A stretch of DNA of 64,000 nucleotides, from NCBI RefSeq assembly GCF_001428805.1, contig NZ_LMIS01000001.1, forward strand, positions 1,238,529 through 1,302,528, given 5' to 3'. A program made the translations under genes and the position numbers. The notes beneath the pieces are model-generated. The model was given only the letters and a program-made list of their open reading frames with translations, did not search any database and had not been told where the DNA came from. This document shows, one piece after another, positions 1 through 64,000 of this stretch (position 1 is its first letter; each line of letters starts with the position of its first letter). Source of the stretch: Aeromicrobium sp. Root236 (lineage in GTDB: Bacteria; Actinomycetota; Actinomycetes; Propionibacteriales; Nocardioidaceae).

Positions 1-570
1 GAGGTAGGCGCCGGAGCTGACGTCCCCCGAGCCGACGTTGAGGGCGTAGCCGGTGATCATCGCGGTGGCCGCCACGACGACGTTGAGCAGCAGGCCGACC
101 GCCGTGGCCGCGACGAGCCGCGGAGCCACGAGCCGCCGGATCGGGTCGAGGCCCATGACCCGCATCGCGTCGACCTCCTCACGCACGGTCTGCGACCCGA
201 GCGCGGCACACATCGCCGAGCCGACGGCGCCGGCCATCAGCAGCGAGGTGACGAGCGGTGCACCCTGGCGCAGCACGCCGATGCCGTTGACCGCCCCGGT
301 GAACGACACCGCGCCGATCTGCTGGGCGATCGCGCCGACCTGGATCGCGACGATGACCCCGAACGGGATCGCCACGAGGATCGTGGGGAGCAGCGCCACG
401 CGGGTCATGAACCACGCCTGCTCGAAGAACTCGTGCCACGAGAAGCGCCCCCGCACGATGTCTCCGAGGGCGTACCGGCCGGCCTTGAACCCCAGCGCGA
501 TCATCGACCCGAACGTCTCGAGGCCGTCGTTGACCGTCGTACGCGCGCGGGTCAGCACCGGGATGGACAC
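1..570 (-). CDS. YrbE/MlaE-type ABC transporter permease (partial)
   Basis: This is the N-terminal 190 codons of an integral membrane permease of the MlaE/YrbE family; the 3' end lies beyond the left edge. Such proteins form the membrane channel of Mce lipid-import systems. The translation has a long hydrophobic helix around residues 50-75 (LLPTILVAIPFGVIVAIQVG). It also has the family's cytoplasmic coupling segment (REEVDAMRVMGLDPIRRL), followed by another hydrophobic stretch. The GTG start at 570 is chosen because the upstream SCP2 gene stops two bases earlier, so the two are probably co-transcribed and coupled. The yrbEA and yrbEB paralogues cannot be told apart from this fragment. Confidence 0.88.
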   Translation of the reverse strand, partial: MSIPVLTRARTTVNDGLETFGSMIALGFKAGRYALGDIVRGRFSWHEFFEQAWFMTRVALLPTILVAIPFGVIVAIQVGAIAQQIGAVSFTGAVNGIGVLRQGAPLVTSLLMAGAVGSAMCAALGSQTVREEVDAMRVMGLDPIRRLVAPRLVAATAVGLLLNVVVAATAMITGYALNVGSGDVSSGAYL

Positions 571-572
571 GA

Positions 573-1505
573 TCAGCCCTTCGCCGACGGGATGCGTACG
601 GCCGAGCTCAGGGCGAGCGCGGCGCTGAGGTCGCCCTTGACCTTGAGCGAGCCCTTCATGAACGCCATCGTCGGGTTGAGGTTGCCGGTGGCGAGCTTGA
701 GGAACTCCGCGCCGCCCAGGGCGATCGTCACGCTCCGCTTGCCCTCGCCGTCGGGGGTCACGGTGCACACGCCGTGGTCGATCTCGACGAGGTAGCGGTC
801 GTCCTCGCCGGCTCCGCCGCCGATCTTGAAGCACGCGGCGAGGCGGAGCTTCGCGGATCGCCGCTCGTCGAGGTACTCGGGGAACCTCCGGAAGATCTCG
901 TCGAGCACCACTGGACGGAAGCCGCCCTTCATGACCTCGCGGAGGTGCGCATCCTTGGCCTTGGAGATCACGCCGGCGACCTCGACCGCGTCGAGCGTCG
1001 TCGGGTCGACCGCCACGCCGTCCGTGCCCGGCACCCGGAACACGCCGCCGACCTGCAGTGCGAGGTCCTCGTCACCCACGACGCGGATGTCGCCCGCGAG
1101 CACCAGGAGCGCGGCGCTGGCCGTACCCGACAGGAGGCGCAGGAACGTGATGGCGTCGGTCGAGATCGTCAGGTCCGGCTCGTCGGTGCCGGCCGGCTCG
1201 ACGTCGACCGCCCCGCCGGCGAACCTCGCGTCGTACGCCTCGTCGACGGCCTTGCCGCGCCGCACCACGAAACGTACGAGGCCCGAGACCGCTGCGAGGC
1301 GTTCGGGCACCGCGAACTCGCCGAACCGGCCGAAGCCCGCCTCGAGCGCGGCCTCCCGGATCGCGTCGTCGTCGATCAGCGCCCGCAGCTCGCGGTCGGG
1401 CGTCTCGGCGACCATGCGGGCGATCTCCTCGGCGTCGACACCGGCGAAGTGCGTGCCGAGGTCGGCCGGCGCGATGCCGTCGAGCCAGTCGCGAAGATCG
1501 CCCAT
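573..1505 (-). CDS. SCP2 sterol-binding domain protein (310 aa)
   Basis: This is a cytoplasmic protein with a C-terminal SCP2-like lipid-binding fold at about residues 200-305 (YLVEIDHGVCTV, then FLKLATGNLNPTMAFMKG). A second, more divergent SCP2-like segment lies at about residues 75-145. SCP2 proteins bind sterols, fatty acids or acyl-CoA in a hydrophobic tunnel. It sits two bases upstream of a YrbE permease, which fits intracellular handling of lipid imported by an Mce system. The ATG is preceded by a GGAGG-like element. Its promoter region holds the palindrome at 1525-1540, so it is probably controlled by the divergent TetR gene. The lipid ligand cannot be inferred. Confidence 0.85.
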   Translation of the reverse strand: MGDLRDWLDGIAPADLGTHFAGVDAEEIARMVAETPDRELRALIDDDAIREAALEAGFGRFGEFAVPERLAAVSGLVRFVVRRGKAVDEAYDARFAGGAVDVEPAGTDEPDLTISTDAITFLRLLSGTASAALLVLAGDIRVVGDEDLALQVGGVFRVPGTDGVAVDPTTLDAVEVAGVISKAKDAHLREVMKGGFRPVVLDEIFRRFPEYLDERRSAKLRLAACFKIGGGAGEDDRYLVEIDHGVCTVTPDGEGKRSVTIALGGAEFLKLATGNLNPTMAFMKGSLKVKGDLSAALALSSAVRIPSAKG

Positions 1506-1524
1506 CGCCGTGCCTCCTGGTTTT

Positions 1525-1540
1525 CCTACCGTGCGGTAGG
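1525..1540. promoter_or_regulatory. Operator-like palindrome between SCP2 operon and TetR gene
   Basis: CCTACCG-TG-CGGTAGG is a perfect inverted repeat with 7-bp arms in the 88-bp divergent intergenic region. Size and position suit a TetR dimer. It lies 19 bp upstream of the SCP2 ATG, so binding would block that promoter and probably also autoregulate tetR. The assignment is inference from position. Confidence 0.6.
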
Positions 1541-1593
1541 ATCTGGCTCACCGTAGTGACCCGAGTCACACCTGTCAACGAGCGGAGGACCGC

Positions 1594-2244
1594 ATGGCTA
1601 CCCCGACGGCGACGCCGACAGCCGGCAGCCGTGCGGCCCATCTGGGTCCCGAACGTCGCCGCCCGCTCGTGCTCGACGCGGCCCTGGCGGTGTGGATGGA
1701 GCACGGCTACCGGCGTACGACGATGGCCCTGATCGCGAGCGAGGCCAAGGTCAGCAAGCCGGTCCTCTACGCCTGCTACGCCGACAAGCACGAGGTGCTG
1801 CTGGCCCTGCTCGACCGGGAGGAGCAGCGATTGATCGACGCGGCACAGCGCGCCCTGCCCGACGAGCTCGACATCGACAACATCGAGCAGGTCGTGCAGT
1901 CGGCCTACGAGGCGTTCTTCACCGCGGCGGTCGACTACCCCGCCTCGTGGCGGGTCGTCTTCGAGGCCCAGCAGCTCGTCAACGACGAGATCGCCGCCCG
2001 TATCCGCCGCGGTCGCACGCTGATCGGCGAGCAGCTGGCTGCACTCGTGTCGCACTACTTCGCGTCGGTGGCCGAGCCCCTCAGCGAGCGCGAGGCGCGG
2101 CTGATCGCCGAGAACATGCTGGCGCTCGGCGAGAGCAATGCCGCGCTGCTGCTGCGCGACCACGGGGACACCTGGACGATCGGCGAGCTGGCGACCTCGG
2201 TCGCCCGGTTCGTGCTCCGGGGCTGGCCCGTCAGCGGGGCCTGA
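1594..2244 (+). CDS. TetR-family transcriptional regulator (216 aa)
   Basis: This is a helix-turn-helix repressor. The TetR N-terminal signature is at about residues 28-72 (AVWMEHGYRRTTMALIASEA, then KPVLYACYADKHEVL). The C-terminal half is an all-helical ligand and dimer domain. The start ATG follows a GGAGG ribosome-binding site. It is divergent from the SCP2/yrbE operon with a 7-bp-arm palindrome between them, so a role as local repressor of lipid uptake genes is likely. The last 14 bases overlap the 3' end of the convergent prmC gene. The effector is unknown; fatty-acyl or sterol derivatives are plausible from context. Confidence 0.88.
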   Translation: MATPTATPTAGSRAAHLGPERRRPLVLDAALAVWMEHGYRRTTMALIASEAKVSKPVLYACYADKHEVLLALLDREEQRLIDAAQRALPDELDIDNIEQVVQSAYEAFFTAAVDYPASWRVVFEAQQLVNDEIAARIRRGRTLIGEQLAALVSHYFASVAEPLSEREARLIAENMLALGESNAALLLRDHGDTWTIGELATSVARFVLRGWPVSGA

Positions 2245-3079
2245 CGGCTGTCACGTAGCGCGGGCGACGCGCGAGGTCGAGGTTGTCCTGCACGCCGTTC
2301 CAGCGGGCCCTGAACACCTCTGGCGCGGACTCGCCCTGCACGTCCGCGTGCTCGGCGCCGACGACGCCGCCGGGCTTGAGCAGGCGCCAGGCGACCTGCT
2401 CCACGACCCGCATGGCATCGAGTCCGTCATCGCCCGACCAGAGGGCCAGCGCGGGGTCGTGGTCGCGAGCCTCGGGCGCCACGCTCTCCCAGGCGTCCAA
2501 GGGTATGTAGGGCGGGTTGGCCACGACGACGTCGACCGTGCCGTCCAGGTCGGCGAACGCATCGGCCATGTCGCCGAGCCGCAGGTCGACGCCCGTGCCG
2601 GCGAGGTTGCGCTGCGCCCACTCGTACGCCTTCTCGTCCAGCTCGACGGCGTGCACGGAGGCGCCGGGCACCTCGTGGACCACCGAGAGCGCGATGGCAC
2701 CTGCGCCGGCGCACAGCTCGACGACGACCGGCGCGGGCAGCGCCTTGGCGTGGTCGATGGCCCAGCCGGCGAGCACCTCGGTCTCGGGCCGCGGCACGAA
2801 CACGCCGGGCCCGACCTCGACGTCGACGTAGCGGAACCCGGTCGAACCCGTCAGGTGCTGCAGCGGGAAGCGCCGGGCACGGGCGTCCACGAGCTCGAGG
2901 AACGTCTCCTGCTGGAGCGGGTTGGGCTTGGCGCGGGTGATCAACGACGAGCGCGGCACGCCGGTGACGTGGCTCAGCAGGGTCTCGGCGTCGTGGCGCG
3001 GCGAGCTGACGCCTGCCGCCTCCAGCCGATCGGTCGCTTCGGTCAGCAACCGCTCGGCCAGAGTACGTACGCCGGTCAT
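2231..3079 (-). CDS. prmC: Peptide chain release factor N5-glutamine methyltransferase
   Basis: PrmC (HemK) methylates the glutamine of the GGQ motif of class I release factors, using S-adenosylmethionine. The 282-residue product has the N-terminal helical RF-binding domain, including the RFPLQHLTG segment. A Rossmann methyltransferase domain follows, with SAM loop [12 protein letters not shown] and the diagnostic catalytic motif NPPYIP. Its ATG overlaps the stop of prfA by four bases, so the enzyme is coupled to its substrate. The 3' end overlaps the convergent tetR gene by 14 bp. Confidence 0.96.
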
Positions 3080-4155
3080 TCCCCGGACTCGACGGCGGCG
3101 AGGCGGTCGGCGAGCTCGGCGTCGACGAGCGACTTGATGACGTCGTCGAGGGCCCCGTCCATGACCTGGTCGAGGTTGTACGCCTTGTAGCCCGTGCGGT
3201 GGTCGGAGATGCGGTTCTCGGGGAAGTTGTAGGTGCGGATGCGCTCCGAGCGGTCGACCGTGCGGATCTGCGACTTGCGCGCGTCGGACGCCTCGGCGTC
3301 GGCGGCGGCCTGCGCGGCCTCGAGGAGCCGGGCCCGCAGGATGCGCATCGCCTGCTCCTTGTTCTGCAGCTGGCTCTTCTCGTTCTGGCAGCTGGCGACG
3401 ATGCCGGTGGGCAGGTGCGTGATGCGCACGGCTGAGTCGGTCGTGTTGACGCTCTGACCGCCGGGACCCGACGAGCGGTAGACGTCGATGCGCAGGTCGC
3501 TGTCGTGGATCTCGATGTCGATGTCCTCGGCCTCAGCCAGCACCAGGACGCCGGCCGCCGACGTGTGGATGCGGCCCTGCGACTCGGTCACCGGGACGCG
3601 CTGCACGCGGTGCACGCCGCCCTCGAACTTCAGCAGCGCGTGCGGCGCCTCGCCGGGCTCGGGCGTGCCCTTGGCCTTGACCGCCATCGTGACGGACTTG
3701 AAGCCGCCCAGCGCCGACTCGGTCGCGTCGATGATCTCGGTCTTCCAGCCGCGGTGCTCGGCGTAGCGGGTGTACATGCGCAGCAGGTCGCCGGCGAACA
3801 GCGCCGACTCCTCGCCGCCCTCGCCGCCCTTGATCTCCATGATGACGTCCTTGGAGTCAGCCGGGTCGCGAGGCACGAGGAGGCGCTGCAGCCGCTCGCT
3901 CAGCTCGTGCAGGCGCGGCTCAAGCGTCTCGATCTCGGCGGCGAACGAGTCGTCCTCGGCCGCCAGCTCACGCGCGGCCTCAAGGTCGTCGGTGACCTGC
4001 TGGTAGTCGCGGTACGTCTTGACGATCGCGGTCAGCTCGGCGTAGCGCTGCCCCAGCTTCTTGGCCAGCCCCTGGTCGGAGTGCACCGCGGGGTCGGACA
4101 TGCGGACCTCGAGCTCGGCATGCTCGGCGACGAGCGTGTCGACGGCTTCGAACAC
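3076..4155 (-). CDS. prfA: Peptide chain release factor 1
   Basis: RF1 recognises UAA and UAG in the ribosomal A site and triggers peptide release. The 359-residue product has normal length. It contains the catalytic GGQ loop ([18 protein letters not shown]) that contacts the peptidyl-transferase centre, and the stop-codon recognition domain before it. The start is GTG at 4155, behind GAGGAG. prmC overlaps its stop by four bases. A GC hairpin at 4199-4237 separates it from rpmE, so the pair may have partly independent transcription. Confidence 0.97.
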
Positions 4156-4198
4156 GATGGCTCCTCAGGCTCGGTGCGGACGGGTGCGGACACGACAA

Positions 4199-4237
4199 CG
4201 GCACCGACCCGCACGGCGTGCGTACGGGTCGGTGCCG
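4199..4237 (-). terminator. GC-rich hairpin downstream of rpmE
   Basis: A perfect 13-bp inverted repeat (arms 4199-4211 and 4225-4237, 13-nt loop) starts nine bases after the rpmE stop codon. There is no good U-tract, as is common for actinobacterial terminators, so it may attenuate rather than fully stop transcription into prfA. Confidence 0.6.
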
Positions 4238-4245
4238 GAGTGGAG

Positions 4246-4467
4246 CTACTTGCTCTCGGTCGTCTTCTTGGCGTAGCGCTTCTCGAAGCGGGCGACGCGG
4301 CCGCCGGTGTCGAGGATCTTCTGCTTGCCGGTGTAGAACGGGTGGCACGCGGCGCACACGTCGGCACGGAGCGTGCCGTCGGTGGCGGTGCTACGGGTCG
4401 TGAACGAGTTGCCACAGGTACAGGTGACCTGGGTCTCGACGTACTCGGGGTGGATGCCTTGCTTCAT
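4246..4467 (-). CDS. rpmE: 50S ribosomal protein L31 (zinc-binding form)
   Basis: bL31 of the large subunit, 73 residues. The start ATG at 4467 (MKQGIHPEY) is chosen over an in-frame codon 60 bases upstream, because it has the conserved N-terminus and an AGAGGA ribosome-binding site. The C+ form is indicated by CTCG near residue 16 and the later [10 protein letters not shown], which together make a zinc ribbon. Genes of this form are normally replaced by a C- paralogue under zinc starvation; no such paralogue is in this window. Confidence 0.96.
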
Positions 4468-4536
4468 GATGTCCTCTCGGCGGTCGCTGGGTCGTACCGC
4501 GGGTTGCGATCCGTGAACCAGAACCAAGGATTGATT

Positions 4537-4550
4537 CTGCCAGTTGGCAG
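4537..4550. promoter_or_regulatory. Palindrome upstream of rpmE
   Basis: CTGCCA-GT-TGGCAG is a perfect palindrome with 6-bp arms, about 70 bp upstream of the rpmE start and next to the TA-rich segment TATAAGGAAATC. It could be an operator for rpmE. It does not resemble a Zur box. No regulator is identified. Confidence 0.3.
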
Positions 4551-4576
4551 TACGTATAAGGAAATCGAGGGCGGAT

Positions 4577-5065
4577 CTATTCCGCCGGGAGCAGCGCCTC
4601 GATGTCGTCCTTGATGTCCTCGGGCGCCGTGGTCGAGCCGTAGCGCTTGACGACCTCGCCCTCGGCGTTGATCAGGAACTTGGTGAAGTTCCACTTGATC
4701 TTGGTGCTGCCGAGCACGCCGGACTTCTCGGACTTGAGCCACTGGTAGAGCGGGTGGGCGTTGTCGCCGTTGACCTCGATCTCGGAGAACAGCGGGAACG
4801 TCACCCCGAAGTTGCGCTCGCAGAACACCGCGGTGTCCTCGTCGGACTCGGGGTTCTGGTGGCCGAACTGGTCGCACGGGAAGCCGAGCACGACCAGGCC
4901 GCGGTCGACATACTCCTGGTAGACCTTCTCGAGTCCCTTGAACTGCGGGGTGAAGCCGCACTGCGTGGCGGTGTTGACCACCAGCAGGACCTTCCCCTTG
5001 TAGTCGGCGAGCAGGCGCTCGGTGCCGTCGATCGCCGTCGCGGAGAAGTCGTATGCAGTCGTCAT
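4577..5065 (-). CDS. Thioredoxin-dependent (cysteine) glutathione peroxidase
   Basis: This is a 162-residue cytoplasmic thiol peroxidase of the glutathione peroxidase family, reducing hydrogen peroxide and lipid hydroperoxides. The peroxidatic cysteine is Cys36 in [10 protein letters not shown]. The catalytic Trp/Asn motif KWNFTKF lies near residue 130. Cys82 in AVFCERNF sits where the resolving cysteine lies in plant-type enzymes, so thioredoxin rather than glutathione is the probable reductant; actinobacteria lack glutathione. The start MTTAYDF at 5065 is chosen over upstream in-frame codons that encode low-complexity sequence. It is inserted between rpmE and rho. Confidence 0.9.
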
Positions 5066-5117
5066 GGCGCCAACTCTAGTTGCGACTGATAACGACGGCC
5101 GGGTGAGTCCGCGAACG

Positions 5118-5151
5118 CCGAAGGGCCCGAGGTCTCCCCCGGGCCCTTCGG
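5118..5151 (-). terminator. Hairpin downstream of rho
   Basis: A perfect 12-bp GC-rich inverted repeat (5118-5129 and 5140-5151, 10-nt loop) begins 13 bases after the rho stop. No U-tract follows on the minus strand. It is most likely the rho transcript terminator or a 3'-end stabiliser. Confidence 0.65.
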
Positions 5152-5163
5152 ACGTACGGCTGA

Positions 5164-7041
<1,878 letters not shown>

Positions 7042-7243
7042 GTAGGTTCCTTTGGATGAGGCCACAAGGCCTAATGCCCGGATCGATCCGGATCGCATGA
7101 AAGGCTTGCCCGTATCCGACGGGCGACTTGAATGGCACTGCTACTTGTCACTGTCGGGGAGTTTCGCACTCGACTCCGACTCGTCCACTGTAACACCAGA
7201 GGGTCATCCCGCATTCCGCTCGGGTTCATGTCACAGGGACTTC
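7042..7243 (-). other. rho leader / thrB-rho intergenic region
   Basis: These are 202 bp between thrB and rho, the probable rho promoter and 5' leader. The only structure seen is a 6-bp hairpin at 7108-7124 (GCCCGT / ACGGGC). A weak TACAGT-like -10 lies at 7192-7187 on the minus strand. rho is autogenously attenuated in other bacteria, but no leader peptide is convincing here. Confidence 0.35.
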
Positions 7244-8122
7244 TCAGAGCGTGCGCGCACCCTCGGTGTCGACGTCCAGCTCGAGCACGGACCAGCCCTC
7301 CGGCGCCCGGTCAGCGACGCCCCTGGCGAACGACAGGACGGTCGGCCCGGCGCCCGAGATGATCGTGGGGATGCCCTCCACCCGCAGCTGGCGCAGCAGC
7401 TTGTAGGACTCGGGCATCGCGTCGGAGCGGTACGTCTGGTGGATCCGGTCCTCGGTGGCCCAGATGAGTCGCTCGGGCGCCACGGTGAGGGCGGCGACGA
7501 GCAGCGCGGCGCGGCCGGCGTTGACCGCGGCGTCGGCGTGAGGGACGGTCTCGGGCAGCAGGCCGCGCGCCTTCTCGGTCGACACCGCCTCGCTGGGCAC
7601 GAACGCCGTGACCTCGACCGACGTGTCGAGCCGCTGCACCTCGGCGGCGGCTCCGTCGATCCAGGCGATCGTCAGGCCGCCGAACATCGCGGCGGCGACG
7701 TTGTCGGGATGGCCCTCGAGGCCGACTGCGAGCTGGTAGGCCGCGCGGTCGTCGAGACGGGAGGCGCTGCCCTCGACGAGCGCCCGGGCCAGGGCGATGC
7801 CGCCGACGATCGCCGCGGCCGACGAGCCCAGGCCGCGGCCGTGCGGGATCGCGTTGGCGCACTCGAGCCGCAGTCCTGTCGGCCGTTCGCCGAGGAGGTC
7901 GAACGTCGCGGTCATCGCCGTGACCACCAGGTGATCGCTGGTCCTCGGGACGTCCCGCTCCCCCTCGCCGGTGACCTCGATCTCGAGCCCAGGCGCGTCG
8001 AGGACCTCGGCGGTGATCTCGTCGTACAGCGTCAGCGCCAGGCCCAGGGCGTCGAAGCCCGGACCCAGGTTGGCGCTCGAGGCCGGCGTGCGTACGGTGA
8101 CCGGGCCCTTGACGAACGTCAT
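7244..8122 (-). CDS. thrB: Homoserine kinase
   Basis: ThrB phosphorylates L-homoserine with ATP, the penultimate step of threonine synthesis. The 292-residue protein is a GHMP kinase. Its substrate loop [16 protein letters not shown] is at the N-terminus, the ATP loop [16 protein letters not shown] at about residues 90-105, and the C-terminal GHMP motif is ISGAGPTVL. The ATG overlaps the thrC stop by four bases, making a coupled hom-thrC-thrB operon. The order hom-thrC-thrB-rho is conserved in actinobacteria. Confidence 0.97.
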
Positions 8123-9177
8123 ACGAGGCCGGCGACCTCGGCCGCCGCGTGCACGTCGACGTCGATGACCGAGTCGACGATCGAGTCGACGCCCGACAGG
8201 GCGGTCTCGGTGTCCTTGAGGCCGTGACCCGTCACGGTGATGGCGATGACCGAGCCGGGCTCGACCGAGGCGGCGGACTTGAGCAGCCCGGCGACACCGG
8301 CGGCCGAGGCGGGCTCGACGAAGACACCCTCACGCGAGGCCAGCTCGTGCTGGGCGCTGAGGATCTCCTGGTCGGTGACCGCCTCGATGCGGCCTCGCGA
8401 GTCGTCACGTGCGGCGACGGCGAGCTGCCACGACGCGGGGTTGCCGACGCGGATCGCAGTGGCGAGCGTCTCGGGGTGCTCGACGGGGTGACCCAGCACG
8501 ATCGGCGCGGACCCCTCGGCCTGGAAGCCCCACATCGCCGGTGTCTTGCTGGCGATGCCGGCGTCGGCGTACTCCTGGTAGCCCAGCCAGTAGGCCGAGA
8601 TGTTGCCGGCGTTGCCGACCGGCAGGATGTGCAGGTCGGGCGCCTGGCCGAGTGCGTCGACGATCTCGAACGACGCGGTCTTCTGGCCCTGCAGGCGTAC
8701 GGGGTTGACCGAGTTGACGAGGGCGACCGGATATTGCTCGGCGAGGTCGCGGGCCACCTGGAGGCACTGGTCGAAACCGCCGCGCAGCTGGATCACGGAG
8801 GCGCCGTGCATGACCGCCTGGGCCATCTTGCCGGCGGCGATCTTGCCGTGCGGGACCAGGACGATCGGGGTCAGCCCGGCGCGCGCGGCGTACGCCGTCA
8901 TCGACGCCGAGGTGTTGCCGGTCGACGCGCAGACGACGGCCTTGGCGCCCTCGCCGGCCGCGACCGAGATCGCGGCCGTCATGCCGCGGTCCTTGAACGA
9001 CCCGGTGGGGTTGTCGCCCTCGACCTTGAGCCACACGTCGCCACGGACGATGCCCGACAGCCAGGCGGAGTGCACGAGCGGGGTGCCGCCCTCGCCGAGG
9101 GTGATGACGGGGGTCTCGGGGGTGACCGGGAGCCACTCGCGATACTCCTCGATCACGCCACGCCACAGGTGAGCCAT
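8119..9177 (-). CDS. thrC: Threonine synthase
   Basis: This PLP enzyme converts O-phosphohomoserine to threonine. At 352 residues it has the short actinobacterial length. The PLP lysine is Lys62 in [12 protein letters not shown], and the phosphate-binding loop is [15 protein letters not shown]. It overlaps the hom stop by one base (TGATG) and thrB by four, so stoichiometric expression is expected. No regulatory ACT domain is present; feedback control resides in Hom. Confidence 0.97.
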
Positions 9178-10511
9178 CAGGATCCTCCCTCGACGCGCAT
9201 CACCGATGTCACGTCACGAACCATGTCGAGGCCTCGCAGCGAGGCCACGGTCGCCGACAGCGCCGCGTCGTCGGCCTCGTGCGTCACGATCACGAGCTGG
9301 GCGTCGTCGCCGCTGCCCTCCTGGCGGACCGTGCGGATCGAGACGTCGAACTCGGCGAACGCGCTCGCGACCGACGCCAGCACGCCCGCGCGGTCGTCGA
9401 CGTCAATCGACACGTGGTAGCGGGTGCGCGCCCGGCCGATGTCGAGCACCTCGAGCTGCGCGTGGGTCGACTCCCCGGGGCCGAAGACGTTGCTGCGCCG
9501 GTTGCGGGCGACCGACACGACGTCGCCGAGCACGGCGCTCGCGGTGGGTGCTCCGCCCGCGCCCGGGCCGTAGAACATGAGCTGGCCGGCGGCCTCGCTC
9601 TCGACGAACACCGCGTTGTAGGCGCCGTGGACGCTCGCGAGCGGGTGCGAGAGCGGGATCATCGCGGGGTGCACCCGGGCCGAGACCGCGGGACCGTCGG
9701 GGGTCTCACGCTTCTCACAGATCGCGAGGAGCTTGACGACGCAGCCCATCTCGGCTGCCGAACGTACGTCCGCCGCGGTGACCTCGCTGATGCCCTCGCG
9801 GTGCACGTCGCCGATCGTGACGCGGGTGTGGAACGCCAGGCCGGCGAGGATCGCGGCCTTGGACGCTGCGTCGAAGCCCTCGATGTCGGCGGTCGGGTCG
9901 GCCTCGGCATAGCCGAGCCGCTGGGCCTCGTCGAGCGCCTCGGAGAAGCCCTGACCGGTGGTCGTCATGGCATCGAGGATGAAGTTGGTGGTGCCGTTGA
10001 CGATGCCGAGCACGCGCTGCACCCGGTCGCCGGCGAGCGACTCGCGCAGGGGCCGAACGATGGGGATCGCGCCGGCGACCGCGGCCTCGAAGTAGAGGTC
10101 TCGCTCGGCCTTGTGCGCCGCTTCGAACAGCGTCGCGCCGTCCTCGGCCAGCAGCGCCTTGTTGGCGGTGACCACGGAGGCGCCGTTGTCGAGGGCCGAC
10201 AGGATCAGCTCACGCGCCGGCTCGATGCCGCCGATGACCTCGATCACGACGTCGATGTCGCCGCGGGACACGAGTCCGGCCGCATCGGTCGTGAAGAGCT
10301 CCCCGGGTACGTCGAGGTCGCGCTCACGGCCGAGCCGGCGTACGGCGATGCCGGCCAGCTCGAGCGGGGCGCCGACGCGCTGGGCCAGCTCCTCGGAGTC
10401 GCTGGTGAGCAACCGGGCTACTTCCGTGCCGACGACTCCGCAGCCCAGCAGGGCGACGCGGAGCGGGCGACCGGGGGACCACGAGACAGGGTCCGACGAC
10501 GAGGGGCTCAC
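9177..10511 (-). CDS. hom: Homoserine dehydrogenase
   Basis: Hom reduces aspartate semialdehyde to homoserine with NAD(P)H, committing carbon to threonine, methionine and isoleucine. The 444-residue product has the NAD(P) loop [12 protein letters not shown], the catalytic domain with [11 protein letters not shown] and a C-terminal ACT domain (about residues 365-435, [20 protein letters not shown]) for threonine feedback. The start is GTG at 10511. A TATACC -10-like hexamer at 10525-10520 would put the transcription start almost on the GTG, so the message is probably leaderless. The usual neighbour lysA is displaced about 5 kb upstream by an inserted block. Confidence 0.96.
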
Positions 10512-10669
10512 CGGTCAAGGGTATAGGCGCCTGACCCCCGGGCATGACACGGTTCGCGGAATGAGCAGTCCACGAGGGGTGCGTCACCATAGCCCCGGAG
10601 GGCCGTCGATCGTTGAAGGGACGAACCCCCGCAGCACCGTCGCGTGCCCAAGAGAAGAGTCAGGTTTTC

Positions 10670-11233
10670 ATGAAGCGCAGGACCCGTTCCGCCCTCAAGC
10701 AGCGCGCTGCCATCGCCATCGGCGTCGTGGCGAGCTTGATCGCCGTGGTGTCCGTCGTGATGATCCTGCGCGGTGACAGCGATCCGGCAACCGCCTCCGA
10801 CACCAACTCCGACGGGGTCAGCGGTGGGACGAGCGACTACGGCAGCGGCTCGTCCTCGGCCGACGACGAGAAGTCCTCAGGCAGCGGGGTCAAGAAGGTG
10901 GGCTCGAAGGACGACCCGTTCGCCGCGCTGCCCGATCCGTACGCCTCGTCGCACGGCACCAACAAGCTCTACAACGTCGTCATGACCCTCACCTCGGACG
11001 GCGCCATCAACGAGGGTCACGACTACCGCGACGGCAAGAGGGCCGGCACGCAGGTCGCCAACAAGTCGATCACGATCACGCGTACGGTGCGCGGTCCCCT
11101 GCCGGTCGGCCGCATCGGTGGGCAGGTGCTGTCCACCGCGACGTACGTGACGTGCACCGTGACGATCGACGGCACCGTCGTGAGCAGGCGCACCGCCCAC
11201 AAGCCCGGCTACGTGGCGGTCTGCGTCGGCTGA
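10670..11233 (+). CDS. Membrane-anchored extracellular protein of unknown function (187 aa)
   Basis: The start ATG (MKRRTRSALKQ) at 10670 is preferred over an in-frame codon 57 bases upstream, because it has an AGAAGAG ribosome-binding site and a classical export signal. The signal is a basic N-terminus followed by one hydrophobic helix at about residues 13-33 (IAIGVVASLIAVVSVVMIL). A 50-residue Ser/Gly/Asp-rich linker and a compact C-terminal domain follow, with repeated Thr/Val strands and two cysteines (VTCTV, AVCVG) that may form a disulfide. No known family is recognised. The final 25 bp overlap the convergent MFS gene. It starts the block inserted between hom and lysA. Confidence 0.7.
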   Translation: MKRRTRSALKQRAAIAIGVVASLIAVVSVVMILRGDSDPATASDTNSDGVSGGTSDYGSGSSSADDEKSSGSGVKKVGSKDDPFAALPDPYASSHGTNKLYNVVMTLTSDGAINEGHDYRDGKRAGTQVANKSITITRTVRGPLPVGRIGGQVLSTATYVTCTVTIDGTVVSRRTAHKPGYVAVCVG

Positions 11234-12576
11234 CGCTCACTCACCCGTGCGGTCACCGCGACCGCCAGGGCTGCCGTGGCTGCGGCGAGCACGAACACCA
11301 GCACGTACCCGGTCATCTCGTCGATGCTCAGCATCACCGCGAAGACGACGCTGCCGATCGCGAGCACGAGCGACTGCACGACGGCGTCACTGGTCTGCAT
11401 CGCGGCGCTGTTGGCGCCCTGCGCACCCGGCGCCGAGTGGTCGAGGAGCAGGACGCCGAGGGTCGACGCGGCCAGGCCCATGCCGAGACCACCGACACTC
11501 CAGATCGCCGCGACGACCAGCACCGGCGCGGTGTCGGTGAGGGTCAGGAAGCCCGCACCCGTGCCGACCAGCACGCAGACGGCACCGAGCCGCACCCGCA
11601 GGATCTTCGACGACAAGGCCGGCACGTTGGCGGCGATCCACGACCCGCTGAACCACAGCACGGCGGCGCTCGTCAGCAACAGTCCCGACTGGGCCACCTC
11701 GAGGCCGCGGTGCTCGACGAGTGACAGCGGCACGTACGTCTCGGCGCCGAAGAAGCCGGCGCTCAGGAGGCTGCGGGTCGCGATGACGCTCGGCAGGCCC
11801 CGACCGCCGCGCCACGTGCCCGCCGGAAGGAGCCGGGGAGCGTACGCGCCGATGAGGACGAGCGCGACGACCAACAGGACGGGCCACCACGCGACCGCAC
11901 GCTGCCCGGCCAGGCTGACCGCGAGGATGCCGCCGGCACTGAGCGACGCCCACCAGAGGCGGCGCCGGTCGGCGGTGACCTCGGGGTCGCCGTCGAGCCG
12001 GTTGAGCGCCTGCCAGATCAGCAGGAGGGAGCCGACCGCGACGAGCGGGACGCTGAGGAACACCCACCGCCAGCCGACGTGGTCGGCGATGAAGCCCGCG
12101 ATGACCGGGCCGACGAGTGCCGGCAGCACCCATGCACTGGTCATGACGGTCCAGACGCGCGCCCGCATGTGGTCCGGGAACACCTTGCCGATGACGAGGT
12201 AGAGGCCGACGCCGACGAAGCCCATGCCGAGACCCTGCACCGAACGGCCGACGAGGAACACCGCCATGGTCGGCGCGAGCCCGGCCACCAACAGACCCGC
12301 GGAGAAGATGCCCACGCCGGCGCGCAGCGCGAGGCCGGGACCCCGGCGATCCATCAGCGGGCCCGCGACGGTCATCGAGACCACGGCGACGGCGGACGGA
12401 GCGGCGAACGACAGGGCGTACAGGCCGAGCCCGTCGAGCTCGTCGGCGACGACCGGCATGACGGTCGCGACCGCCAGCGACTCGAACGCGACGAGGAATG
12501 CCAGCGAGAAGATGCCCGCGACCACACGGCCGTACGGTCCGAGCCACAGGCGCTCGTCGGGAGCGACCGCGGTCAT
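11209..12576 (-). CDS. MFS transporter, DHA1-like exporter (455 aa)
   Basis: This major facilitator superfamily protein has about 12 transmembrane helices. The loop 2-3 motif reads GPLMDRRGPGLALRAG and the helix 4 segment GRSVQGLGMGFVGVG. Such proteins extrude drugs or metabolites using the proton gradient. The ATG at 12576 overlaps the stop of the upstream quinone oxidoreductase by four bases. The two therefore form an operon behind a SoxR box, suggesting export of redox-active compounds. The frame stays open far upstream of the ATG, but that part is the shadow of the oxidoreductase gene. Confidence 0.86.
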   Translation of the reverse strand: MTAVAPDERLWLGPYGRVVAGIFSLAFLVAFESLAVATVMPVVADELDGLGLYALSFAAPSAVAVVSMTVAGPLMDRRGPGLALRAGVGIFSAGLLVAGLAPTMAVFLVGRSVQGLGMGFVGVGLYLVIGKVFPDHMRARVWTVMTSAWVLPALVGPVIAGFIADHVGWRWVFLSVPLVAVGSLLLIWQALNRLDGDPEVTADRRRLWWASLSAGGILAVSLAGQRAVAWWPVLLVVALVLIGAYAPRLLPAGTWRGGRGLPSVIATRSLLSAGFFGAETYVPLSLVEHRGLEVAQSGLLLTSAAVLWFSGSWIAANVPALSSKILRVRLGAVCVLVGTGAGFLTLTDTAPVLVVAAIWSVGGLGMGLAASTLGVLLLDHSAPGAQGANSAAMQTSDAVVQSLVLAIGSVVFAVMLSIDEMTGYVLVFVLAAATAALAVAVTARVSERQPTQTAT

Positions 12577-13553
12577 CGGAGTGCGTCGGGGATCAGGACG
12601 ACCTTGCCGTACGTCTGCCGGGCCTCGAGCGCACGATGCGCGCCCGACGCGTCCGAGAGCGCGAAGGCGGCGTCGACGAGGGGCACCCGGCTGCCGTCGG
12701 CCGCCCGTGCCAGCGCCTCGGCCTCCAGCGAGCGCAGACCACCGGGCCGGGCCAGCATCTGCGGGCCGAGCAGCATCGTCACGGTCCTGGTCGGGTCGTC
12801 GTACGTCGCCGGTTCGTCGGTGAACCAGCCGTACTGCATCAGCCGGCCGCCTGTGGCGAGCAGGCCGTACGCCGCATCGGCGGTCTTGCCACCGACGCCG
12901 TCGAACACCAGGGTCGCCCAGTCGCCGCCGAGCTCGCGACGCACGACGTCGTCCCAGCCGTCGATCCGGTAGTCCACCGCGACGTCGGCGCCCTGCGACC
13001 GGGCGATCGCCACCTTGTCCTCTCCCCCGGCGAGACCGACGACCAGGGCGCCGGCCTCCTTCGCGGCCTGGATCAGCAGCACGCCGAGACCGCCCGCGGC
13101 CGACGTCACGACGACGACGTCGTCCGGCCGGATCGGCGACTGGTCGAGGATCCCGGCCGCGGTCCGCCCGGTGCCGATCGAGGCGACCGCGACGGCGCAC
13201 GGCATGACTCCGGGGATCTCGTGGAGGCTCTCTGCGGCGACGAGCGCCTGTTCGGCGTACCCGCCGCTGGCCATGCCGAGGTGCGCCACGACCCGCTTGC
13301 CCGACCACGCCCCGTCGACACCGGAGCCGACGGCGTCGACCCGGCCGGCGACCTCGCGGCCCGGGGTCATCGGCAGCTGCAGCGGCTGGTGCACGGCACT
13401 GGTGAAGCCTGCGCGCAGCGACGTGTCGAGCACGTGGACGCCGCTCGCGCTGACCGCGATGCGCACCTGTCCTGGCCCTGGGTCGAGGTCCGGCACCTGC
13501 TCGTACCGAAGCACCTCGGGACCGCCGAGCTCGTACTGCCTGATCGCGTGCAT
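12573..13553 (-). CDS. NADPH:quinone reductase-like zinc-independent MDR oxidoreductase
   Basis: This is a 326-residue medium-chain dehydrogenase/reductase of the quinone oxidoreductase type. The N-terminal GroES-like domain begins MHAIRQYELGGPEVL, and the Rossmann nucleotide loop is TSAAGGLGVLLIQAA (about residues 140-155). The cysteines of the structural zinc site are absent, as expected for QOR. The ATG at 13553 has an AAGGAG site eight bases upstream. A SoxR-like box lies 36 bp further upstream. QOR genes are SoxR targets in other actinobacteria, so a role in handling redox-cycling quinones is likely. It is translationally coupled to the MFS exporter. Confidence 0.88.
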   Translation of the reverse strand: MHAIRQYELGGPEVLRYEQVPDLDPGPGQVRIAVSASGVHVLDTSLRAGFTSAVHQPLQLPMTPGREVAGRVDAVGSGVDGAWSGKRVVAHLGMASGGYAEQALVAAESLHEIPGVMPCAVAVASIGTGRTAAGILDQSPIRPDDVVVVTSAAGGLGVLLIQAAKEAGALVVGLAGGEDKVAIARSQGADVAVDYRIDGWDDVVRRELGGDWATLVFDGVGGKTADAAYGLLATGGRLMQYGWFTDEPATYDDPTRTVTMLLGPQMLARPGGLRSLEAEALARAADGSRVPLVDAAFALSDASGAHRALEARQTYGKVVLIPDALR

Positions 13554-13588
13554 GCTGCTCCTTCGTCGTTGGTGCGCACAGTCCACAA

Positions 13589-13606
13589 CCTAAACTTTGG
13601 TTGAGG
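13589..13606. promoter_or_regulatory. SoxR box of the oxidoreductase-MFS operon
   Basis: CCTAAACTTTGGTTGAGG is an imperfect 18-bp palindrome matching the half-site pattern of SoxR operators (CCTCAA...TTGAGG). It lies 36 bp upstream of the oxidoreductase ATG, where SoxR binds in an over-long promoter spacer. soxR itself is the divergent neighbour, and a second copy of the box precedes soxR. Confidence 0.72.
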
Positions 13607-13646
13607 TCAACTCGTGGGGTCGACTCGGCTCGTGCTTTCCGCAGGA

Positions 13647-13818
13647 CCGGTGACTCAGGTGGAACCGCGAGCCTGCAGGTTCGACCCAGCTCACCGCCCG
13701 GGCAAGAGCGGTGACTCAGGTCGAACCGCACCATGACGCCGGTGACTCAGGTCGAACCGGGAGCCTGCAGGTTCGACCCAGCTCACCGCTCGGGCAAGAG
13801 CGGTGACTCAGGTCGAAC
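13647..13818. repeat. Two tandem copies of an ~80-bp palindromic element (92-bp period)
   Basis: Two near-identical units, 13647-13726 and 13739-13818, occupy the soxR-oxidoreductase intergenic region. Each has the arm GGTGACTCAGGTCGAACC, a spacer, its inverted partner GGTTCGACCCAGCTCACC, and then the direct arm again. Either inverted pair can therefore form a hairpin of about 18 bp with a four-base internal mismatch. The units lie between the two SoxR boxes. They look like a REP/MITE-type element or a multi-site protein target. Nothing coding is seen. Confidence 0.8.
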
Positions 13819-13841
13819 GTGGAGGCACCTGCGACGAGGAA

Positions 13842-13859
13842 CCCCAAGTATGGTTGAGG
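13842..13859. promoter_or_regulatory. SoxR box directly upstream of soxR
   Basis: CCCCAAGTATGGTTGAGG shares the right half-site TGGTTGAGG with the box at 13589-13606. It ends two bases before the soxR ATG at 13862, so it would overlap the start of the message. That suggests autorepression or a leaderless transcript. Confidence 0.6.
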
Positions 13860-13861
13860 TC

Positions 13862-14311
13862 ATGACGATCTCGAAGCACCAGCCACTGAGCCCCGGCGAG
13901 GTTGCCGCGCGTGCCGGCGTGGCTGTCTCGGCGCTCCACTTCTACGAACGCGAAGGCCTCATCGAGAGCGAGCGGACGGCCGGCAACCAGCGTCGCTACC
14001 ACCGCGACGTCCTGCGCAGGATCTCGTTCATCCGGGTGTCGCAAGGCCTCGGGATCAGCCTCGCCAGGATCCGCGAGGCGCTCGACTCGCTGCCCGACGA
14101 GAAGGTTCCGACGAAGGCCGACTGGGCCCGGCTGTCGCAGGGCTGGCGGGCCGACCTCGACTCCCGCATCGACCAGCTCCAACGCCTTCGTGACAACCTC
14201 GACGGCTGCATCGGCTGCGGCTGCCTGTCGCTCAAGAGCTGCTCGCTCTACAACCCCGAGGACTGGCTCGCGACGACGGGCCCGGGCCCGCGGCGGTTGC
14301 TCCGCCGCTAG
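13862..14311 (+). CDS. soxR: Redox-sensitive MerR-family regulator SoxR
   Basis: SoxR is a [2Fe-2S] sensor that activates genes when oxidised by redox-cycling compounds. The 149-residue protein has the MerR winged helix (SPGEVAARAGVAVSALHFYE, about residues 11-30), a dimerisation helix, and the cluster motif CIGCGCLSLKSC (C-x2-C-x-C-x5-C) near residues 119-130. The start MTISKHQ at 13862 is chosen to match the usual short N-terminus. An upstream in-frame ATG would fall inside the SoxR box. Its last codons lie in a 32-bp segment repeated 398 bp downstream. Confidence 0.95.
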   Translation: MTISKHQPLSPGEVAARAGVAVSALHFYEREGLIESERTAGNQRRYHRDVLRRISFIRVSQGLGISLARIREALDSLPDEKVPTKADWARLSQGWRADLDSRIDQLQRLRDNLDGCIGCGCLSLKSCSLYNPEDWLATTGPGPRRLLRR

Positions 14312-14322
14312 CTGGACAGGCT
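14291..14322 (+). repeat. Left 32-bp direct repeat flanking a small cassette
   Basis: This segment contains the last codons and TAG of soxR. It matches 14689-14720 at 29 of 32 positions in the same orientation. The core GCTAG carries the stop of soxR here and the stop of the DUF1345 gene in the right copy. This suggests the two genes once ended convergently in one shared sequence. Confidence 0.85.
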
Positions 14323-14325
14323 GAC

Positions 14326-14340
14326 ATGCAAGCATTGCAT
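14326..14340. promoter_or_regulatory. Palindrome at the start of the cassette gene
   Basis: ATGCAA-GCA-TTGCAT is a perfect inverted repeat with 6-bp arms and a 3-bp centre. It ends two bases before the GTG start at 14343. Its position fits an operator or a ribosome-access switch for the cassette gene. Confidence 0.5.
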
Positions 14341-14342
14341 CT

Positions 14343-14684
14343 GTGAACCACTCGGACCCGTATGAGCGGTACAAGCAAGACGCTCAGCTGCTCTCCGAGA
14401 TTGGCATCGTTTTGAAGTCTCAGCTCCCGTCGTACCGCGTGCGAGTCCCTTGGCGACTGGCCAGCAGAGCCATCGCGGCATGGGAACGCGACGAGGAGGG
14501 CGAACTTCCCGCCCAGGAGACCGAGCTACAGACGTCCCTTCGCCACATGGCTGGCCACCTCGCTCTCATCGGCCTGAGTCTCAAAGAGGCTGGCGAACGG
14601 GTTCAGAGCGACTATGTGGAACTGGATCTCGACCCGGACTTCATTGACGCTGCGGTACGAGCTTCGCAACTGGTCGGCCCTTGA
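14343..14684 (+). CDS. Small helical protein of unknown function in flanked cassette (113 aa)
   Basis: This gene starts with GTG at 14343 and encodes a soluble, charged, probably all-helical protein of 113 residues. It has a basic central segment (YRVRVPWRLASRAIAAWERD) and an acidic C-terminus. No family is recognised. Base composition is visibly less GC-rich than the neighbours. It is the only gene between two 32-bp direct repeats, with its own palindrome immediately upstream. All this suggests recent acquisition as a one-gene cassette. Size, helicity and an operator-like site would fit an antitoxin, immunity or orphan regulatory protein, but that is speculation. Confidence 0.65.
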   Translation: MNHSDPYERYKQDAQLLSEIGIVLKSQLPSYRVRVPWRLASRAIAAWERDEEGELPAQETELQTSLRHMAGHLALIGLSLKEAGERVQSDYVELDLDPDFIDAAVRASQLVGP

Positions 14685-14688
14685 CAGG

Positions 14689-14720
14689 CGGCGGTTGCTG
14701 CGTCGCTAGCCGGACAGGCT
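14689..14720 (+). repeat. Right 32-bp direct repeat flanking a small cassette
   Basis: This is the second copy of the 14291-14322 sequence, with three substitutions. It contains the stop codon of the minus-strand DUF1345 gene at 14706-14708. The interval between the copies is 366 bp. Confidence 0.85.
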
Positions 14721-15335
14721 CACGGCGAGGTTGATCGTGGTGGCGACCACGACCGTGCCGAAGACGTACGAGAGCAGGGCATGCCGCAGCGCCGTGGCCC
14801 GGAACGCACTCGTGAGCAGGTTGGTGTCGGAGATCTGGAACGTCATGCCGAGCGAGAACGCGACGTACGCGAAGTCGACGTAACACGGCGGCTCGTCGGT
14901 GTTGAAGTCGATCCCGCCGGGCTCGCCGGCGAAGTACTGGCTGGCGTAGCGCAGCGTGAACAGCGTGTGGATGAGCAGCCACGACAGCGCGACGCTGCCA
15001 AGCGCCACGGCGGCGAGCACGCCGCTGCGGGTGTCGGAAGCCGATCGGGCCTCGACCAGCAGCATCGCGACGGCGGCCAGGCTGGCGAGGCTCGCGACCA
15101 GGATCAACAGCTCGGCGAGCCCGCGGACCGGGTCCTCGCGCAGCGCATGACTTGCGGTCTCGTCGGGGCCCATGCGGGCGATGACGAGCCAGACCCAGCT
15201 GACGTACACCAGCGACGCGGCGGCCCAGCCGAGCACGACCGAGAGCGCACCGCCACCGAGTGCGGCGACGATCCCGCCGACCACGAGGCCCGCCGCCAGC
15301 ATCACGACGAAGCGCGCTGCGTAGCGGTGGGTCAT
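14706..15335 (-). CDS. DUF1345 integral membrane protein (209 aa)
   Basis: This is a polytopic membrane protein with about five hydrophobic helices (for example FVVMLAAGLVVGGIVAALGG at the N-terminus and VLAAVALGSVALSWLLIHTL near residue 115). The conserved DUF1345 motif CYVDFAYVAFSLGMTFQISD lies near residue 160. Function is unknown. It lies five bases downstream of the lysA stop on the same strand, so it may be read through from argS-lysA. Its last codons are in the right-hand direct repeat. Confidence 0.85.
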   Translation of the reverse strand: MTHRYAARFVVMLAAGLVVGGIVAALGGGALSVVLGWAAASLVYVSWVWLVIARMGPDETASHALREDPVRGLAELLILVASLASLAAVAMLLVEARSASDTRSGVLAAVALGSVALSWLLIHTLFTLRYASQYFAGEPGGIDFNTDEPPCYVDFAYVAFSLGMTFQISDTNLLTSAFRATALRHALLSYVFGTVVVATTINLAVSLSG

Positions 15336-15340
15336 GTCGC

Positions 15341-16735
15341 TCAGCCGATGTCGAGGGCGAGCAGGTCGTCCTCGGTCTCGCGGCGCAGGATGACGCGCGC
15401 CTCGCCGTCGCGCACGGCGACGACCGCGGCGCGGGGCACGTGGTTGTAGTTGCTCGCCAGCGATCGGCAGTAGGCGCCGGTGCCGGGCACGGCGAGCAGG
15501 TCGCCGGCCTCGACGTCGCCCGGCAGGAACTCGTCCTTGACGACGATGTCACCGGACTCGCAGTGCTTGCCGACGACGCGGCTGAGCAGTGCCGGCGCGT
15601 CCGAGGTGCGCGATGCCAGGGTGCACGAGTAGTCGGCGCCGTAGAGCGCGGGCCGGATGTTGTCGCTCATGCCGCCGTCGACCGAGATGTAGCGCCGGGA
15701 GGCGCCGCCGTCGAGCGCCACCGACTTGGTGGTGCCGACCTCGTAGAGCGTGAACGTCGACGGGCCGGCGATCGCGCGGCCCGGCTCGATCGACAGGTGG
15801 GGGACGTCGACGCCCATCGCGGCGCACTCGTCGTCGACGATCTTGAGCATCCCGCGAGCCAGGTCCTCGGGCGTCGACGGGTCGTCCTGGGTCGTGTAGG
15901 CGATGCCGAAGCCACCACCGAGGTCGAACTCGGGCAGCGCGACGCCGAGCTCCTTCTCGATCTCGGCGTGCAGGCGCAGGACCCGGCGGGCCGCGACCTC
16001 GAAGCCGTCGGTCACGAAGATCTGCGAGCCGATGTGCGAGTGCAGTCCACGCAGCTCGAGACCCGGCTCGGCGAGCACCCGGCGTACGGCGTCGAGCGCG
16101 TCGCCGCCGGTGATCGAGAAGCCGAACTTCTGGTCCTCGTGCGACGTCGAGATGTACTCGTGCGTGTGGGCCTCGACCCCGGCGGTCACCCGGATCATCA
16201 CCGGTGCCCTGACCCCCAGCTCGGCGGTCAGGTCGCGCAGCCGCTCGATCTCCTCGATCGAGTCGATGATGATGCGGCCGACGCCGACCTCGAGCGCGCG
16301 GCGCAGCTCGGCGACGGACTTGTTGTTGCCGTGCAGGCCGATGCGCGCCGGTGGGAACTCGGCCTTGAGCGCCACCGCCAGCTCGCCCCCGGTGCAGACG
16401 TCGAGGTTGAGCCCCTCCTCGGCGATCCAGCGGGCCGTTGCGACACACAGGAACGCCTTGCCGGCGTAGTAGACGTCGGCGCTCGGGAACGCGTCCTTGA
16501 ATGCGCGGGCGCGGCGGCGGAAGTCGTCCTCGTCGACGACGTACGTCGGGGTGCCGAACTCGGCGGCGAGGTCGGTGACCGACTCCCCCGCGACCGTCAG
16601 CACGCCGTCGACCTTGGAGACCGACGACGCCCACAGGTGCGGGACGAGCTCGTTGGGGTCCTCGGGCGTACGCAACCAGGCCGGTCCGCGATCGCCGGAC
16701 TGGCCGTGCAGGGCACCTGCCTCGTGGCTCCTCAT
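15341..16735 (-). CDS. lysA: Diaminopimelate decarboxylase
   Basis: LysA decarboxylates meso-diaminopimelate to L-lysine, the last step of the pathway. The 464-residue protein belongs to the alanine-racemase-fold decarboxylases. The PLP lysine is Lys93 in VYYAGKAFLC, the specificity segment is HSHIGSQI, the phosphate loop is DLGGGFGI, and a C-terminal CESGD motif contributes to the active site across the dimer. It begins immediately after the argS stop (no spacing), giving an argS-lysA operon that in relatives continues into hom-thrC-thrB. Confidence 0.97.
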   Translation of the reverse strand: MRSHEAGALHGQSGDRGPAWLRTPEDPNELVPHLWASSVSKVDGVLTVAGESVTDLAAEFGTPTYVVDEDDFRRRARAFKDAFPSADVYYAGKAFLCVATARWIAEEGLNLDVCTGGELAVALKAEFPPARIGLHGNNKSVAELRRALEVGVGRIIIDSIEEIERLRDLTAELGVRAPVMIRVTAGVEAHTHEYISTSHEDQKFGFSITGGDALDAVRRVLAEPGLELRGLHSHIGSQIFVTDGFEVAARRVLRLHAEIEKELGVALPEFDLGGGFGIAYTTQDDPSTPEDLARGMLKIVDDECAAMGVDVPHLSIEPGRAIAGPSTFTLYEVGTTKSVALDGGASRRYISVDGGMSDNIRPALYGADYSCTLASRTSDAPALLSRVVGKHCESGDIVVKDEFLPGDVEAGDLLAVPGTGAYCRSLASNYNHVPRAAVVAVRDGEARVILRRETEDDLLALDIG

Positions 16736-18400
16736 CTACATGCGCTCCGGGGCGCTGACGCCGAGCAGCCCGAGTCCGTTGGCGATGACCTGACGCGTCG
16801 CGGCGACAAGCATGAGGCGGGCTCGATGCAGGTCGCTCGGCTCCTCGTCGCCCTTGGGCAGCACGTGCGCGACGTCGTAGAACTTGTGGAACGCCGCTGC
16901 GGTGTCCTCGAGGTAGCGCGCGACGCGGTGCGGCTCGCGCAGTTCCGCCGCCCGGGCGACGATGCGCGGGTAGTCGGCGAGGGCGCGCAGCAGCGCGCCT
17001 TCCTGCTCGACGGCGAGCAGCGAGGGATCGAACGTCGAGTCGTCGATCACGACGCCGAGGTCGACGGCGTTGCGGATGATCGACGACAGGCGCGCGTGGG
17101 CGTACTGGACGTAGTAGACCGGGTTGTCGCTGTCCTGCTTGGCCCACAGGTCGAGGTCCAGGTCGATCGTCGAGTCGGTCGAGTAGCGGGCCAGCGCGTA
17201 GCGGGCGGCGTCGATGCCGATCGCCTCGACGAGGTCCTCGAGGCTGATCACGGTGCCGGCCCGCTTGCTCATGCGCAGGGGCTCACCGTCGCGTACGAGG
17301 TTGACCAGCTGGCCGATCAGGAGCTCGAGGTTGACGCCCGGGGTGTCGCCGAACGCCGCGCACATCGCCAGCATCCGCGAGACGTAGCCGTGGTGGTCGG
17401 CGCCCAGCATGATGATGCAGCGGTCGAAGCCGCGCTCGCGCTTGTCGAGGTAGTAGGCGAGGTCGCCGGAGATGTAGGCCGGCTGTCCGTCGGACTTGAT
17501 GACGACGCGGTCCTTGTCGTCGCCGAAGTCGGACGTGCGCAGCCAGGTCGCGTCGTCCTGCTCGTACATCATGCCGAGCTCGCGGAGTCGTGCGATGGCT
17601 CGCTCGACGGCGCCGGACTCGTGCAGGTCGTTCTCGTGGAAGTAGACGTCGAAGTCGACCCCGAACTCGTGCAGGCTCTTCTTGATCTCGGCGAACATCA
17701 GGTCGACGCCCTCGGCCCGGAACGTCTCGAGCGCCTCGGCGTCGGGCAGCGTCAACGCGTCGGGGTGCTTGGCGAGCACGCTGGCCGCGATGTCGGCGAT
17801 GTACTGGCCGCCGTAGCCGTCCTCGGGCGCGTCCTCGCCGCGGGCACTGGCCAGCAACGATCGGGAGTAGCGGTCGATCTGCATGCCGTGGTCGTTGAAG
17901 TAGTACTCCCGCGTGACGTCGGCGCCGATCGCCGTGAGGATGCGGCCCAGCGAGTCGCCGACCGCGGCCCACCGCACGCCGCCGATGTGGATCGGGCCGG
18001 TCGGGTTGGCGCTGACGAACTCGAGGTTGACCTTCTGGCCCGCGTAGAGATCGCTCGTTCCGTACGCGGTGCCGGCCGCGACGATCTGCGGGGCCAGGGC
18101 GCCCTGGGCGCCGGCCTCGACGCGGATGTTGAGGAAGCCGGGACCGGCGATCTCGGCGCTCGCGATGCCGTCAGCCGCACCGAGCTGGTCGGCGAGCAGC
18201 TGGGCGAACTCGCGCGGGTTCATGCCGGCCTTCTTGCCCAGCTGCAGCGCGATGTTGGTGGCGTAGTCGCCGTGCTCCTTGACCTTGGGTCGCTCGACGA
18301 GCACGTGCGCCGGCACCCCGTCGGGCAGCGTGATCGTGCCCGCCTCGCTGAGGGAGGTGAGGGCACCGACGATGGCTGCAGAAAGCTGCTCGGGAGTCAC
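16736..18400 (-). CDS. argS: Arginyl-tRNA synthetase
   Basis: ArgRS charges tRNA-Arg. The 554-residue class I synthetase has the N-terminal Add-1 domain, the HIGH-type signature [10 protein letters not shown] (about residue 135), the KMSKS-like RMSKRAGT with the canonical second lysine kept as Lys-Arg, and the C-terminal DALR anticodon-binding domain. lysA follows directly. A tRNA-Arg(CCG) gene lies about 700 bp upstream on the opposite strand. Confidence 0.97.
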
Positions 18401-18669
18401 CCGCCAAGACTATCGGCCGTGGGCAGAGGGCCATAAACGTGGACGACCCGCAGGGCTGCGCTCGCCTCCGGAGAGTAGGAGCGCGGTCGAGTGGACAACT
18501 CGACGCCCTGCGGGTCGGGTGGCTGCGGGAAATTCGCTGCCACTAGCTGAGCCTTGCGGCTAGCGGACAGCCACCTCACAAGTCCAAGAGCTATTCATAT
18601 CCTCGAACCACCTCCAATCCGTGTACAGCAACCGTACGTCCGGAGATGGCGCCACTCAAGGACCTTGCG
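18401..18669. other. Intergenic region with nested inverted repeats, candidate structured RNA
   Basis: This non-coding region between argS and the CheY-like gene contains a closing helix of 13 perfect base pairs (18444-18456 with 18505-18517). It encloses two hairpins: GCGCTC / GAGCGC at 18458-18484, and GTCGAGT / ACTCGAC at 18486-18504 with a 5-nt loop. The result is a clean three-way junction. Abutting it is a second element closed by GGTGGCTG / CAGCCACC (18518-18525 with 18568-18575), with an inner CTAGC / GCTAG stem. The strand is undecided. No known RNA family is recognised. Confidence 0.45.
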
Positions 18670-19071
18670 TCACTCGGCGCCGCGATTCTTCGTGCGGTCG
18701 ATCGCGTCCTGCACCGTGGTGATCAGCGCGTCAGGGTCGAAGGGCTTGGTGACATAGGCGTCGACGCCGGCCTGGGTCGCCCGTTGGATGTCGGCCGGAT
18801 GGCCCTGGGTGGTCACCATGACGATCGCGATGTGCCGCGTCCGAGGGTCGGCCCGGATCGCCGACACCGTCGCGATGCCGTCGAGCCGGGGCATCATGAC
18901 GTCGACCGTGATGGCGTCGGGCAGCACCTCGGCCGTACGCAGGAACTCGAGGCAATCCGCCCCGTCGACCGCCTCGTCGACGTCGAAACCGGCGAGCTCC
19001 ATGTTGGTCCGGATCAGGAATCGGATCGAGGCGGTGTCGTCCACGACAAGCACTCTGGGCACCGTCAACAC
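18670..19071 (-). CDS. Stand-alone CheY-like response regulator receiver (133 aa)
   Basis: This is a single receiver domain with no output domain. The acidic pocket is VVDDTA near the N-terminus, the phospho-acceptor Asp is in TVDVMMPRLDG, and the conserved Lys is in VTKPFDP. The start is taken as GTG at 19071; a second GTG nine bases downstream is also possible. No histidine kinase is adjacent; the nearest is PdtaS 38 kb away. Such single-domain regulators act by protein-protein interaction or as phosphate sinks. Confidence 0.9.
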   Translation of the reverse strand: MLTVPRVLVVDDTASIRFLIRTNMELAGFDVDEAVDGADCLEFLRTAEVLPDAITVDVMMPRLDGIATVSAIRADPRTRHIAIVMVTTQGHPADIQRATQAGVDAYVTKPFDPDALITTVQDAIDRTKNRGAE

Positions 19072-19115
19072 GGTAGTGCCTGTGGGGTAGGCTCACACCG
19101 CAGTTGGCCGTATTG

Positions 19116-19187
19116 GCCCCCGTAGCTCAGGGGATAGAGCGCCGCCCTCCGGAGGCGGAAGCGGAGGTTCGAATCCTCCCGGGGGCG
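19116..19187 (+). tRNA. tRNA-Arg (anticodon CCG)
   Basis: A full cloverleaf is visible: acceptor GCCCCCG / CGGGGGC, D-arm GCTC / GAGC, anticodon arm CCGCC / GGCGG with loop CTCCGGA (anticodon CCG, reading CGG), and T-arm GGAGG-TTCGAAT-CCTCC. CCA is not encoded. The 3' part from the T-arm is repeated three more times downstream at 78-bp spacing. Confidence 0.96.
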
Positions 19188-19420
19188 CAGACCGAACGCA
19201 CAGCAGAACAGAGCGCCGCACTCAACCACACGGCGCAAACGGAGGTTCGAATCCTCCCGGGGGCGCAGACCGAACGCACAGCAGAACAGAGCGCCGCACT
19301 CAACCGCACGGCCCAAGCGGAGGTTCGAATCCTCCCGGGGGCGCAGACCGAACGCACGGCAGAACAGAGCGCCGCACTCAGCCGCACGGCGGAAGCGGAG
19401 GTTCGAATCCTCCCGGGGGC
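19162..19420 (+). repeat. Tandem 78-bp repeats derived from the tRNA-Arg 3' end
   Basis: The T-arm plus 3' acceptor sequence (CGGAGGTTCGAATCCTCC and the following CGGGGGC) starts at 19162, 19240, 19318 and 19396, exactly 78 bp apart. The 53-bp spacers are almost identical and themselves resemble the D-stem/anticodon half of the tRNA (AGAGCGCCGC ... GGCGGAAG), with the loop replaced. The first copy is the functional tRNA. The other three are truncated tRNA-like units lacking the 5' acceptor strand. Open frames across this block in both directions are artefacts of the repeats. Confidence 0.93.
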
Positions 19421-19641
19421 TCCCGGGAGAAGCGCGCTCAGCGCCCCCGACGTCGGCCGCGATGGCAGCCGGCTCCCCACGCCCCGGAACCATATGTTCG
19501 ATTTCTCGCCATCGGGCTAATTGCGGCGGAAAGATGGTCCGATGGTGGGATTCTGCCCTCCAGACCCCGCGCCTAACGTCGCTCCCAACAGACCGGTGAG
19601 GCCCTGTCTCCACGACACCTCACATCAGGACGGAGTCGGCG

Positions 19642-20853
19642 ATGGACGAGACAGAGATTGCGGTGATCGGGGCCGGACCCCATGGACTGGGGGCGACCGA
19701 ACGCCTGCGAGCGGCGGGGCGCGAAGTGTGCGTGATCGGCGACCCCATGGCGTTCTGGCACACCATGCCGAAGGGCCTGTGGATGCGCTCCCGTCGCAAC
19801 GGCTCGTCCATCGGCGAGGTCACCGGGCCGCTGTCGATGGAGGGCTACACGGCCGACACCCAGGCCGTCGTCGACCGGCACCTGAAGCTCACGACGTTCA
19901 TCGAGTACGGCCACTGGTACCAGAACCGCGTCGCTCCCGACGTCATCCGCCGGCACGTCGTCCGGCTCGAGCGTCAGGAGTCCGGCTTCCTGCTCACGCT
20001 CAGCGACGGCACCCAGATGCGGGCTGGTCGGGTCATCTCGGCCACCGGCATCGCCGAGTTCACCCGCCGCCCGGCGATGTTGCGACAGCTGCCGGGCGAG
20101 CTCGCGTCCCACGTCGCCGATCACGGCGACTACGAGCGGTTCCGCGGCAAGAGCGTCGCAATCATCGGAGCCGGTCAGAGCGCACTCGAATCGGCTGCAC
20201 TCATGCACGAGGGCGGCGCCGAGGTCGAGGTGCTGGCCAGGCATCCGCAGGTCCACTGGCTCCACGGCGACGGCCTGATCGACGGCCTCGGTCGCCTCGC
20301 TCCCCTGTTCTACGCGCCGACCGACGTCGGGCCGATCGGGATCTCGCGGCTCGTCGCGACACCTGAGGTGTTCCGCCGGTTCCCGCGGCCGCTGTTCGAT
20401 GTCATCGCCGCTCGGGCGATCCGGCCGGCCGGCGCGTCGTGGCTCAAGCCACGGCTCCCCGACGTCCCCATCACCGCCGGCGCCGTCGTCACCACGGCGA
20501 CCCCGCTTGGCGACCAGCTCGCCCTCGAGCTCTCGGACGGCACCCGGCGTCAGGTCGACCACCTCCTGTTCGCCACCGGCTACGACGTCGACATCCGGCG
20601 ATACTCGTACCTCGACCGCGCGCTGGCCGAACAGGTCCGCTGCGTCGACGGCTACCCGGTCCTCCGGCGGGGTCTCGAGTCGTCCGTGCCGCGACTTCAC
20701 TTCCTCGGGGCTCCAGCCGCCCGGTCCTTCGGTCCGGTGATGCGTTTCGTGGCCGGCAGCTGGTTCAGCTCCAAGGCCGTGGCCAAGACGGTGGCGGCAC
20801 AGGATCGTCGTCGCCCGAGCCAGCCGTCGCCGCGTCACGCGGCGGCCGCGTGA
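19642..20853 (+). CDS. FAD-dependent oxidoreductase / monooxygenase-like (403 aa)
   Basis: This two-dinucleotide-domain flavoprotein has an FAD loop at residues 8-13 (IAVIGAGPHGLG), an NAD(P) loop near residue 174 (VAIIGAGQSALE) and a C-terminal FAD-binding ATG motif (LFATGYDVDI). That architecture is shared with flavin monooxygenases and lysine/ornithine N-hydroxylases. The substrate is unknown. It opens the plus-strand arm of the glycan cluster and overlaps the ATP-grasp gene by one base. A role in modifying an amino or amino-acid substituent before ligation is possible. The start ATG follows GGACGGAG. Confidence 0.85.
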   Translation: MDETEIAVIGAGPHGLGATERLRAAGREVCVIGDPMAFWHTMPKGLWMRSRRNGSSIGEVTGPLSMEGYTADTQAVVDRHLKLTTFIEYGHWYQNRVAPDVIRRHVVRLERQESGFLLTLSDGTQMRAGRVISATGIAEFTRRPAMLRQLPGELASHVADHGDYERFRGKSVAIIGAGQSALESAALMHEGGAEVEVLARHPQVHWLHGDGLIDGLGRLAPLFYAPTDVGPIGISRLVATPEVFRRFPRPLFDVIAARAIRPAGASWLKPRLPDVPITAGAVVTTATPLGDQLALELSDGTRRQVDHLLFATGYDVDIRRYSYLDRALAEQVRCVDGYPVLRRGLESSVPRLHFLGAPAARSFGPVMRFVAGSWFSSKAVAKTVAAQDRRRPSQPSPRHAAAA

Positions 20854-22064
20854 TGACCACGACCGAGACCGGACGCCCTGCCAAGACCGGCGCATCCCGC
20901 GGCGGCCCCGGAGCGTTGGTGATCGGCGGCGACTACCAGGGGCTGGGGATCGCCAGGAGCCTGGGCCGGCGCGGCATCCCTGTCGCGGTGCTCGACGACG
21001 AGGTCTCGATCGCGCCGAGATCGCGGTACGTACGGCACGCCATGAGGGTGCCGACCCTGCGCAGCGCGCAGGCCACGACTGATGCGTTGCACGAGGCCGC
21101 CCGGCGGTTCGGACTGGACGGCTGGGTGCTGTTCCCGACGCGGGAGGAGACCGTGGCCGCGGTGGCGCAGAACCGCGACGAGCTGGCGCGTACGTTCAAG
21201 GTCCCGACACCGTCGTGGGAGACGGTGCGGATCGCCTGGGACAAGCGGCAGACGTACCAGGTGGCCGAGCGGCTCGGCATCGACGTGCCGCGCTGCTGGT
21301 TCCCGCGCGACGAGGCCGACCTGTCCGCGATCCCGATGGACAGCCCCGTGATCATCAAGCCGGCCATCAAGGAGCACTTCTTCTACGAGACCGGGGCGAA
21401 GGCGTGGCGCGCCGACACCCGGGCCGAGCTGGTGCAGAAGTTCCGCGAGGCCACGGCGATCATCCCGGCCGACGAGGTCATCGTGCAGGAGCTGGTCCCG
21501 GGTGATGGCGCGCGCCAGCTCGCGTACTGCGCCTTCGTCAAGGACGGCGAACCGGTCGGCAGCATGACCGTGGTGCGCCGTCGCCAGCACCCGTCCGACT
21601 TCGGCCGGGCGAGCACGTTCGTCGAGACGGTCGACCTGCCCGAGCTCGAGGCGCCGTCGCTCCGCCTGCTGCGGGAGATGGGCTACTACGGCCTGGTCGA
21701 GCTGGAGTTCAAGCGCGACGAGCGCAGCGGGACGGTCAAGCTGCTCGACGTCAACGCCCGGACATGGGGCTATCACGGTCTCGGCGCTGCGGCCGGGGTC
21801 GACTTCGCCGCCCTGCTCCACCAGGACCAGATGGGCCTGCCGGTGCCGTCCTGCCGAGCCCGCGCCGGCGTTCGGTGGGTCCGGCTCGCCACCGACGTAC
21901 CGAACGCGCTGCGTGACATCGCTCGGCGGCGGCTCCGGCTCATGGACTACCTGCGCACGTTGCGCGGGATCGACGTCGGCGCGGTGTGGGCCGCCGATGA
22001 TCCGCTGCCGGCGCTCGCCGAGCTCGGCATCCTGCCCCGCCTCGCCATCCGCCGCGGGCTCTAG
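20853..22064 (+). CDS. ATP-grasp carboxylate-amine ligase-like protein (403 aa)
   Basis: ATP-grasp enzymes activate a carboxylate as acyl phosphate and join it to an amine or thiol. The protein has an N-terminal Rossmann-like pre-ATP domain (VIGGDYQGLGIARSLGRRG), the first ATP-grasp lysine segment (PVIIKPAIKEHFFY, about residue 170) and the metal-binding end EFKRDERSGTVKLLDVNART with the conserved Asp/Asn pair. It resembles CarB-type ligases used in amino-sugar and D-amino-acid modification. ATG 20853 overlaps the upstream stop (TGATG). It may attach an amino acid or amidate a uronic acid of the polymer; this is inference. Confidence 0.82.
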   Translation: MTTTETGRPAKTGASRGGPGALVIGGDYQGLGIARSLGRRGIPVAVLDDEVSIAPRSRYVRHAMRVPTLRSAQATTDALHEAARRFGLDGWVLFPTREETVAAVAQNRDELARTFKVPTPSWETVRIAWDKRQTYQVAERLGIDVPRCWFPRDEADLSAIPMDSPVIIKPAIKEHFFYETGAKAWRADTRAELVQKFREATAIIPADEVIVQELVPGDGARQLAYCAFVKDGEPVGSMTVVRRRQHPSDFGRASTFVETVDLPELEAPSLRLLREMGYYGLVELEFKRDERSGTVKLLDVNARTWGYHGLGAAAGVDFAALLHQDQMGLPVPSCRARAGVRWVRLATDVPNALRDIARRRLRLMDYLRTLRGIDVGAVWAADDPLPALAELGILPRLAIRRGL

Positions 22065-22074
22065 GGGGCATCTC

Positions 22075-23568
22075 ATGTTCACGTCATCGGTCCCCTTCGC
22101 GTTCGCGGACTACATGCGGGTCCCGGTCGTGGTCGACCACACGATGCGCCGCAACCTGCCGAGGCACGTGGGAGCACTGCACGCCACGTCGTCGCCGCTC
22201 GGGCCGAGGCTCCTGTGGGTCCATCCCGAAGACGGTCGACACGCCCCCGGCACCCACGCGGGGCGCCACACGCTCGCCGGCATCGATCTTGCGAGCCCGG
22301 TCTTCACCGGGTCACCTGAGGAGATCGGGTGCCGTCGATGGACCGGGGGTGAGGGGTGGCGGCCCCTCACCCCCGTCCAGAACCTCCACGGCGTGACCGT
22401 GGCGCAGGTCTGGACGAACGATCAGGGCAGCCTCTTCCTGCCCTTCGACCCCGGCGAGGCGATGTCCTGGCTGTGGTCCGAGCGCTACACGACCCTGGGC
22501 AGCGCCGGCCTGCGCAGCCGGCTGCGACATCTGGCCGTCACCCTCTACTACGCGATCCGGCCGGCGCTGCCCCGCAAGCTCCAGCTCCTGCTCCGTCGCG
22601 GCCACGCAGCGCGGCAGACGTACCCGGAGTTCCCCGGCTGGCCCGAGGAGCACTCGCTCCACGACCTCTACGACTGGCTCCTCGACCGGCTCGAGGACGT
22701 CGCCGGAGAGCCGGTTCCGTACCTCCATCCATGGCCGAACGGTCACACGTCGGCGTTCGTGCTGACCCATGACGTCGAGACTGCGGCCGGCCGGGACGCC
22801 ATCGAGGTGCTGCGTGCACCCGAGCGGTCGCGGGGGCTGCGGTCGTCGTGGAACCTGGTGCCCGAGCGATACGAGGTCGCCGACGAGCTGCTCGACCAGC
22901 TGCGATCCGAGGGTTGCGAGATCGGCGTCCACGGGCTGCGGCACGACGGCCGTGACCTGGCGTCGAAGCGCATGCTGCGCAAGCGGCTTCCGGCGATCCG
23001 GGCGTGGGCCGACCGATGGGGCGCTGTCGGGTTCCGGTCGCCGGCCACCCAGCGATCGTGGGAGCTCATGCCGCTGCTGGGCTTCGCCTACGACTCGTCC
23101 TACACCGACAGCGCCCCCCACGAGCCGCGCCCGGGTGGCTGCTGCACCTACCTGCCGTTCTTCATCGACGACCTCGTCGAGCTGCCCCTGACGTTGCCGC
23201 AGGACCACACCTTGTTCGACATCCTCGGGATGACCGACGGGTCCGTGTGGCGGTCCAAGGTCGACGCCCTTCGGTCGCGAGGCGGCATGGTGCTGATGAT
23301 CGCGCACCCGGACTATGTCGACTGCCCGGGAATGCTGCCCGCCTGGGAGGCGCTGCTGGACCAGCTCTGCGCGGATGCCGGCGCGTGGCACGCGCTCCCA
23401 CGTGAGGTGGCCGCCTGGTGGCGCCGCCGGGCCGAGTCGGTGCCCACGCTGTCCGCAGCCGGCTGGGTCGTGCGGGGCCCCGCCGGCGGCGAGGCCGTGG
23501 TGGCGTGGTCGTCGTCGCGAACCGGTCGACCTGCCCAGCTCGCCGACGTGGCGCTCCCGCATGACTGA
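22075..23568 (+). CDS. NodB-like polysaccharide deacetylase domain protein (497 aa)
   Basis: An N-terminal region of about 220 residues of unknown function precedes a divergent NodB (carbohydrate esterase 4) domain. Motif 1 appears as LTHDVE, motif 2 as GVHGLRHDG with the zinc-binding H-x3-H, and motif 3 as GFRSPAT. No signal peptide is seen, so it probably acts in the cytoplasm on a lipid-linked or nucleotide-linked sugar. It lies 10 bp after the ATP-grasp gene and overlaps the glycosyltransferase start by 8 bp. Confidence 0.82.
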   Translation: MFTSSVPFAFADYMRVPVVVDHTMRRNLPRHVGALHATSSPLGPRLLWVHPEDGRHAPGTHAGRHTLAGIDLASPVFTGSPEEIGCRRWTGGEGWRPLTPVQNLHGVTVAQVWTNDQGSLFLPFDPGEAMSWLWSERYTTLGSAGLRSRLRHLAVTLYYAIRPALPRKLQLLLRRGHAARQTYPEFPGWPEEHSLHDLYDWLLDRLEDVAGEPVPYLHPWPNGHTSAFVLTHDVETAAGRDAIEVLRAPERSRGLRSSWNLVPERYEVADELLDQLRSEGCEIGVHGLRHDGRDLASKRMLRKRLPAIRAWADRWGAVGFRSPATQRSWELMPLLGFAYDSSYTDSAPHEPRPGGCCTYLPFFIDDLVELPLTLPQDHTLFDILGMTDGSVWRSKVDALRSRGGMVLMIAHPDYVDCPGMLPAWEALLDQLCADAGAWHALPREVAAWWRRRAESVPTLSAAGWVVRGPAGGEAVVAWSSSRTGRPAQLADVALPHD

Positions 23569-24820
23569 CCTCCGAGGCAGCCATGTCGCCGCGATGGTGC
23601 AGAACGTGTCACTGGCCGACGACAACCGCCTGTGCAAGCAGATCGAGGCGCTGTCCGCAGCCGGCTGCCGGGTCTCGGTCATCACCCGCCGCGACGCGGC
23701 CAACGATCCTTGGCGAGACCTTCCGGGCCTCACACTGATCGAGTACCGGGCGCCTGTCGACGGCGCGTCCACCACGGGCCACCTTCGCGAGTACGCCGCC
23801 TCGCTGGTGCGGCAGATACCCCGGCTGGCCCGGTTGCACCTGCGTGACCGGATCGACGTGCTGCAGATCTGCCAACCGCCGGATCTCTACTTCCCCGTCA
23901 CGGCCGTCGCTCGTCGACTCGGCGTGAAGGTGCTGCTCGACCAGCGGGACCTGATGCCCGAGACGTTCGCGCAGCGATATGCATCCGCACCCGCGCGCGC
24001 GATGCAGGTGCTGCACTGGCTCGAGTCGCGTACGCAGGCCTCCGTCGACGCGACGGTGACCGTCAACGACCACCTGCGCAGTCGGCTGATCGCCGCCGGC
24101 GGCGCTCCCGAACGCGTCCGCGTGGTCCGCAACGGACCCGTGCTGGCACGGCTCGGCCGCGCCCGCGAGGTTGCTCCCCTCCCTAAAGTCTCGCGGGCGC
24201 GGTCCTTCTCCTCGGTCGTGACGTGGGCCGGCAAGATGGGGCGCCAGGACCGCGTCGACGACGTCGTACGCGTGGCCGAGCTGGTGGTTCACGGGTGGGG
24301 CCGCGACGACGTGGGCTTCATGCTGATCGGCAACGGTGAGTGCCTCGACGAGCTTCGACTCATGGTGGACGAGCTCGGGTTGCGCGAGCACGTCTGGTTC
24401 CCCGGCTGGCTCGACGAGGTGGAGCTCTATCGCCACCTCGCGGCCGCCGACGTCGGCATCGACACGTCGCTGCAGCCCGAGGTCACTCCGGTCAAGGCGA
24501 TGGAGTACCTCGGCGTCGGGCTCCCGCTCGTGGCGTACGACGTGCAGGAGACCCGGCGACTCGCCGAGGGCGCCTCGATCCTGGTGGAGCCCGGCGACAC
24601 CGAAGCGTTGGCGCGCGAGCTGGTCGGCCTGCTCGACGACCCTGCGAAGCGGTCCCTGCTCGGCCAGGTGGGCAGCGAACGGGTACGGGTCGATCTCGCC
24701 TGGGAACGCCAGCAGGAGGTCTATCTCGAGACCGTCGCCGGCCTGGTCCACGACCGCCCGAGGAGGGCTACTCCGCGAAGCTCGGCTGCAGCCAGATCCG
24801 GTCCTTCATCAGCGTCTTGA
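23561..24820 (+). CDS. Family 4 glycosyltransferase (419 aa)
   Basis: This is a GT-B fold retaining glycosyltransferase with the C-terminal GT4 signature. VTWAGKMGRQDRVDD starts the donor domain, and PEVTPVKAMEYLGVGLPLVA is the acidic EX7E-type nucleotide-sugar motif. It transfers a sugar from a nucleotide donor to the growing oligosaccharide on the inner membrane face. It starts inside the deacetylase gene and ends 53 bp inside the convergent lysozyme-like gene. It is the only classical glycosyltransferase besides the priming enzyme, so the repeat unit is small or other transferases lie elsewhere. Confidence 0.9.
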   Translation: MTDLRGSHVAAMVQNVSLADDNRLCKQIEALSAAGCRVSVITRRDAANDPWRDLPGLTLIEYRAPVDGASTTGHLREYAASLVRQIPRLARLHLRDRIDVLQICQPPDLYFPVTAVARRLGVKVLLDQRDLMPETFAQRYASAPARAMQVLHWLESRTQASVDATVTVNDHLRSRLIAAGGAPERVRVVRNGPVLARLGRAREVAPLPKVSRARSFSSVVTWAGKMGRQDRVDDVVRVAELVVHGWGRDDVGFMLIGNGECLDELRLMVDELGLREHVWFPGWLDEVELYRHLAAADVGIDTSLQPEVTPVKAMEYLGVGLPLVAYDVQETRRLAEGASILVEPGDTEALARELVGLLDDPAKRSLLGQVGSERVRVDLAWERQQEVYLETVAGLVHDRPRRATPRSSAAARSGPSSAS

Positions 24821-25745
24821 CCCGCGCCGTGTAGTCGCGTGCTGCCGGGATCTCCCAGTCGCCGGCGTACCAGACCCCGACGCATCCCCAGACGTCTCCC
24901 TTCTCGTACCCGTCCCGGTTGCTCAACCACACGATCCAGCCCTCCATGCAGCCGCGCAGGTGTGAGGCGGCGTAGTCCAGCGCGAACGCCGTCGAGTCCC
25001 GGTTGAACGGGAACGTCCCGTTCTGGTTCTGGGCCATCGGGCCCCAGTCCGGGTCCTGCCACGACATGACCCCGATGATCGAGAACGTCCTCGGGCACAC
25101 GCCGTCGCCGTAGTCGCGGCTGTAGTCGTAGCCGAAGCGGTTCAGCTCGGTGCAGAACGTCCTGGACGCCGGAGTCGCACGCTCCACCATGTCTCCGCAA
25201 CCGCGCTTCTCGACACAGGAACCGTTGGACTCCCGCAGGCCCTGGTACCACGTCGACTCCGCGGCGGCCATGGCTCGGAGCAGGTTGTCCGAGATCCCCC
25301 ACTTGCAGGCAGCCCACTGGATGTTCTCGTCCGTGGTCCCGGTGTGCTGTCCACTCACGCGAGGCAGCAGCCAGGTGTTGTAGCGGGACGCGTACGTCGT
25401 GCCGTCGCCGCGCGGGCGCGACGTCAGCGACTTCCGTACGGCGGCCGGGTCCGGTTCGGTGTGGTTGGCTTTGGCGTTGCTGGGCCGGGGCTCCCAGGGT
25501 GAGCGATGCGTCTGGCGGGCGCACTCCTCGTCCGACGGCAGGCTCTTCCACGAGCCCGCGGGCTTGGTGGCGAAGTAGCCGTCGGGGTCAGGAGCCAGCG
25601 AGCCGTCCGGTTGAGCCCTCCGGTCCGAGGCGAGCGTCGAGTCGCGGACGCTGATGGCCACCAGCGACACGACGGCGACGAGCAGCAGCAGTCCGACGAG
25701 GACCGCCCAGAGGCGGCCCTTTCCGGCCACCGCTTGGACCGACAT
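24768..25745 (-). CDS. Membrane-anchored lysozyme/transglycosylase-like secreted protein (325 aa)
   Basis: One N-terminal transmembrane helix (about residues 12-32, LWAVLVGLLLLVAVVSLVAI) anchors an extracellular domain with several cysteine pairs. The segment ISDNLLRAMAAAESTWYQGL resembles the start of an SLT/lysozyme-like fold, with Glu as candidate catalytic acid. The match is weak and the protein may be a non-catalytic relative. It is the last gene of the minus arm and overlaps the Wzz-like gene by one base. A secreted hydrolase at the end of an exopolysaccharide operon usually trims polymer or opens peptidoglycan for export. Confidence 0.6.
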   Translation of the reverse strand: MSVQAVAGKGRLWAVLVGLLLLVAVVSLVAISVRDSTLASDRRAQPDGSLAPDPDGYFATKPAGSWKSLPSDEECARQTHRSPWEPRPSNAKANHTEPDPAAVRKSLTSRPRGDGTTYASRYNTWLLPRVSGQHTGTTDENIQWAACKWGISDNLLRAMAAAESTWYQGLRESNGSCVEKRGCGDMVERATPASRTFCTELNRFGYDYSRDYGDGVCPRTFSIIGVMSWQDPDWGPMAQNQNGTFPFNRDSTAFALDYAASHLRGCMEGWIVWLSNRDGYEKGDVWGCVGVWYAGDWEIPAARDYTARVKTLMKDRIWLQPSFAE

Positions 25746-27241
25746 CAGGCCACCACGGAGCTCGGCGGCTCACCCGCTGCGCCCGGCTTGGGCCGGCGAG
25801 CAGCTTCGGGCTTCCGGCCGGGTGTGGTCACGCCCGAGCGCACGGCCTGGATGCGCTTCTTGTCCGTCCAGACGGGAACGGATGAGGGGGCGGTGGACCG
25901 TCCGGACGTCGGCTCGGGATCCATGGGCGGTGGCGCGATCCGGAACACGGCCTTGCGAACCTGGCGGGACGCCCACTCCCGGACCGAGCCGCTCTCGCGG
26001 CGCGTCCGCCTCCCCCGCGGCGTGATCACGAGACCCATCATCTTGTCGGCGCAATGATCGAGCGCCTGCACGGCGGTCGCCAGCGACTTGCGTGAACCTC
26101 GGCCCAACGCGACCACCAGCAGGATCTTGTCGACCCGCAGGGCGATCCCCGCGCTCGACCAGGCCGGTGGGCCGTCGATGATGATCAGGGCCTCCGGCAA
26201 CCGGTGATGCAGCTCCGGGAGGAGGTTCGTCAGCCTCGCGGCAGCGATCCCGGCGGCATCCCACTCCGCCACCGAGACGAGATGCAGACCCTCCTGCTCG
26301 GCCGGCCGGGTCTCGGGCCACAGGTCCTCGGGGACCTCGTTCTTGCGCTTGGCATCCCGGTCCCGGGACATCCTCGCGACGACCTCGTCGTCGGCGGTCA
26401 CGAGCACGACCACCCGCCCCATCCGCGCGAGGGCGACGGCAGTCGTCGCCGCGACCGCCGTGCTGCCGCAGTCGGTGGCAGCACCCGTCACCAGCAGGCT
26501 GGAGCGGGACCCCTGCTCCACCTCGCCGAGGACGCGCGCGGCCAGCGAGGTCAGCTGTGCACGACCGGCCATGAAGCGGGGATGACGATCGATCGAGGTC
26601 CGCGGCAAGGGCGGTGTCACGACGATGGCGTCGAGACCGGCGCACCGCTCCGCATCGGCGACCGTGCGGATGCGGCCTCGCACTCGGTCCCAGGCCCGCG
26701 CCACGGCAAAGCCGATCAGAAGCCCCGCGACGACGGCTGCGCCCAGGATCACCGGGTAGTTGGTGCCCACGGGGGCAGACGGGCGTTCGGGTGGGCTGAC
26801 GAGGCTCGCGACCGGATTCTTGCCGTCCTCGGGATTGCGAGCCCGCAGGTAGGTCTCGGCGAACACCTTGGCACCCGTCAAGGCCGCGGCAGGCGTGTCG
26901 TCCGTGTAGGACATGACCAGGATCTTGGTGTCCACCGGCACGGTCACCGACAGGTGTCCCATGGCCTGCCTGGACGTCACGCCGAGCTTGGCGGCTGCGT
27001 TGCCGACCACGTCCGCCGATGTCGCGACGCGCTGCTCGGTGGGCATCGACGGCTCGATGTAGTTGCCGCTCGGCGTGATCGTCGGGTCGATCAGGACCTC
27101 CGCGGTCGCCGAGTACTGCGGGACGGACCGGGTGCCCAGCACGGCGACGCCGACGGCCAGTCCCACGGTGATGATCATGACCCAGGCGTAGAGGCGGACC
27201 ATGCCGGTCTCGCGGTCGCTCGGAAGTGTCGATGCCCTCAC
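25745..27241 (-). CDS. Wzz-like chain-length protein fused to degenerate BY-kinase domain (498 aa)
   Basis: Two transmembrane helices (about residues 15-35 and 165-190) bracket an extracytoplasmic Wzz-like domain. A cytoplasmic domain with the fold of bacterial tyrosine kinases follows. Where functional kinases have GKST, this protein reads TDCGSTAVA, without the Walker A lysine. The Walker A' position reads VVLVTAD, without the first Asp. Only the Walker B region ALIIIDGPP is normal, and no tyrosine cluster ends the protein. It is probably a structural regulator of polymer length without kinase activity. The start is GTG at 27241 behind AAGGAG, overlapping the ligase stop by 4 bp. Confidence 0.82.
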   Translation of the reverse strand: MRASTLPSDRETGMVRLYAWVMIITVGLAVGVAVLGTRSVPQYSATAEVLIDPTITPSGNYIEPSMPTEQRVATSADVVGNAAAKLGVTSRQAMGHLSVTVPVDTKILVMSYTDDTPAAALTGAKVFAETYLRARNPEDGKNPVASLVSPPERPSAPVGTNYPVILGAAVVAGLLIGFAVARAWDRVRGRIRTVADAERCAGLDAIVVTPPLPRTSIDRHPRFMAGRAQLTSLAARVLGEVEQGSRSSLLVTGAATDCGSTAVAATTAVALARMGRVVVLVTADDEVVARMSRDRDAKRKNEVPEDLWPETRPAEQEGLHLVSVAEWDAAGIAAARLTNLLPELHHRLPEALIIIDGPPAWSSAGIALRVDKILLVVALGRGSRKSLATAVQALDHCADKMMGLVITPRGRRTRRESGSVREWASRQVRKAVFRIAPPPMDPEPTSGRSTAPSSVPVWTDKKRIQAVRSGVTTPGRKPEAARRPKPGAAGEPPSSVVA

Positions 27242-28713
27242 GGTGCTTCTCCTTGGATAGATGGCTGCTGTCGACGTCGGGTGTTCTCGATGACGCGACT
27301 GCCGCACGCAGACAGCGCCAAGAGACCGAACAACGCGTCGGCCGAGCCGCGGTAGGTGATGTGCGGGTCGAAGATCATGAGCACGACGCACGAGACGAGA
27401 CCGGTGTACGCGGCCAGGGCGGCGACCGCTGACGGGGTGGCCAGGAGGCGGGCGGCCGGACCGGTCGCCTGGAGACTCCGCCACACGAACCAGCAGAACG
27501 TCGCCAGCAACGGAAGCCCGCCGCCCCACAGCAGCCACAGGTATCCGCTCTCGATCCAGACGTAGCCGAAGGCGCCTTCGTCGATCGGCACCCGCGCTGC
27601 TGGCCGCACGCCGACGAGGAAGTTGCTGCCGTCGACGATCTGCGGCCAGAAGTACGTCGACAGGTTGTGGTAGCGCACCAGCCAGCTCGTGGGCATGCCG
27701 TGCAACGACGAGAAGTCGGCGAGGCGGGGCGCGATGGTCGGCCACAGCACCGCGACGGCCACCGGCAACGCCACGACGGACCACTTGAGCAGGTCGAGGC
27801 GTCGCAGCCGGACGGCAACGCACACGAGGGCGATCACGAGGCCGAGAGCGCTGGAGAACTCGGCGGCCGAGAAGACCGACACGACGAAGACCAAGGTCAT
27901 GGGAGCGAGGCACCAGGCCAGGGCCGGCCGCCTGTAGAGCATCCCGAGAGCGATCACGAGGTTGAGCACCATGAGGTCGGCCGTCGCCGCAGGCAGTCCG
28001 ACCGTGGACCCGGCCCTGGCCGACTGCACGACATCGGTGTAGCCGAACGGCGCGAACAACGGCTCGAGCAGCGCACGTACGCCCAGCAGGTCGAGCGACT
28101 GCAGGATGCCGATCACGCCCACCAGCACCCCTGCGACCAGCGACACCCACAACGCGATCGTCACCTCGCGCTCGCTGCGGATCGTCAGCCGGACGACCGC
28201 GTACAGGAGGAAGAACTTCCACATCACGACGGCGTACGTCAGGTCGTCCATCTCCAGCGGCCGGCCGCGAGCCACGAGGAAGACGATCGGGATCAGCGAG
28301 GACGCGAGGGCGAACCACACGAACGCCCGGGACATCGGATCGAGGCGCAGCTGACGCAGGCGCCAGGGATGGCGCTGCAGCACAGCGCGGACGCACAGGA
28401 CGCCGACGAGGAAGAGCGTCAATGCCTCGTTGACACGCATCTGGGGCACGAGCCGGCCGCGGTCGATCCCGACGACCAGCGGGGTGATGCCGACGATCGC
28501 GTACGCGGCGACAGCCGGACGGCGCCAGACCGCCGTGGCGAGCGCCGCGACCAGCAGCAGGCCGAGGCAGGCCACGGGCGCGGTCACCGCGAGCAGACCC
28601 GCTCCCACAGCGGTCGCGAAGCCCAGCACCAGGACGACGAGCGCGCGCCGACGGTCGGACCGGTCCGCCCGGGACAGGACCGATCCGTGGTCCTCCACGA
28701 GGAGGGCGCTCAT
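27238..28713 (-). CDS. O-antigen ligase / Wzy-like polymerase membrane protein (491 aa)
   Basis: This integral membrane protein has about 11-12 hydrophobic helices and a larger extracytoplasmic loop near residues 340-400 (RYHNLSTYFWPQIVDG, then GYVWIESGYLWLLWGGGLP). That matches the Wzy_C/O-antigen ligase topology. It would polymerise or transfer lipid-linked repeat units on the outer face. The ATG at 28713 overlaps the flippase stop by four bases, and its own stop overlaps the Wzz-like gene. Such close coupling of flippase, polymerase and length regulator is typical of Wzx/Wzy pathways. Confidence 0.85.
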   Translation of the reverse strand: MSALLVEDHGSVLSRADRSDRRRALVVLVLGFATAVGAGLLAVTAPVACLGLLLVAALATAVWRRPAVAAYAIVGITPLVVGIDRGRLVPQMRVNEALTLFLVGVLCVRAVLQRHPWRLRQLRLDPMSRAFVWFALASSLIPIVFLVARGRPLEMDDLTYAVVMWKFFLLYAVVRLTIRSEREVTIALWVSLVAGVLVGVIGILQSLDLLGVRALLEPLFAPFGYTDVVQSARAGSTVGLPAATADLMVLNLVIALGMLYRRPALAWCLAPMTLVFVVSVFSAAEFSSALGLVIALVCVAVRLRRLDLLKWSVVALPVAVAVLWPTIAPRLADFSSLHGMPTSWLVRYHNLSTYFWPQIVDGSNFLVGVRPAARVPIDEGAFGYVWIESGYLWLLWGGGLPLLATFCWFVWRSLQATGPAARLLATPSAVAALAAYTGLVSCVVLMIFDPHITYRGSADALFGLLALSACGSRVIENTRRRQQPSIQGEAP

Positions 28714-30329
28714 GCCGGGGTCGATTCGGTCACGACCTGCCCGCGTGCTCCCTGGAGCAGCCACGTCAGCTCCACCGATCCGAAGGACCGGTGCACACCC
28801 AGATAGACGGTCACACCGGCCACGGTCGCGGCGACACTGGCGGCGACCAGACCGGCGGTGCCGTCCAGCACGACCATCGCCGCAGCAGCGACCGACAGCG
28901 CGACCGAGGACATCACGATGCCGGCGCAGCACGTACGCGCCAGCGACGGCAGCAACCGGTCGGTGGGAGGGGCGAGCCCTCGGCGTACGCGGAGCGACAG
29001 GTCCACGCCGCCCACGACGGACGCCACGGCGAGCGCCGCGCCGAGGGCGGCGACCAGGGCCGTCCCGTGGAGGAACGCAGCGGGTACGACGAGCGCGCCG
29101 CAGACCGCGGCCTGCACCATCATCGAGCGCAGCGGGGATCTCGCATCGCCCCGCGCGTAGGCAGCCTGGGTCGAGATCACGAACAGGGTCTCGCCGATGA
29201 GCCCGAGAGCCAGGGCACTGAGTGATCCGGCCACCATCGCCACGCCTGCGTCGGTCGACATCTGCCCCGCTGCCACGATGTTTGCCAGCGGAACCGCCAG
29301 CACCAGATAGCCGAACGCGGCCGGGACCATCAGGAACAGGGCCAGCCCGATCGCTCTCTGGTAGGCATCGGCGAACTCCGTCGCCTCCCGCTCTCCGGTC
29401 ATGCGGGACAGCCTCGGCAGCAGGGCCAGGCCCACCGGAGCAGCCGCGATCGCGAGTGGGAGGTGGTAGAAGCTCAGCGACATCTGGAGGGCCACCGTCC
29501 CGCCCGCCGCCCGGCCCGCGACGGCCAGGAGCAGGAGGATCTGGGCCGCCAGCAGGCCGGCCTGGGTCATCGAGGCGACCGCGCGCCGTACGACCTGGCG
29601 GACGTCCGCGTCGCGCCAGCCCGCTCGTGGCACCAGCGTGACGCCGCACCGGCGGGCGGCCCACCACTGCACACCGGCATGCACCGCCACGGCGACCGTC
29701 GACCCTCCGCCGATCAGGAGCACCGCACCCGTCGGCACGGCTCCGTCGACGGCATCGCCGTACAGCCGGCCCGCCATGACCAGCACGGCGATGACTCCGA
29801 GGTTCTCCAGCGCCGGCGCAGCGGCGGCCAGCAGGTAGCGGCGCCGCGCGTACATCACAGCGGTGGCGGAGGCGACCATGGCGTAGCAGAAGACCTGCGG
29901 GATCGCGAGGACGGCGAGCGCCAGCGCCGCGTTCCCGTTCGGCAGCAGCAGCGGCACTGCGAGGACCGCGACCGGGGCGACCACCACGAGGATCGACCAC
30001 TCGACGCCGAGGAAGCCTCCGGCGATCCGGCCGGTCTCGTCGCTGTCGCCGGCGTCGATGTGTCGCACCAGCGCAGGAACCAGCAACGACGACAGCAACG
30101 ACCCGGCCAGGAAGCCGTAGAACACGAGGTTCGGCAGCACGTTGGTGAGCTGATAGGAGTTGCCGAAGTACGTCGGGCCGAGCACCGCACCGATCACGAT
30201 GACGCGGGCGAGCCCCGTCACCCTGCTGACCATGGTCCACACGGCGACCGTCATGGTGTCCCGGGCCGCGCCGGCCCCGATGGAGAGGTCGTCGGACGCG
30301 AACGGCAGGACAGCCGTGCCGCGCGTCAT
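28710..30329 (-). CDS. MurJ/MviN-type lipid II or polysaccharide flippase (539 aa)
   Basis: This MOP-superfamily membrane protein has 13-14 predicted helices. The MurJ-like N-terminus contains SRVTGLARVIVIGAVLGPTY and the conserved charged loop ARRRYLLAAAAPALENLGVI. It would flip undecaprenyl-linked repeat units across the membrane, the Wzx role. It resembles MurJ more than classical Wzx. The gene context, not the sequence, argues for the polysaccharide substrate. The ATG at 30329 overlaps the sugar-transferase stop by 4 bp. Confidence 0.86.
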   Translation of the reverse strand: MTRGTAVLPFASDDLSIGAGAARDTMTVAVWTMVSRVTGLARVIVIGAVLGPTYFGNSYQLTNVLPNLVFYGFLAGSLLSSLLVPALVRHIDAGDSDETGRIAGGFLGVEWSILVVVAPVAVLAVPLLLPNGNAALALAVLAIPQVFCYAMVASATAVMYARRRYLLAAAAPALENLGVIAVLVMAGRLYGDAVDGAVPTGAVLLIGGGSTVAVAVHAGVQWWAARRCGVTLVPRAGWRDADVRQVVRRAVASMTQAGLLAAQILLLLAVAGRAAGGTVALQMSLSFYHLPLAIAAAPVGLALLPRLSRMTGEREATEFADAYQRAIGLALFLMVPAAFGYLVLAVPLANIVAAGQMSTDAGVAMVAGSLSALALGLIGETLFVISTQAAYARGDARSPLRSMMVQAAVCGALVVPAAFLHGTALVAALGAALAVASVVGGVDLSLRVRRGLAPPTDRLLPSLARTCCAGIVMSSVALSVAAAAMVVLDGTAGLVAASVAATVAGVTVYLGVHRSFGSVELTWLLQGARGQVVTESTPA

Positions 30330-31003
30330 CGAGCGCCTCCGCGAAGCAGGGTCAGCGGGGTGAAGAGGAGGATCAGCAGGTCGGTCCGCAGTGCACACTT
30401 CGCGACGTACTCGACGTCGAGGCGCAGCCCGTCGACCATCGTGAGCCGGTTGCGGCCGCTGATCTGCCACAGGCCGGTCAGTCCCGGCCGCACGAGGAAG
30501 CGAGAGGACGCCGAGACCGGGAACAGCTCGACCTCCCACGGGAGGGCTGGTCGCGGGCCGACCAGGGACATGTCACCGCGCAGCACGTTGACGAGCTGAG
30601 GCAGCTCATCGATGCTGGTGCGCCGCAGCAGGCGACCCACGCGGGTCACACGCGGGTCGTTGTCGAGCTTGAACAGGCCGTCACGCGAGCGAGGATCGCC
30701 GCCCGCCATCATCTGCCGGACGAAGGCCTGGTGTGCTTCGTGCGAGCAGTCCTTGGCCATCGTGCGGAACTTCAGCACGACGAACGGCTGCTGCAAGGCT
30801 CCGACCCGGACCTGGCGGAAGACCCCGCTCCCCCGGCTGGTCGCCCGCACCGCGACGTACGCCAGCAGCATCACCGGGGACAGCACGACCAGCAGGACCG
30901 CCGCGATCACGACGTCGAACGCCCGCTTGCCCACGTACTGCCGGACCTCGCGGCGTTGCCGCGCTCGTCCGGGGCGACCATGCTCAGCCGGCCATGCACT
31001 CAT
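30326..31003 (-). CDS. Undecaprenyl-phosphate sugar-1-phosphate transferase
   Basis: This is the priming enzyme of polymer synthesis, moving a sugar-1-phosphate from its nucleotide to undecaprenyl phosphate. The 225-residue protein is the short form. It has one N-terminal membrane hairpin (FDVVIAAVLLVVLSPVMLLA), then the bacterial sugar transferase motifs VVLKFRTM, SIDELPQLVNVLRGDMSLVG and PGLTGLWQISGRN. No N-terminal sensor domain is present. It overlaps both neighbours by 4 bp. Confidence 0.94.
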   Translation of the reverse strand: MSAWPAEHGRPGRARQRREVRQYVGKRAFDVVIAAVLLVVLSPVMLLAYVAVRATSRGSGVFRQVRVGALQQPFVVLKFRTMAKDCSHEAHQAFVRQMMAGGDPRSRDGLFKLDNDPRVTRVGRLLRRTSIDELPQLVNVLRGDMSLVGPRPALPWEVELFPVSASSRFLVRPGLTGLWQISGRNRLTMVDGLRLDVEYVAKCALRTDLLILLFTPLTLLRGGAR

Positions 31004-31644
31004 GGCAGCGGCTCCTCGCCACCCGGAGCATCGTCCACTCGGAGGGAGTAGCGGTGCCCGGCGGGACGTGCGGCGCCATCGACGCGGTCCTCGACCGGCA
31101 CCAGGTCCGCGACCCGGCCCTGGACCCGGGCGGGGTTGCCGAACGCCACCACGCCAGGTTCGACGTCGCGGGTCACCACCGATCCGGCGCCGATGATGGC
31201 ACCCTCGCCGATACGCACGAACGGCAGGACGGTCACGTTGACGCCCAGCTGGGCGCCCGCCCCGATGAGCGGCCCGGACATCACCTCCCGCGAGCCCTCC
31301 TGCCCGGGGTAGAGATCGTTGGCGATGCTCACCCCGGGGGCGAGGAACGCCCCGTCGCCGATCTCGGTGTACTGGGCCACGTAACAGTTGCAGTGGATCT
31401 TGACGCCGTCGCCGATGACCGTGCCGTAGTCGATCACGGTGTTGCTCCAGATCGACACGTCGTCACCGAGCTCGCAGTCCTCGCGGATCACGACGTTGTG
31501 GCCGGTCTCCAGCCGTTCGCCGATGCTGCACCCGCTGTAGACCACGGTCCCGCAGCGCAGGAACCCTCGACCCCAGGGACCGTAGGCCCAGCCGTCCTCC
31601 TCAGAGAGGAAGACCTGCCGGGGCTCAGTCTCCGGGCTGGTCAT
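31000..31644 (-). CDS. Hexapeptide-repeat N-acetyltransferase (WbpD-like)
   Basis: This is a left-handed beta-helix acyltransferase of 214 residues with successive hexapeptide turns (GTVVYSGCSIGERLETGHNV, VIGDGVKIHCNCYVAQYTEIG, IGEGAIIGAGSVVTRDV). It follows a DegT aminotransferase and a Gfo/Idh dehydrogenase, the same trio that in Pseudomonas makes UDP-2,3-diacetamido uronic acid (WbpB, WbpE, WbpD). N-acetylation of a 3-amino nucleotide sugar is therefore the likely role. Its start overlaps the aminotransferase 3' end by 20 bp. Confidence 0.88.
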   Translation of the reverse strand: MTSPETEPRQVFLSEEDGWAYGPWGRGFLRCGTVVYSGCSIGERLETGHNVVIREDCELGDDVSIWSNTVIDYGTVIGDGVKIHCNCYVAQYTEIGDGAFLAPGVSIANDLYPGQEGSREVMSGPLIGAGAQLGVNVTVLPFVRIGEGAIIGAGSVVTRDVEPGVVAFGNPARVQGRVADLVPVEDRVDGAARPAGHRYSLRVDDAPGGEEPLP

Positions 31645-32812
31645 CGAGAGACTCCAGGTCTGCCGTGATGTGGCCGAGCGCTTCGCAGACCCGCATCACG
31701 TCGGCGTCGGGCAGGCTCGGGTAGAGCGGCAGGGACAGGATCTGGCCAGCCAGCCGCTCCACGTTCGGCAGCACGCCCGGCGACCACTGCTGGTACGGCT
31801 CCAGCTGGTGGCACGGCGTCGGGTAGTGGATTCCGGACCCGATCCCGAGGGCGGCGAGCTCGGCTCGTACGCGATCTCGCTGCGGAACCCTCACCACCAT
31901 GAGGTGGTGGGCGCCCGCACACTCCTCGAGCTGACCCAGCGGCACCACCGTCGGAGGAAGCGCAGCCGCGTACAGCCGTACGAGCCGCCTGCGATCTTCG
32001 TTCCACTGGTCCAGGTGCGGCAGCTTGGCCGACAACGTCACGGCCTGGACCGTGTCCAGCCGACTGTTGGTCCCGATCCGCACGTGGTCGTAGTGCCGGT
32101 CCTCCGAGCCCCCCGGACGACCATGGTCACGCATCGAACGGATGCGCTCGGCGATGCCCTCGTCCGAGGTGACGACGGCGCCGGCGTCTCCGAAGGCCCC
32201 CAGGTTCTTGCCGGGATAGAAGCTGAAGCAGCCGACGGCCCCGAACCCTCCGGCGCGGATGCCGCGCCACGTGGCCCCGTGCGCCTGGGCGGCGTCCTCG
32301 ATCAGGACCAGGCCGTGCTGTGTCGCACAACGACCGAGGGCGTCCATGTCGGTCAGTTGGCCGAACAGGTGCACCGCGACGATGGCGCGCGTCCGGTCCG
32401 ACACCGCGGCCTCCACCTCTGCGGCACCCATCAGCCCGGTGTGCAGGTCGACGTCGACGAATCGAGGGATGGCGCCCACGAGCACGATGGCCTCGATCGT
32501 GGCGACGAACGTGTTGGCGGGCACGATGATCTCGTCCCCGGCCCCGAGCTCAAGGGCGCGCAGGGCCAGCACCAGCGCGTCGGTGCCGTTGCCCACGCCC
32601 ATCGCGTACTCCGTGCCGCAGTAGTCCGCCCACTCGTCCTCGAACGCCTTCACCTGCTCGCCGCCGACGAAGCGGTTGGAGGCGATGACCTTCTCCCAGC
32701 CGACGCGCACCTCGGTCGCGACCACGGCGGTCGTCGTGCCGAGGTCGAGGAACGGCACCGAGTCGAAGGGGGGAACCGGGACCGGCGCCATCGCAGCTAC
32801 GCCCGCACTCAT
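31625..32812 (-). CDS. DegT/DnrJ/EryC1-type sugar aminotransferase (395 aa)
   Basis: This PLP-dependent enzyme aminates a keto nucleotide sugar, usually with glutamate. The Schiff-base lysine is in CFSFYPGKNLGAFGDAG. The PLP phosphate and ring contacts appear as NGTDALVLALRALELGAGDE and VLIEDAAQAHGA. The start ATG at 32812 overlaps the Gfo/Idh stop by four bases. Directly after a predicted sugar dehydrogenase and before an N-acetyltransferase, it probably installs the 3-amino group. Confidence 0.92.
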   Translation of the reverse strand: MSAGVAAMAPVPVPPFDSVPFLDLGTTTAVVATEVRVGWEKVIASNRFVGGEQVKAFEDEWADYCGTEYAMGVGNGTDALVLALRALELGAGDEIIVPANTFVATIEAIVLVGAIPRFVDVDLHTGLMGAAEVEAAVSDRTRAIVAVHLFGQLTDMDALGRCATQHGLVLIEDAAQAHGATWRGIRAGGFGAVGCFSFYPGKNLGAFGDAGAVVTSDEGIAERIRSMRDHGRPGGSEDRHYDHVRIGTNSRLDTVQAVTLSAKLPHLDQWNEDRRRLVRLYAAALPPTVVPLGQLEECAGAHHLMVVRVPQRDRVRAELAALGIGSGIHYPTPCHQLEPYQQWSPGVLPNVERLAGQILSLPLYPSLPDADVMRVCEALGHITADLESLDDQPGD

Positions 32813-33933
32813 CCGGCCGCCTCCTCGTGGGAGGCGCCGCTCAGGATCGTGGGAGCCGCGCCGGCGGACGCACCGGCGAGTGCCGGCGCGGGCGTGAACG
32901 ACTCCGAGCGCCCCGGCAGGCGAACCGCGACACCTTCGGACATCGCACGTTGCGCCGCCTCCAGCACCCGGACCACCCCGAGCCCGCTCTCGCCGTCGGT
33001 GAGCGGGCGCAGCCCGGTCTGCACACAGTTCAGGAAGTGCTCGTCCTCGACGCGCAGCGGCTCGTTCATCTCCAGGTAGGGCGAGACGATGTCGCCGTGC
33101 CGGTACGACATGGGGACCGCGGTGAGGTCGGCGCCGTCGCTCATGGCGGTGACGCCCTTGTCGTGCACCTTGACGCGTTGCTCGGCCTTGAGGTCGTCGA
33201 ACACGACCATCTTGTTGCTGCCGACCATCGTGACCTGGCGGATCTTCTTCGGGTTGAGCCAGCTGACGTGCACGTTCGCGAACACGCCGGGGTCGTCGTA
33301 GTAGAGCCGCAGCTGCGCGACGTCCTCGAGCCGGGGGTGCGCGTTGCGTGCTCCCCAGCACTCGACCATCGACGGCGACGAGCCGAGCACGTAGTTGAGG
33401 ATCGAGATGTCATGTGGTGCGAGGTCGAAGACCACGTTGACGTCGCGCTGGTACAGGCCCAGGTTGAGCCTCGCCGTGTCGAGGTAGTAGAGGTCGCCGA
33501 GATCGCCTCGCTGCACCATCGACCGGAGCTCCCAGACCGCCGAGTGGTACTCGAAGGTGTGCCCGACCATCAGGGTCACGCCCTTCTTCTCGGCGGCTCG
33601 CACCATGGCCTCGCACTCCGTGACCGTGGGTGCCAAGGGTTTCTCCACCAGCACGTGGACGCCGCGTGCGATGGCCTCCAGCGCGAGGGGCGCGTGCAGC
33701 GTCGGAGGCACGGCGATGATCACCGCGTCGAGCTGTCCCAACGCCTCGCTGAGGGTCCTGTACTCGTCGACCCGCGGATAGACGCGGGTCACGGCACCGC
33801 GTCGCTCGTCGCTGGGATCGATCACGCACACGCGTGACACTGCTTCCAGCGACAGCAGGGTCCGTACGTGCTTCGAACCCCAGTACCCGCACCCGACGAC
33901 TCCGACTCGAAGTCCTTGCTCTGCCTTCATCAC
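32809..33933 (-). CDS. Gfo/Idh/MocA-family sugar dehydrogenase (374 aa)
   Basis: This is an NAD(P)-dependent oxidoreductase with the Rossmann loop VGVVGCGYWGSKH at the N-terminus and the family's catalytic EKP motif in VLVEKPLAPTVTE. It probably oxidises C3 of a nucleotide sugar to give the keto substrate for the following aminotransferase, as WbpB/WlbA do. It is the first gene of the eight-gene minus arm. The start is GTG 33933 or ATG 33930, with a distant GAGGAA site. No UDP-sugar 6-dehydrogenase is in the window, so the uronate donor would come from elsewhere. Confidence 0.9.
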   Translation of the reverse strand: MMKAEQGLRVGVVGCGYWGSKHVRTLLSLEAVSRVCVIDPSDERRGAVTRVYPRVDEYRTLSEALGQLDAVIIAVPPTLHAPLALEAIARGVHVLVEKPLAPTVTECEAMVRAAEKKGVTLMVGHTFEYHSAVWELRSMVQRGDLGDLYYLDTARLNLGLYQRDVNVVFDLAPHDISILNYVLGSSPSMVECWGARNAHPRLEDVAQLRLYYDDPGVFANVHVSWLNPKKIRQVTMVGSNKMVVFDDLKAEQRVKVHDKGVTAMSDGADLTAVPMSYRHGDIVSPYLEMNEPLRVEDEHFLNCVQTGLRPLTDGESGLGVVRVLEAAQRAMSEGVAVRLPGRSESFTPAPALAGASAGAAPTILSGASHEEAAG

Positions 33934-34388
33934 TCACTCGCATTCCTCGCGGCGAGCGGCTTGGCGGAGCCGTCTCATGACTTGCTGACACCCGCTACTT
34001 CACTACGGGGACCGGGTGTCCGCAATGGCACGATCGGTGGGTCCGCAAGCGCCGAATTCGCACATCGTGCACTCTTCGCAAGAGCCCTTGGTTGCGGATT
34101 CCGTGGCGCCAGGCCTTCGACTCCTCGGATTCGTTCGAATCCCGGGGGGATAAATAGGTGAATACCCGACAACATCCGGGCAGTTGCGTGATGATGTCGA
34201 CACGTCGCGTGCCGTTGCACGTGGTCGCGAACGTGTATATGACTGCTAGGACACAAGTGATCCACCGGCGGCACAACTGCCGGGGACCGACGAAAGGGGT
34301 ACGCGGTGCACACAACCACCACAGCGCATGTGCCGGTCACATCCGGAGCGGCGATACCAGGGGATCCCGGTGTGAGGAGCGACGACGG
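33934..34388. promoter_or_regulatory. 455-bp divergent regulatory region between glycan operon and LuxR gene
   Basis: No gene is seen here. The region is AT-richer than its surroundings, with TA-rich patches at 34149-34156 (GATAAATAG) and 34233-34240 (TGTATATG), candidates for divergent promoters. TTGCAC with a TATATG-like element follows at 34213-34238. The heptamer TTGCGGA occurs three times (34025-34019 and 34048-34042 inverted, 34092-34098 direct). A short CGGCA / TGCCG hairpin lies at 34269-34282. It probably houses the promoter of the minus glycan arm and that of the LuxR gene. Confidence 0.5.
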
Positions 34389-37094
34389 ATGGAGTCGATC
34401 AGTCGAGCAGACGCCCACACGACACTAGCCACCCTCCACGAGTCCACCGACGAGCGCGCCCTGCTCCTCATCGGTGAGCACGGCAGCGGCAAGAGCCACC
34501 TGTTGGCCGCCGCTCATGCATTGCCCACCGCCCCGACCGTGCTGTTGCGAATCCATCCGGAGGAGTGGCGATTCCCGCTCGCGGGGTTCGCCTCGCTGTT
34601 CGCAGCGCTCCGGCAGGATCCGTCGTCCGAGCCGCACCGCCACTTCGCGCTCCGGTCCGAGGAGCCCGATGCGTTGTTCGCCGCCGGCTACGACTTGCTG
34701 TCCCTGATCCGCGGCCTCGAGCTGCCGCCGACCGTCGCGCTCATCGACGACCTCGACCTGATGGACAGCGCGAGCCGTACGGTCCTCGGGACGATCGCGT
34801 CCCACCTCGCCGGCACGTCCCTGTGGATCGTGGCGACCGCCACCGAGATCCAGCCGGGAAGCGCGGTCCCGGGGTTCGAACCGGCCCACCTGCTGCCGTT
34901 CACACCCGACGAGATCGTCGCCATCACGATGGCGGACCACGACGTCGACGAGTCGACGGTGTGCATCCTCGCCAAGTACGCCGGCGGAAACCCCCGCGTC
35001 CTCGAGGAACAGGTCGCCAACCTGCAGGACGACCAGCTGCACGGCACGGCGTCGATCGCCCTGCCGCCGCGCGGCTCCAGCACGATCGAGCAGGTGACGG
35101 CCGGGACGCTCGACGGCCTCAGTGCGGCAGCGCGCGAGGTCCTCCAGCTGGTCGCCCTGGCGCCGCTGTGCCACGTCGGCACCCTCAGCGGCATCCTGCC
35201 CGATGCGGCGGACGACATCGAGGACCTCGTCGACGGTGGCGTGCTGACCCGTCGGGGACCCCACATCACGTTCACCGACCAACGGCTGCGCAGCCGTCTC
35301 TACTGGGACCAGGGCTCCAAGTCGCGCCGTCACAACCACGCCGCCCTGGCCGAGGCCTGCGAGCCGTACGACGAACGACTGACGATCTGGCACCACAGCT
35401 CGACCGCGCGGGGGCCGCAGAGCGTCGACCAGCTCCTCAGCGCCGCTGTCACGTTCGTCGACGAACGCCACGTGGGCGCCGCCGTCGAGTTCACGGAGCG
35501 AGCCCTGAACCGGGCCGAGCACATCGAGGATCACGCAGAGCCGCTCATCCGGTTGTGCAACCACCTCCTGTTGGATGGTCACCTGATCCTGGCGGACCGC
35601 TACAGCGCCCGCGCCCGCGCGGAGACGACAGCCCCCGAGCAGTCGATGGACATCCTCAACGTCAGGCTCATGGCCCGGCTCTTCCACAAGAAGCACCTGG
35701 TCGACGACGACCTGTCGACCCTTGCCGACCTGCACGCCGGGGCGAACCGCGAGGGCGCATGCTCCATGATCTGCCTCGGCGCCGCCTTCCGGTCGGAGCG
35801 ATGGGAGACCGATGAGGCCCGCCGTCTGGTGGAGCACGGGCTGCGCCTCGCCGACGGCGCCTCGGAGCTGACGCGACTCAAGCTGCTCGCCATGCAGGAC
35901 ATCGTCGACGGTATGGAAGGCACGACGATCACCGGGACACCTCCCACCATCGGGCTCGAGGACCCGATGACGGCGGACCCCGACCTGTTGCTGCTTCGGG
36001 CCAGAGCCCTGAGCGTGCACGAGGCCTACACGGATGCGCGGCAGCTCTTCACGACCGTCCGGAACCGCCCGACGAGTCGCAACGGCCTCCGCCACGACCT
36101 CGCGACGTACGGGACGATCCACAACGAGATCAACGCCACCGAGTTCCGCCTGGCGCGGGCGGCGGTCGACACCTGGCAGGGCAGGGCACCGTCGCTCACC
36201 CGAGGCACGTCCGCCTTCGCCTACGCGCAGGCCTGGTACGCCTACTCGTTGGGCCGGGAGGCAGAGGCGGACGAGCTCCTCGACCGGTGCATCGAGCTCG
36301 CGGCGGGCGAGGCCAGTCCGGCACTCCGCGCCCGCGCCATGGCCCTGCGCAGCGCGTTGCGCCTCCTGGCCGGAAATGCTGAGTCTGCCGTCAAGGAGCT
36401 GCGCGAGGTCAGCGCGGCCTCGACCCGGTTCCGCAACCCGACGTTGCTGCGTCATTGGGCCGACTACACCGAGGCCTGCGTCATGACCGGTCGCGTGCAG
36501 GAGGCCGCGGCCACCGTGACGGCGCTCGAGCGGCGACTCTCCTCCCACCGGTCGCGGTGGGGTGAGCTCGCCTTGTTGCGCTCCCGGGCGCTGGTCGACA
36601 CCGGAGAGTCCTCGCTCGACCTGTTCGACGCCGCCGTCAAGGAGTTCGGCCGGGACGAGCTGCCGTACGAGCTCGGTCGGACGCTGCGGTGCCTGGCGAT
36701 CCGTCAGGAAGAGCTCGGCATGACGGTGGAGGGCCGGCGCTCACGCATGGCCGCCGTCGCGGCGTTCGAGACCGCGGGGGCCGACGCCTGGGCCGCTCGT
36801 ACCGACCAGGCCCCGGTCGTCCCTGCCAGCACGAATCGGCGAACCGAGAGCGCGCCGATGCTGGATCAGCTCACCGAGGACGAGCGGGAGGTCGCGATCC
36901 GGGTCGTGCAGGGGCTGCGCAACCGCGAGATCGCCCAAGAGCTGTTCGTCTCGGTCCGGACCGTCGAGCTGCGACTCACCCACATCTATCGCTCGCTCGG
37001 CGTCCACTCCCGCGCCCAGCTCGTCGCGGTGCTCACCGGTGCCGGCGCTCCCGACGACGGTGCGCCGCCCAGCGCAACTGCGCCTCCGGCCTGA
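34389..37094 (+). CDS. Large ATP-binding LuxR-family (LAL-type) regulator (901 aa)
   Basis: The N-terminal AAA/STAND-type ATPase has Walker A GEHGSGKSHLL (about residues 29-39) and Walker B TVALIDDLDLMD. A long TPR-like helical middle follows (about residues 330-800). The C-terminal LuxR helix-turn-helix has LTEDEREVAIRVVQGLRNRE and LFVSVRTVELRLTHIYRSLG. The ATG at 34389 (MESISRA) is chosen because GAGGAG lies nine bases upstream. The longer frame upstream runs through the promoter region. LAL regulators often control secondary-metabolite or polymer clusters, so it is a strong candidate activator of the adjacent glycan operon. Confidence 0.88.
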   Translation: MESISRADAHTTLATLHESTDERALLLIGEHGSGKSHLLAAAHALPTAPTVLLRIHPEEWRFPLAGFASLFAALRQDPSSEPHRHFALRSEEPDALFAAGYDLLSLIRGLELPPTVALIDDLDLMDSASRTVLGTIASHLAGTSLWIVATATEIQPGSAVPGFEPAHLLPFTPDEIVAITMADHDVDESTVCILAKYAGGNPRVLEEQVANLQDDQLHGTASIALPPRGSSTIEQVTAGTLDGLSAAAREVLQLVALAPLCHVGTLSGILPDAADDIEDLVDGGVLTRRGPHITFTDQRLRSRLYWDQGSKSRRHNHAALAEACEPYDERLTIWHHSSTARGPQSVDQLLSAAVTFVDERHVGAAVEFTERALNRAEHIEDHAEPLIRLCNHLLLDGHLILADRYSARARAETTAPEQSMDILNVRLMARLFHKKHLVDDDLSTLADLHAGANREGACSMICLGAAFRSERWETDEARRLVEHGLRLADGASELTRLKLLAMQDIVDGMEGTTITGTPPTIGLEDPMTADPDLLLLRARALSVHEAYTDARQLFTTVRNRPTSRNGLRHDLATYGTIHNEINATEFRLARAAVDTWQGRAPSLTRGTSAFAYAQAWYAYSLGREAEADELLDRCIELAAGEASPALRARAMALRSALRLLAGNAESAVKELREVSAASTRFRNPTLLRHWADYTEACVMTGRVQEAAATVTALERRLSSHRSRWGELALLRSRALVDTGESSLDLFDAAVKEFGRDELPYELGRTLRCLAIRQEELGMTVEGRRSRMAAVAAFETAGADAWAARTDQAPVVPASTNRRTESAPMLDQLTEDEREVAIRVVQGLRNREIAQELFVSVRTVELRLTHIYRSLGVHSRAQLVAVLTGAGAPDDGAPPSATAPPA

Positions 37095-37315
37095 ACCATG
37101 GTGACGCCATTTCTCGTTGCGATGGCGGCAAACCACAGGCGATGCGGGTCCCCGCATCCGTCGGATTCGGGCGATTGCGGACGCCCGTAGGACTTCGGCA
37201 ATCCTGTTGTCGCCCCCTCCTGGACACCTGCATTGTCGTCACTAGTCCCGGACCAGTCCAACGGCTTGCCCGGGACAGGAACATCAGGCTCGAAACAACA
37301 ACAGGGGAGTTTTTC

Positions 37316-37390
37316 ATGGCCAATGATCAGATGGCACGCACGTCGCGCTCGGCTCCGCCCCGGCACGACTCGCAGCACGGGGGAATCTGA
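37316..37390 (+). CDS. 24-residue leader ORF upstream of the BldC-like gene
   Basis: ATG at 37316 follows a strong AGGGGAG site. The frame encodes 24 residues (MANDQMARTSRSAPPRHDSQ and four more), and its TGA is one base before the ATG of the BldC-like gene. The downstream gene's own site, GGGGGA, lies inside the last codons of the leader. Translation of the two should therefore be coupled. It may be a leader peptide that meters BldC-like synthesis. The peptide matches nothing known to me. Confidence 0.55.
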   Translation: MANDQMARTSRSAPPRHDSQHGGI

Positions 37391-37391
37391 G

Positions 37392-37598
37392 ATGAAGGTG
37401 GTCAACTCCCCAGACATGCTGATGCGCCCGGCCGAGGTCGCGGCGATATTCGACGTGCACACCAAGACGGTGTGCGAGTGGGCCAACGCGGGAAACCTCA
37501 CGGTGATCCGGACCATGGGCGGGCACCGGCGCTACCTGCGCGCCGAGGTCATGGCCCTGCGCAACGCGAAGGTCACCCTCCGCCGCTGGAAGGTCTGA
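37392..37598 (+). CDS. BldC-like MerR-type DNA-binding protein (68 aa)
   Basis: This small single winged-helix protein matches the Streptomyces developmental regulator BldC and phage excisionases. MRPAEVAAIFDVHTKTVCEW is the HTH and GGHRRYLRAEV the wing. BldC binds cooperatively to direct repeats and acts as activator or repressor. A coupled 24-codon ORF precedes it. Position beside a glycan cluster and a LAL regulator suggests control of surface differentiation. An excisionase role is less likely, as no integrase is nearby. The local 220 bp upstream holds a single TTGCGGA element at 37175. Confidence 0.86.
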   Translation: MKVVNSPDMLMRPAEVAAIFDVHTKTVCEWANAGNLTVIRTMGGHRRYLRAEVMALRNAKVTLRRWKV

Positions 37599-37626
37599 CC
37601 TGTCGACCGCAGGGACTCACCCGCAG

Positions 37627-38658
37627 GTGGCCAGGCTCGTGGGGGGCCTCCTCGTCGCCTTCCTGGTGCTCCCCACCCTGGCCATCACGACGGCCCGGCT
37701 GCAGTCAGGCACCAGTCTCTGGTGGGTGATCCTCCGCGCCTGCGCTCCGGTGGCGATCATCCCGTACGCGTTTGCGGTGATCGTGCTGGTCGTCCTGTCG
37801 TGGGGCTTTCGCAGCGTGACCCGACCTGTCGCCCTCCCGGTGCTGGCGGTGGTCACGTCGCTGCTCCTCCTGCACGTGTGGTGGTTCGTCAAGCCGTTCC
37901 TGGCCGACGCCCCGGGCTCCGCGACCGCCAACCGATTCTCGGTCATGACCGCGAACCTGCACATCGGGCGCGCCGATCCGGAGTCCCTGCTCGAGGCGGT
38001 CGATCGTGAGGGGGTCGACATCCTCGTCCTCGAGGAGATCACCCCTTCCGCCCTGGCCGAGCTGGACCGACTCGGACTGGAGCGGCGGCTGAAGCATCGC
38101 GCCGGCACCGCCCAGGTCAACCGTGACGGGATCATGCTGTTCACCAACGAGCCCCTCCGGGACGTCGCCACCATCGCGACCAGCACCCCGGGGTTCGGCG
38201 TGCAGCTGGCGACCGCCGGCGGCCCGCTGAGAGTTCTCGCGGTGCACCCCATCGCCCCGAACAACGGCGTCGCGCAGTGGTCCAGAGATCTCGATCTCAT
38301 CCTCGCCACGGCCAAGGCTTCGCACGAGCCGACGCTGGTCGCCGGTGACTTCAACGCCACGTTGGACCATCCGCAGCTCGAGACCCTTCTGCGGGCGGAC
38401 TACCGAGATGCCAGCGCCGACGCCGGCCTGGTCTGGAGACCCACGTGGCCGTCCTCCGATCACGTCCGGCTCATCGGCCTGAGGCTGCCGGCCATGTTCG
38501 GCCTCGACCACGTCTTCATGCGTGGTCCGCTGGAGGCGACGGACGCGCATGTGCAGGCGGTGCCCGGTACGGACCATCGCGCGCTGGTGACCCGCATCGC
38601 GTGGACCGATGCGGCGGACGACGTCGACCAGCAGCCTCAGCGCACCGCTTCGCCGTAG
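37627..38658 (+). CDS. Membrane protein with endonuclease/exonuclease/phosphatase (EEP) domain (343 aa)
   Basis: Three N-terminal hydrophobic helices (about residues 3-22, 33-58 and 66-92) anchor a C-terminal EEP domain. Catalytic motifs are FSVMTANLHIG, DILVLEEI (metal-binding Glu), VAGDFNAT and the terminal TDHRALVTRI (catalytic His). This UPF family is thought to hydrolyse phosphodiester or phospholipid substrates at the membrane surface. The start is GTG at 37627, 28 bp after the BldC-like gene. It overlaps the convergent WYL gene by 22 bp. Confidence 0.87.
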   Translation: MARLVGGLLVAFLVLPTLAITTARLQSGTSLWWVILRACAPVAIIPYAFAVIVLVVLSWGFRSVTRPVALPVLAVVTSLLLLHVWWFVKPFLADAPGSATANRFSVMTANLHIGRADPESLLEAVDREGVDILVLEEITPSALAELDRLGLERRLKHRAGTAQVNRDGIMLFTNEPLRDVATIATSTPGFGVQLATAGGPLRVLAVHPIAPNNGVAQWSRDLDLILATAKASHEPTLVAGDFNATLDHPQLETLLRADYRDASADAGLVWRPTWPSSDHVRLIGLRLPAMFGLDHVFMRGPLEATDAHVQAVPGTDHRALVTRIAWTDAADDVDQQPQRTASP

Positions 38659-39593
38659 CGGCGACTGAGCACCCGCAGACGCTCGACCAGCTCTGGGGGG
38701 CCGTCGACGCGGATGTCCATGTCGAGCAGGCCCACGTACACCGCCATGGTCCCGAAGCTGTCGGCCCCGGTGATCAGGACGCACGACTCGTCGTCGACCG
38801 GCTCGACGATGCCGACCGCGGGGTTGATCCTCGCCACGACCTCGGAGGCCGGAGCCAGCACCGTGATGCGCGCATGCACGGCCCAGCCCTCGTAGGCGAC
38901 GGCCCGCATGACGTACGCGCTGACGTCCTCGTCCGGGAGGGGCTGCGGGGGGAACCGCCGACCGGTGCGCATGCGCAGCGCCATCCGGTCGAGGCGGAAG
39001 ACGCCCCACGAGTCGGCATCCGGGTCACGGCCCAGGAGGTACCACCGGCGCTCCCAGCTGACGAGCTGGTACGGCTCGACGAGCCGGGGCTCACCGTCGT
39101 AGTCGAACCGCAGCCACTCGGTGTCGCGGATCGCCGCCGCCACCGCCGTCAGCGTCTCGGGATCGAACCGCGGGTCGGCATCCGGGATGCCCGCGTCGTC
39201 GGCGACCTGGGTCGTGACCTGAGAGAGCGTCGCGACCTGGCGCCGCAGGCGTGAGGGCAGCACCTGCTCGAGCTTGGCGAGCGCGAGCGCGCTGCTCTCG
39301 GCGACCCGCTCGACCGCACTCGTCGACGCGGCGCGCAGGCCGAGCACGACGGCGATCGCCTCGTCGTCCTCGAGCAGCAGCGGCGGCAGCGCGGCACCGG
39401 CGCCGAGCCGGTAGCTCCCGTGCACGCCGCGCTCGGCGTTGACGGGGTAGCCGAGGTTGCGCAGCCGGTCGATGTCGTTGCGGATCGTGCGCGTCGTCAC
39501 CTCGAGCCGTTCGGCCAGCTCGGAGCCGGACCACTGGGGCCTGGACTGCAGGAGAGAGAGGAGTGCGAGCAGCCTCGCAGACGTGTCGATCAT
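38637..39593 (-). CDS. HTH/WYL-domain transcriptional regulator (318 aa)
   Basis: An N-terminal type-11 helix-turn-helix (LLSLLQSRPQWSGSELAERL, then RTIRNDIDRLRNLGY) is followed by a WYL ligand-binding domain (about residues 140-220, with QLVSWERRWYLLGRD) and a WCX extension. WYL regulators sense ligands or nucleic-acid ends and control neighbouring genes. The gene is divergent from an epoxide hydrolase with a 34-bp operator-like palindrome between them, so local control is likely. Confidence 0.9.
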   Translation of the reverse strand: MIDTSARLLALLSLLQSRPQWSGSELAERLEVTTRTIRNDIDRLRNLGYPVNAERGVHGSYRLGAGAALPPLLLEDDEAIAVVLGLRAASTSAVERVAESSALALAKLEQVLPSRLRRQVATLSQVTTQVADDAGIPDADPRFDPETLTAVAAAIRDTEWLRFDYDGEPRLVEPYQLVSWERRWYLLGRDPDADSWGVFRLDRMALRMRTGRRFPPQPLPDEDVSAYVMRAVAYEGWAVHARITVLAPASEVVARINPAVGIVEPVDDESCVLITGADSFGTMAVYVGLLDMDIRVDGPPELVERLRVLSRRYGEAVR

Positions 39594-39610
39594 GGGTGAA
39601 AACTTATCCC

Positions 39611-39644
39611 AGAACTAGGAATCAAACGTTCCTATATCAGTTCT
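39611..39644. promoter_or_regulatory. Nested palindrome in the WYL/epoxide hydrolase divergent promoter
   Basis: Outer arms AGAACT / AGTTCT (39611-39616 and 39639-39644) and inner arms AGGAA / TTCCT (39617-39621 and 39629-39633) lie in the 62-bp AT-rich intergenic region. This is a likely WYL-protein operator. It ends 11 bp before the hydrolase ATG. Confidence 0.55.
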
Positions 39645-39655
39645 ACGGTAGATTC

Positions 39656-40804
39656 ATGACCACACAGCGAAGCACCTCATCCGACATCCGCCCCTTCGTC
39701 ATCGACATCCCGCAGGCCGAGCTCGACGACCTCGACAACCGGCTCGCCCGGACCCGCTACCCGGCGCCCGCACCTGGCGACGACTGGACGTACGGCGTGC
39801 CCAACCACTACCTCGAGGAGATGGTGGCGCAGTGGCGCGGCGAGTTCGACTGGCGCGAGCAGGAGGCGCGGATGAACGAGTTCCCGCACTACCTGACCGA
39901 CATCGACGGCCAGACGATCCACTTCATCCACGTGCCGTCGACGGAGGCCGGCGCGACACCCCTCCTGCTGCTGCACACCTACCCCGGCTCGTTCGTCGAC
40001 TTCCTCGACATGATCGGCCCGCTCACCGACCCGGTCGCGCACGGCGGCAGGGCCGAGGACGCGTTCTCCGTCGTCGTGCCCTCGATGCCCGGCTTCGCGT
40101 TCAGCACGCCCGTCACGGACCACGGCTGGACCATGGCACGGGTGGCCCGTACGTACGACACCCTCATGCGCAAGCTGGGCTACGACTCGTACGGCGCGCA
40201 CGGCAGCGACGGCGGCGCGATGGTCGCTCGCGAGCTCGGTCTGCTGCAGCCCGAAGGCTTCCTGGGCCTGCACGTCCTGCAGCTGTTCTCGTTCCCCTCG
40301 GGCGATCCCGCGGAGTTCGAGAAGCTCGAGCCCAAGGACTACGCCGCCCTCGAGCACATGAAGTGGTTCCAGTCGGTCGGCGGCTACAACGCGATCAACG
40401 CGTCGCGCCCCCAGACGGTTGCCGCCGGGATCTCGGACTCCCCCGTCGGCCAGCTGGCCTGGAACGAGCTGTTCATGTCGTTCGGCAACGGCACGAGCCT
40501 GGTCACCCGCGAACAGATCCTGACCGAGGTGTCGCTCGAGTGGTTCACCAACACCTCGGCGAGCGTCGGCCGCTACCACTACTCCGAGGCGCACGCCGGG
40601 GCTGAGCCCGCGGTCAACCACGCACGTACGGGCGTCGCGGTGTTCGCCGACGACTTCAAGTCGATCCGCACGTTCGCCGATCGCGACAACAGCAACATCG
40701 TGCACTGGACCGAGCACGAGACCGGTGGGCACTACGCCTCGCTCGAGCGTCCCGACGCCGTTGCCGCCGACCTGCGCGAGTTCTTCGGCAACCTGGAGGG
40801 ATGA
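39656..40804 (+). CDS. Epoxide hydrolase-family alpha/beta hydrolase (382 aa)
   Basis: An EHN-type N-terminal segment (SSDIRPFVIDIPQAELDDLD) precedes an alpha/beta hydrolase core. The oxyanion loop is LLLHTYPGSFVDF, the nucleophile elbow YGAHGSDGGAM contains the Asp nucleophile, and the catalytic His is in ETGGHYASLERP. It would open epoxides to diols via an ester intermediate. ATG 39656 (MTTQRST) is favoured over an in-frame upstream ATG that lies within the divergent regulator's coding start. No ribosome-binding site is evident, so the transcript may be leaderless. Confidence 0.9.
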   Translation: MTTQRSTSSDIRPFVIDIPQAELDDLDNRLARTRYPAPAPGDDWTYGVPNHYLEEMVAQWRGEFDWREQEARMNEFPHYLTDIDGQTIHFIHVPSTEAGATPLLLLHTYPGSFVDFLDMIGPLTDPVAHGGRAEDAFSVVVPSMPGFAFSTPVTDHGWTMARVARTYDTLMRKLGYDSYGAHGSDGGAMVARELGLLQPEGFLGLHVLQLFSFPSGDPAEFEKLEPKDYAALEHMKWFQSVGGYNAINASRPQTVAAGISDSPVGQLAWNELFMSFGNGTSLVTREQILTEVSLEWFTNTSASVGRYHYSEAHAGAEPAVNHARTGVAVFADDFKSIRTFADRDNSNIVHWTEHETGGHYASLERPDAVAADLREFFGNLEG

Positions 40805-40815
40805 GGACGGACCCA

Positions 40816-40851
40816 CGAGAGCGCCACGGCCACCCGGTCGTGGCGCTCTCG
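40816..40851. terminator. Bidirectional hairpin between epoxide hydrolase and VOC genes
   Basis: A perfect 13-bp inverted repeat (40816-40828 and 40839-40851, 10-nt loop) fills the 48-bp gap between two convergent genes. It lacks a T-tract on either side but is well placed to end both transcripts. Confidence 0.75.
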
Positions 40852-40852
40852 G

Positions 40853-41230
40853 TCATCCTCCGTAAGGGCGGGTGATGATCTCCAGGTTGTGGCCGTTGGG
40901 ATCGGTCCAGTAGACCCCGCGGCCGCCGTCGTTGTGGTTGATGTCGTCGGGCCGGCGGTGGAACGGATCTGCCCAGTACGCCAGGCCGCGTTCCTTGATC
41001 CGGCCGAAGACCTCGTCGAACTCGTCGTCGCTGACGAGGAACGCGTAGTGCTGCGGGTGCACCGGGCCCTGCGCGTCGACGAAGTCGAGCGAGACGTCGT
41101 TGCCGGTCTCCAGCACGAGGAACGGCCCGTACGACTGGGGATCCGGCAGGCCGAGGATCTCGGCGAAGAACGTCGCCGCCTCGCGCTTGTCGCGGGACTC
41201 GACGATCGTGTGGTTGAGCTGAGCTGTCAT
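40853..41230 (-). CDS. VOC/glyoxalase-family metalloprotein (125 aa)
   Basis: This is a single vicinal-oxygen-chelate domain. Two His and one Glu metal ligands are at the expected places (LNHTIV, HPQHYAF, GHNLEIITR). Families with this length include bleomycin/fosfomycin resistance proteins and isomerases; the substrate is not evident. It lies 34 bp downstream of the DHA2 exporter on the same strand and is probably co-expressed. A resistance or detoxification pair under the divergent TetR is plausible. Confidence 0.85.
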   Translation of the reverse strand: MTAQLNHTIVESRDKREAATFFAEILGLPDPQSYGPFLVLETGNDVSLDFVDAQGPVHPQHYAFLVSDDEFDEVFGRIKERGLAYWADPFHRRPDDINHNDGGRGVYWTDPNGHNLEIITRPYGG

Positions 41231-41264
41231 GACGTTGCTCCTCCTGTGTCGATGATGGTGGGGT

Positions 41265-42716
41265 TCAGCGGCCTTCGCCAGAGGCGAGCCGAGGACTGCG
41301 CGGCAGGAACCCCGCAGGAACGATCGCCAGCGCAGCGAGGGCGAGCGGCCACCAGAACGTGCTGCCGAACGCGTCGGCGGTCGCCTCGACGAGGTCTGTG
41401 CCGACTGCCCGCGCCTGGCTGAGCTGGTGCTGCAGCACCGCGGCGAAGAACGCCGTGCCGATCGCGCCGCCGATCCGCTGCGTCACGTTGAGCGTCGCCG
41501 TCGCGCCCGGCATGGCGGCCCGGTCGAGCTTCGCGTACGCCGTCGCCATGACCGGCGCCATGACACACCCGGTGCCGATGCCGATCACGAGAAGGGCCGC
41601 GGACATCACGACGTAGCTCGTGCCGGCGGTCGAGGCGGTGTAGGCAGCCAGGCCGGCGACGATGAGCGACAGTCCGGCCAGCACCGAGACCCTGCCCTTG
41701 CCCCGGTCGGCGAGCCGGCCCGTGACGGCCATCGCGAGTGCGGCACCGACGCCCTGCGGCACCAGCAGCAGCCCTGTCGTGCTGGCGGACTCGCCCCGCA
41801 CCACCTGGTAGTACAGCGGCAGCAGGAGCATCGAGCCGATCAGAACGGCACCGAGCAGCACCTGGATCGCGACCGCCAGGGTGAAGGTGCGGTTGGCGAA
41901 CAGACGCAGGTCCAGCAGCGGCTTGTCGACGCGCAGCGCGTGCCGCACGAAGACCGCGATCAGCGCGGCGCCCGCTGCGACGGCTGCCCACGCCGTGACC
42001 TCGTCGAGCCCGCCACGCTCGGCGAGCACCGACAGCCCGTACACGAAGGACACGACACCAGGGGTCAGGACGGAGAGGCCGAGCACGTCGAGCCGCTCGG
42101 TGCGCATGCTGGGCTTGCGCTCGATGACCCGCGACGACAGCCAGAACGCGAGGAGGCCGAGCGGGATGTTCAGGACGAACATCCATCGCCACGACACGTT
42201 GGACACGACCAGGCCACCGACGACAGGGCCCATGACCGGCCCGAGCATCATCGGGATGCCGACGATGCTCATCGCCCGGCCCATGCGCTGCGGTCCTGCG
42301 GCCTGCGCGACGAGCGTCATGCCGACCGGCATGACCATGCCGCCACCGAGTCCCTGGAGCACGCGGAAGACGATGAGGCTCTCGGTCGACCAGGCCGTCG
42401 CGCACAGGGCGGAGGCGCCGACGAACAGCGCGAGCGAGAAGAGCCAGACCTGCTTGCCGCCGAACCGCGCGGCAGCCCAGCCCGTCACCGGGATGACGGC
42501 AGCGAGCGCCAGCATGTAGCCGGTCATGACCCACTGGATCGTGGGCATCGGTGAGCCGAAGTCGCGGCCCAGCGTCTCGATCGCCACGCTGACGATCGTG
42601 GAGTCGAGCACCGTCATGACGGCGCCGAGCACGACGACGGCGGCGACCGCCACGACGTGTCGTTCGAGCGGCCCCGTCTCGGAAGCGTCGGGTGGCATCT
42701 GATGCGTGGTGGCCAT
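41265..42716 (-). CDS. DHA2-family MFS multidrug exporter (483 aa)
   Basis: This is a 14-helix proton-driven exporter of the EmrB/QacA type. The conserved helix 1 motif is MTVLDSTIVSVAIETLG. Motif C appears as GIPMMLGPVMGPVVGG in helix 5, and GRLADRGKGRVSVLAG is the repeat of motif A. ATG 42716 is used because GGGAGAAG lies just upstream; a more distal in-frame ATG lies in the operator. It is divergent from a TetR gene, with the operator-like palindrome at 42742-42758. Substrates are unknown. Confidence 0.92.
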   Translation of the reverse strand: MATTHQMPPDASETGPLERHVVAVAAVVVLGAVMTVLDSTIVSVAIETLGRDFGSPMPTIQWVMTGYMLALAAVIPVTGWAAARFGGKQVWLFSLALFVGASALCATAWSTESLIVFRVLQGLGGGMVMPVGMTLVAQAAGPQRMGRAMSIVGIPMMLGPVMGPVVGGLVVSNVSWRWMFVLNIPLGLLAFWLSSRVIERKPSMRTERLDVLGLSVLTPGVVSFVYGLSVLAERGGLDEVTAWAAVAAGAALIAVFVRHALRVDKPLLDLRLFANRTFTLAVAIQVLLGAVLIGSMLLLPLYYQVVRGESASTTGLLLVPQGVGAALAMAVTGRLADRGKGRVSVLAGLSLIVAGLAAYTASTAGTSYVVMSAALLVIGIGTGCVMAPVMATAYAKLDRAAMPGATATLNVTQRIGGAIGTAFFAAVLQHQLSQARAVGTDLVEATADAFGSTFWWPLALAALAIVPAGFLPRSPRLASGEGR

Positions 42717-42741
42717 GGTCTTCTCCCGTCCTGGAAACGTA

Positions 42742-42758
42742 TTTAGGGTCACTCTAAA
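42742..42758. promoter_or_regulatory. TetR operator between exporter and regulator
   Basis: TTTAGGGTCACTCTAAA is a near-perfect 17-bp palindrome (TTTAGnGTsACnCTAAA) in an unusually AT-rich 80-bp divergent promoter. A related half, AAATTTAGACTCAC, follows. It is the obvious binding site for the TetR at 42797. Confidence 0.72.
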
Positions 42759-42796
42759 TTTAGACTCACCCCAATGTCAACTGGTATGCTCATGAC

Positions 42797-43426
42797 ATGA
42801 CCACCGAGACGGGCCTGCGGGAGCGCAAGAAGCAACAGACCAGGCAGCGGATCCAGGACTGTGCGATCGAGCTCTTCGCCGAGAGCGGCTTCGACAAGGT
42901 CCCTGTCGCGGCGATCGCACGGGCGGCCGACGTCTCCGAGGCCACCGTGTTCAACTACTTCCCCACCAAGGAAGACCTCGTCTACGAAGGCATGGAGGCG
43001 TTCGAGCACGCGCTGATCGCTGCCGTGCACGACCGGGCGGACGGCGTCCCGGTGCTCACCGCCTTCCGCGACTTCGTGCTGCAGCCGCGAGGGGCACTGG
43101 CCGGCAGCGATCCCGCGGGCATCGAGCGGGTCGCGACGGTGGCCAGGCTCGCGGCCGACAGCCCGGCCCTCCAGGGCCGCGAGCGCCAGACGTTCGACCG
43201 GTTCACCCAAGCCCTCGCCGAGCTGATCGCAGCGGAGCGGGGCGTGCGCCCGGACGACCCGGAGGCGTGGGTCGTGGCCAACGCGCTCATGGGGGTCAAC
43301 CGAGCCATGAAGGCGTCGGTGCACCGGCAGGCGCTCGCGGGCCAGAGCGGCAAGCGCATCGCCAAGGACGTCCTCGCCCTCGGCCGTCGTGCGCTCGACC
43401 TGCTCGAAGACGGCCTGGGCGCCTGA
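42797..43426 (+). CDS. TetR-family regulator of the DHA2 exporter (209 aa)
   Basis: The N-terminal TetR helix-turn-helix is clear (IELFAESGFDKVPVAAIARA, then SEATVFNYFPTKEDLVYEG, residues 22-66). A helical effector domain follows. The Phe-Asn-Tyr-Phe recognition helix is the actinobacterial drug-exporter type. It is divergent from the exporter over a 17-bp palindrome. The effector is unknown. ATG 42797 has no strong ribosome-binding site, which suits leaderless expression. Confidence 0.9.
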   Translation: MTTETGLRERKKQQTRQRIQDCAIELFAESGFDKVPVAAIARAADVSEATVFNYFPTKEDLVYEGMEAFEHALIAAVHDRADGVPVLTAFRDFVLQPRGALAGSDPAGIERVATVARLAADSPALQGRERQTFDRFTQALAELIAAERGVRPDDPEAWVVANALMGVNRAMKASVHRQALAGQSGKRIAKDVLALGRRALDLLEDGLGA

Positions 43427-43503
43427 CGGGTGTAGCCTCGCCGGGCGCGACCGCTCCTCACCGAGCAGCGGACAACCTGGCAACACGCACCGACGGAGTC
43501 GGC
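43427..43503 (+). other. Hairpin-rich leader of the carboxyethylornithine synthase-like gene
   Basis: Two hairpins lie in the 77 bp before ATG 43504. The first is CCGCTCCTCACCGAGCAGCG plus G (43451-43471), with stem CCGCT / AGCGG and an inner CTC / GAG. The second is CCGAC-GGA-GTCGG (43490-43502), whose loop and stem hold the only GGAG ribosome-binding site. A linker ACAACCTGGCAACACG joins them. The arrangement could gate translation. Parts recall S-box SAM riboswitches (CTC..GAG then GGCAAC), but the element is much shorter. Confidence 0.4.
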
Positions 43504-44640
43504 ATGGAACAGCTTGACCTGGGCGTCATCGCCCACACCGCCAAGGAGAACGAACGGCGTCTGCCGATCCACCCTCGGCACCTCGAACGCCTGTCGGACG
43601 CCCAGCGACCCCATGTGTTCCTCGAGGAGGGCTACGGCGAGAACTTCAGCTGGTCCGACGACGAGCTCCGGCCGTACGTCGGAGGGATCCTCAGCCGTGC
43701 CGAGCTGATCCAGCGGTGCGACGTCATCCTGCTCACCAAGCCCCAGCCGTCGGACCTGCTGGAGATGCGTGAGGGCCAGACGCTGTGGGGCTGGCCGCAC
43801 TGCGTGCAGGATCGCGCGCTAACGCAGGCCGCGATCGACCGCAAGCTGACCCTGATCGCCTGGGAGGCGATGAACCACTGGAGCGGCGACGGCAACTTCC
43901 TGCTGCACGTGTTCCACAAGAACAACGAGCTCGCCGGCTACTGCTCGGTGCTGCACGCGATGGAGATCGGCGGCCTGACCGGCAACTACGGGCGCCGCCT
44001 GAGCGCCGCGGTCATCGGCTTCGGCGCGACCGCCCGCGGCGCGGTCACGGCGCTCAGCGCTCACGGCATCCACGACGTCAACATCTTCACCCAGCGCGGC
44101 GTCGCCGCGGTCAGTGCACCGATCCACTCGGCGCACATCGTGCACTTCGATCCCGCCGCATCGCCGGCCGAGAGCCGCGCGTTCGTCGACGAAGGCTGGG
44201 TCCCGATGCCCGCGCTGCTCGCCGAGCACGACGTCATCGTCAACTGCGTGCTGCAGAGCCCGACCTCGCCGATGACGTTCCTGACCAACGACGGCCTGCC
44301 GACGCTCGCGTCCGGCACGCTCGTGGTCGACGTCTCGTGCGACGAGGGCATGGGCTTCGAGTGGGCCAAGCCGACCTCGTTCGACGAGCCGACGTTCACG
44401 GTCGGCAACGGCGTGACCTACTACGCGGTCGACCACAGCCCGTCGTACCTCTGGAACTCCGCCACGTGGGAGATCAGCCAGGCACTGCTGCCGTACGTGT
44501 CGAAGGTCCTCGCCGGTCCCGAGTCGTGGGACGCCGACGAGACCCTGCGGCGCGCGATCGAGATCCGCGACGGCGTCATCCAGAACCCCGACATCCTGGC
44601 GTTCCAGCACCGCTCCCCCGAGTACCCGCACCCAGCCTGA
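43504..44640 (+). CDS. N5-(carboxyethyl)ornithine synthase / alanine dehydrogenase-like protein (378 aa)
   Basis: This protein has the alanine dehydrogenase/transhydrogenase fold. The N-terminal segment is NERRLPIHPRHLERLSDA. The Rossmann loop is SAAVIGFGATARGAVTALSA (about residue 165). The FVDEGWVPMPALLAEHDVIV and VVDVSCDEGMGFEW segments are typical of N5-(carboxyethyl)ornithine synthases. These enzymes condense pyruvate with ornithine or lysine side-chain amines using NADPH. The exact substrate is uncertain. A structured leader of 77 bp precedes the ATG, and an SDR gene follows after six bases. Confidence 0.8.
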   Translation: MEQLDLGVIAHTAKENERRLPIHPRHLERLSDAQRPHVFLEEGYGENFSWSDDELRPYVGGILSRAELIQRCDVILLTKPQPSDLLEMREGQTLWGWPHCVQDRALTQAAIDRKLTLIAWEAMNHWSGDGNFLLHVFHKNNELAGYCSVLHAMEIGGLTGNYGRRLSAAVIGFGATARGAVTALSAHGIHDVNIFTQRGVAAVSAPIHSAHIVHFDPAASPAESRAFVDEGWVPMPALLAEHDVIVNCVLQSPTSPMTFLTNDGLPTLASGTLVVDVSCDEGMGFEWAKPTSFDEPTFTVGNGVTYYAVDHSPSYLWNSATWEISQALLPYVSKVLAGPESWDADETLRRAIEIRDGVIQNPDILAFQHRSPEYPHPA

Positions 44641-44646
44641 TCCCCC

Positions 44647-45567
44647 ATGCTGGAGGGCATGGATCGCATCACGACGCCCTTCGACTTCAGCTCCACGGCA
44701 GCCGAGGTGGTCGATGGCATCGACCTGACCGGGAGGCGCGCCGTCGTGACCGGTGGCGCGTCCGGCATCGGCGTGGAGACCGCGCGAGTCCTGGCCGCCA
44801 CCGGCGCTGAGGTGACGATCGCCGTGCGCGACCTCAAGGCCGGCGAGCGGGTCGCCGCCGACATCCGTGCCACCACGGGCCGCGCGGTCGACGTACGCCG
44901 GCTCGAGCTCACCGACCTCGACAGCGTCGACGCGTTCGTCGCCGGCTGGGACGGACCGCTCGACGTCCTGGTCAACAACGCGGGCGTCATGGCGACCCCC
45001 GAGACGTACACCGAGCAGGGCTGGGAGCTGCAGTTCGCGACCAACCACCTCGGCCACTTCAGGCTCGCGCTCGGCCTGCACGACGCCCTGGCCGCCGCCG
45101 GTCACGCCCGGATCGTCTCGGTCAGCTCCAGCGCACACTTCCGCTCTCCGGTGATCTTCGACGACCTGTTCTTCCGGTTCATGCCGTACGACCCGTGGGC
45201 CGCCTACGGGCAGTCCAAGACCGCCAACGTGCTGTTCGCGGTGGAGGCCACACGCCGCTGGGCGGCCGACGGCATCACCGCCAACTCGCTGATGCCGGGC
45301 TCCATCGCGACCAACCTGCAACGCCACAGCGGAGGCGGCAGCCCCAACCCGCTCGCGAAGACACCCGAGCAGGGTGCCTCGACGTCGGTGCTGCTCGCGA
45401 CCAGCCCGCTGCTCGAGGGCGTCGGTGGCCGCTACTTCGTCGACAACCAGGAGGCTGTCCTCGTCGACCGGCCGACCAACGACATGACCGGCGTCGCGCC
45501 GTACGCGCTGGACCCGGCCAACGCCGAGCGGCTCTGGGACGTGTCACTGGAGCTGCTCGGCGTCTGA
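44647..45567 (+). CDS. Short-chain dehydrogenase/reductase (306 aa)
   Basis: This classical/extended SDR has the cofactor loop TGGASGIGVETAR, NNAGVMATPE, catalytic Ser in SVSSSAHF and the YGQSKTAN Tyr-x3-Lys pair. Retinol-dehydrogenase/WWOX-like bacterial SDRs are the closest type, so NAD(P)-dependent oxidation of a hydrophobic alcohol is likely. It starts six bases after the upstream gene. An alternative ATG 12 bases further downstream gives MDRITTPF. The 3' end almost abuts the convergent RibD-like gene. Confidence 0.9.
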   Translation: MLEGMDRITTPFDFSSTAAEVVDGIDLTGRRAVVTGGASGIGVETARVLAATGAEVTIAVRDLKAGERVAADIRATTGRAVDVRRLELTDLDSVDAFVAGWDGPLDVLVNNAGVMATPETYTEQGWELQFATNHLGHFRLALGLHDALAAAGHARIVSVSSSAHFRSPVIFDDLFFRFMPYDPWAAYGQSKTANVLFAVEATRRWAADGITANSLMPGSIATNLQRHSGGGSPNPLAKTPEQGASTSVLLATSPLLEGVGGRYFVDNQEAVLVDRPTNDMTGVAPYALDPANAERLWDVSLELLGV

Positions 45568-45572
45568 GCCGT

Positions 45573-46112
45573 TCAGGCGGAGACCGGACCGTAGACGAGG
45601 TGCAGGACACCCGTCCCGAAGGTCGTGGAGGACCGGAGCTCGAGCGGCACCTTGGCACCATCGGCGAACAGCTTCTTGCCGCTGCCGACGACGACGGGGT
45701 GCACCAGCAGGTGCAGCTCGTCGACGAGGCCCTGCTCGAGCATCCAGCGCACGAGCGTCGCGCTGCCGGTCGTGCCGAGCCGGGTCTCCTGCTTGAGCGC
45801 CGTCAGCTCGGCGACGACGTCACCGCTGATGATCGATGAGTTCTCCCACGTCGCCTCGGTCAGCGAGTCCGACACGACGTACTTGCGGGCGCCGTTCATC
45901 TGGGCCGTGAACGGGTCGTTGGGGTCGGCGGTCGGCCAGTATGCCGCCATCTCGTCGTACGTCTGCCGGCCGAACAGCGTCGCGTCCGCGCTACCCATGA
46001 GCGCGCCGACTGCCGCACCCATCTCGTCGTCGAAGTAGTCGAAGTGCCACGTCTCGGGCGACTCGATGACGCCGTCGAGCGAGATGAAGAGGCTTGAGGT
46101 GATGGATCCCAT
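45573..46112 (-). CDS. RibD C-terminal / DHFR-like reductase (179 aa)
   Basis: This is a stand-alone reductase domain related to RibD_C and dihydrofolate reductase. Visible segments are SLFISLDGVIESPETW, FGRQTYDEMAAYW and TTGSATLVRWMLEQGLVDELHLLVHPVVVG (split across the fold). Many actinobacterial paralogues exist with unknown substrates; nicotinamide-dependent reduction of a pteridine-like compound is the general expectation. ATG 46112 behind GGGAGA is preferred to the upstream in-frame ATG. Confidence 0.88.
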   Translation of the reverse strand: MGSITSSLFISLDGVIESPETWHFDYFDDEMGAAVGALMGSADATLFGRQTYDEMAAYWPTADPNDPFTAQMNGARKYVVSDSLTEATWENSSIISGDVVAELTALKQETRLGTTGSATLVRWMLEQGLVDELHLLVHPVVVGSGKKLFADGAKVPLELRSSTTFGTGVLHLVYGPVSA

Positions 46113-46209
46113 GATCGTCTCCCGGGTTGTCGTGGACACCGACTCTCGGCGTCCTCACCCCTACGTCGTACGGACGCGGGGCGATTCGACAACCCGGGAC
46201 GATCTTTTT

Positions 46210-46713
46210 TCAGCCTGCTGCGGGACCGTTGGTGTGCTGGCCGAGGAGGTCCTTGCCGATGATGTCCATCTCGACGGCCTTCTCGCCGGCATAGCAGGTC
46301 CAGTGCAGACCGGCGGAGTCCTGGCCGATGCAACCGCCGGCGATGTTGTCGTCGGCGTCGTTGAACGTCTCCTTGGTGCCCTTGTAGTCCTCGAGGATCT
46401 CCTTGCTCGGCGCCTTCGCGAGGGTGCAGTCGAACTCGATGTCGCTCTTCTTGGTGCAGGTCGGGTCGGTGTCGATGAAGATCACGCTGCTGCCCGGCAT
46501 GCCCCGCTCGACCGTGTCGGGCGACAGCAGGCTGACGGCGGCTGCGGCACCGCCACCGACGACGAGGACGCCGGCGGTGGCGAAGGCGGCGATCGTGGTG
46601 CGGGAGCGCTTGCGGCGGCGGCGTACGACGATCGATCCGGCGATCTGGGCGGCGACGGCCTGCTCGAGGTCGTCACCGATGCGGGTGAGGTCGGACTGGG
46701 TGGTGGGGTTCAT
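46210..46713 (-). CDS. Single-pass membrane protein, probable partner of ECF sigma (167 aa)
   Basis: The cytoplasmic N-terminus of about 35 residues is basic (IVVRRRRKRSRTT). One transmembrane helix (about residues 40-60, IAAFATAGVLVVGGGAAAAV) and an extracytoplasmic domain with four cysteines follow (DPTCTKK, FDCTL, GGCIGQ, WTCYAG), probably two disulfides. It overlaps the sigma gene stop by four bases, the place of an anti-sigma factor, but there is no zinc-binding ZAS motif in its short N-terminus. It may be a sensor or an atypical anti-sigma factor. Confidence 0.72.
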   Translation of the reverse strand: MNPTTQSDLTRIGDDLEQAVAAQIAGSIVVRRRRKRSRTTIAAFATAGVLVVGGGAAAAVSLLSPDTVERGMPGSSVIFIDTDPTCTKKSDIEFDCTLAKAPSKEILEDYKGTKETFNDADDNIAGGCIGQDSAGLHWTCYAGEKAVEMDIIGKDLLGQHTNGPAAG

Positions 46714-47315
46714 GACGATTCCTTGGGGTTCGAGACGGTCTGGAGGGAGGTCCGCATGCGGGCGAGGCCACGGGACACGCGGATGCGGGCCGCGGTCGGG
46801 GTGCAGTCGAGCTCCTCGGCGACCTCGTCGTACGGACGGTCGGAGAGGACGCGGAGCTCGACGGCGAGGCGTTGGGACTCCGGCAATGTCGAGAGTGCCT
46901 CCTCGACGTCGGAGTCCATGCCGTCGACCCATGCGGTGTCGGGCGTGGCGCTCGAGCGGCCGTGGGTGATCCGCAGGGCCTGGCTGGCCTCGCTGATCAG
47001 TCGCCGTTCGCGCGCGGAACGGGAGAGGACGTTGCGGGCGATGCCGAACAGCCATGGACCGGCCGAGCCGTCCTTCTGGTCGACGAACCGGTGCCGCGAC
47101 GTCCACACCTGCGCGAACGTCTCCGCCGTGAGGTCGAGCGCGGCCTCACGGTCGGACGTACGACGGAGCAGGAAGGCGTGGATCGGCTCGGCATAGCGGT
47201 CGTAGAGCTCGCGGAACGCCTGCGGATCGTGGCCCGACGACGCGATCAGCTCGGCGTCGGACTTCACGTGAACACTTCGATCATGGATGGCGGGACCTCC
47301 GGTCGGCTTGGACAT
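46710..47315 (-). CDS. ECF-family RNA polymerase sigma factor (201 aa)
   Basis: Sigma region 2 lies at about residues 32-100 (FRELYDRYAEPIHAFLLRRT, ETFAQVW, GPWLFGIARNVLSR). Region 4 lies at about residues 138-190 (LSTLPESQRLAVELRVLSDR, YDEVAEELDCTPTAARIRVS). The gene couples to a downstream membrane protein by a 4-bp overlap. The group resembles ECF factors acting with membrane partners in actinobacteria; the target promoters are unknown. Confidence 0.92.
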   Translation of the reverse strand: MSKPTGGPAIHDRSVHVKSDAELIASSGHDPQAFRELYDRYAEPIHAFLLRRTSDREAALDLTAETFAQVWTSRHRFVDQKDGSAGPWLFGIARNVLSRSARERRLISEASQALRITHGRSSATPDTAWVDGMDSDVEEALSTLPESQRLAVELRVLSDRPYDEVAEELDCTPTAARIRVSRGLARMRTSLQTVSNPKESS

Positions 47316-47428
47316 GACATCACGTACATGCCGCGGCGGGCACGGAATGTTTCACCGGCTCGCGATCTTTCCGCGTCCAGCCTCCCGCAGTAGCGTCGAA
47401 GGGACATCCACGACGGAAGAGGTTCACG

Positions 47429-47872
47429 ATGCCCACACGCACAGCACGTACGGCCTGGGACGGCGGCCTGCAGGACGGTTCGGGACAGGTCGAGCTGACC
47501 AGCTCGGGCCTCGGCACGTTCGAGGTCTCGTTCCCCCAGCGCGCGTCCGAGGACGGCGGTGGTGTCACCAACCCCGAGGAGCTCATCGGCGCGGCGCACT
47601 CGGCCTGCTACGCGATGTCGCTGGCCGGGCAGCTGGGCGCTCGCGACGCGACACCGCTGTCGATGGAGATCCGCGCTGACGTGACCCTCGGCCCCGACCC
47701 GGAGGGCGGCTTCAAGATCACCGGCATCACGCTGACCGTCCGTGGCGAGGCCGACGGCATCGACGAGGCCGGGTTCCTGGAGGCCGCCGAGGCGGCCAAG
47801 GTCGGCTGCCCGGTCAGCAAGGCCCTCGCCGGCGTCGACATCACCCTCGATGCCGCGATGGAGACGCCCTAG
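47429..47872 (+). CDS. OsmC/Ohr-family organic hydroperoxide reductase
   Basis: This is a 147-residue thiol peroxidase of the OsmC subgroup. The two redox cysteines appear in GAAHSACYAMSLAG (about residue 57) and AKVGCPVSKAL (about residue 125). The N-terminus PTRTARTAWDGGLQDGSGQV is typical of OsmC rather than Ohr. It detoxifies organic hydroperoxides using dihydrolipoamide-linked thiols. It follows an ECF sigma gene divergently. No OhrR-type regulator is adjacent. Confidence 0.93.
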   Translation: MPTRTARTAWDGGLQDGSGQVELTSSGLGTFEVSFPQRASEDGGGVTNPEELIGAAHSACYAMSLAGQLGARDATPLSMEIRADVTLGPDPEGGFKITGITLTVRGEADGIDEAGFLEAAEAAKVGCPVSKALAGVDITLDAAMETP

Positions 47873-47881
47873 GCGTACGGG

Positions 47882-48481
47882 CTACGACTTGGGCGCGGAG
47901 AGGACCTTGGAGGTCGAGGTCTTCTCCTCGCCCCCGTCGCGGTCGGTGATCTCGAGTCGCGCCCGCAGGGGCTTCTCGGGGTTGTCGAGGCACTTGAGCG
48001 GCACCGTCATGGACAGCTGCGGTCCACGGATGCGCATCGCCGACGCGCAGGCGTACTGCTCGTCCTTGCCGTCCTTGGCGAGGTAGAGCTGCGGGAACAC
48101 GAAGGCGCCGCGCGCGTCCTGGAACGTGGTGACGCGCCAGAGCACCTTGCCGTTGTCCTGGCCCAGGACGAGGCTGACCGAGTCGATCTTCTTGAGGTCG
48201 ATGTCGGGGATCTCGGCACCGACCGCGAACACGGTCGCGCCGCGGGCGACGGTCGCGGTCTTGACGGCGATCTCGTCAGGAGCGTCGCCGGAGCCCTTGA
48301 GCTTGTCCTGCGGCGCCTTGGTGCCGGCGGCCTCGGTCGTCTTGGTGGCCTTGGGCTCTGCCGGGGTGTCGTCTCCACCGCCGCGCACGAGGAGGACGCC
48401 GAGGATGATGACGATCACGATGCCGGCCGCCGCAGCCGGCACCACGAGCCGGTTGCGTCCTGAGGGGTTCCCAGTGCTCAT
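47882..48481 (-). CDS. Membrane-anchored extracellular protein of unknown function (199 aa)
   Basis: A short polar N-terminus, one strongly hydrophobic helix at about residues 13-33 (VVPAAAAGIVIVIILGVLLV) and a Thr/Lys/Ala-rich linker lead into an extracytoplasmic beta-rich domain. That domain has two cysteines (YACASA, LKCLDN). No family is recognised. Size and layout are similar to the 187-residue protein at 10670, but no sequence similarity is visible. It ends nine bases after the convergent OsmC gene. Confidence 0.68.
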   Translation of the reverse strand: MSTGNPSGRNRLVVPAAAAGIVIVIILGVLLVRGGGDDTPAEPKATKTTEAAGTKAPQDKLKGSGDAPDEIAVKTATVARGATVFAVGAEIPDIDLKKIDSVSLVLGQDNGKVLWRVTTFQDARGAFVFPQLYLAKDGKDEQYACASAMRIRGPQLSMTVPLKCLDNPEKPLRARLEITDRDGGEEKTSTSKVLSAPKS

Positions 48482-48593
48482 CGTTCTCCACCTTCGTCGC
48501 TGATCTTCGTCGTTGCGTCAGAGCGAGCCTAGAGCACGGCCTCGTGAGCGATCGACCCGACGAAACGTCCTCCTCGTACGAGATGCTGGTCGC

Positions 48594-49640
48594 GTGAAGC
48601 CAACCGTCCCCGGCCGCCTCCACGCCCAAGGCCTGACGTCCGCCCGATTCGACGCGGCCGCCGACGTCGTACGCCACCTCGGCTGCGTCCAGTCCCAGCT
48701 CCACGACATGGCGCTGTGGGCCGTCGCCCGCCGCACGACCGGGCTGACGCTCGCGGACGCCCAGGCAGCGTTCGACCGGGGCGACTTCCTCCGCACGCAC
48801 GTCCTGCGGCCGACCTGGCACTACGTCGACCCGGCCGACATCCACTGGCTGCTGGCTCTCACCGCACCCCGGGTCCGCCAGGTCATGACGTCCAGCTGGG
48901 CCGCGCTGGGCCTCGGTCCGGAGCTCATCGAGCGGGGCTCCGAGGTCATCGTCGCGGCCCTGGCCGACGGCGCGCCGCACACCCGGGCCGAGCTCGCCAC
49001 GGCGCTCGAGGATGCCGGGCTGCAGGCCAAGGGCACGTTCCTCGTCCATCAGCTCATGAACGCAGAGATCAGCCTGCTGTGTGCCAACGGCCCGATGCGC
49101 GGCAAGCAGCACACGTACGTCGCCCTGCCGTCGGCCCCCGACGAGCGGACCTACGACGAGCTGCTGACCGAGGTCGCCCGGCGCTATGCCCGGGGCCACG
49201 GCGCGTTCCGCGACAAGGACCTCGCCTGGTGGACGAGCCTGACCTTGACCGACAGCCGCCGCGCGATCGAGCTGGCGGAGCTCCGACCGCTCGAGGTCGG
49301 CGGCGAGGCCTACTGGACGCTCGACCAACCGGTCGACACCGAGGTGCCACCGGCGATGCTGCTGTCCAACTTCGACGAGTACATCTCCTACGCCCGCGAC
49401 CCCGAGGACTACACGGGCTTCGACGGCACGGTCGACGACGTCATGCGTGGTGCCGGCCTGCTCATGATCGGCGGCCGGTTGTCGGGCCGGTGGGCCCGGA
49501 CCGTCACGGCCAAGACCGTCAGGATCGTCGTCGACCGCGCACCCCGGATCACGGCCTCCACCAGGCGCGCGCTCGACGAGGAGGCAGCGGCATTCGGGCG
49601 CTTCCTGGGCCGCGAGCCCGAGCTCGTCATCGCCGACTGA
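48594..49640 (+). CDS. Winged-helix DNA-binding (HTH_42, AlkZ-like) protein (348 aa)
   Basis: This belongs to the HTH_42 superfamily, which includes the DNA glycosylases AlkZ and YcaQ that unhook interstrand crosslinks. The N-terminal segment GRLHAQGL is followed by the Q-x-Q signature VQSQLHDMALWAVARR (about residue 33) and LRPTWHYVDPADIHWLL. DNA repair is plausible, but many family members are uncharacterised. The start is GTG 48594. It is divergent from the membrane protein at 47882. Confidence 0.82.
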   Translation: MKPTVPGRLHAQGLTSARFDAAADVVRHLGCVQSQLHDMALWAVARRTTGLTLADAQAAFDRGDFLRTHVLRPTWHYVDPADIHWLLALTAPRVRQVMTSSWAALGLGPELIERGSEVIVAALADGAPHTRAELATALEDAGLQAKGTFLVHQLMNAEISLLCANGPMRGKQHTYVALPSAPDERTYDELLTEVARRYARGHGAFRDKDLAWWTSLTLTDSRRAIELAELRPLEVGGEAYWTLDQPVDTEVPPAMLLSNFDEYISYARDPEDYTGFDGTVDDVMRGAGLLMIGGRLSGRWARTVTAKTVRIVVDRAPRITASTRRALDEEAAAFGRFLGREPELVIAD

Positions 49641-49802
49641 TGCGGCGGCACGTGATGTCCGCCACGTCGCAGGGCCCCAGCCTGAAGATCGCGGGAATTC
49701 CGGGGCGAACCTGCCTGCAGGCGGATGGACCGTCGCGTTACCCTGTTAACGGTAGTTTTCGCACGCGCGCCAGCACACAATTCGGAAGAGGCGATCGAGG
49801 CT

Positions 49803-52800
49803 GTGGCCGAGTCCTCACAAGACCATTCAACCCCTGATTTCGGCACGAACCAGTGGCTCGTCGAAGAGATGTACGAGCGATTCCGCCAAGACCCTGCTTC
49901 GGTCGACGCCACCTGGGTGACGTTCTTCCAGACCGGTGATGGCGCGGCCCTGGCCAACGGGTCCGGCAACGGCAGCTCCCCCAACGGCGTGGCCGGCACC
50001 ACGGCGACGCAGGCCCCGGCCGCCGCCAAGCCCGCCGAGCAGCCGGCCGCACCGGCCGAGACCGCCGCACCGAGTCCGGCTCCCACGGCACCCACGTCGT
50101 CGACGCCCCCGGCACCCAAGACCGAGCCGGCGACCGTCACCCCGGCCCAGAGCCAGGTGGCCGCACCCGCGCACATCGATCCGCCGGCTCCCACCCCGCC
50201 GGTGATCGACGCCCCGACCTCTCGCGCCACGACCGTGGCCACCCCCAACGGCAGCGCCGCCGACGCGCCCAAGAACGGGCCCGGCGAGGTCGAGAACGTC
50301 GTGCTGCGTGGCGCCGCCGCCCGCACCGTCGCCAACATGGACGCCAGCCTCGCGGTGCCGACCGCGACCAGCGTGCGCTCCGTGCCGGTCAAGCTGCTGT
50401 TCGACAACCGCATCGTGATCAACAACCACCTCGCCCGTGCACGCGGCGGCAAGGTGTCGTTCACCCACCTCATTGGGTGGGCGATCGTCAAGGCGCTCAA
50501 GGCGATGCCCGAGATGAACACGGGCTTCCAGGTCGTCGACGGCAAGCCCAACCAGCTCAAGCCCGAGCACATCAACTTCGGCCTCGCGATCGACCTCAAG
50601 AAGCCCGACGGCTCGCGCACGCTGCTCGTCCCCTCGATCAAGGCCGCCGAGACGATGGGCTTCGCCGAGTTCTGGGCGGCGTACGAGTCGATGGTCCGCA
50701 AGGCGCGCGACGGCAAGCTCGAGGTCACCGACTTCCAGGGCACGACCGTCAGCCTGACCAACCCCGGTGGCATCGGCACCAACCACTCGATCCCCCGCCT
50801 GATGCAGGGCCAGGGCGTCATCATCGGCGTCGGCTCGATGGAGTACCCGCCGGAGTTCCAGGGCGCCAGCGAGCACACGCTCGCACAGATGGCGATCTCC
50901 AAGATGATGACGCTGACGTCGACCTACGACCACCGCGTCATCCAGGGTGCGCAGTCCGGCGAGTTCCTCAAGAAGATCCACGCGCTGCTGCTCGGCGAGG
51001 AGAACTTCTACGACGAGATCTTCCGCGCGCTCAAGATCCCCTACGAGCCCATCCGCTGGGCCCAGGACATCGCGGTCAGCCACGACGACGAGGTGCACAA
51101 GCAGGCTCGCGTCCTCGAGCTGATCCACGCGTTCCGCGTGCGGGGCCACCTGATGGCCGACACCAACCCGCTCGACAACCGGCCGCGCAGCCACGCCGAC
51201 CTCGACACGGCGTCGCACGGCCTGACGCTGTGGGACCTCGACCGCGAGTTCGCCACGGGATCGTTCAAGACCGACAAGCGCTTCATGAAGCTGCGCGAGA
51301 TCCTCGGCATCCTGCGCGACTCCTACGCCCGCACGATCGGCCTGGAGTACATGCACATCCAGGACCCCGACGAGCGGGCCTGGTTCCAGGAGCGCATCGA
51401 GCGCCCGCACACCAAGCCTCCGCGTGAGGAGCAGCTGCGCATCCTGCAGAAGCTCAACCAGGCCGAGGCCTTCGAGACGTTCCTGCAGACCAAGTTCGTC
51501 GGCCAGAAGCGCTTCAGCCTCGAGGGCGGTGAGACGACGATCCCCGTGCTCGACGAGATCTGCGAGGCGGCCGCAGCCGACAGCCTCGACGAGGTCTGCA
51601 TCGGCATGGCCCACCGTGGCCGGCTCAACGTGCTGGTCAACATCGCCGGCAAGCACGCCGGTTCGGTGTTCCGCGAGTTCGAGGGCAACATCGACCCGCG
51701 CACCGTGCAGGGCTCCGGCGACGTCAAGTACCACCTCGGCGTCGAGGGTGAGTTCACCTCAGGCACCGGCGACAAGATCAAGGTCTCGGTGGCGGCCAAC
51801 CCGTCGCACCTCGAGGTCGTTGACCCGGTCCTCGAGGGCATTGCCCGCGCCAAGCAGGACCGCCTCAACCGCGGTGCCGACTACCCCGTCCTGCCGGTCC
51901 TCGTGCACGGCGACGCCGCGTTCGCGGGCCAGGGCGTCGTGGCCGAGACGCTCAACCTCTCGCAGCTGCGCGGCTACCGCACCGGCGGCACGATCCACCT
52001 GATCGTCAACAACCAGGTGGGCTTCACGACGGCACCGTCGTCGTCCCGCTCCTCGACCTACTGCACCGACGTCGCCCGCATGATCCAGGCGCCGGTCTTC
52101 CACGTCAACGGCGACGACCCCGAGGCGTGCATCCGCGTGGCGCACCTGGCCTACGAGTACCGCCGGACGTTCCACAAGGACATCGTCATCGACCTGGTCT
52201 GCTACCGCCGCCGCGGTCACAACGAGGGTGACGACCCGAGCTTCACCCAGCCGCTGATGTACGACACGATCAACGCCAAGAAGTCGGTGCGCAAGCTCTA
52301 CACCGAGGCACTGGTCGGACGTGGCGACATCACGCTGGAGGAGGCCGAGGCAGCGCTCAGCGACTACCAGGCCCAGCTCGAGCGCAACTTCGCGGAGGTC
52401 AAGGAGACCTCGACGGATCCCGGCTACTCGCGCACCCCGGACTACCCCGACAAGCCCGAGCACGCCGGCGAGCTCGTCACGGCGGTCACGCCCGAGACCA
52501 TGAAGGCGATCGCCGACGCCTACACCAACGTCCCCGAGGGCTTCACGGTCCACCCCAAGGTGCTGCCGCAGCTGCAGCGCCGCGCGCAGTCCATCAGCGC
52601 CGGCCCGATCGACTGGGGCACCGGCGAGATCCTCGCGCTCGGCTCGTTGCTGCTCGACGGGCGGCCCGTACGCCTTGCCGGCCAGGACTCGCGTCGTGGC
52701 ACGTTCTCGTCGCGGTTCGCCACGATCATCGACCGGGTCAACGCCAACGAGTGGACGCCGCTGGCCAACATCGGCGACGACCAGGCCACGTTCTACATCT

Positions 52801-53633
52801 ACGACTCGCTGCTGAGCGAGTACGCCGCGCTCGGCTTCGAGTACGGCTACTCCGTCGCCCGGCCCGAGGCTCTCACGATCTGGGAGGCGCAGTTCGGCGA
52901 CTTCGTCAACGGCGCCCAGTCCGTGATCGACGAGTACATCTCAGCCGGTGAGAGCAAGTGGGGCCAGAAGTCCGGCGTCGTGCTGCTCCTGCCGCACGGC
53001 CACGAGGGCCAGGGACCCGACCACACGTCGGCCCGGATCGAGCGGTTCCTCGAGCTGTGCGCCAACGACGCCATGACGCTCGCCCAGCCGTCGACCCCCG
53101 CGTCGTACTTCCACCTGCTGCGCCGGCAGAACCTCGAGAGCCAGCACCGTCCGCTGATCGTCTTCACGCCGAAGTCGATGCTGCGCAGCAAGGCCGCTGC
53201 CTCGCAGCCCGAGGACTTCACGTCGGGCAAGTTCCGGCCGGTCATCGGCGACGACTCGGTCGAGGCGTCCAAGGTCGAGCGCGTCCTGGTCTGCTCCGGC
53301 AAGATCGCCTGGGACCTGTTCGCCGAGCGCGAGAAGCGCGAGTCGGGTCAGTCCCGCACCGCGATCGTCCGCCTCGAGCAGCTCTACCCGCGTCCCACGT
53401 CGGAGCTCAACGCCGCGGTCGGCCAGTTCGTCAACGCCCGCGAGGTGCGCTGGGTGCAGGACGAGCCGGCCAACCAGGGTCCGTGGCCGCACGTCGCGCT
53501 GCACTTCAGCGGTGAGTTCGACGGTCTCCCGCTGCTGCGGGTGTCGCGCCCGGAGTCCTCGGCACCGTCGGTCGGTTCGCACAACCGGCACGTCGAGGAG
53601 CAGGCCGCGCTGATGCAGCAGGCCTTCAGCTGA
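49803..53633 (+). CDS. kgd: Multifunctional 2-oxoglutarate metabolism enzyme (Kgd / E1o-E2 fusion)
   Basis: This 1276-residue fusion is specific to actinobacteria. An N-terminal E1 leader peptide ([20 protein letters not shown]) and a 120-residue Ala/Pro-rich linker precede an E2-type acyltransferase domain without a lipoyl domain (VNNPGG-like [31 protein letters not shown]). The thiamine-diphosphate E1 domain follows ([34 protein letters not shown]). It supplies succinyl-CoA, succinic semialdehyde or 2-hydroxy-3-oxoadipate, and in relatives is restrained by the FHA protein GarA/OdhI. GTG 49803 is chosen over an in-frame ATG 78 bases upstream that gives an atypical N-terminus. Confidence 0.95.
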
Positions 53634-53636
53634 CGC

Positions 53637-53813
53637 ATGTACTTCACGGATCGCGGCATCGAGGAGCTCCAGAGCCGGCGAGGTGACGAGGAGGTCACCT
53701 TCGCCTGGCTCGCCGAGCGGCTCGTCGAGTTCGTCGACCTCAACCCCGAGTTCGAGGTCCCCGTCGAGCGCCTGGCCACTTGGCTGGCGCGCCTCGACGA
53801 CGATGACGAGTAG
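53637..53813 (+). CDS. DUF6104-type small conserved protein (58 aa)
   Basis: This small acidic protein begins MYFTDRGIEELQSRRGDEEV and ends in a run of acidic residues. It starts three bases after the kgd stop. Such short proteins follow kgd in many actinobacteria, implying a functional link (for example a regulatory or assembly partner), but the role is unknown. Predicted secondary structure is helical (TFAWLAERLVEFVDLNPEFE). Confidence 0.85.
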   Translation: MYFTDRGIEELQSRRGDEEVTFAWLAERLVEFVDLNPEFEVPVERLATWLARLDDDDE

Positions 53814-53844
53814 GAACGTCACCGGGCTCTGAGACAGTACGACG

Positions 53845-54573
53845 GTGGACTTCGACCAGCCTCCCGTCGTACGCGTCTCGCGTGATCCCGAGGCCGGCAT
53901 GCCGGCCGGCGAGTGGCCGGCCACCATCCCGGCCGTGGCCCAGCTGCTCGCCGACGGCATCGACCTCGCCCCGGGCGTCACGTTCCTCGTCGGCGAGAAC
54001 GGCTCCGGCAAGTCGACCCTCGTCGAGGCGATCGCCGTCGCGTACGGGCTGTCCCCCGAAGGCGGCAGTGCCCACGGCAAGCACGTGACCCGGTCCAGCG
54101 AGTCACCGCTCCATCGGGCGCTCATGGTCCAGAGGGGCATCGGCTCCGGCACGTGGGGATTCTTCCTGCGCGCGGAGACGATGCACGGCTGGTACACCTA
54201 CATGGACGAGTACGGCGGCCCGAACGACACCGACTACCACGCGATGAGCCACGGGGAGTCGTTCCTCGAGGTGCTCAACCGCAAGTTCGACTCGCCCAGC
54301 TTCTACTGCCTCGACGAGCCCGAGGCGGCGCTGTCGTTCCGCTCGACCCTGACGCTGATCCGCGTGCTGCACGACATCGCCGAGGCGGGCGGCCAAGTGC
54401 TCTGCGCGACGCACTCCCCCGTGCTCGCGTCGATGCCCGGCGCGCACATCCTCGAGGTCGGCGACTGGGGACTGCGCGAGGCCGCCTGGGAGGACCTCGA
54501 GCTCGTCAGGCACTGGAAGGCGTACCTCGACGCCCCGATGCGCTACCTCCGCCACACCCTCGCCGACGACTGA
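53845..54573 (+). CDS. AAA/ABC-type ATPase of the SMC-like predicted-ATPase family (242 aa)
   Basis: This is a soluble ABC-fold ATPase with no transmembrane partner. Walker A is LVGENGSGKSTLVEA (about residues 48-62), a signature-like serine region is YHAMSHGESFLEV, Walker B is FYCLDEPEAALS, and the switch His is in CATHSPVLAS. The family (COG3910-like) resembles Rad50/RecF-type domains and is often an orphan; function is unknown. The start is GTG 53845. A long hairpin follows its stop. Confidence 0.88.
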   Translation: MDFDQPPVVRVSRDPEAGMPAGEWPATIPAVAQLLADGIDLAPGVTFLVGENGSGKSTLVEAIAVAYGLSPEGGSAHGKHVTRSSESPLHRALMVQRGIGSGTWGFFLRAETMHGWYTYMDEYGGPNDTDYHAMSHGESFLEVLNRKFDSPSFYCLDEPEAALSFRSTLTLIRVLHDIAEAGGQVLCATHSPVLASMPGAHILEVGDWGLREAAWEDLELVRHWKAYLDAPMRYLRHTLADD

Positions 54574-54577
54574 CGCA

Positions 54578-54642
54578 CCGAGATCTGGCCGCGGATCCAC
54601 GTCGCGGACGCCGGCGCACGTGGATTCGCGGCCAGATCTCGG
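54578..54642. terminator. Strong bidirectional hairpin between ATPase and MDR genes
   Basis: Inverted repeat with 25-bp arms (54578-54602 and 54618-54642, 15-nt loop), almost perfectly complementary with one G-T position. It fills the gap between convergent genes and ends 10 bp before the MDR stop. It is GC-rich and lacks a T-tract, a typical actinobacterial bidirectional terminator. Confidence 0.85.
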
Positions 54643-54652
54643 GGGACGGGGA

Positions 54653-55621
54653 CTAGAGGGTCAGGACGATCTTGCCGAAGACGCTGCCGTCGATGACCGA
54701 GGCGAGACCGTCGGCTGCATCGGCCATCGGGATCACCCGGTCGATCAGCGGACGCGTGCCGGTGACGTCCATGAACTGCGCGAGCCGGTGCAGCTCGTCG
54801 CGGGTGCCCATCGTGGAGCCGTGGACACGCATCTGCTGGAAGAAGATGCGGGTCAGCTCGGCGTGCGACGGGGCATCGCCCGACGTCGCGCCGGCGATGA
54901 CGATCGTGCCGCCGGGCCGCATCGACTTGACCGAGTGCGACCAGGTCGCCGCGCCGACGGTCTCGATCACGGCGTCGACCTTGCTGGGCAGCCGCGCACC
55001 GGACTCGAATACCTCGTGCGCGCCGATCTCGAGCGCCTTGTCCCGCTTGTCCTCGTCACGGCTCGTCGCATAGACGCGGAACCCGGCAGCCCGCGCCAGC
55101 GTGATCGCCGCGGTCGCCACCCCACCGCCGGCACCCTGCACGAGCACCGTGTCGCCCTGCTGCAGGCCCGACTGGGTGAACAGCATCCGGTAGGCCGTCA
55201 GCCACGCCGTCGGCAGGCACGCCGCCTCGGCGAACGACAGTCCCGCCGGCTTCGCGACGACGTTGCGCGTGGGCACCGCGACCTTCTCGGCGAACGTGCC
55301 CTGGTGACGCTCCGACAGCAGGGACCGCTTGGGGTCGAGCGTCTCGTCACCCCGCCACGACGGATCGCTGATCACGGCGTGCACCACGACCTCGTTGCCG
55401 TCCTCGTCGTAGCCTGCGGCGTCGCAGCCGAGGATCATCGGCAGGGACTCTTCGCGCAGTCCGACGCCGCGCAGGCTCCACACGTCGTGGTGATTGATCG
55501 AGGCAGCCTTGACCGTCACGGTGGTCCAGCCGTCGGGCACCTCCGGGTCGGGTCGCTCACCCACGACGAGTCCGCTCAACGGGTCCTTGGGATCGATCGT
55601 GCCTGCGTAGACGGCGAACAT
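54653..55621 (-). CDS. Quinone oxidoreductase-like MDR protein (322 aa)
   Basis: This is a medium-chain dehydrogenase/reductase with a GroES-like N-terminal domain (SINHHDVWSLRGVGL, then PMILGCDAAGYDEDG). The nucleotide-binding loop is VLVQGAGGGVATAAITLARA (about residues 145-164). The His-His-Asp motif resembles zinc-free members, so NADPH-dependent reduction of enones or quinones is likely. It lies 22 bp downstream of malic enzyme on the same strand and may be co-transcribed. Confidence 0.87.
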   Translation of the reverse strand: MFAVYAGTIDPKDPLSGLVVGERPDPEVPDGWTTVTVKAASINHHDVWSLRGVGLREESLPMILGCDAAGYDEDGNEVVVHAVISDPSWRGDETLDPKRSLLSERHQGTFAEKVAVPTRNVVAKPAGLSFAEAACLPTAWLTAYRMLFTQSGLQQGDTVLVQGAGGGVATAAITLARAAGFRVYATSRDEDKRDKALEIGAHEVFESGARLPSKVDAVIETVGAATWSHSVKSMRPGGTIVIAGATSGDAPSHAELTRIFFQQMRVHGSTMGTRDELHRLAQFMDVTGTRPLIDRVIPMADAADGLASVIDGSVFGKIVLTL

Positions 55622-55643
55622 GCGGCTCCTGGTCTGAGGTTGA

Positions 55644-56843
55644 TCAGTACGGGCGGCGAGCCAGGCCCTCGCGGCGCGCGGTTTCCGTGACGGCTCGTGC
55701 CACGGCAGAGGCTACCCGCGGATCGAACGGTGACGGGATGACGTACGTCTCACTGAGGTCGTCGCCCACGAGATCTGCGATCGCGTTGGCGGCCGCGAGC
55801 TTCATGCCCTCGGAGATCCGCGTCGCGCGTACGTCGAGGGCACCGCGGAAGATGCCGGGGAACACCAGCACGTTGTTGATCTGGTTGGGGAAGTCCGAGC
55901 GCCCGGTCGCCACGATGCGCGCGTACTTGTGCGCGATGTCGGGATGCACTTCGGGGTTGGGGTTGGCCATCGCGAAGACGATCGAGTCGGGCGCCATCGA
56001 GGCCACCGCCGCCTCGGGGATCGTGCCACCGGAGACCCCGATGAAGACGTCGGCGCCGTCGAGGGCGTCGTCGATGGTCCCGGGCCTCGCCCATGGAGCC
56101 GTCGCCTCGGCGATGCCGGCCTTGACCACGTCGAGGCCCTCGCGGCCCGGGTGGATGACACCCGAGCGGTCGACGACGGCGATCTTGCGGACGCCCGCGG
56201 TCTGGAGGATCTTCATGATCGCGACGCCGGCCGCACCGGCACCGGAGATCACGACCTTGACGTCGTCGAGCTCGCGGTCCGTCACGCGTACGGCATTGAT
56301 CAGCGCCGCCAGCGTCACGACGGCGGTGCCGTGCTGGTCGTCGTGGAAGACCGGGATCTCGAGCCGCTCGATCAGCCGGCGCTCGATCTCGAAGCAGCGA
56401 GGGCTGGAGATGTCCTCGAGGTTGATGCCGCCGAATGTCGGCGCGAGCCGGATGATCGTCTCGACGATCTCGTCGACGTCGGTCGTGTCGAGGGCGACCG
56501 GGATCGCGTCGACGCCGCCGAACTGCTTGAACAGCACGGCCTTGCCCTCCATGACGGGCATGGAGGCGGCCGGGCCGATGTCGCCGAGGCCCAGCACCGC
56601 GGTGCCGTCGGTGATCACCGCGACGGTGTTGGAGACCCAGGTGTAGTCGTGGGCCAGGGCCGGGTCGGCGGCGATCGCCTCGCAGACCTTGGCGACGCCG
56701 GGCGTGTAGGACATCGCGAGATCCTGCGCGTTGCGCAGGGGCACCGTCGCCGCGATCGCCATCTTGCCGCCGCGATGCAGCGCGAAGATCGGGTCGTCGG
56801 GGTCAGGCGTGTCGGTGTGCAAGTCGATGTCAGTGGCAACCAT
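55644..56843 (-). CDS. NAD(P)-dependent malic enzyme
   Basis: Malic enzyme decarboxylates malate to pyruvate, giving NAD(P)H for biosynthesis. The 399-residue short bacterial form has the N-terminal catalytic motif (LAMSYTPGVAKVCEAIAADP), metal-binding region (GGINLEDISSPRCFEIE, PVFHDDQHGTAVV) and the NAD(P) loop VVISGAGAAGVAIMKIL. It lacks the C-terminal phosphotransacetylase domain of MaeB. ATG 56843 (MVATDIDLH) is chosen, with a GAGGG element about 9 bases upstream. Confidence 0.94.
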   Translation of the reverse strand: MVATDIDLHTDTPDPDDPIFALHRGGKMAIAATVPLRNAQDLAMSYTPGVAKVCEAIAADPALAHDYTWVSNTVAVITDGTAVLGLGDIGPAASMPVMEGKAVLFKQFGGVDAIPVALDTTDVDEIVETIIRLAPTFGGINLEDISSPRCFEIERRLIERLEIPVFHDDQHGTAVVTLAALINAVRVTDRELDDVKVVISGAGAAGVAIMKILQTAGVRKIAVVDRSGVIHPGREGLDVVKAGIAEATAPWARPGTIDDALDGADVFIGVSGGTIPEAAVASMAPDSIVFAMANPNPEVHPDIAHKYARIVATGRSDFPNQINNVLVFPGIFRGALDVRATRISEGMKLAAANAIADLVGDDLSETYVIPSPFDPRVASAVARAVTETARREGLARRPY

Positions 56844-56971
56844 GGTGGGAATCCCTCGGGACGTTCCGTACGTTCTCATCGGGACCGATCAGGTCGCCGG
56901 CGCGGCAAGTGAGCCGCGGGGTGACGCCCGCAACAGCGAGGTCACACGGGTTGTGCCCGGCTGTCAGTCTC

Positions 56972-57367
56972 TCATACGGGCTGGTCACCACCGAGTGCCC
57001 GGGTCACCGGCGGGGCGAGGAGGCAGCCCAGCGTGACCGCGGCCGCGGCGCCCACCAGAACCGGGATCCAGCCCGGGATGTCGGCGAGGTTGAACGCGAT
57101 GATGAGCTGGATGATCTGGGTCACCACGAGGGGGCTGCGGGCCCACACCTCACCCAGCGTCAGACGCCAGGCCGCCCATGCCTGGAATCCTCCGTAGACG
57201 ACCAGGATCACCGACACCCCGATGCCGGTGCCGACGCTGTCGCCGTCGAGATCGGCGACGCCGAGCACGGCCAGCACGACGCAGGTGACGGCCTCGGCGA
57301 GGACGATCGCGGCGGCCAGCAGGAGGAGGTTTCGGGCCGTACCGACCGGCCGTTCGTGAGCGCTCAC
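56972..57367 (-). CDS. Small four-helix membrane protein of unknown function (131 aa)
   Basis: Four hydrophobic segments are evident: LLLLAAAIVLAEAVTCVVLA, GIGVSVILVVYGGFQAWAAW, PLVVTQIIQLIIAFNLADIP and VLVGAAAAVTLGCLLAPPVT. No conserved catalytic residues are seen. Similar small integral proteins occur widely in actinobacteria. It is divergent from whiB1; the two promoters share the 157-bp gap. Confidence 0.78.
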   Translation of the reverse strand: MSAHERPVGTARNLLLLAAAIVLAEAVTCVVLAVLGVADLDGDSVGTGIGVSVILVVYGGFQAWAAWRLTLGEVWARSPLVVTQIIQLIIAFNLADIPGWIPVLVGAAAAVTLGCLLAPPVTRALGGDQPV

Positions 57368-57524
57368 GTCCCCAGCCTAGGGAGCGTGTGACTCATCCGA
57401 CAATTCGCGCAGGGCATTGCCCTTGTAATGCAGTTGAAATGTTGAAAACATGGAGGTCAACGCCTTGGTCACAGGTCAAACAGGCCTGCCCAGGGAGCAA
57501 AACCGAACGGGAAGGAGTGTCCAC

Positions 57525-57776
57525 ATGGATTGGCGTCACAAGTCTGCATGCCTCGATGAGGACCCTGAGCTCTTCTTCCCCATCGGCAACACGGGTCCCG
57601 CCATCTTGCAGATCGAAGAGGCCAAGGTCGTATGCCGCCGCTGTGATGTCCGCGAGCAGTGCCTGCAATGGGCACTCGAGTCCGGACAGGACCACGGTGT
57701 GTGGGGAGGCTTGAGCGAAGACGAACGTCGTACGCTGAAGCGCCGCAATGCTCGGGCACGTATTCGTACTGCCTGA
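57525..57776 (+). CDS. whiB1: WhiB1-type iron-sulfur transcriptional regulator
   Basis: Wbl proteins carry a [4Fe-4S] cluster that reacts with nitric oxide and bind sigma-A region 4. The 83-residue protein has the four cysteines (SACLDED, VVCRRCDV, EQCLQW), the GVWGG turn and the C-terminal basic segment RRTLKRRNARARIRT that binds DNA. The N-terminus MDWRHKSACLDEDPELFFP is that of WhiB1/WblE, an essential member. ATG 57525 follows AAGGAG. The upstream 157 bp is AT-rich, and an intrinsic terminator lies 19 bp after the stop. Confidence 0.96.
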   Translation: MDWRHKSACLDEDPELFFPIGNTGPAILQIEEAKVVCRRCDVREQCLQWALESGQDHGVWGGLSEDERRTLKRRNARARIRTA

Positions 57777-57794
57777 CGTACGCACGTATCGGTG

Positions 57795-57820
57795 AACCCC
57801 GTGGCCTCGGCCGCGGGGTT
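57795..57820 (+). terminator. Intrinsic terminator of whiB1
   Basis: Stem AACCCCG / CGGGGTT with an extra GG / CC pair step and a 6-nt loop, followed by CTTTG. It lies between whiB1 and the convergent pdtaS and may serve both. Confidence 0.8.
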
Positions 57821-57837
57821 CTTTGCATCCCGTCCAC

Positions 57838-59292
57838 CTAGACGCTGAGCGAGATGGCGACGGTCGTGCCGCCGCCGAAGCGCGGCTCGAACGCCAGCGA
57901 GCCGTGCAGCTCGCCCTCGACGAGCGTCGTGACGATCGACAGCCCGAGGCTGCTCGCCGGGTCGAAGTCGGCCGGCAGGCCACGCCCGTCGTCGCTGACC
58001 CGCAGGCGTACGCGGTCGCGGATCCGGTTGACCGCGAGCGTCAGGGTGCCGCCCTCCTCGCCGAACGCGTGCGCCGACGCGTTCTGGATCAGCTCGGTCA
58101 GCACCATCGCGAGCGGCGTCGCCACGGCGCCGGGCAGCAGGCCGAACGAACCGATGCGGTCCGCACTGATCCGGCCGGCGCCCGAGGTCTCCTCGGCGAC
58201 GTCAAGCACGGTGCGGAGCAGGCGGTCGGCGATCTCGTCGAAGGCGACGTTGTCGTCGAACGACTGGCTGAGGGTCTCGTGGACGAGGGCGATCGACCCG
58301 ACCCTGCGGACCGCGTCGTCGAGTGCTGCGCGTGCCTCGGGGATCTCCGTCCGGCGCCCCTGCAGGCGAAGGAGGGCGGCCACGGTCTGCAGGTTGTTCT
58401 TGACCCGGTGGTGGATCTCGCGGATCGTCGCCTCCTTGGAGACGAGCTCGCGCTCACGCAGCCTCAGCTCGGTGACGTCGCGCAGCAGGATCAGCGAGCC
58501 GCTGCGGTGGCCGTCGGAGCGCAGCGGGATGACGCGCAGGAGCAGCGACGCCGAGGCGTTCTCGATCTCGGCCTCGGTGCTGGCGTCGCCGCCGAGGATG
58601 CCCCTGGCACCCCGGTCCGTCGGCCGGCGATCGACGAGGCCGGACGTGACGTGCCCGAGCTGGGTGCCGACGAGGTCGCCGACGAGCCCCAGCCTGCGGT
58701 AGGCCGACATCGCGTTGGGGCTGGCGTACCGGACCGTCCCTGCGGCGTTCGTGCGCACGAAGCCGTCGCCGACCCGCAGCGAGTCGGCGACCTCGGAACG
58801 GCTCCCCGGCAGCGGGAACTCCCCGCGACGGATCATCTCGGCGAGCTCGCCGGCCGCCTCGAAGTACGCCGCCTCGAGCGTGCTGGCGGTGCGGATGCCG
58901 GACTCGGCGCTGCGCCGCGAGATCACCGCGAGCGTACGACCCTCGTGCGTCACCGGGATCAGCTCGACCCGGATGCGGCGGCCGTCGGGCAGCTCCACGA
59001 TCCGCTCGGCGACGATCTCGCCCGTGCGCAGGGCCTCCTCGAGCTCGTCGATCCGCCCCGACGGCATGAACGTGCCGGCGACGTCCTCGAACAGCGTCGT
59101 GGGTCCCGTGGTCGGCCGGATCTGCGCGCCGGCCCACAGGCCCTTGGCCTCGGCATCGGGCACCCACAGCACGAGATCGGCGAACGACAGGTCGGCGATG
59201 ATCTGCCAGTCCGTCACCAGCGCGTGCAGCCACGCGACGTCGTCGGAGCTCAGCGACGTCTGGAAGCGCGTGATGTCGTCCAGCGAGGGCAC
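57838..59292 (-). CDS. pdtaS: Sensor histidine kinase PdtaS
   Basis: PdtaS is the soluble kinase of the PdtaS-PdtaR system that controls translation and antitermination of target RNAs. The 484-residue protein has an N-terminal GAF domain (DWQIIADLSFADLVLWV) and a PAS domain (YASPNAMSAYRRLGL, about residues 190-290). The HisKA_2-type phospho-acceptor is KEATIREIHHRVKNNLQTVA (about residue 310). The HATPase has TELIQNASAHAF and DDGRGLP. It matches mycobacterial PdtaS closely in layout and sits next to whiB1 as there. No pdtaR is in the window. The GTG start at 59292 leaves a 39-bp divergent promoter. Confidence 0.94.
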   Translation of the reverse strand: MPSLDDITRFQTSLSSDDVAWLHALVTDWQIIADLSFADLVLWVPDAEAKGLWAGAQIRPTTGPTTLFEDVAGTFMPSGRIDELEEALRTGEIVAERIVELPDGRRIRVELIPVTHEGRTLAVISRRSAESGIRTASTLEAAYFEAAGELAEMIRRGEFPLPGSRSEVADSLRVGDGFVRTNAAGTVRYASPNAMSAYRRLGLVGDLVGTQLGHVTSGLVDRRPTDRGARGILGGDASTEAEIENASASLLLRVIPLRSDGHRSGSLILLRDVTELRLRERELVSKEATIREIHHRVKNNLQTVAALLRLQGRRTEIPEARAALDDAVRRVGSIALVHETLSQSFDDNVAFDEIADRLLRTVLDVAEETSGAGRISADRIGSFGLLPGAVATPLAMVLTELIQNASAHAFGEEGGTLTLAVNRIRDRVRLRVSDDGRGLPADFDPASSLGLSIVTTLVEGELHGSLAFEPRFGGGTTVAISLSV

Positions 59293-59331
59293 CCCGTCAG
59301 CGTAACCGCGCAGACGTGGCACGATGTGTGA

Positions 59332-60249
59332 GTGTCTGAGGCGTACTGGCAAACCGTGATGCAGAACGGCATGAACGTACCCGGCGACCGCAGCCTCGAC
59401 GAGTGCACCGTCGAGCTCGTCGAGATGCTGGGCCACTCGAACCCCCGCTGGCGCGAGGACCTCGCCTATCCCCTGCTCACGACCTGGATCACCCGCGGCG
59501 TCTACGACGAGCTGCTGTCCGGGCTGGGCGACGGGATCGCTCCCGGGCTGCGCTACGGCCTCGGCCACGACGGCGACGTCTCGGTGCTGCGCCGCTCCTA
59601 CAGCGCCCTGATGCTCGCCGAGATCATCGGCCGCGACAACAACGAGCACCTCATGTCGGCGGCCTCGGTGCTGGACTGGGGCGACCGGGCGACGGCCTGG
59701 TACGTCCGCGAGCAGGACCATCGCGGCTGGGTCCCGGAGCAGGGCTGGGCCAACTCGATCGCCCACGGCGCCGACCTGCTGGCCGCCCTCGCACGGTCAC
59801 GGCACTTCGGCCGGCTCGAGCTGACGGTGCTCCTCGATGTCATCGCCGACCGCGTGCTGACCCCCACCGCCTACATCTGGCGGCACGGCGAGGACGACCG
59901 GCTGGCGTACGCCGTCATGACCCTCCTGCACCGCAACGAGCTCGACCCGAGCATCGTGGAGCCGTGGCTCGCCCGGCTCGGTGCCGGCATCAAGCCGCCC
60001 CGCACGCGCGGCCACCTCGAGGCCGAGTGGCCGTCGCCCAGCGTCCGCAACACCTCGTCGTTCCTGCGCGCTCTGCACCTGCAGCTCGCGCTCGGCGTGC
60101 AGGGCCGCGACGACCTGCGCGCCGACGCCGAGCTGTTCGCCGAGCAGCCAGCGCACCGCGCCGACCTGCTGCTGGCCGTGCTCGACCAGATCCGCGCCGA
60201 GAGCCCGTGGCTCTACCGGCCGACCACCAGGGCCCGGCCACTCGCTTGA
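59332..60249 (+). CDS. DUF2785-family protein (305 aa)
   Basis: This is a soluble helical-repeat-like protein of the DUF2785 family. Segments include DLAYPLLTTWITRGVYDELL, VLRRSYSALMLAEIIGRDNN and EQGWANSIAHGADLLAALAR, with a C-terminal all-helical half. Members occur in Firmicutes and actinobacteria with unknown function. GTG 59332 is divergent from pdtaS with only 39 bp between. Confidence 0.82.
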   Translation: MSEAYWQTVMQNGMNVPGDRSLDECTVELVEMLGHSNPRWREDLAYPLLTTWITRGVYDELLSGLGDGIAPGLRYGLGHDGDVSVLRRSYSALMLAEIIGRDNNEHLMSAASVLDWGDRATAWYVREQDHRGWVPEQGWANSIAHGADLLAALARSRHFGRLELTVLLDVIADRVLTPTAYIWRHGEDDRLAYAVMTLLHRNELDPSIVEPWLARLGAGIKPPRTRGHLEAEWPSPSVRNTSSFLRALHLQLALGVQGRDDLRADAELFAEQPAHRADLLLAVLDQIRAESPWLYRPTTRARPLA

Positions 60250-60270
60250 CGCTCCAGTAACCTGCGTCAC

Positions 60271-61941
60271 ATGAGTTCTGAGCCCCGAGAAGGTCACGGC
60301 GGAGTCCACGCCGTCGACGTGGCCCGCGCGCACGGCGTCGAGACGATGTTCACGCTGTCGGGAGCGCACGTGTTCCCGATGTACGACGCCGCGGTCAAGG
60401 CCGAGCCGGCGATGCCGATCATCGACGTACGCCACGAGCCCACGGCCGTGTTCGCCGCCGAGGCGATCGGCAAGCTGACGCGTACGCCCGGCCTGGCCGT
60501 GCTGACCGCCGGACCCGGCGTGACCAACGGCGTGAGCCCGATCGCGCAGGCCAGCTTCTCCGGATCACCGCTAGTGGTCGTCGGCGGGCGCGCGCCCAAC
60601 AACCGATGGGGTTCGGGCAGCCTGCAGGAGCTCGACCAGCCGCCGATCATCGAGTCGATCTCCAAGTCCGCGACGACCGCGATGACGGTCGACGACATCG
60701 CCCCGGCGATGGACGAGGCGTTCACCCTTGCCGGGTCCTCCCACCGCGGACCGACGTTCGTCGACGTGCCGATGGACGAGTTCTTCAACAGCACCACGGT
60801 CACGACACCGTCGACCGGCAACCAGACCGCACCCATCGAGCCCGACGCCGACGCCCTCGCGCAGATCGCCGAGCTCATCCGGCAGTCGGCGCGTCCGGTG
60901 CTGATCCTCGGCACGGACGTCTGGGCCGACCGGGCCGAGGTCGCGGCGCTGCACTTCGTCGAGGAGACCGGCATCCCGGTGATCGCCAACGGCATGGGCC
61001 GCGGCATCGTGCCCGGCGGCCACCCCCAGCTCGTCACCAAGGCGCGCTCGACGTCGTTCAACCAGGCCGATCTCGTGATCGTCGTCGGCACGCCGTTGGA
61101 CTTCCGCCTCGGCTACGGCATCTTCGGCGGCAAGGAGGGCGCGACCCCGGCGCGCACGGTGCACATCGCCGACTCCCCTGGGCAGCTCTCGACCCATGCC
61201 GAGCTCGCGGGTTCGGCGAGCGGTGACTTGACCTTGGTGTTCACCGGTCTGCTCGACTCGCTGACCGCGCCGTCGCAGCACGGCCGTCGACCCGACTGGT
61301 CGTCGTGGATCGGCAGCCTGCAGGCCGAGGTCGCCGCGGCCACGCAGCGCGACAACGAGCTGCTGACGGCCGAGGCCGACCCCATCCACCCGGCCCGCAT
61401 CTACGGCGAGCTGCTCCCCCGTCTCGCCGACGACGCCGTCGTGATCGGCGACGGCGGCGACTTCGTGTCGTTCGCCGGCAAGTTCGTCGAGCCCAAGCGC
61501 CCGGGCGGCTGGCTCGACCCCGGACCGTACGGCTGCCTCGGTGCCGGCATGGGCGCGGCGATGGCCGCCCGCATCGCCCGCCCGTCGAGCCAGGTCGTGC
61601 TGCTCTACGGCGACGGCGCGGCCGGCATGTCGCTGATGGACGTCGACAGCCTCGTGCGCCACAACCTCCCGGTCGTCATGGTCGTCGGCAACAACTCGGC
61701 GTGGGGGCTGGAGAAGGGTCCGATGCAGTGGCTCTACGGCTACGACGTCGCGGCCGACCTCGCACCTCAGACCCGCTACGACCAGGTCGTCACAGCGCTC
61801 GGGGGTGGCGGCGAGATGGTGACCGACCCCAAGGAGATCGGCCCGGCCCTCGACCGCGCGTTCGCCTCCGGTGTCCCCTATCTCGTCAACGTCATGACGG
61901 ACGTCAACGCCGCCTATCCGCGCAACACCACCGGCATCTGA
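60271..61941 (+). CDS. Acetolactate synthase-like thiamine diphosphate enzyme (556 aa)
   Basis: This is a three-domain TPP enzyme. The N-terminal PYR domain carries the catalytic Glu in IDVRHEPTAVFAAEAIGKLT. The central domain and the C-terminal PP domain follow, with the GDG...NN motif (YGDGAAGMSLMDVDSLVRHN, then GNNSAW). It is annotated by similarity as acetolactate synthase, but IlvB-specific features are not certain. It may act on oxalyl-CoA or another 2-keto acid. No small subunit is nearby. A GNAT gene follows after one base. Confidence 0.85.
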   Translation: MSSEPREGHGGVHAVDVARAHGVETMFTLSGAHVFPMYDAAVKAEPAMPIIDVRHEPTAVFAAEAIGKLTRTPGLAVLTAGPGVTNGVSPIAQASFSGSPLVVVGGRAPNNRWGSGSLQELDQPPIIESISKSATTAMTVDDIAPAMDEAFTLAGSSHRGPTFVDVPMDEFFNSTTVTTPSTGNQTAPIEPDADALAQIAELIRQSARPVLILGTDVWADRAEVAALHFVEETGIPVIANGMGRGIVPGGHPQLVTKARSTSFNQADLVIVVGTPLDFRLGYGIFGGKEGATPARTVHIADSPGQLSTHAELAGSASGDLTLVFTGLLDSLTAPSQHGRRPDWSSWIGSLQAEVAAATQRDNELLTAEADPIHPARIYGELLPRLADDAVVIGDGGDFVSFAGKFVEPKRPGGWLDPGPYGCLGAGMGAAMAARIARPSSQVVLLYGDGAAGMSLMDVDSLVRHNLPVVMVVGNNSAWGLEKGPMQWLYGYDVAADLAPQTRYDQVVTALGGGGEMVTDPKEIGPALDRAFASGVPYLVNVMTDVNAAYPRNTTGI

Positions 61942-61942
61942 G

Positions 61943-62443
61943 GTGCTGATCCGCCCAGCCCAGGAAGGTGAGTACGAAGCCGTGGGCGCCCTGACCGTCG
62001 CGGGCTACGACTTCGACGGCTACCTCACATTCCCTGACGGCACGTTCGACGACGCGTACGCCGGGTGGCTCGCCGACGCGGCGTCCCGCGCGCGCAACAG
62101 CACGCTGCTGGTGGCCGTCGACGGTGACGACCTGGTCGGCACGGTCACGTGGTGCCCCTACGGCTCGGCGGACGCCCAGCTCGCCAAGGAGCCACATCAG
62201 GGCGAGTTCCGCACGCTGTCGATCGCTCCCGAGGCGCGCGGCCGCGGCATCGGTCGCGCGCTCGTCGAGGACTGCCTCGACCGCGCACGCGCTGCCGGGC
62301 TCACCGAGGTCCTGCTGTTCTCGCTCAAGGAGATGGCGCCCGCCCACCGGCTCTACGGCCGGCTCGGGTTCGGCCGCCGGCCCGAGCTGGACTGGTCCCC
62401 CGACCCCGGCGTCAACCTCTGGGCGTTCTCGCTCAGCCTCTGA
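61943..62443 (+). CDS. GNAT-family N-acetyltransferase (166 aa)
   Basis: This single GNAT domain transfers an acetyl group from acetyl-CoA to an amine of unknown identity. The pyrophosphate-binding loop is LSIAPEARGRGIGRALVEDC (about residues 92-111), with a C-terminal beta-bulge FGRRPELDWSPD. The GTG start at 61943 follows the upstream stop by one base, so the pair is co-translated. Confidence 0.9.
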   Translation: MLIRPAQEGEYEAVGALTVAGYDFDGYLTFPDGTFDDAYAGWLADAASRARNSTLLVAVDGDDLVGTVTWCPYGSADAQLAKEPHQGEFRTLSIAPEARGRGIGRALVEDCLDRARAAGLTEVLLFSLKEMAPAHRLYGRLGFGRRPELDWSPDPGVNLWAFSLSL

Positions 62444-62463
62444 CGCACGACTAGCGTGGCGCC

Positions 62464-62835
62464 ATGGACACCGCATCGATCACCCACGTCGTCTCGGCCG
62501 CCGACACCGCACGTGCGCTCGGCAGCGGAGACCTCGACGTGCTCGGCACGCCGCGCGTGCTGGCCTGGTGCGAAGAGGCGACGTGCGCGGCGCTCGAGCT
62601 CGAACCGGCGCAGACCAGCGTGGGGACCCGCGTCGACCTGGAGCACCTGGCCGCCAGCCCGGTCGGCGCCGAGGTCACCGCGACCGCGACCGTCGTCCAC
62701 ACCGACGGCCGGCTCGTACGTTTTCAGGTCGCGGCCCACGACGCCGGCGGCACGTTGCTGGCGACCGGCGAGATCCGTCGGGTCATCGTGGACCGGGAGC
62801 GATTTCTGGCGCGGATCGCGCCTGTGGGAGACTGA
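62464..62835 (+). CDS. Hot-dog fold thioesterase-like protein (123 aa)
   Basis: This small hot-dog fold protein resembles fluoroacetyl-CoA thioesterase and related 4HBT-like proteins. Visible segments are DTASITHVVSAADTARALGS, WCEEATCAALELEPAQTSVG and VGAEVTATATVVHTDGRLVRF. The catalytic Thr/Glu/His set of FlK is partly visible (EEAT). Probable hydrolysis of an acyl-CoA; the substrate is unknown. It lies upstream of the bL37 gene by 26 bp. Confidence 0.82.
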   Translation: MDTASITHVVSAADTARALGSGDLDVLGTPRVLAWCEEATCAALELEPAQTSVGTRVDLEHLAASPVGAEVTATATVVHTDGRLVRFQVAAHDAGGTLLATGEIRRVIVDRERFLARIAPVGD

Positions 62836-62861
62836 GACCTCGACTTCCGAGGAGGATCATC

Positions 62862-62936
62862 ATGGGCAAGACCGGCCGCAAGCGTCGTGCGCGTCGCAAG
62901 AAGGGCGCCAACCACGGCAAGCGCCCCAACGCGTGA
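62862..62936 (+). CDS. 50S ribosomal protein bL37 (24 aa)
   Basis: This tiny gene encodes MGKTGRKRRARRKKGANHGK followed by RPNA. It is strongly basic and ends in the ANHGKRPNA tail of the actinobacterial ribosomal protein bL37, known from mycobacterial ribosome structures at the 23S core. The ATG has a perfect GAGGAGG site, and a strong terminator follows four bases after the stop. Its size makes it easily missed by gene callers. Confidence 0.92.
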   Translation: MGKTGRKRRARRKKGANHGKRPNA

Positions 62937-62940
62937 CAAC

Positions 62941-62973
62941 AAGAAATCCCCGTCCATCGGACGGGGATTTCTT
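62941..62973. terminator. Strong bidirectional terminator bL37/rsrA
   Basis: A perfect 15-bp stem (62941-62955 and 62959-62973, 3-nt loop ATC) with A-rich and T-rich flanks on both sides. It lies between the convergent bL37 and rsrA genes and terminates in both directions. Confidence 0.92.
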
Positions 62974-62989
62974 CGTTTGGGGCGAGCGA

Positions 62990-63262
62990 CTAGGTCGACC
63001 GCTGCTCGGTGATCTCGATGTGCACCTTGCGGATCGAGAACAGCACCTTCTCGCGCAGGGGCTCGGGCGCCACCTCGGAGCACGACCGCGACACGAGTGA
63101 CTTCACGACCCGCTCGAGGTCGTACTCGCTCAGGCAGTCGCTGCACCCGTCGATGTGCGCCTGGATCTCGGCGCAGCTCGCGGTGTCGATCTCCTGGTCG
63201 ATGAACAGGTAGAGGTTCTCGAGTGCCTTCTCGCAGTCAGGCCCTTCGCACGGATCCGTCAT
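62990..63262 (-). CDS. rsrA: Zinc-binding anti-sigma factor RsrA
   Basis: This is a 90-residue ZAS-family anti-sigma factor that holds SigR inactive until disulfide stress oxidises it. The zinc site is H-x3-C-x2-C (HIDGCSDC) plus an upstream Cys (DTASCAEIQ). It overlaps the sigma gene stop by four bases. It is one of the thiol redox switches conserved in actinobacteria (RshA/RsrA). Confidence 0.95.
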
Positions 63263-63972
63263 GACTTGTCACCCGCTCCCGTGACAGCCATGCCGCGATC
63301 GCGGGCGTAGTCGGCCAACATCTCGCGCAGCATCCGACGGCCGCGGTGCAACCGCGACATCACGGTGCCGATCGGGGTGTCCATGATCTCGGCGATCTCC
63401 TTGTAGGGGAAACCTTCGACGTCGGCGAGGTAGACCGCGTAGCGGAAGTCCTCGGGCAGCGCCTGGAGCGCGTCCTTGACGTCGCTGTCGGGGAGGTGCT
63501 CCAGCGCCTCCATCTCGGCCGACTTGAGCCCGCTCGACCCGTGCGACTCGGCGCGGGCGATCTGCCAGTCCTCGATCTCGTCCGTGATCTGCTGCGGCTG
63601 GCGCTGCTTCTTGCGGTACGAGTTGATGTAGGTGTTGGTCAGGATGCGGTAGAGCCAGGCCTTGAGGTTGGTGCCGGGCTTGAACTGGTGGAACGCGCTG
63701 AACGCCTTGGCGTAGGTCTCCTGGACGAGGTCCTCGGCGTCGTGCGGGCTGCGCGTCATGCGCAGCGCGGCCGAGTAGAGCTGGTCCAGGAATGGCAGGG
63801 CGTCGGCCTCGAAGCGCGCCTGCTGCTGCTCCGAGGTCTCGGTGTCGCGCTGGTCGGCGCTTTCAGGGGTTTCGCCGGTGACGGTCATCGCCTCCCAGCC
63901 TACTCCGGGCACTACTGGCTTGCTGAGGGGCGTGATCGACCTCTCAAGCCCGTGATCTGCGTATGTCAGCAT
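63259..63972 (-). CDS. sigR: RNA polymerase sigma factor SigR/SigH (disulfide stress)
   Basis: This is an ECF sigma factor. Region 2 reads [31 protein letters not shown] and [19 protein letters not shown]. Region 4 reads [20 protein letters not shown] and [20 protein letters not shown]. It drives thioredoxin and protein-quality genes. Two starts are possible. ATG 63972 has a perfect AGGAGG site five bases upstream and gives 237 residues. ATG 63888 ([12 protein letters not shown]) gives the standard 209 residues but has a cramped GGAGG site. Both may be used, as with the long and short SigR isoforms of Streptomyces. The rsrA gene overlaps by four bases. Confidence 0.94.
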
Positions 63973-64000
63973 CGAACCTCCTGCGGTGTTCAACCGTCCG

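Follow-up and report, generated by a model that had tools for sequence, protein, structure and literature searches.

Tandem truncated copies of tRNA-Arg(CCG) directly behind their own gene in Aeromicrobium sp. Root236, and related repeats behind other tRNAs of the genus

Introduction

The sites behind tRNA genes are known landing spots of mobile DNA, and the copies of tRNA tails that are found there in Aeromicrobium are probably scars of insertion. Partial tRNA copies left by integration are described as pervasive (PMC9897764), and the Islander work (PMC4383910) places the crossover subsites in the anticodon loop, the T loop and the junction of the T arm with the acceptor stem. In Dehalococcoides, according to PMC3146451, tandem islands are bounded by repeats of the 3′ end of ssrA. 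The classic, and little understood, example of repeated tRNA tails is tyrT of Escherichia coli. At the tyrV locus of E. coli K-12 we re-measured the exact repeats of the final 19 nt of tRNA-Tyr, three in number, which lie at +159, +337 and +515 (period 178), and the tyrV-rttR locus carries annotations for a non-coding RNA, RttR, and for the tpr frame.

How do the repeats found in Aeromicrobium compare with these systems, and how might they have arisen? The stretch analysed here (the window) comprises 64,000 nucleotides of Aeromicrobium sp. Root236 (contig NZ_LMIS01000001.1, positions 1,238,529 to 1,302,528), a genome whose ArgS neighbours place it in this genus.

The array behind tRNA-Arg(CCG)

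A tandem array of truncated tRNA-Arg copies with a 78-bp period, first noticed in a sequence-only reading, was confirmed with ARAGORN and with Tandem Repeats Finder, which reports positions 19154-19420 with period 78, 3.4 copies, 95% matches, 0% indels and a score of 485. tRNA-Arg(CCG) is the single tRNA that ARAGORN calls in the window, and no second Arg-CCG call was found among the scanned tRNAs of this genome. The units directly abut the gene, head to tail (Table 1). The GGAGG that opens the T arm starts at 19163 in the tRNA and at 19241, 19319 and 19397 in the units; the 78-bp spacing originally described therefore holds, whereas the starts lie one base later than had been given. Alignment to the tRNA also bore out the proposal that each unit is a tRNA body lacking the 5′ acceptor strand: AGAGC from the 3′ side of the D stem, the 5′ strand of the anticodon stem, the variable loop, the T arm and the 3′ acceptor strand are kept; the 5′ third is gone, with the 5′ acceptor strand and the greater part of the D arm; the anticodon loop is replaced in all three units; and the 3′ strand of the anticodon stem is altered in units 1 and 2. 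Past the end of unit 3 the sequence is no longer related to units 1 and 2. By eye, it has GCGCTCAGCGCCC and GACG in common with hairpin units of a second kind (described below) that stand behind tRNA-Arg(CCG) in the genome 9AM, which makes it a possible, if weak, candidate for a decayed unit of that kind.

Table 1. Features of the array and its surroundings (window coordinates)
Feature	Position	Strand	Remarks
tRNA-Arg(CCG) gene	19116..19188	+	ARAGORN; Rfam tRNA model 68.4 bits
Unit 1	19189..19266	+	spacer, altered anticodon arm, T arm and 3′ acceptor strand
Unit 2	19267..19344	+	built as unit 1
Unit 3	19345..19420	+	built as units 1 and 2; ends at the final acceptor-stem base (GGGGGC)
Possible decayed second-kind unit	19421..19455	+	by-eye comparison with 9AM hairpin units
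Gene cluster	19489..38632	.	polysaccharide-synthesis-like by eye from translations; Pfam on first gene only

Pairwise differences between the units number 3, 5 and 4 over 76 positions. There are six variable columns, none of them inside the 24-nt T-arm/acceptor stretch, and random placement produces such a pattern with p = 0.094. The contrast of a perfect T arm with a drifting spacer, which had been taken as a sign of selection, thus falls short of significance and is only suggestive within this array. Over longer times it is stronger, the 24 nt being those of the own tRNA in all ten aligned units of the window's kind (type 1), drawn from five genomes and three tRNAs. An assembly artefact is an unlikely source of the array, because the genome is one contig, the units can be told apart and the separately assembled sibling Root344 has an array too.

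Type-1 units in related genomes

The locus was compared across relatives for copy number and for integrated elements. In the sibling Aeromicrobium sp. Root344, tRNA-Arg(CCG) is followed by two whole units, spaced 67 bp apart, and a broken third, so that spacer and unit length are not constant between siblings (78 bp versus 67 bp); in A. ginsengisoli about 135 kb of inserted DNA is found (see below). Among 80 named ArgS records, a set to which the window's own genome does not belong, 75 have tRNA-Arg(CCG), and a 3′ repeat stands behind it in four of these 75 loci, all four belonging to the 14 records that bear the label Aeromicrobium; the repeat of Root344 is of the window's kind and those of the other three are of the second kind. 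A strict pattern for the repeated T-arm/acceptor stretch, covering the Arg T-arm type only at spacings of 34-64, matched 3 of 294 genomes of the family (the window's own, Root344 and genome G031) and 1 of 394 genomes of the class, the window's own, in a sample outside which Root344 and G031 fall.

Type-1 units are also found behind other tRNAs. tRNA-Arg(CCT) is followed by three of them at period 80 in G031 and by one of 93 bp in G042, with a partly masked case in G022, and tRNA-Glu(TTC) is followed by one in both the window genome and 9AM. Throughout the three tRNAs, the tRNA-like part runs from about nt 21-22, the loop is changed and one stem is kept. Across 56 nt, the Glu units of the window genome and 9AM show 4 differences, every one within the loop region, which again strengthens the contrast over longer times; the sequences that precede them look unrelated. 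The array is real and recurrent, and the phenomenon extends through the genus Aeromicrobium. Two smaller observations belong here. A palindromic repeat, GGTTGAGGTGCGGAGGCCGCCAGCGGCCGAAGCCTCGAAACC, precedes the Glu unit of the window genome; we take it to be of the REP-like type that is common in actinobacteria. In genome G018, the 3′ end of tRNA-Arg(CCT) is repeated over a very short length (TCTCGGGGGCACC) directly behind the gene, possibly a nascent case.

Hairpin units and a survey of tRNAs

In a unit of the second kind, the tRNA 3′ end, starting at about nt 60, is joined to a linker, GGGAGGA-palindrome-CGACGGAGTC, and an inverted copy of the tRNA 3′ end precedes the linker. This pattern occurs at 30 sites in 18 of 49 Aeromicrobium genomes. 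A same-strand ARAGORN tRNA lies upstream at 21 of the 30 sites; three others form the displaced array of A. ginsengisoli, and the remaining six have no tRNA in the locus. One base longer, the pattern GGGAGGA-palindrome-CGACGGAGTCC has 20 sites in 10 of the 49 genomes; outside the genus, 8 of 245 other genomes of the family contain it, at one site each. A single linker is common to different tRNAs. At ten loci, behind tRNA-Arg(CCG), Arg(TCT), Leu(CAG) and Ala(GGC) of several Aeromicrobium genomes, we observed GGGAGGA-palindrome-GACGGAGTC or close variants joined to the tRNA 3′ end. tRNA-Gly(CCC) and tRNA-Gly(TCC) each have at least two downstream units in both the window genome and Root344, in which GGCGAAGCCGCC-like palindromes are flanked by the tRNA 3′ end in both inverted and direct orientation.

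Own 3′ copies within 400 nt downstream are found for 6 of 50 tRNAs in the window genome and for 4 of 46 in Root344; in the single family genome of another genus that was surveyed, 2 of 45 tRNAs have them, both more than 350 nt away. Upstream, the counts are 1 of 50, 1 of 46 and 0 of 45, and swapped-pair controls gave 33/2446, 25/2066 and 39/1974, respectively. A looser look added tRNA-Leu(CAG) of the window genome to the unit-bearing tRNAs. Together with tRNA-Val(TAC), it presents a filled site in the window genome and an empty one in Root344, the unit being placed between the tRNA 3′ end and a trailer that both genomes have in common. The Leu(CAG) unit brings a different terminator hairpin, and the hairpin of the Val(TAC) unit is related to the native trailer.

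Where does the identity between unit and tRNA begin? With the numbering counted from the 3′ end, it begins at nt 38-40 in window unit 3, in Root344 unit 1 and in one Arg-CCT unit each of G031 and G042, which make up half of the eight type-1 units tested; the other four (window units 1 and 2 and both Glu units) start at nt 45-48. The Val and Phe units start at nt 55, five families (Arg-CCG, Arg-TCT, Leu, Ala and Gly-CCC) at nt 60, and Gly-TCC at nt 62. Genuine insertion junctions lie at nt 54 (Arg-CCG of A. ginsengisoli) and nt 33 (Glu-TTC of Root344 and 9AM). The starts fall near the Islander subsites in most families, the type-1 units that start at nt 45-48 being the exception.

Integrated DNA at the same tRNAs

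In A. ginsengisoli, about 135 kb separate tRNA-Arg(CCG) from its array of second-kind repeats. The far junction reads ACAGATTCGAATCCTGCCGGGGGCGC and is adjoined by a tyrosine integrase gene (PF00589, E 9.1e-9, Pfam), which supports the T arm/3′ end of tRNA-Arg(CCG) as a used attachment site (attB) in the genus. Copies of tRNA-Glu(TTC) that resemble an attR are found about 53 kb away in Root344, about 21.6 kb away in 9AM and, on the copy side only, in G034; all three begin in the anticodon loop and have a common left flank. The Glu(TTC) copy of A. ginsengisoli has a different left flank and lies 2 kb away. Behind tRNA-Glu of Root344 there is also a tyrosine-integrase motif, a match at motif level only. 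In 9AM a type-1 unit follows the Glu attR after 67 bp, and the insertion therefore entered between tRNA-Glu and the unit. The idea of a stacked attachment site, put forward when the array was first noticed, accordingly stands in so far as the 3′ end of tRNA-Arg(CCG) has served integration in the genus; as for the stack being in working use, the observed insertions used the tRNA rather than a unit, and the locus yielded no integrase.

At the window locus, neither an integrase gene nor an element lies between tRNA-Arg(CCG) and the units, which follow directly, and scans of up to 5.5 kb behind 91 tRNA-Arg(CCG) genes, many of these loci being shorter, gave no integrase motif. Within the window genome, plausible motifs stand behind Thr-CGT, Thr-TGT, Gln-CTG/Glu-CTC and Leu-TAA; one behind the Trp tRNA looks spurious, and the motif scan gave none behind the unit-bearing tRNAs. 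The tyrosine-integrase motif behind tRNA-Thr(CGT) and tRNA-Thr(TGT) lies 1284 nt away in each case, in the window genome as in Root344. A donor attP would share the left flank of the units, and a search of phages, plasmids and IMG/VR returned no unit-like DNA. The two IMG/VR matches to the bare T-arm/acceptor 24-mer sit inside ordinary genes, for tRNA-Asn and tRNA-Leu, and were set aside as donors.

The gene cluster behind the array

The gene cluster that follows the array in the window (Table 1) is collinear in 9AM through to the genes beyond, starting there about 1.2 kb behind the array, and in A. ginsengisoli, where it starts about 12 kb from the array, collinearity was seen over the first 7.9 kb. 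Root344 is without the cluster: its array breaks inside a unit and within 10 bp reaches a gene that lies beyond the cluster. On the simplest reading, this 19-kb difference would reflect a deletion in Root344 that has one of its ends within the array, and a tRNA locus can in this way gather short direct repeats where large deletions end. That the cluster is a recent tRNA-integrated island is rejected because of its collinearity in 9AM and, in part, A. ginsengisoli, and because no tRNA fragment was seen, by eye, at its far end. Between array and cluster, the lone integrase motif match of 9AM is broken by stop codons and looks like chance, and the roughly 12 kb of A. ginsengisoli gave no match. 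Elsewhere in the window, a 92-bp tandem repeat at 13647-13818 (1.9 copies, 96% matches) contains GGTTCGACC-like pieces and overlaps the start of a 192-aa ORF that resembles, by eye, a MerR-type regulator.

Possible origins of the units

The explanation that we rate highest, and hold just as likely to be right as wrong, is that the units are displaced 3′ fragments of tRNAs, produced by integrase-type events, stripped of their cargo and then amplified in place. An integrase acting at the tRNA would supply it with a new 3′ end and push the old one downstream; later loss of the cargo would leave a short stretch ending in a tRNA 3′ copy, an attR-like scar with which each unit may have begun; and slippage or unequal exchange between the direct repeats might then multiply the unit, to three here and to two plus a piece in Root344. 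This sequence of events is consistent with the identity starts near subsites (nt 38-40, 55, 60 and 62), the integrase of A. ginsengisoli, the filled and empty Val(TAC) and Leu(CAG) sites and the excess of own 3′ copies downstream over upstream (6 versus 1 and 4 versus 1). Against it stand the lack of an integrase at the locus and of a donor attP in the searches above, the integrase motifs of the window genome behind tRNAs that bear no unit, the use of the tRNA rather than a unit by the insertions seen, and the half of the tested type-1 units that start at nt 45-48. Moreover, a plain attR leaves unexplained the tRNA-like sequence to the left of the loop, the replaced loop itself and the inverted copies of the second kind. 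An origin from attachment sites is partly supported.

It is precisely the tRNA-like sequence left of the loop, which extends to about nt 21 in the type-1 units found behind three tRNAs, that speaks for plain tandem duplication of a tRNA with its trailer. Here a copy would have lost its 5′ acceptor strand, D arm and anticodon loop, slippage would have amplified the relic, and recency or conversion by the tRNA would account for the identical T arms, all without an integrase, in keeping with the failure to find one at the locus. In Val and some Ala units, moreover, the trailer is akin to the native one or resembles it. The different terminator of the Leu unit, the one linker common to hairpin units of different tRNAs and the recurrence of identity starts at the same nucleotides all argue the other way, and we consider this origin somewhat unlikely.

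Might the units instead be insertions in their own right? Broadly put, Aeromicrobium would possess very small cassettes of an undescribed class, empty of cargo, whose specific target, whatever the enzyme, is the gap that separates a tRNA from its terminator; each would bear a copy of the 3′ end of its own tRNA with fixed cut positions, at about nt 60 or in the T loop or anticodon loop, the tRNA would stay whole while units stack behind it, and the window array would be one sub-class. We regard this broad version, which overlaps both with integration scars and with the narrower version that follows, as improbable. The narrower one, genus-specific cassettes of this kind moved by an undescribed enzyme, seems to us more doubtful still. 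The distribution of the CGACGGAGTCC linker, concentrated in Aeromicrobium as against the rest of the family, the 21 of 30 shorter-pattern sites behind same-strand tRNAs and the filled and empty sites are in its favour; yet its linker kind differs from the type-1 unit of the window, nine of the 30 sites are tRNA-less or belong to the displaced A. ginsengisoli array, and no mobiliser was identified. In particular, a Y1_Tnp (PF01797) transposase was found in 0 of 49 Aeromicrobium genomes, with 5 of 14 control genomes positive, and mobilisation of the RAYT/REP type is rejected on this ground.

A role at the RNA level, with units co-transcribed with the tRNA and released by cleavage as small RNAs, would fit the equivalent layout in E. 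coli K-12 with its annotated RttR, the 24 nt that all ten aligned type-1 units keep and the folding of three hairpin-bearing units, which surpasses that of shuffled sequences (z -2.71, -3.83 and -2.53). Type-1 units, by contrast, fold no better than shuffles, with z +0.39 and +0.84 for window units 2 and 3, +0.23 for Root344 and -1.31, -0.04 and -0.81 for others, and spacer and unit length vary between siblings; we judge this role very improbable. A tRNA-like decoy, also raised by the sequence-only reading together with a covariance check, is not supported by this folding or by the Rfam tRNA model, which matches no unit up to E = 5. The array is open in several frames (78 = 3 x 26), and a coding reading is rejected because the 67-bp spacing of Root344 keeps no frame. 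Terminator-like hairpins occur on the minus strand of the window array (three versus 0.5 expected) and in the Root344 array (three, two of them in one unit, versus 0.3), but antisense terminators are dismissed as a general feature, since the Arg-CCT arrays have none. An origin by reverse transcription, with units starting near modified tRNA bases, was also considered.

Comparison with known systems

A literature search, mostly at the level of titles and covering few subscription papers, returned no title announcing such arrays in Aeromicrobium. The nearest layout is tyrV-rttR of E. coli: there, as in tyrT, a tRNA is followed by direct repeats each ending in its own 3′ end, and the first repeat copy is the tRNA itself, as it is in the Aeromicrobium array. 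The E. coli copies, however, span 19 nt including the encoded CCA, whereas the Aeromicrobium units comprise about two thirds of the tRNA and have the anticodon loop replaced; and where E. coli has the tpr frame annotated, the open frame of Aeromicrobium is lost at the spacing of Root344.

With an attR, as described in PMC4383910 (Islander) and PMC9897764, the units have in common that they are partial 3′ copies on the same strand, downstream of a whole tRNA. Their identity starts lie near the subsites given in the former in most families, but not in half of the type-1 units tested. Unlike an attR, they are several and in tandem, tens of bases rather than an element lie between tRNA and fragment, the locus is one at which no integrase was found, and the loop sequence is not that of the tRNA. 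The ssrA loci of Dehalococcoides, as described in PMC3146451, likewise have several direct repeats of the 3′ end of an RNA gene behind that gene, with a conserved mismatch between gene and repeat; they differ in that the repeats are of 20 bp, the islands bear genes and lie within 100 kb, and the integrase is a serine recombinase. With its many polymorphic cases, its sites both with and without a unit and, at some of these tRNAs, integrated DNA, Aeromicrobium makes the origin of such repeats testable. Unusual features are the small size of the units, the substituted anticodon loop seen in three tRNA families and how many tRNAs of a single genus are affected.
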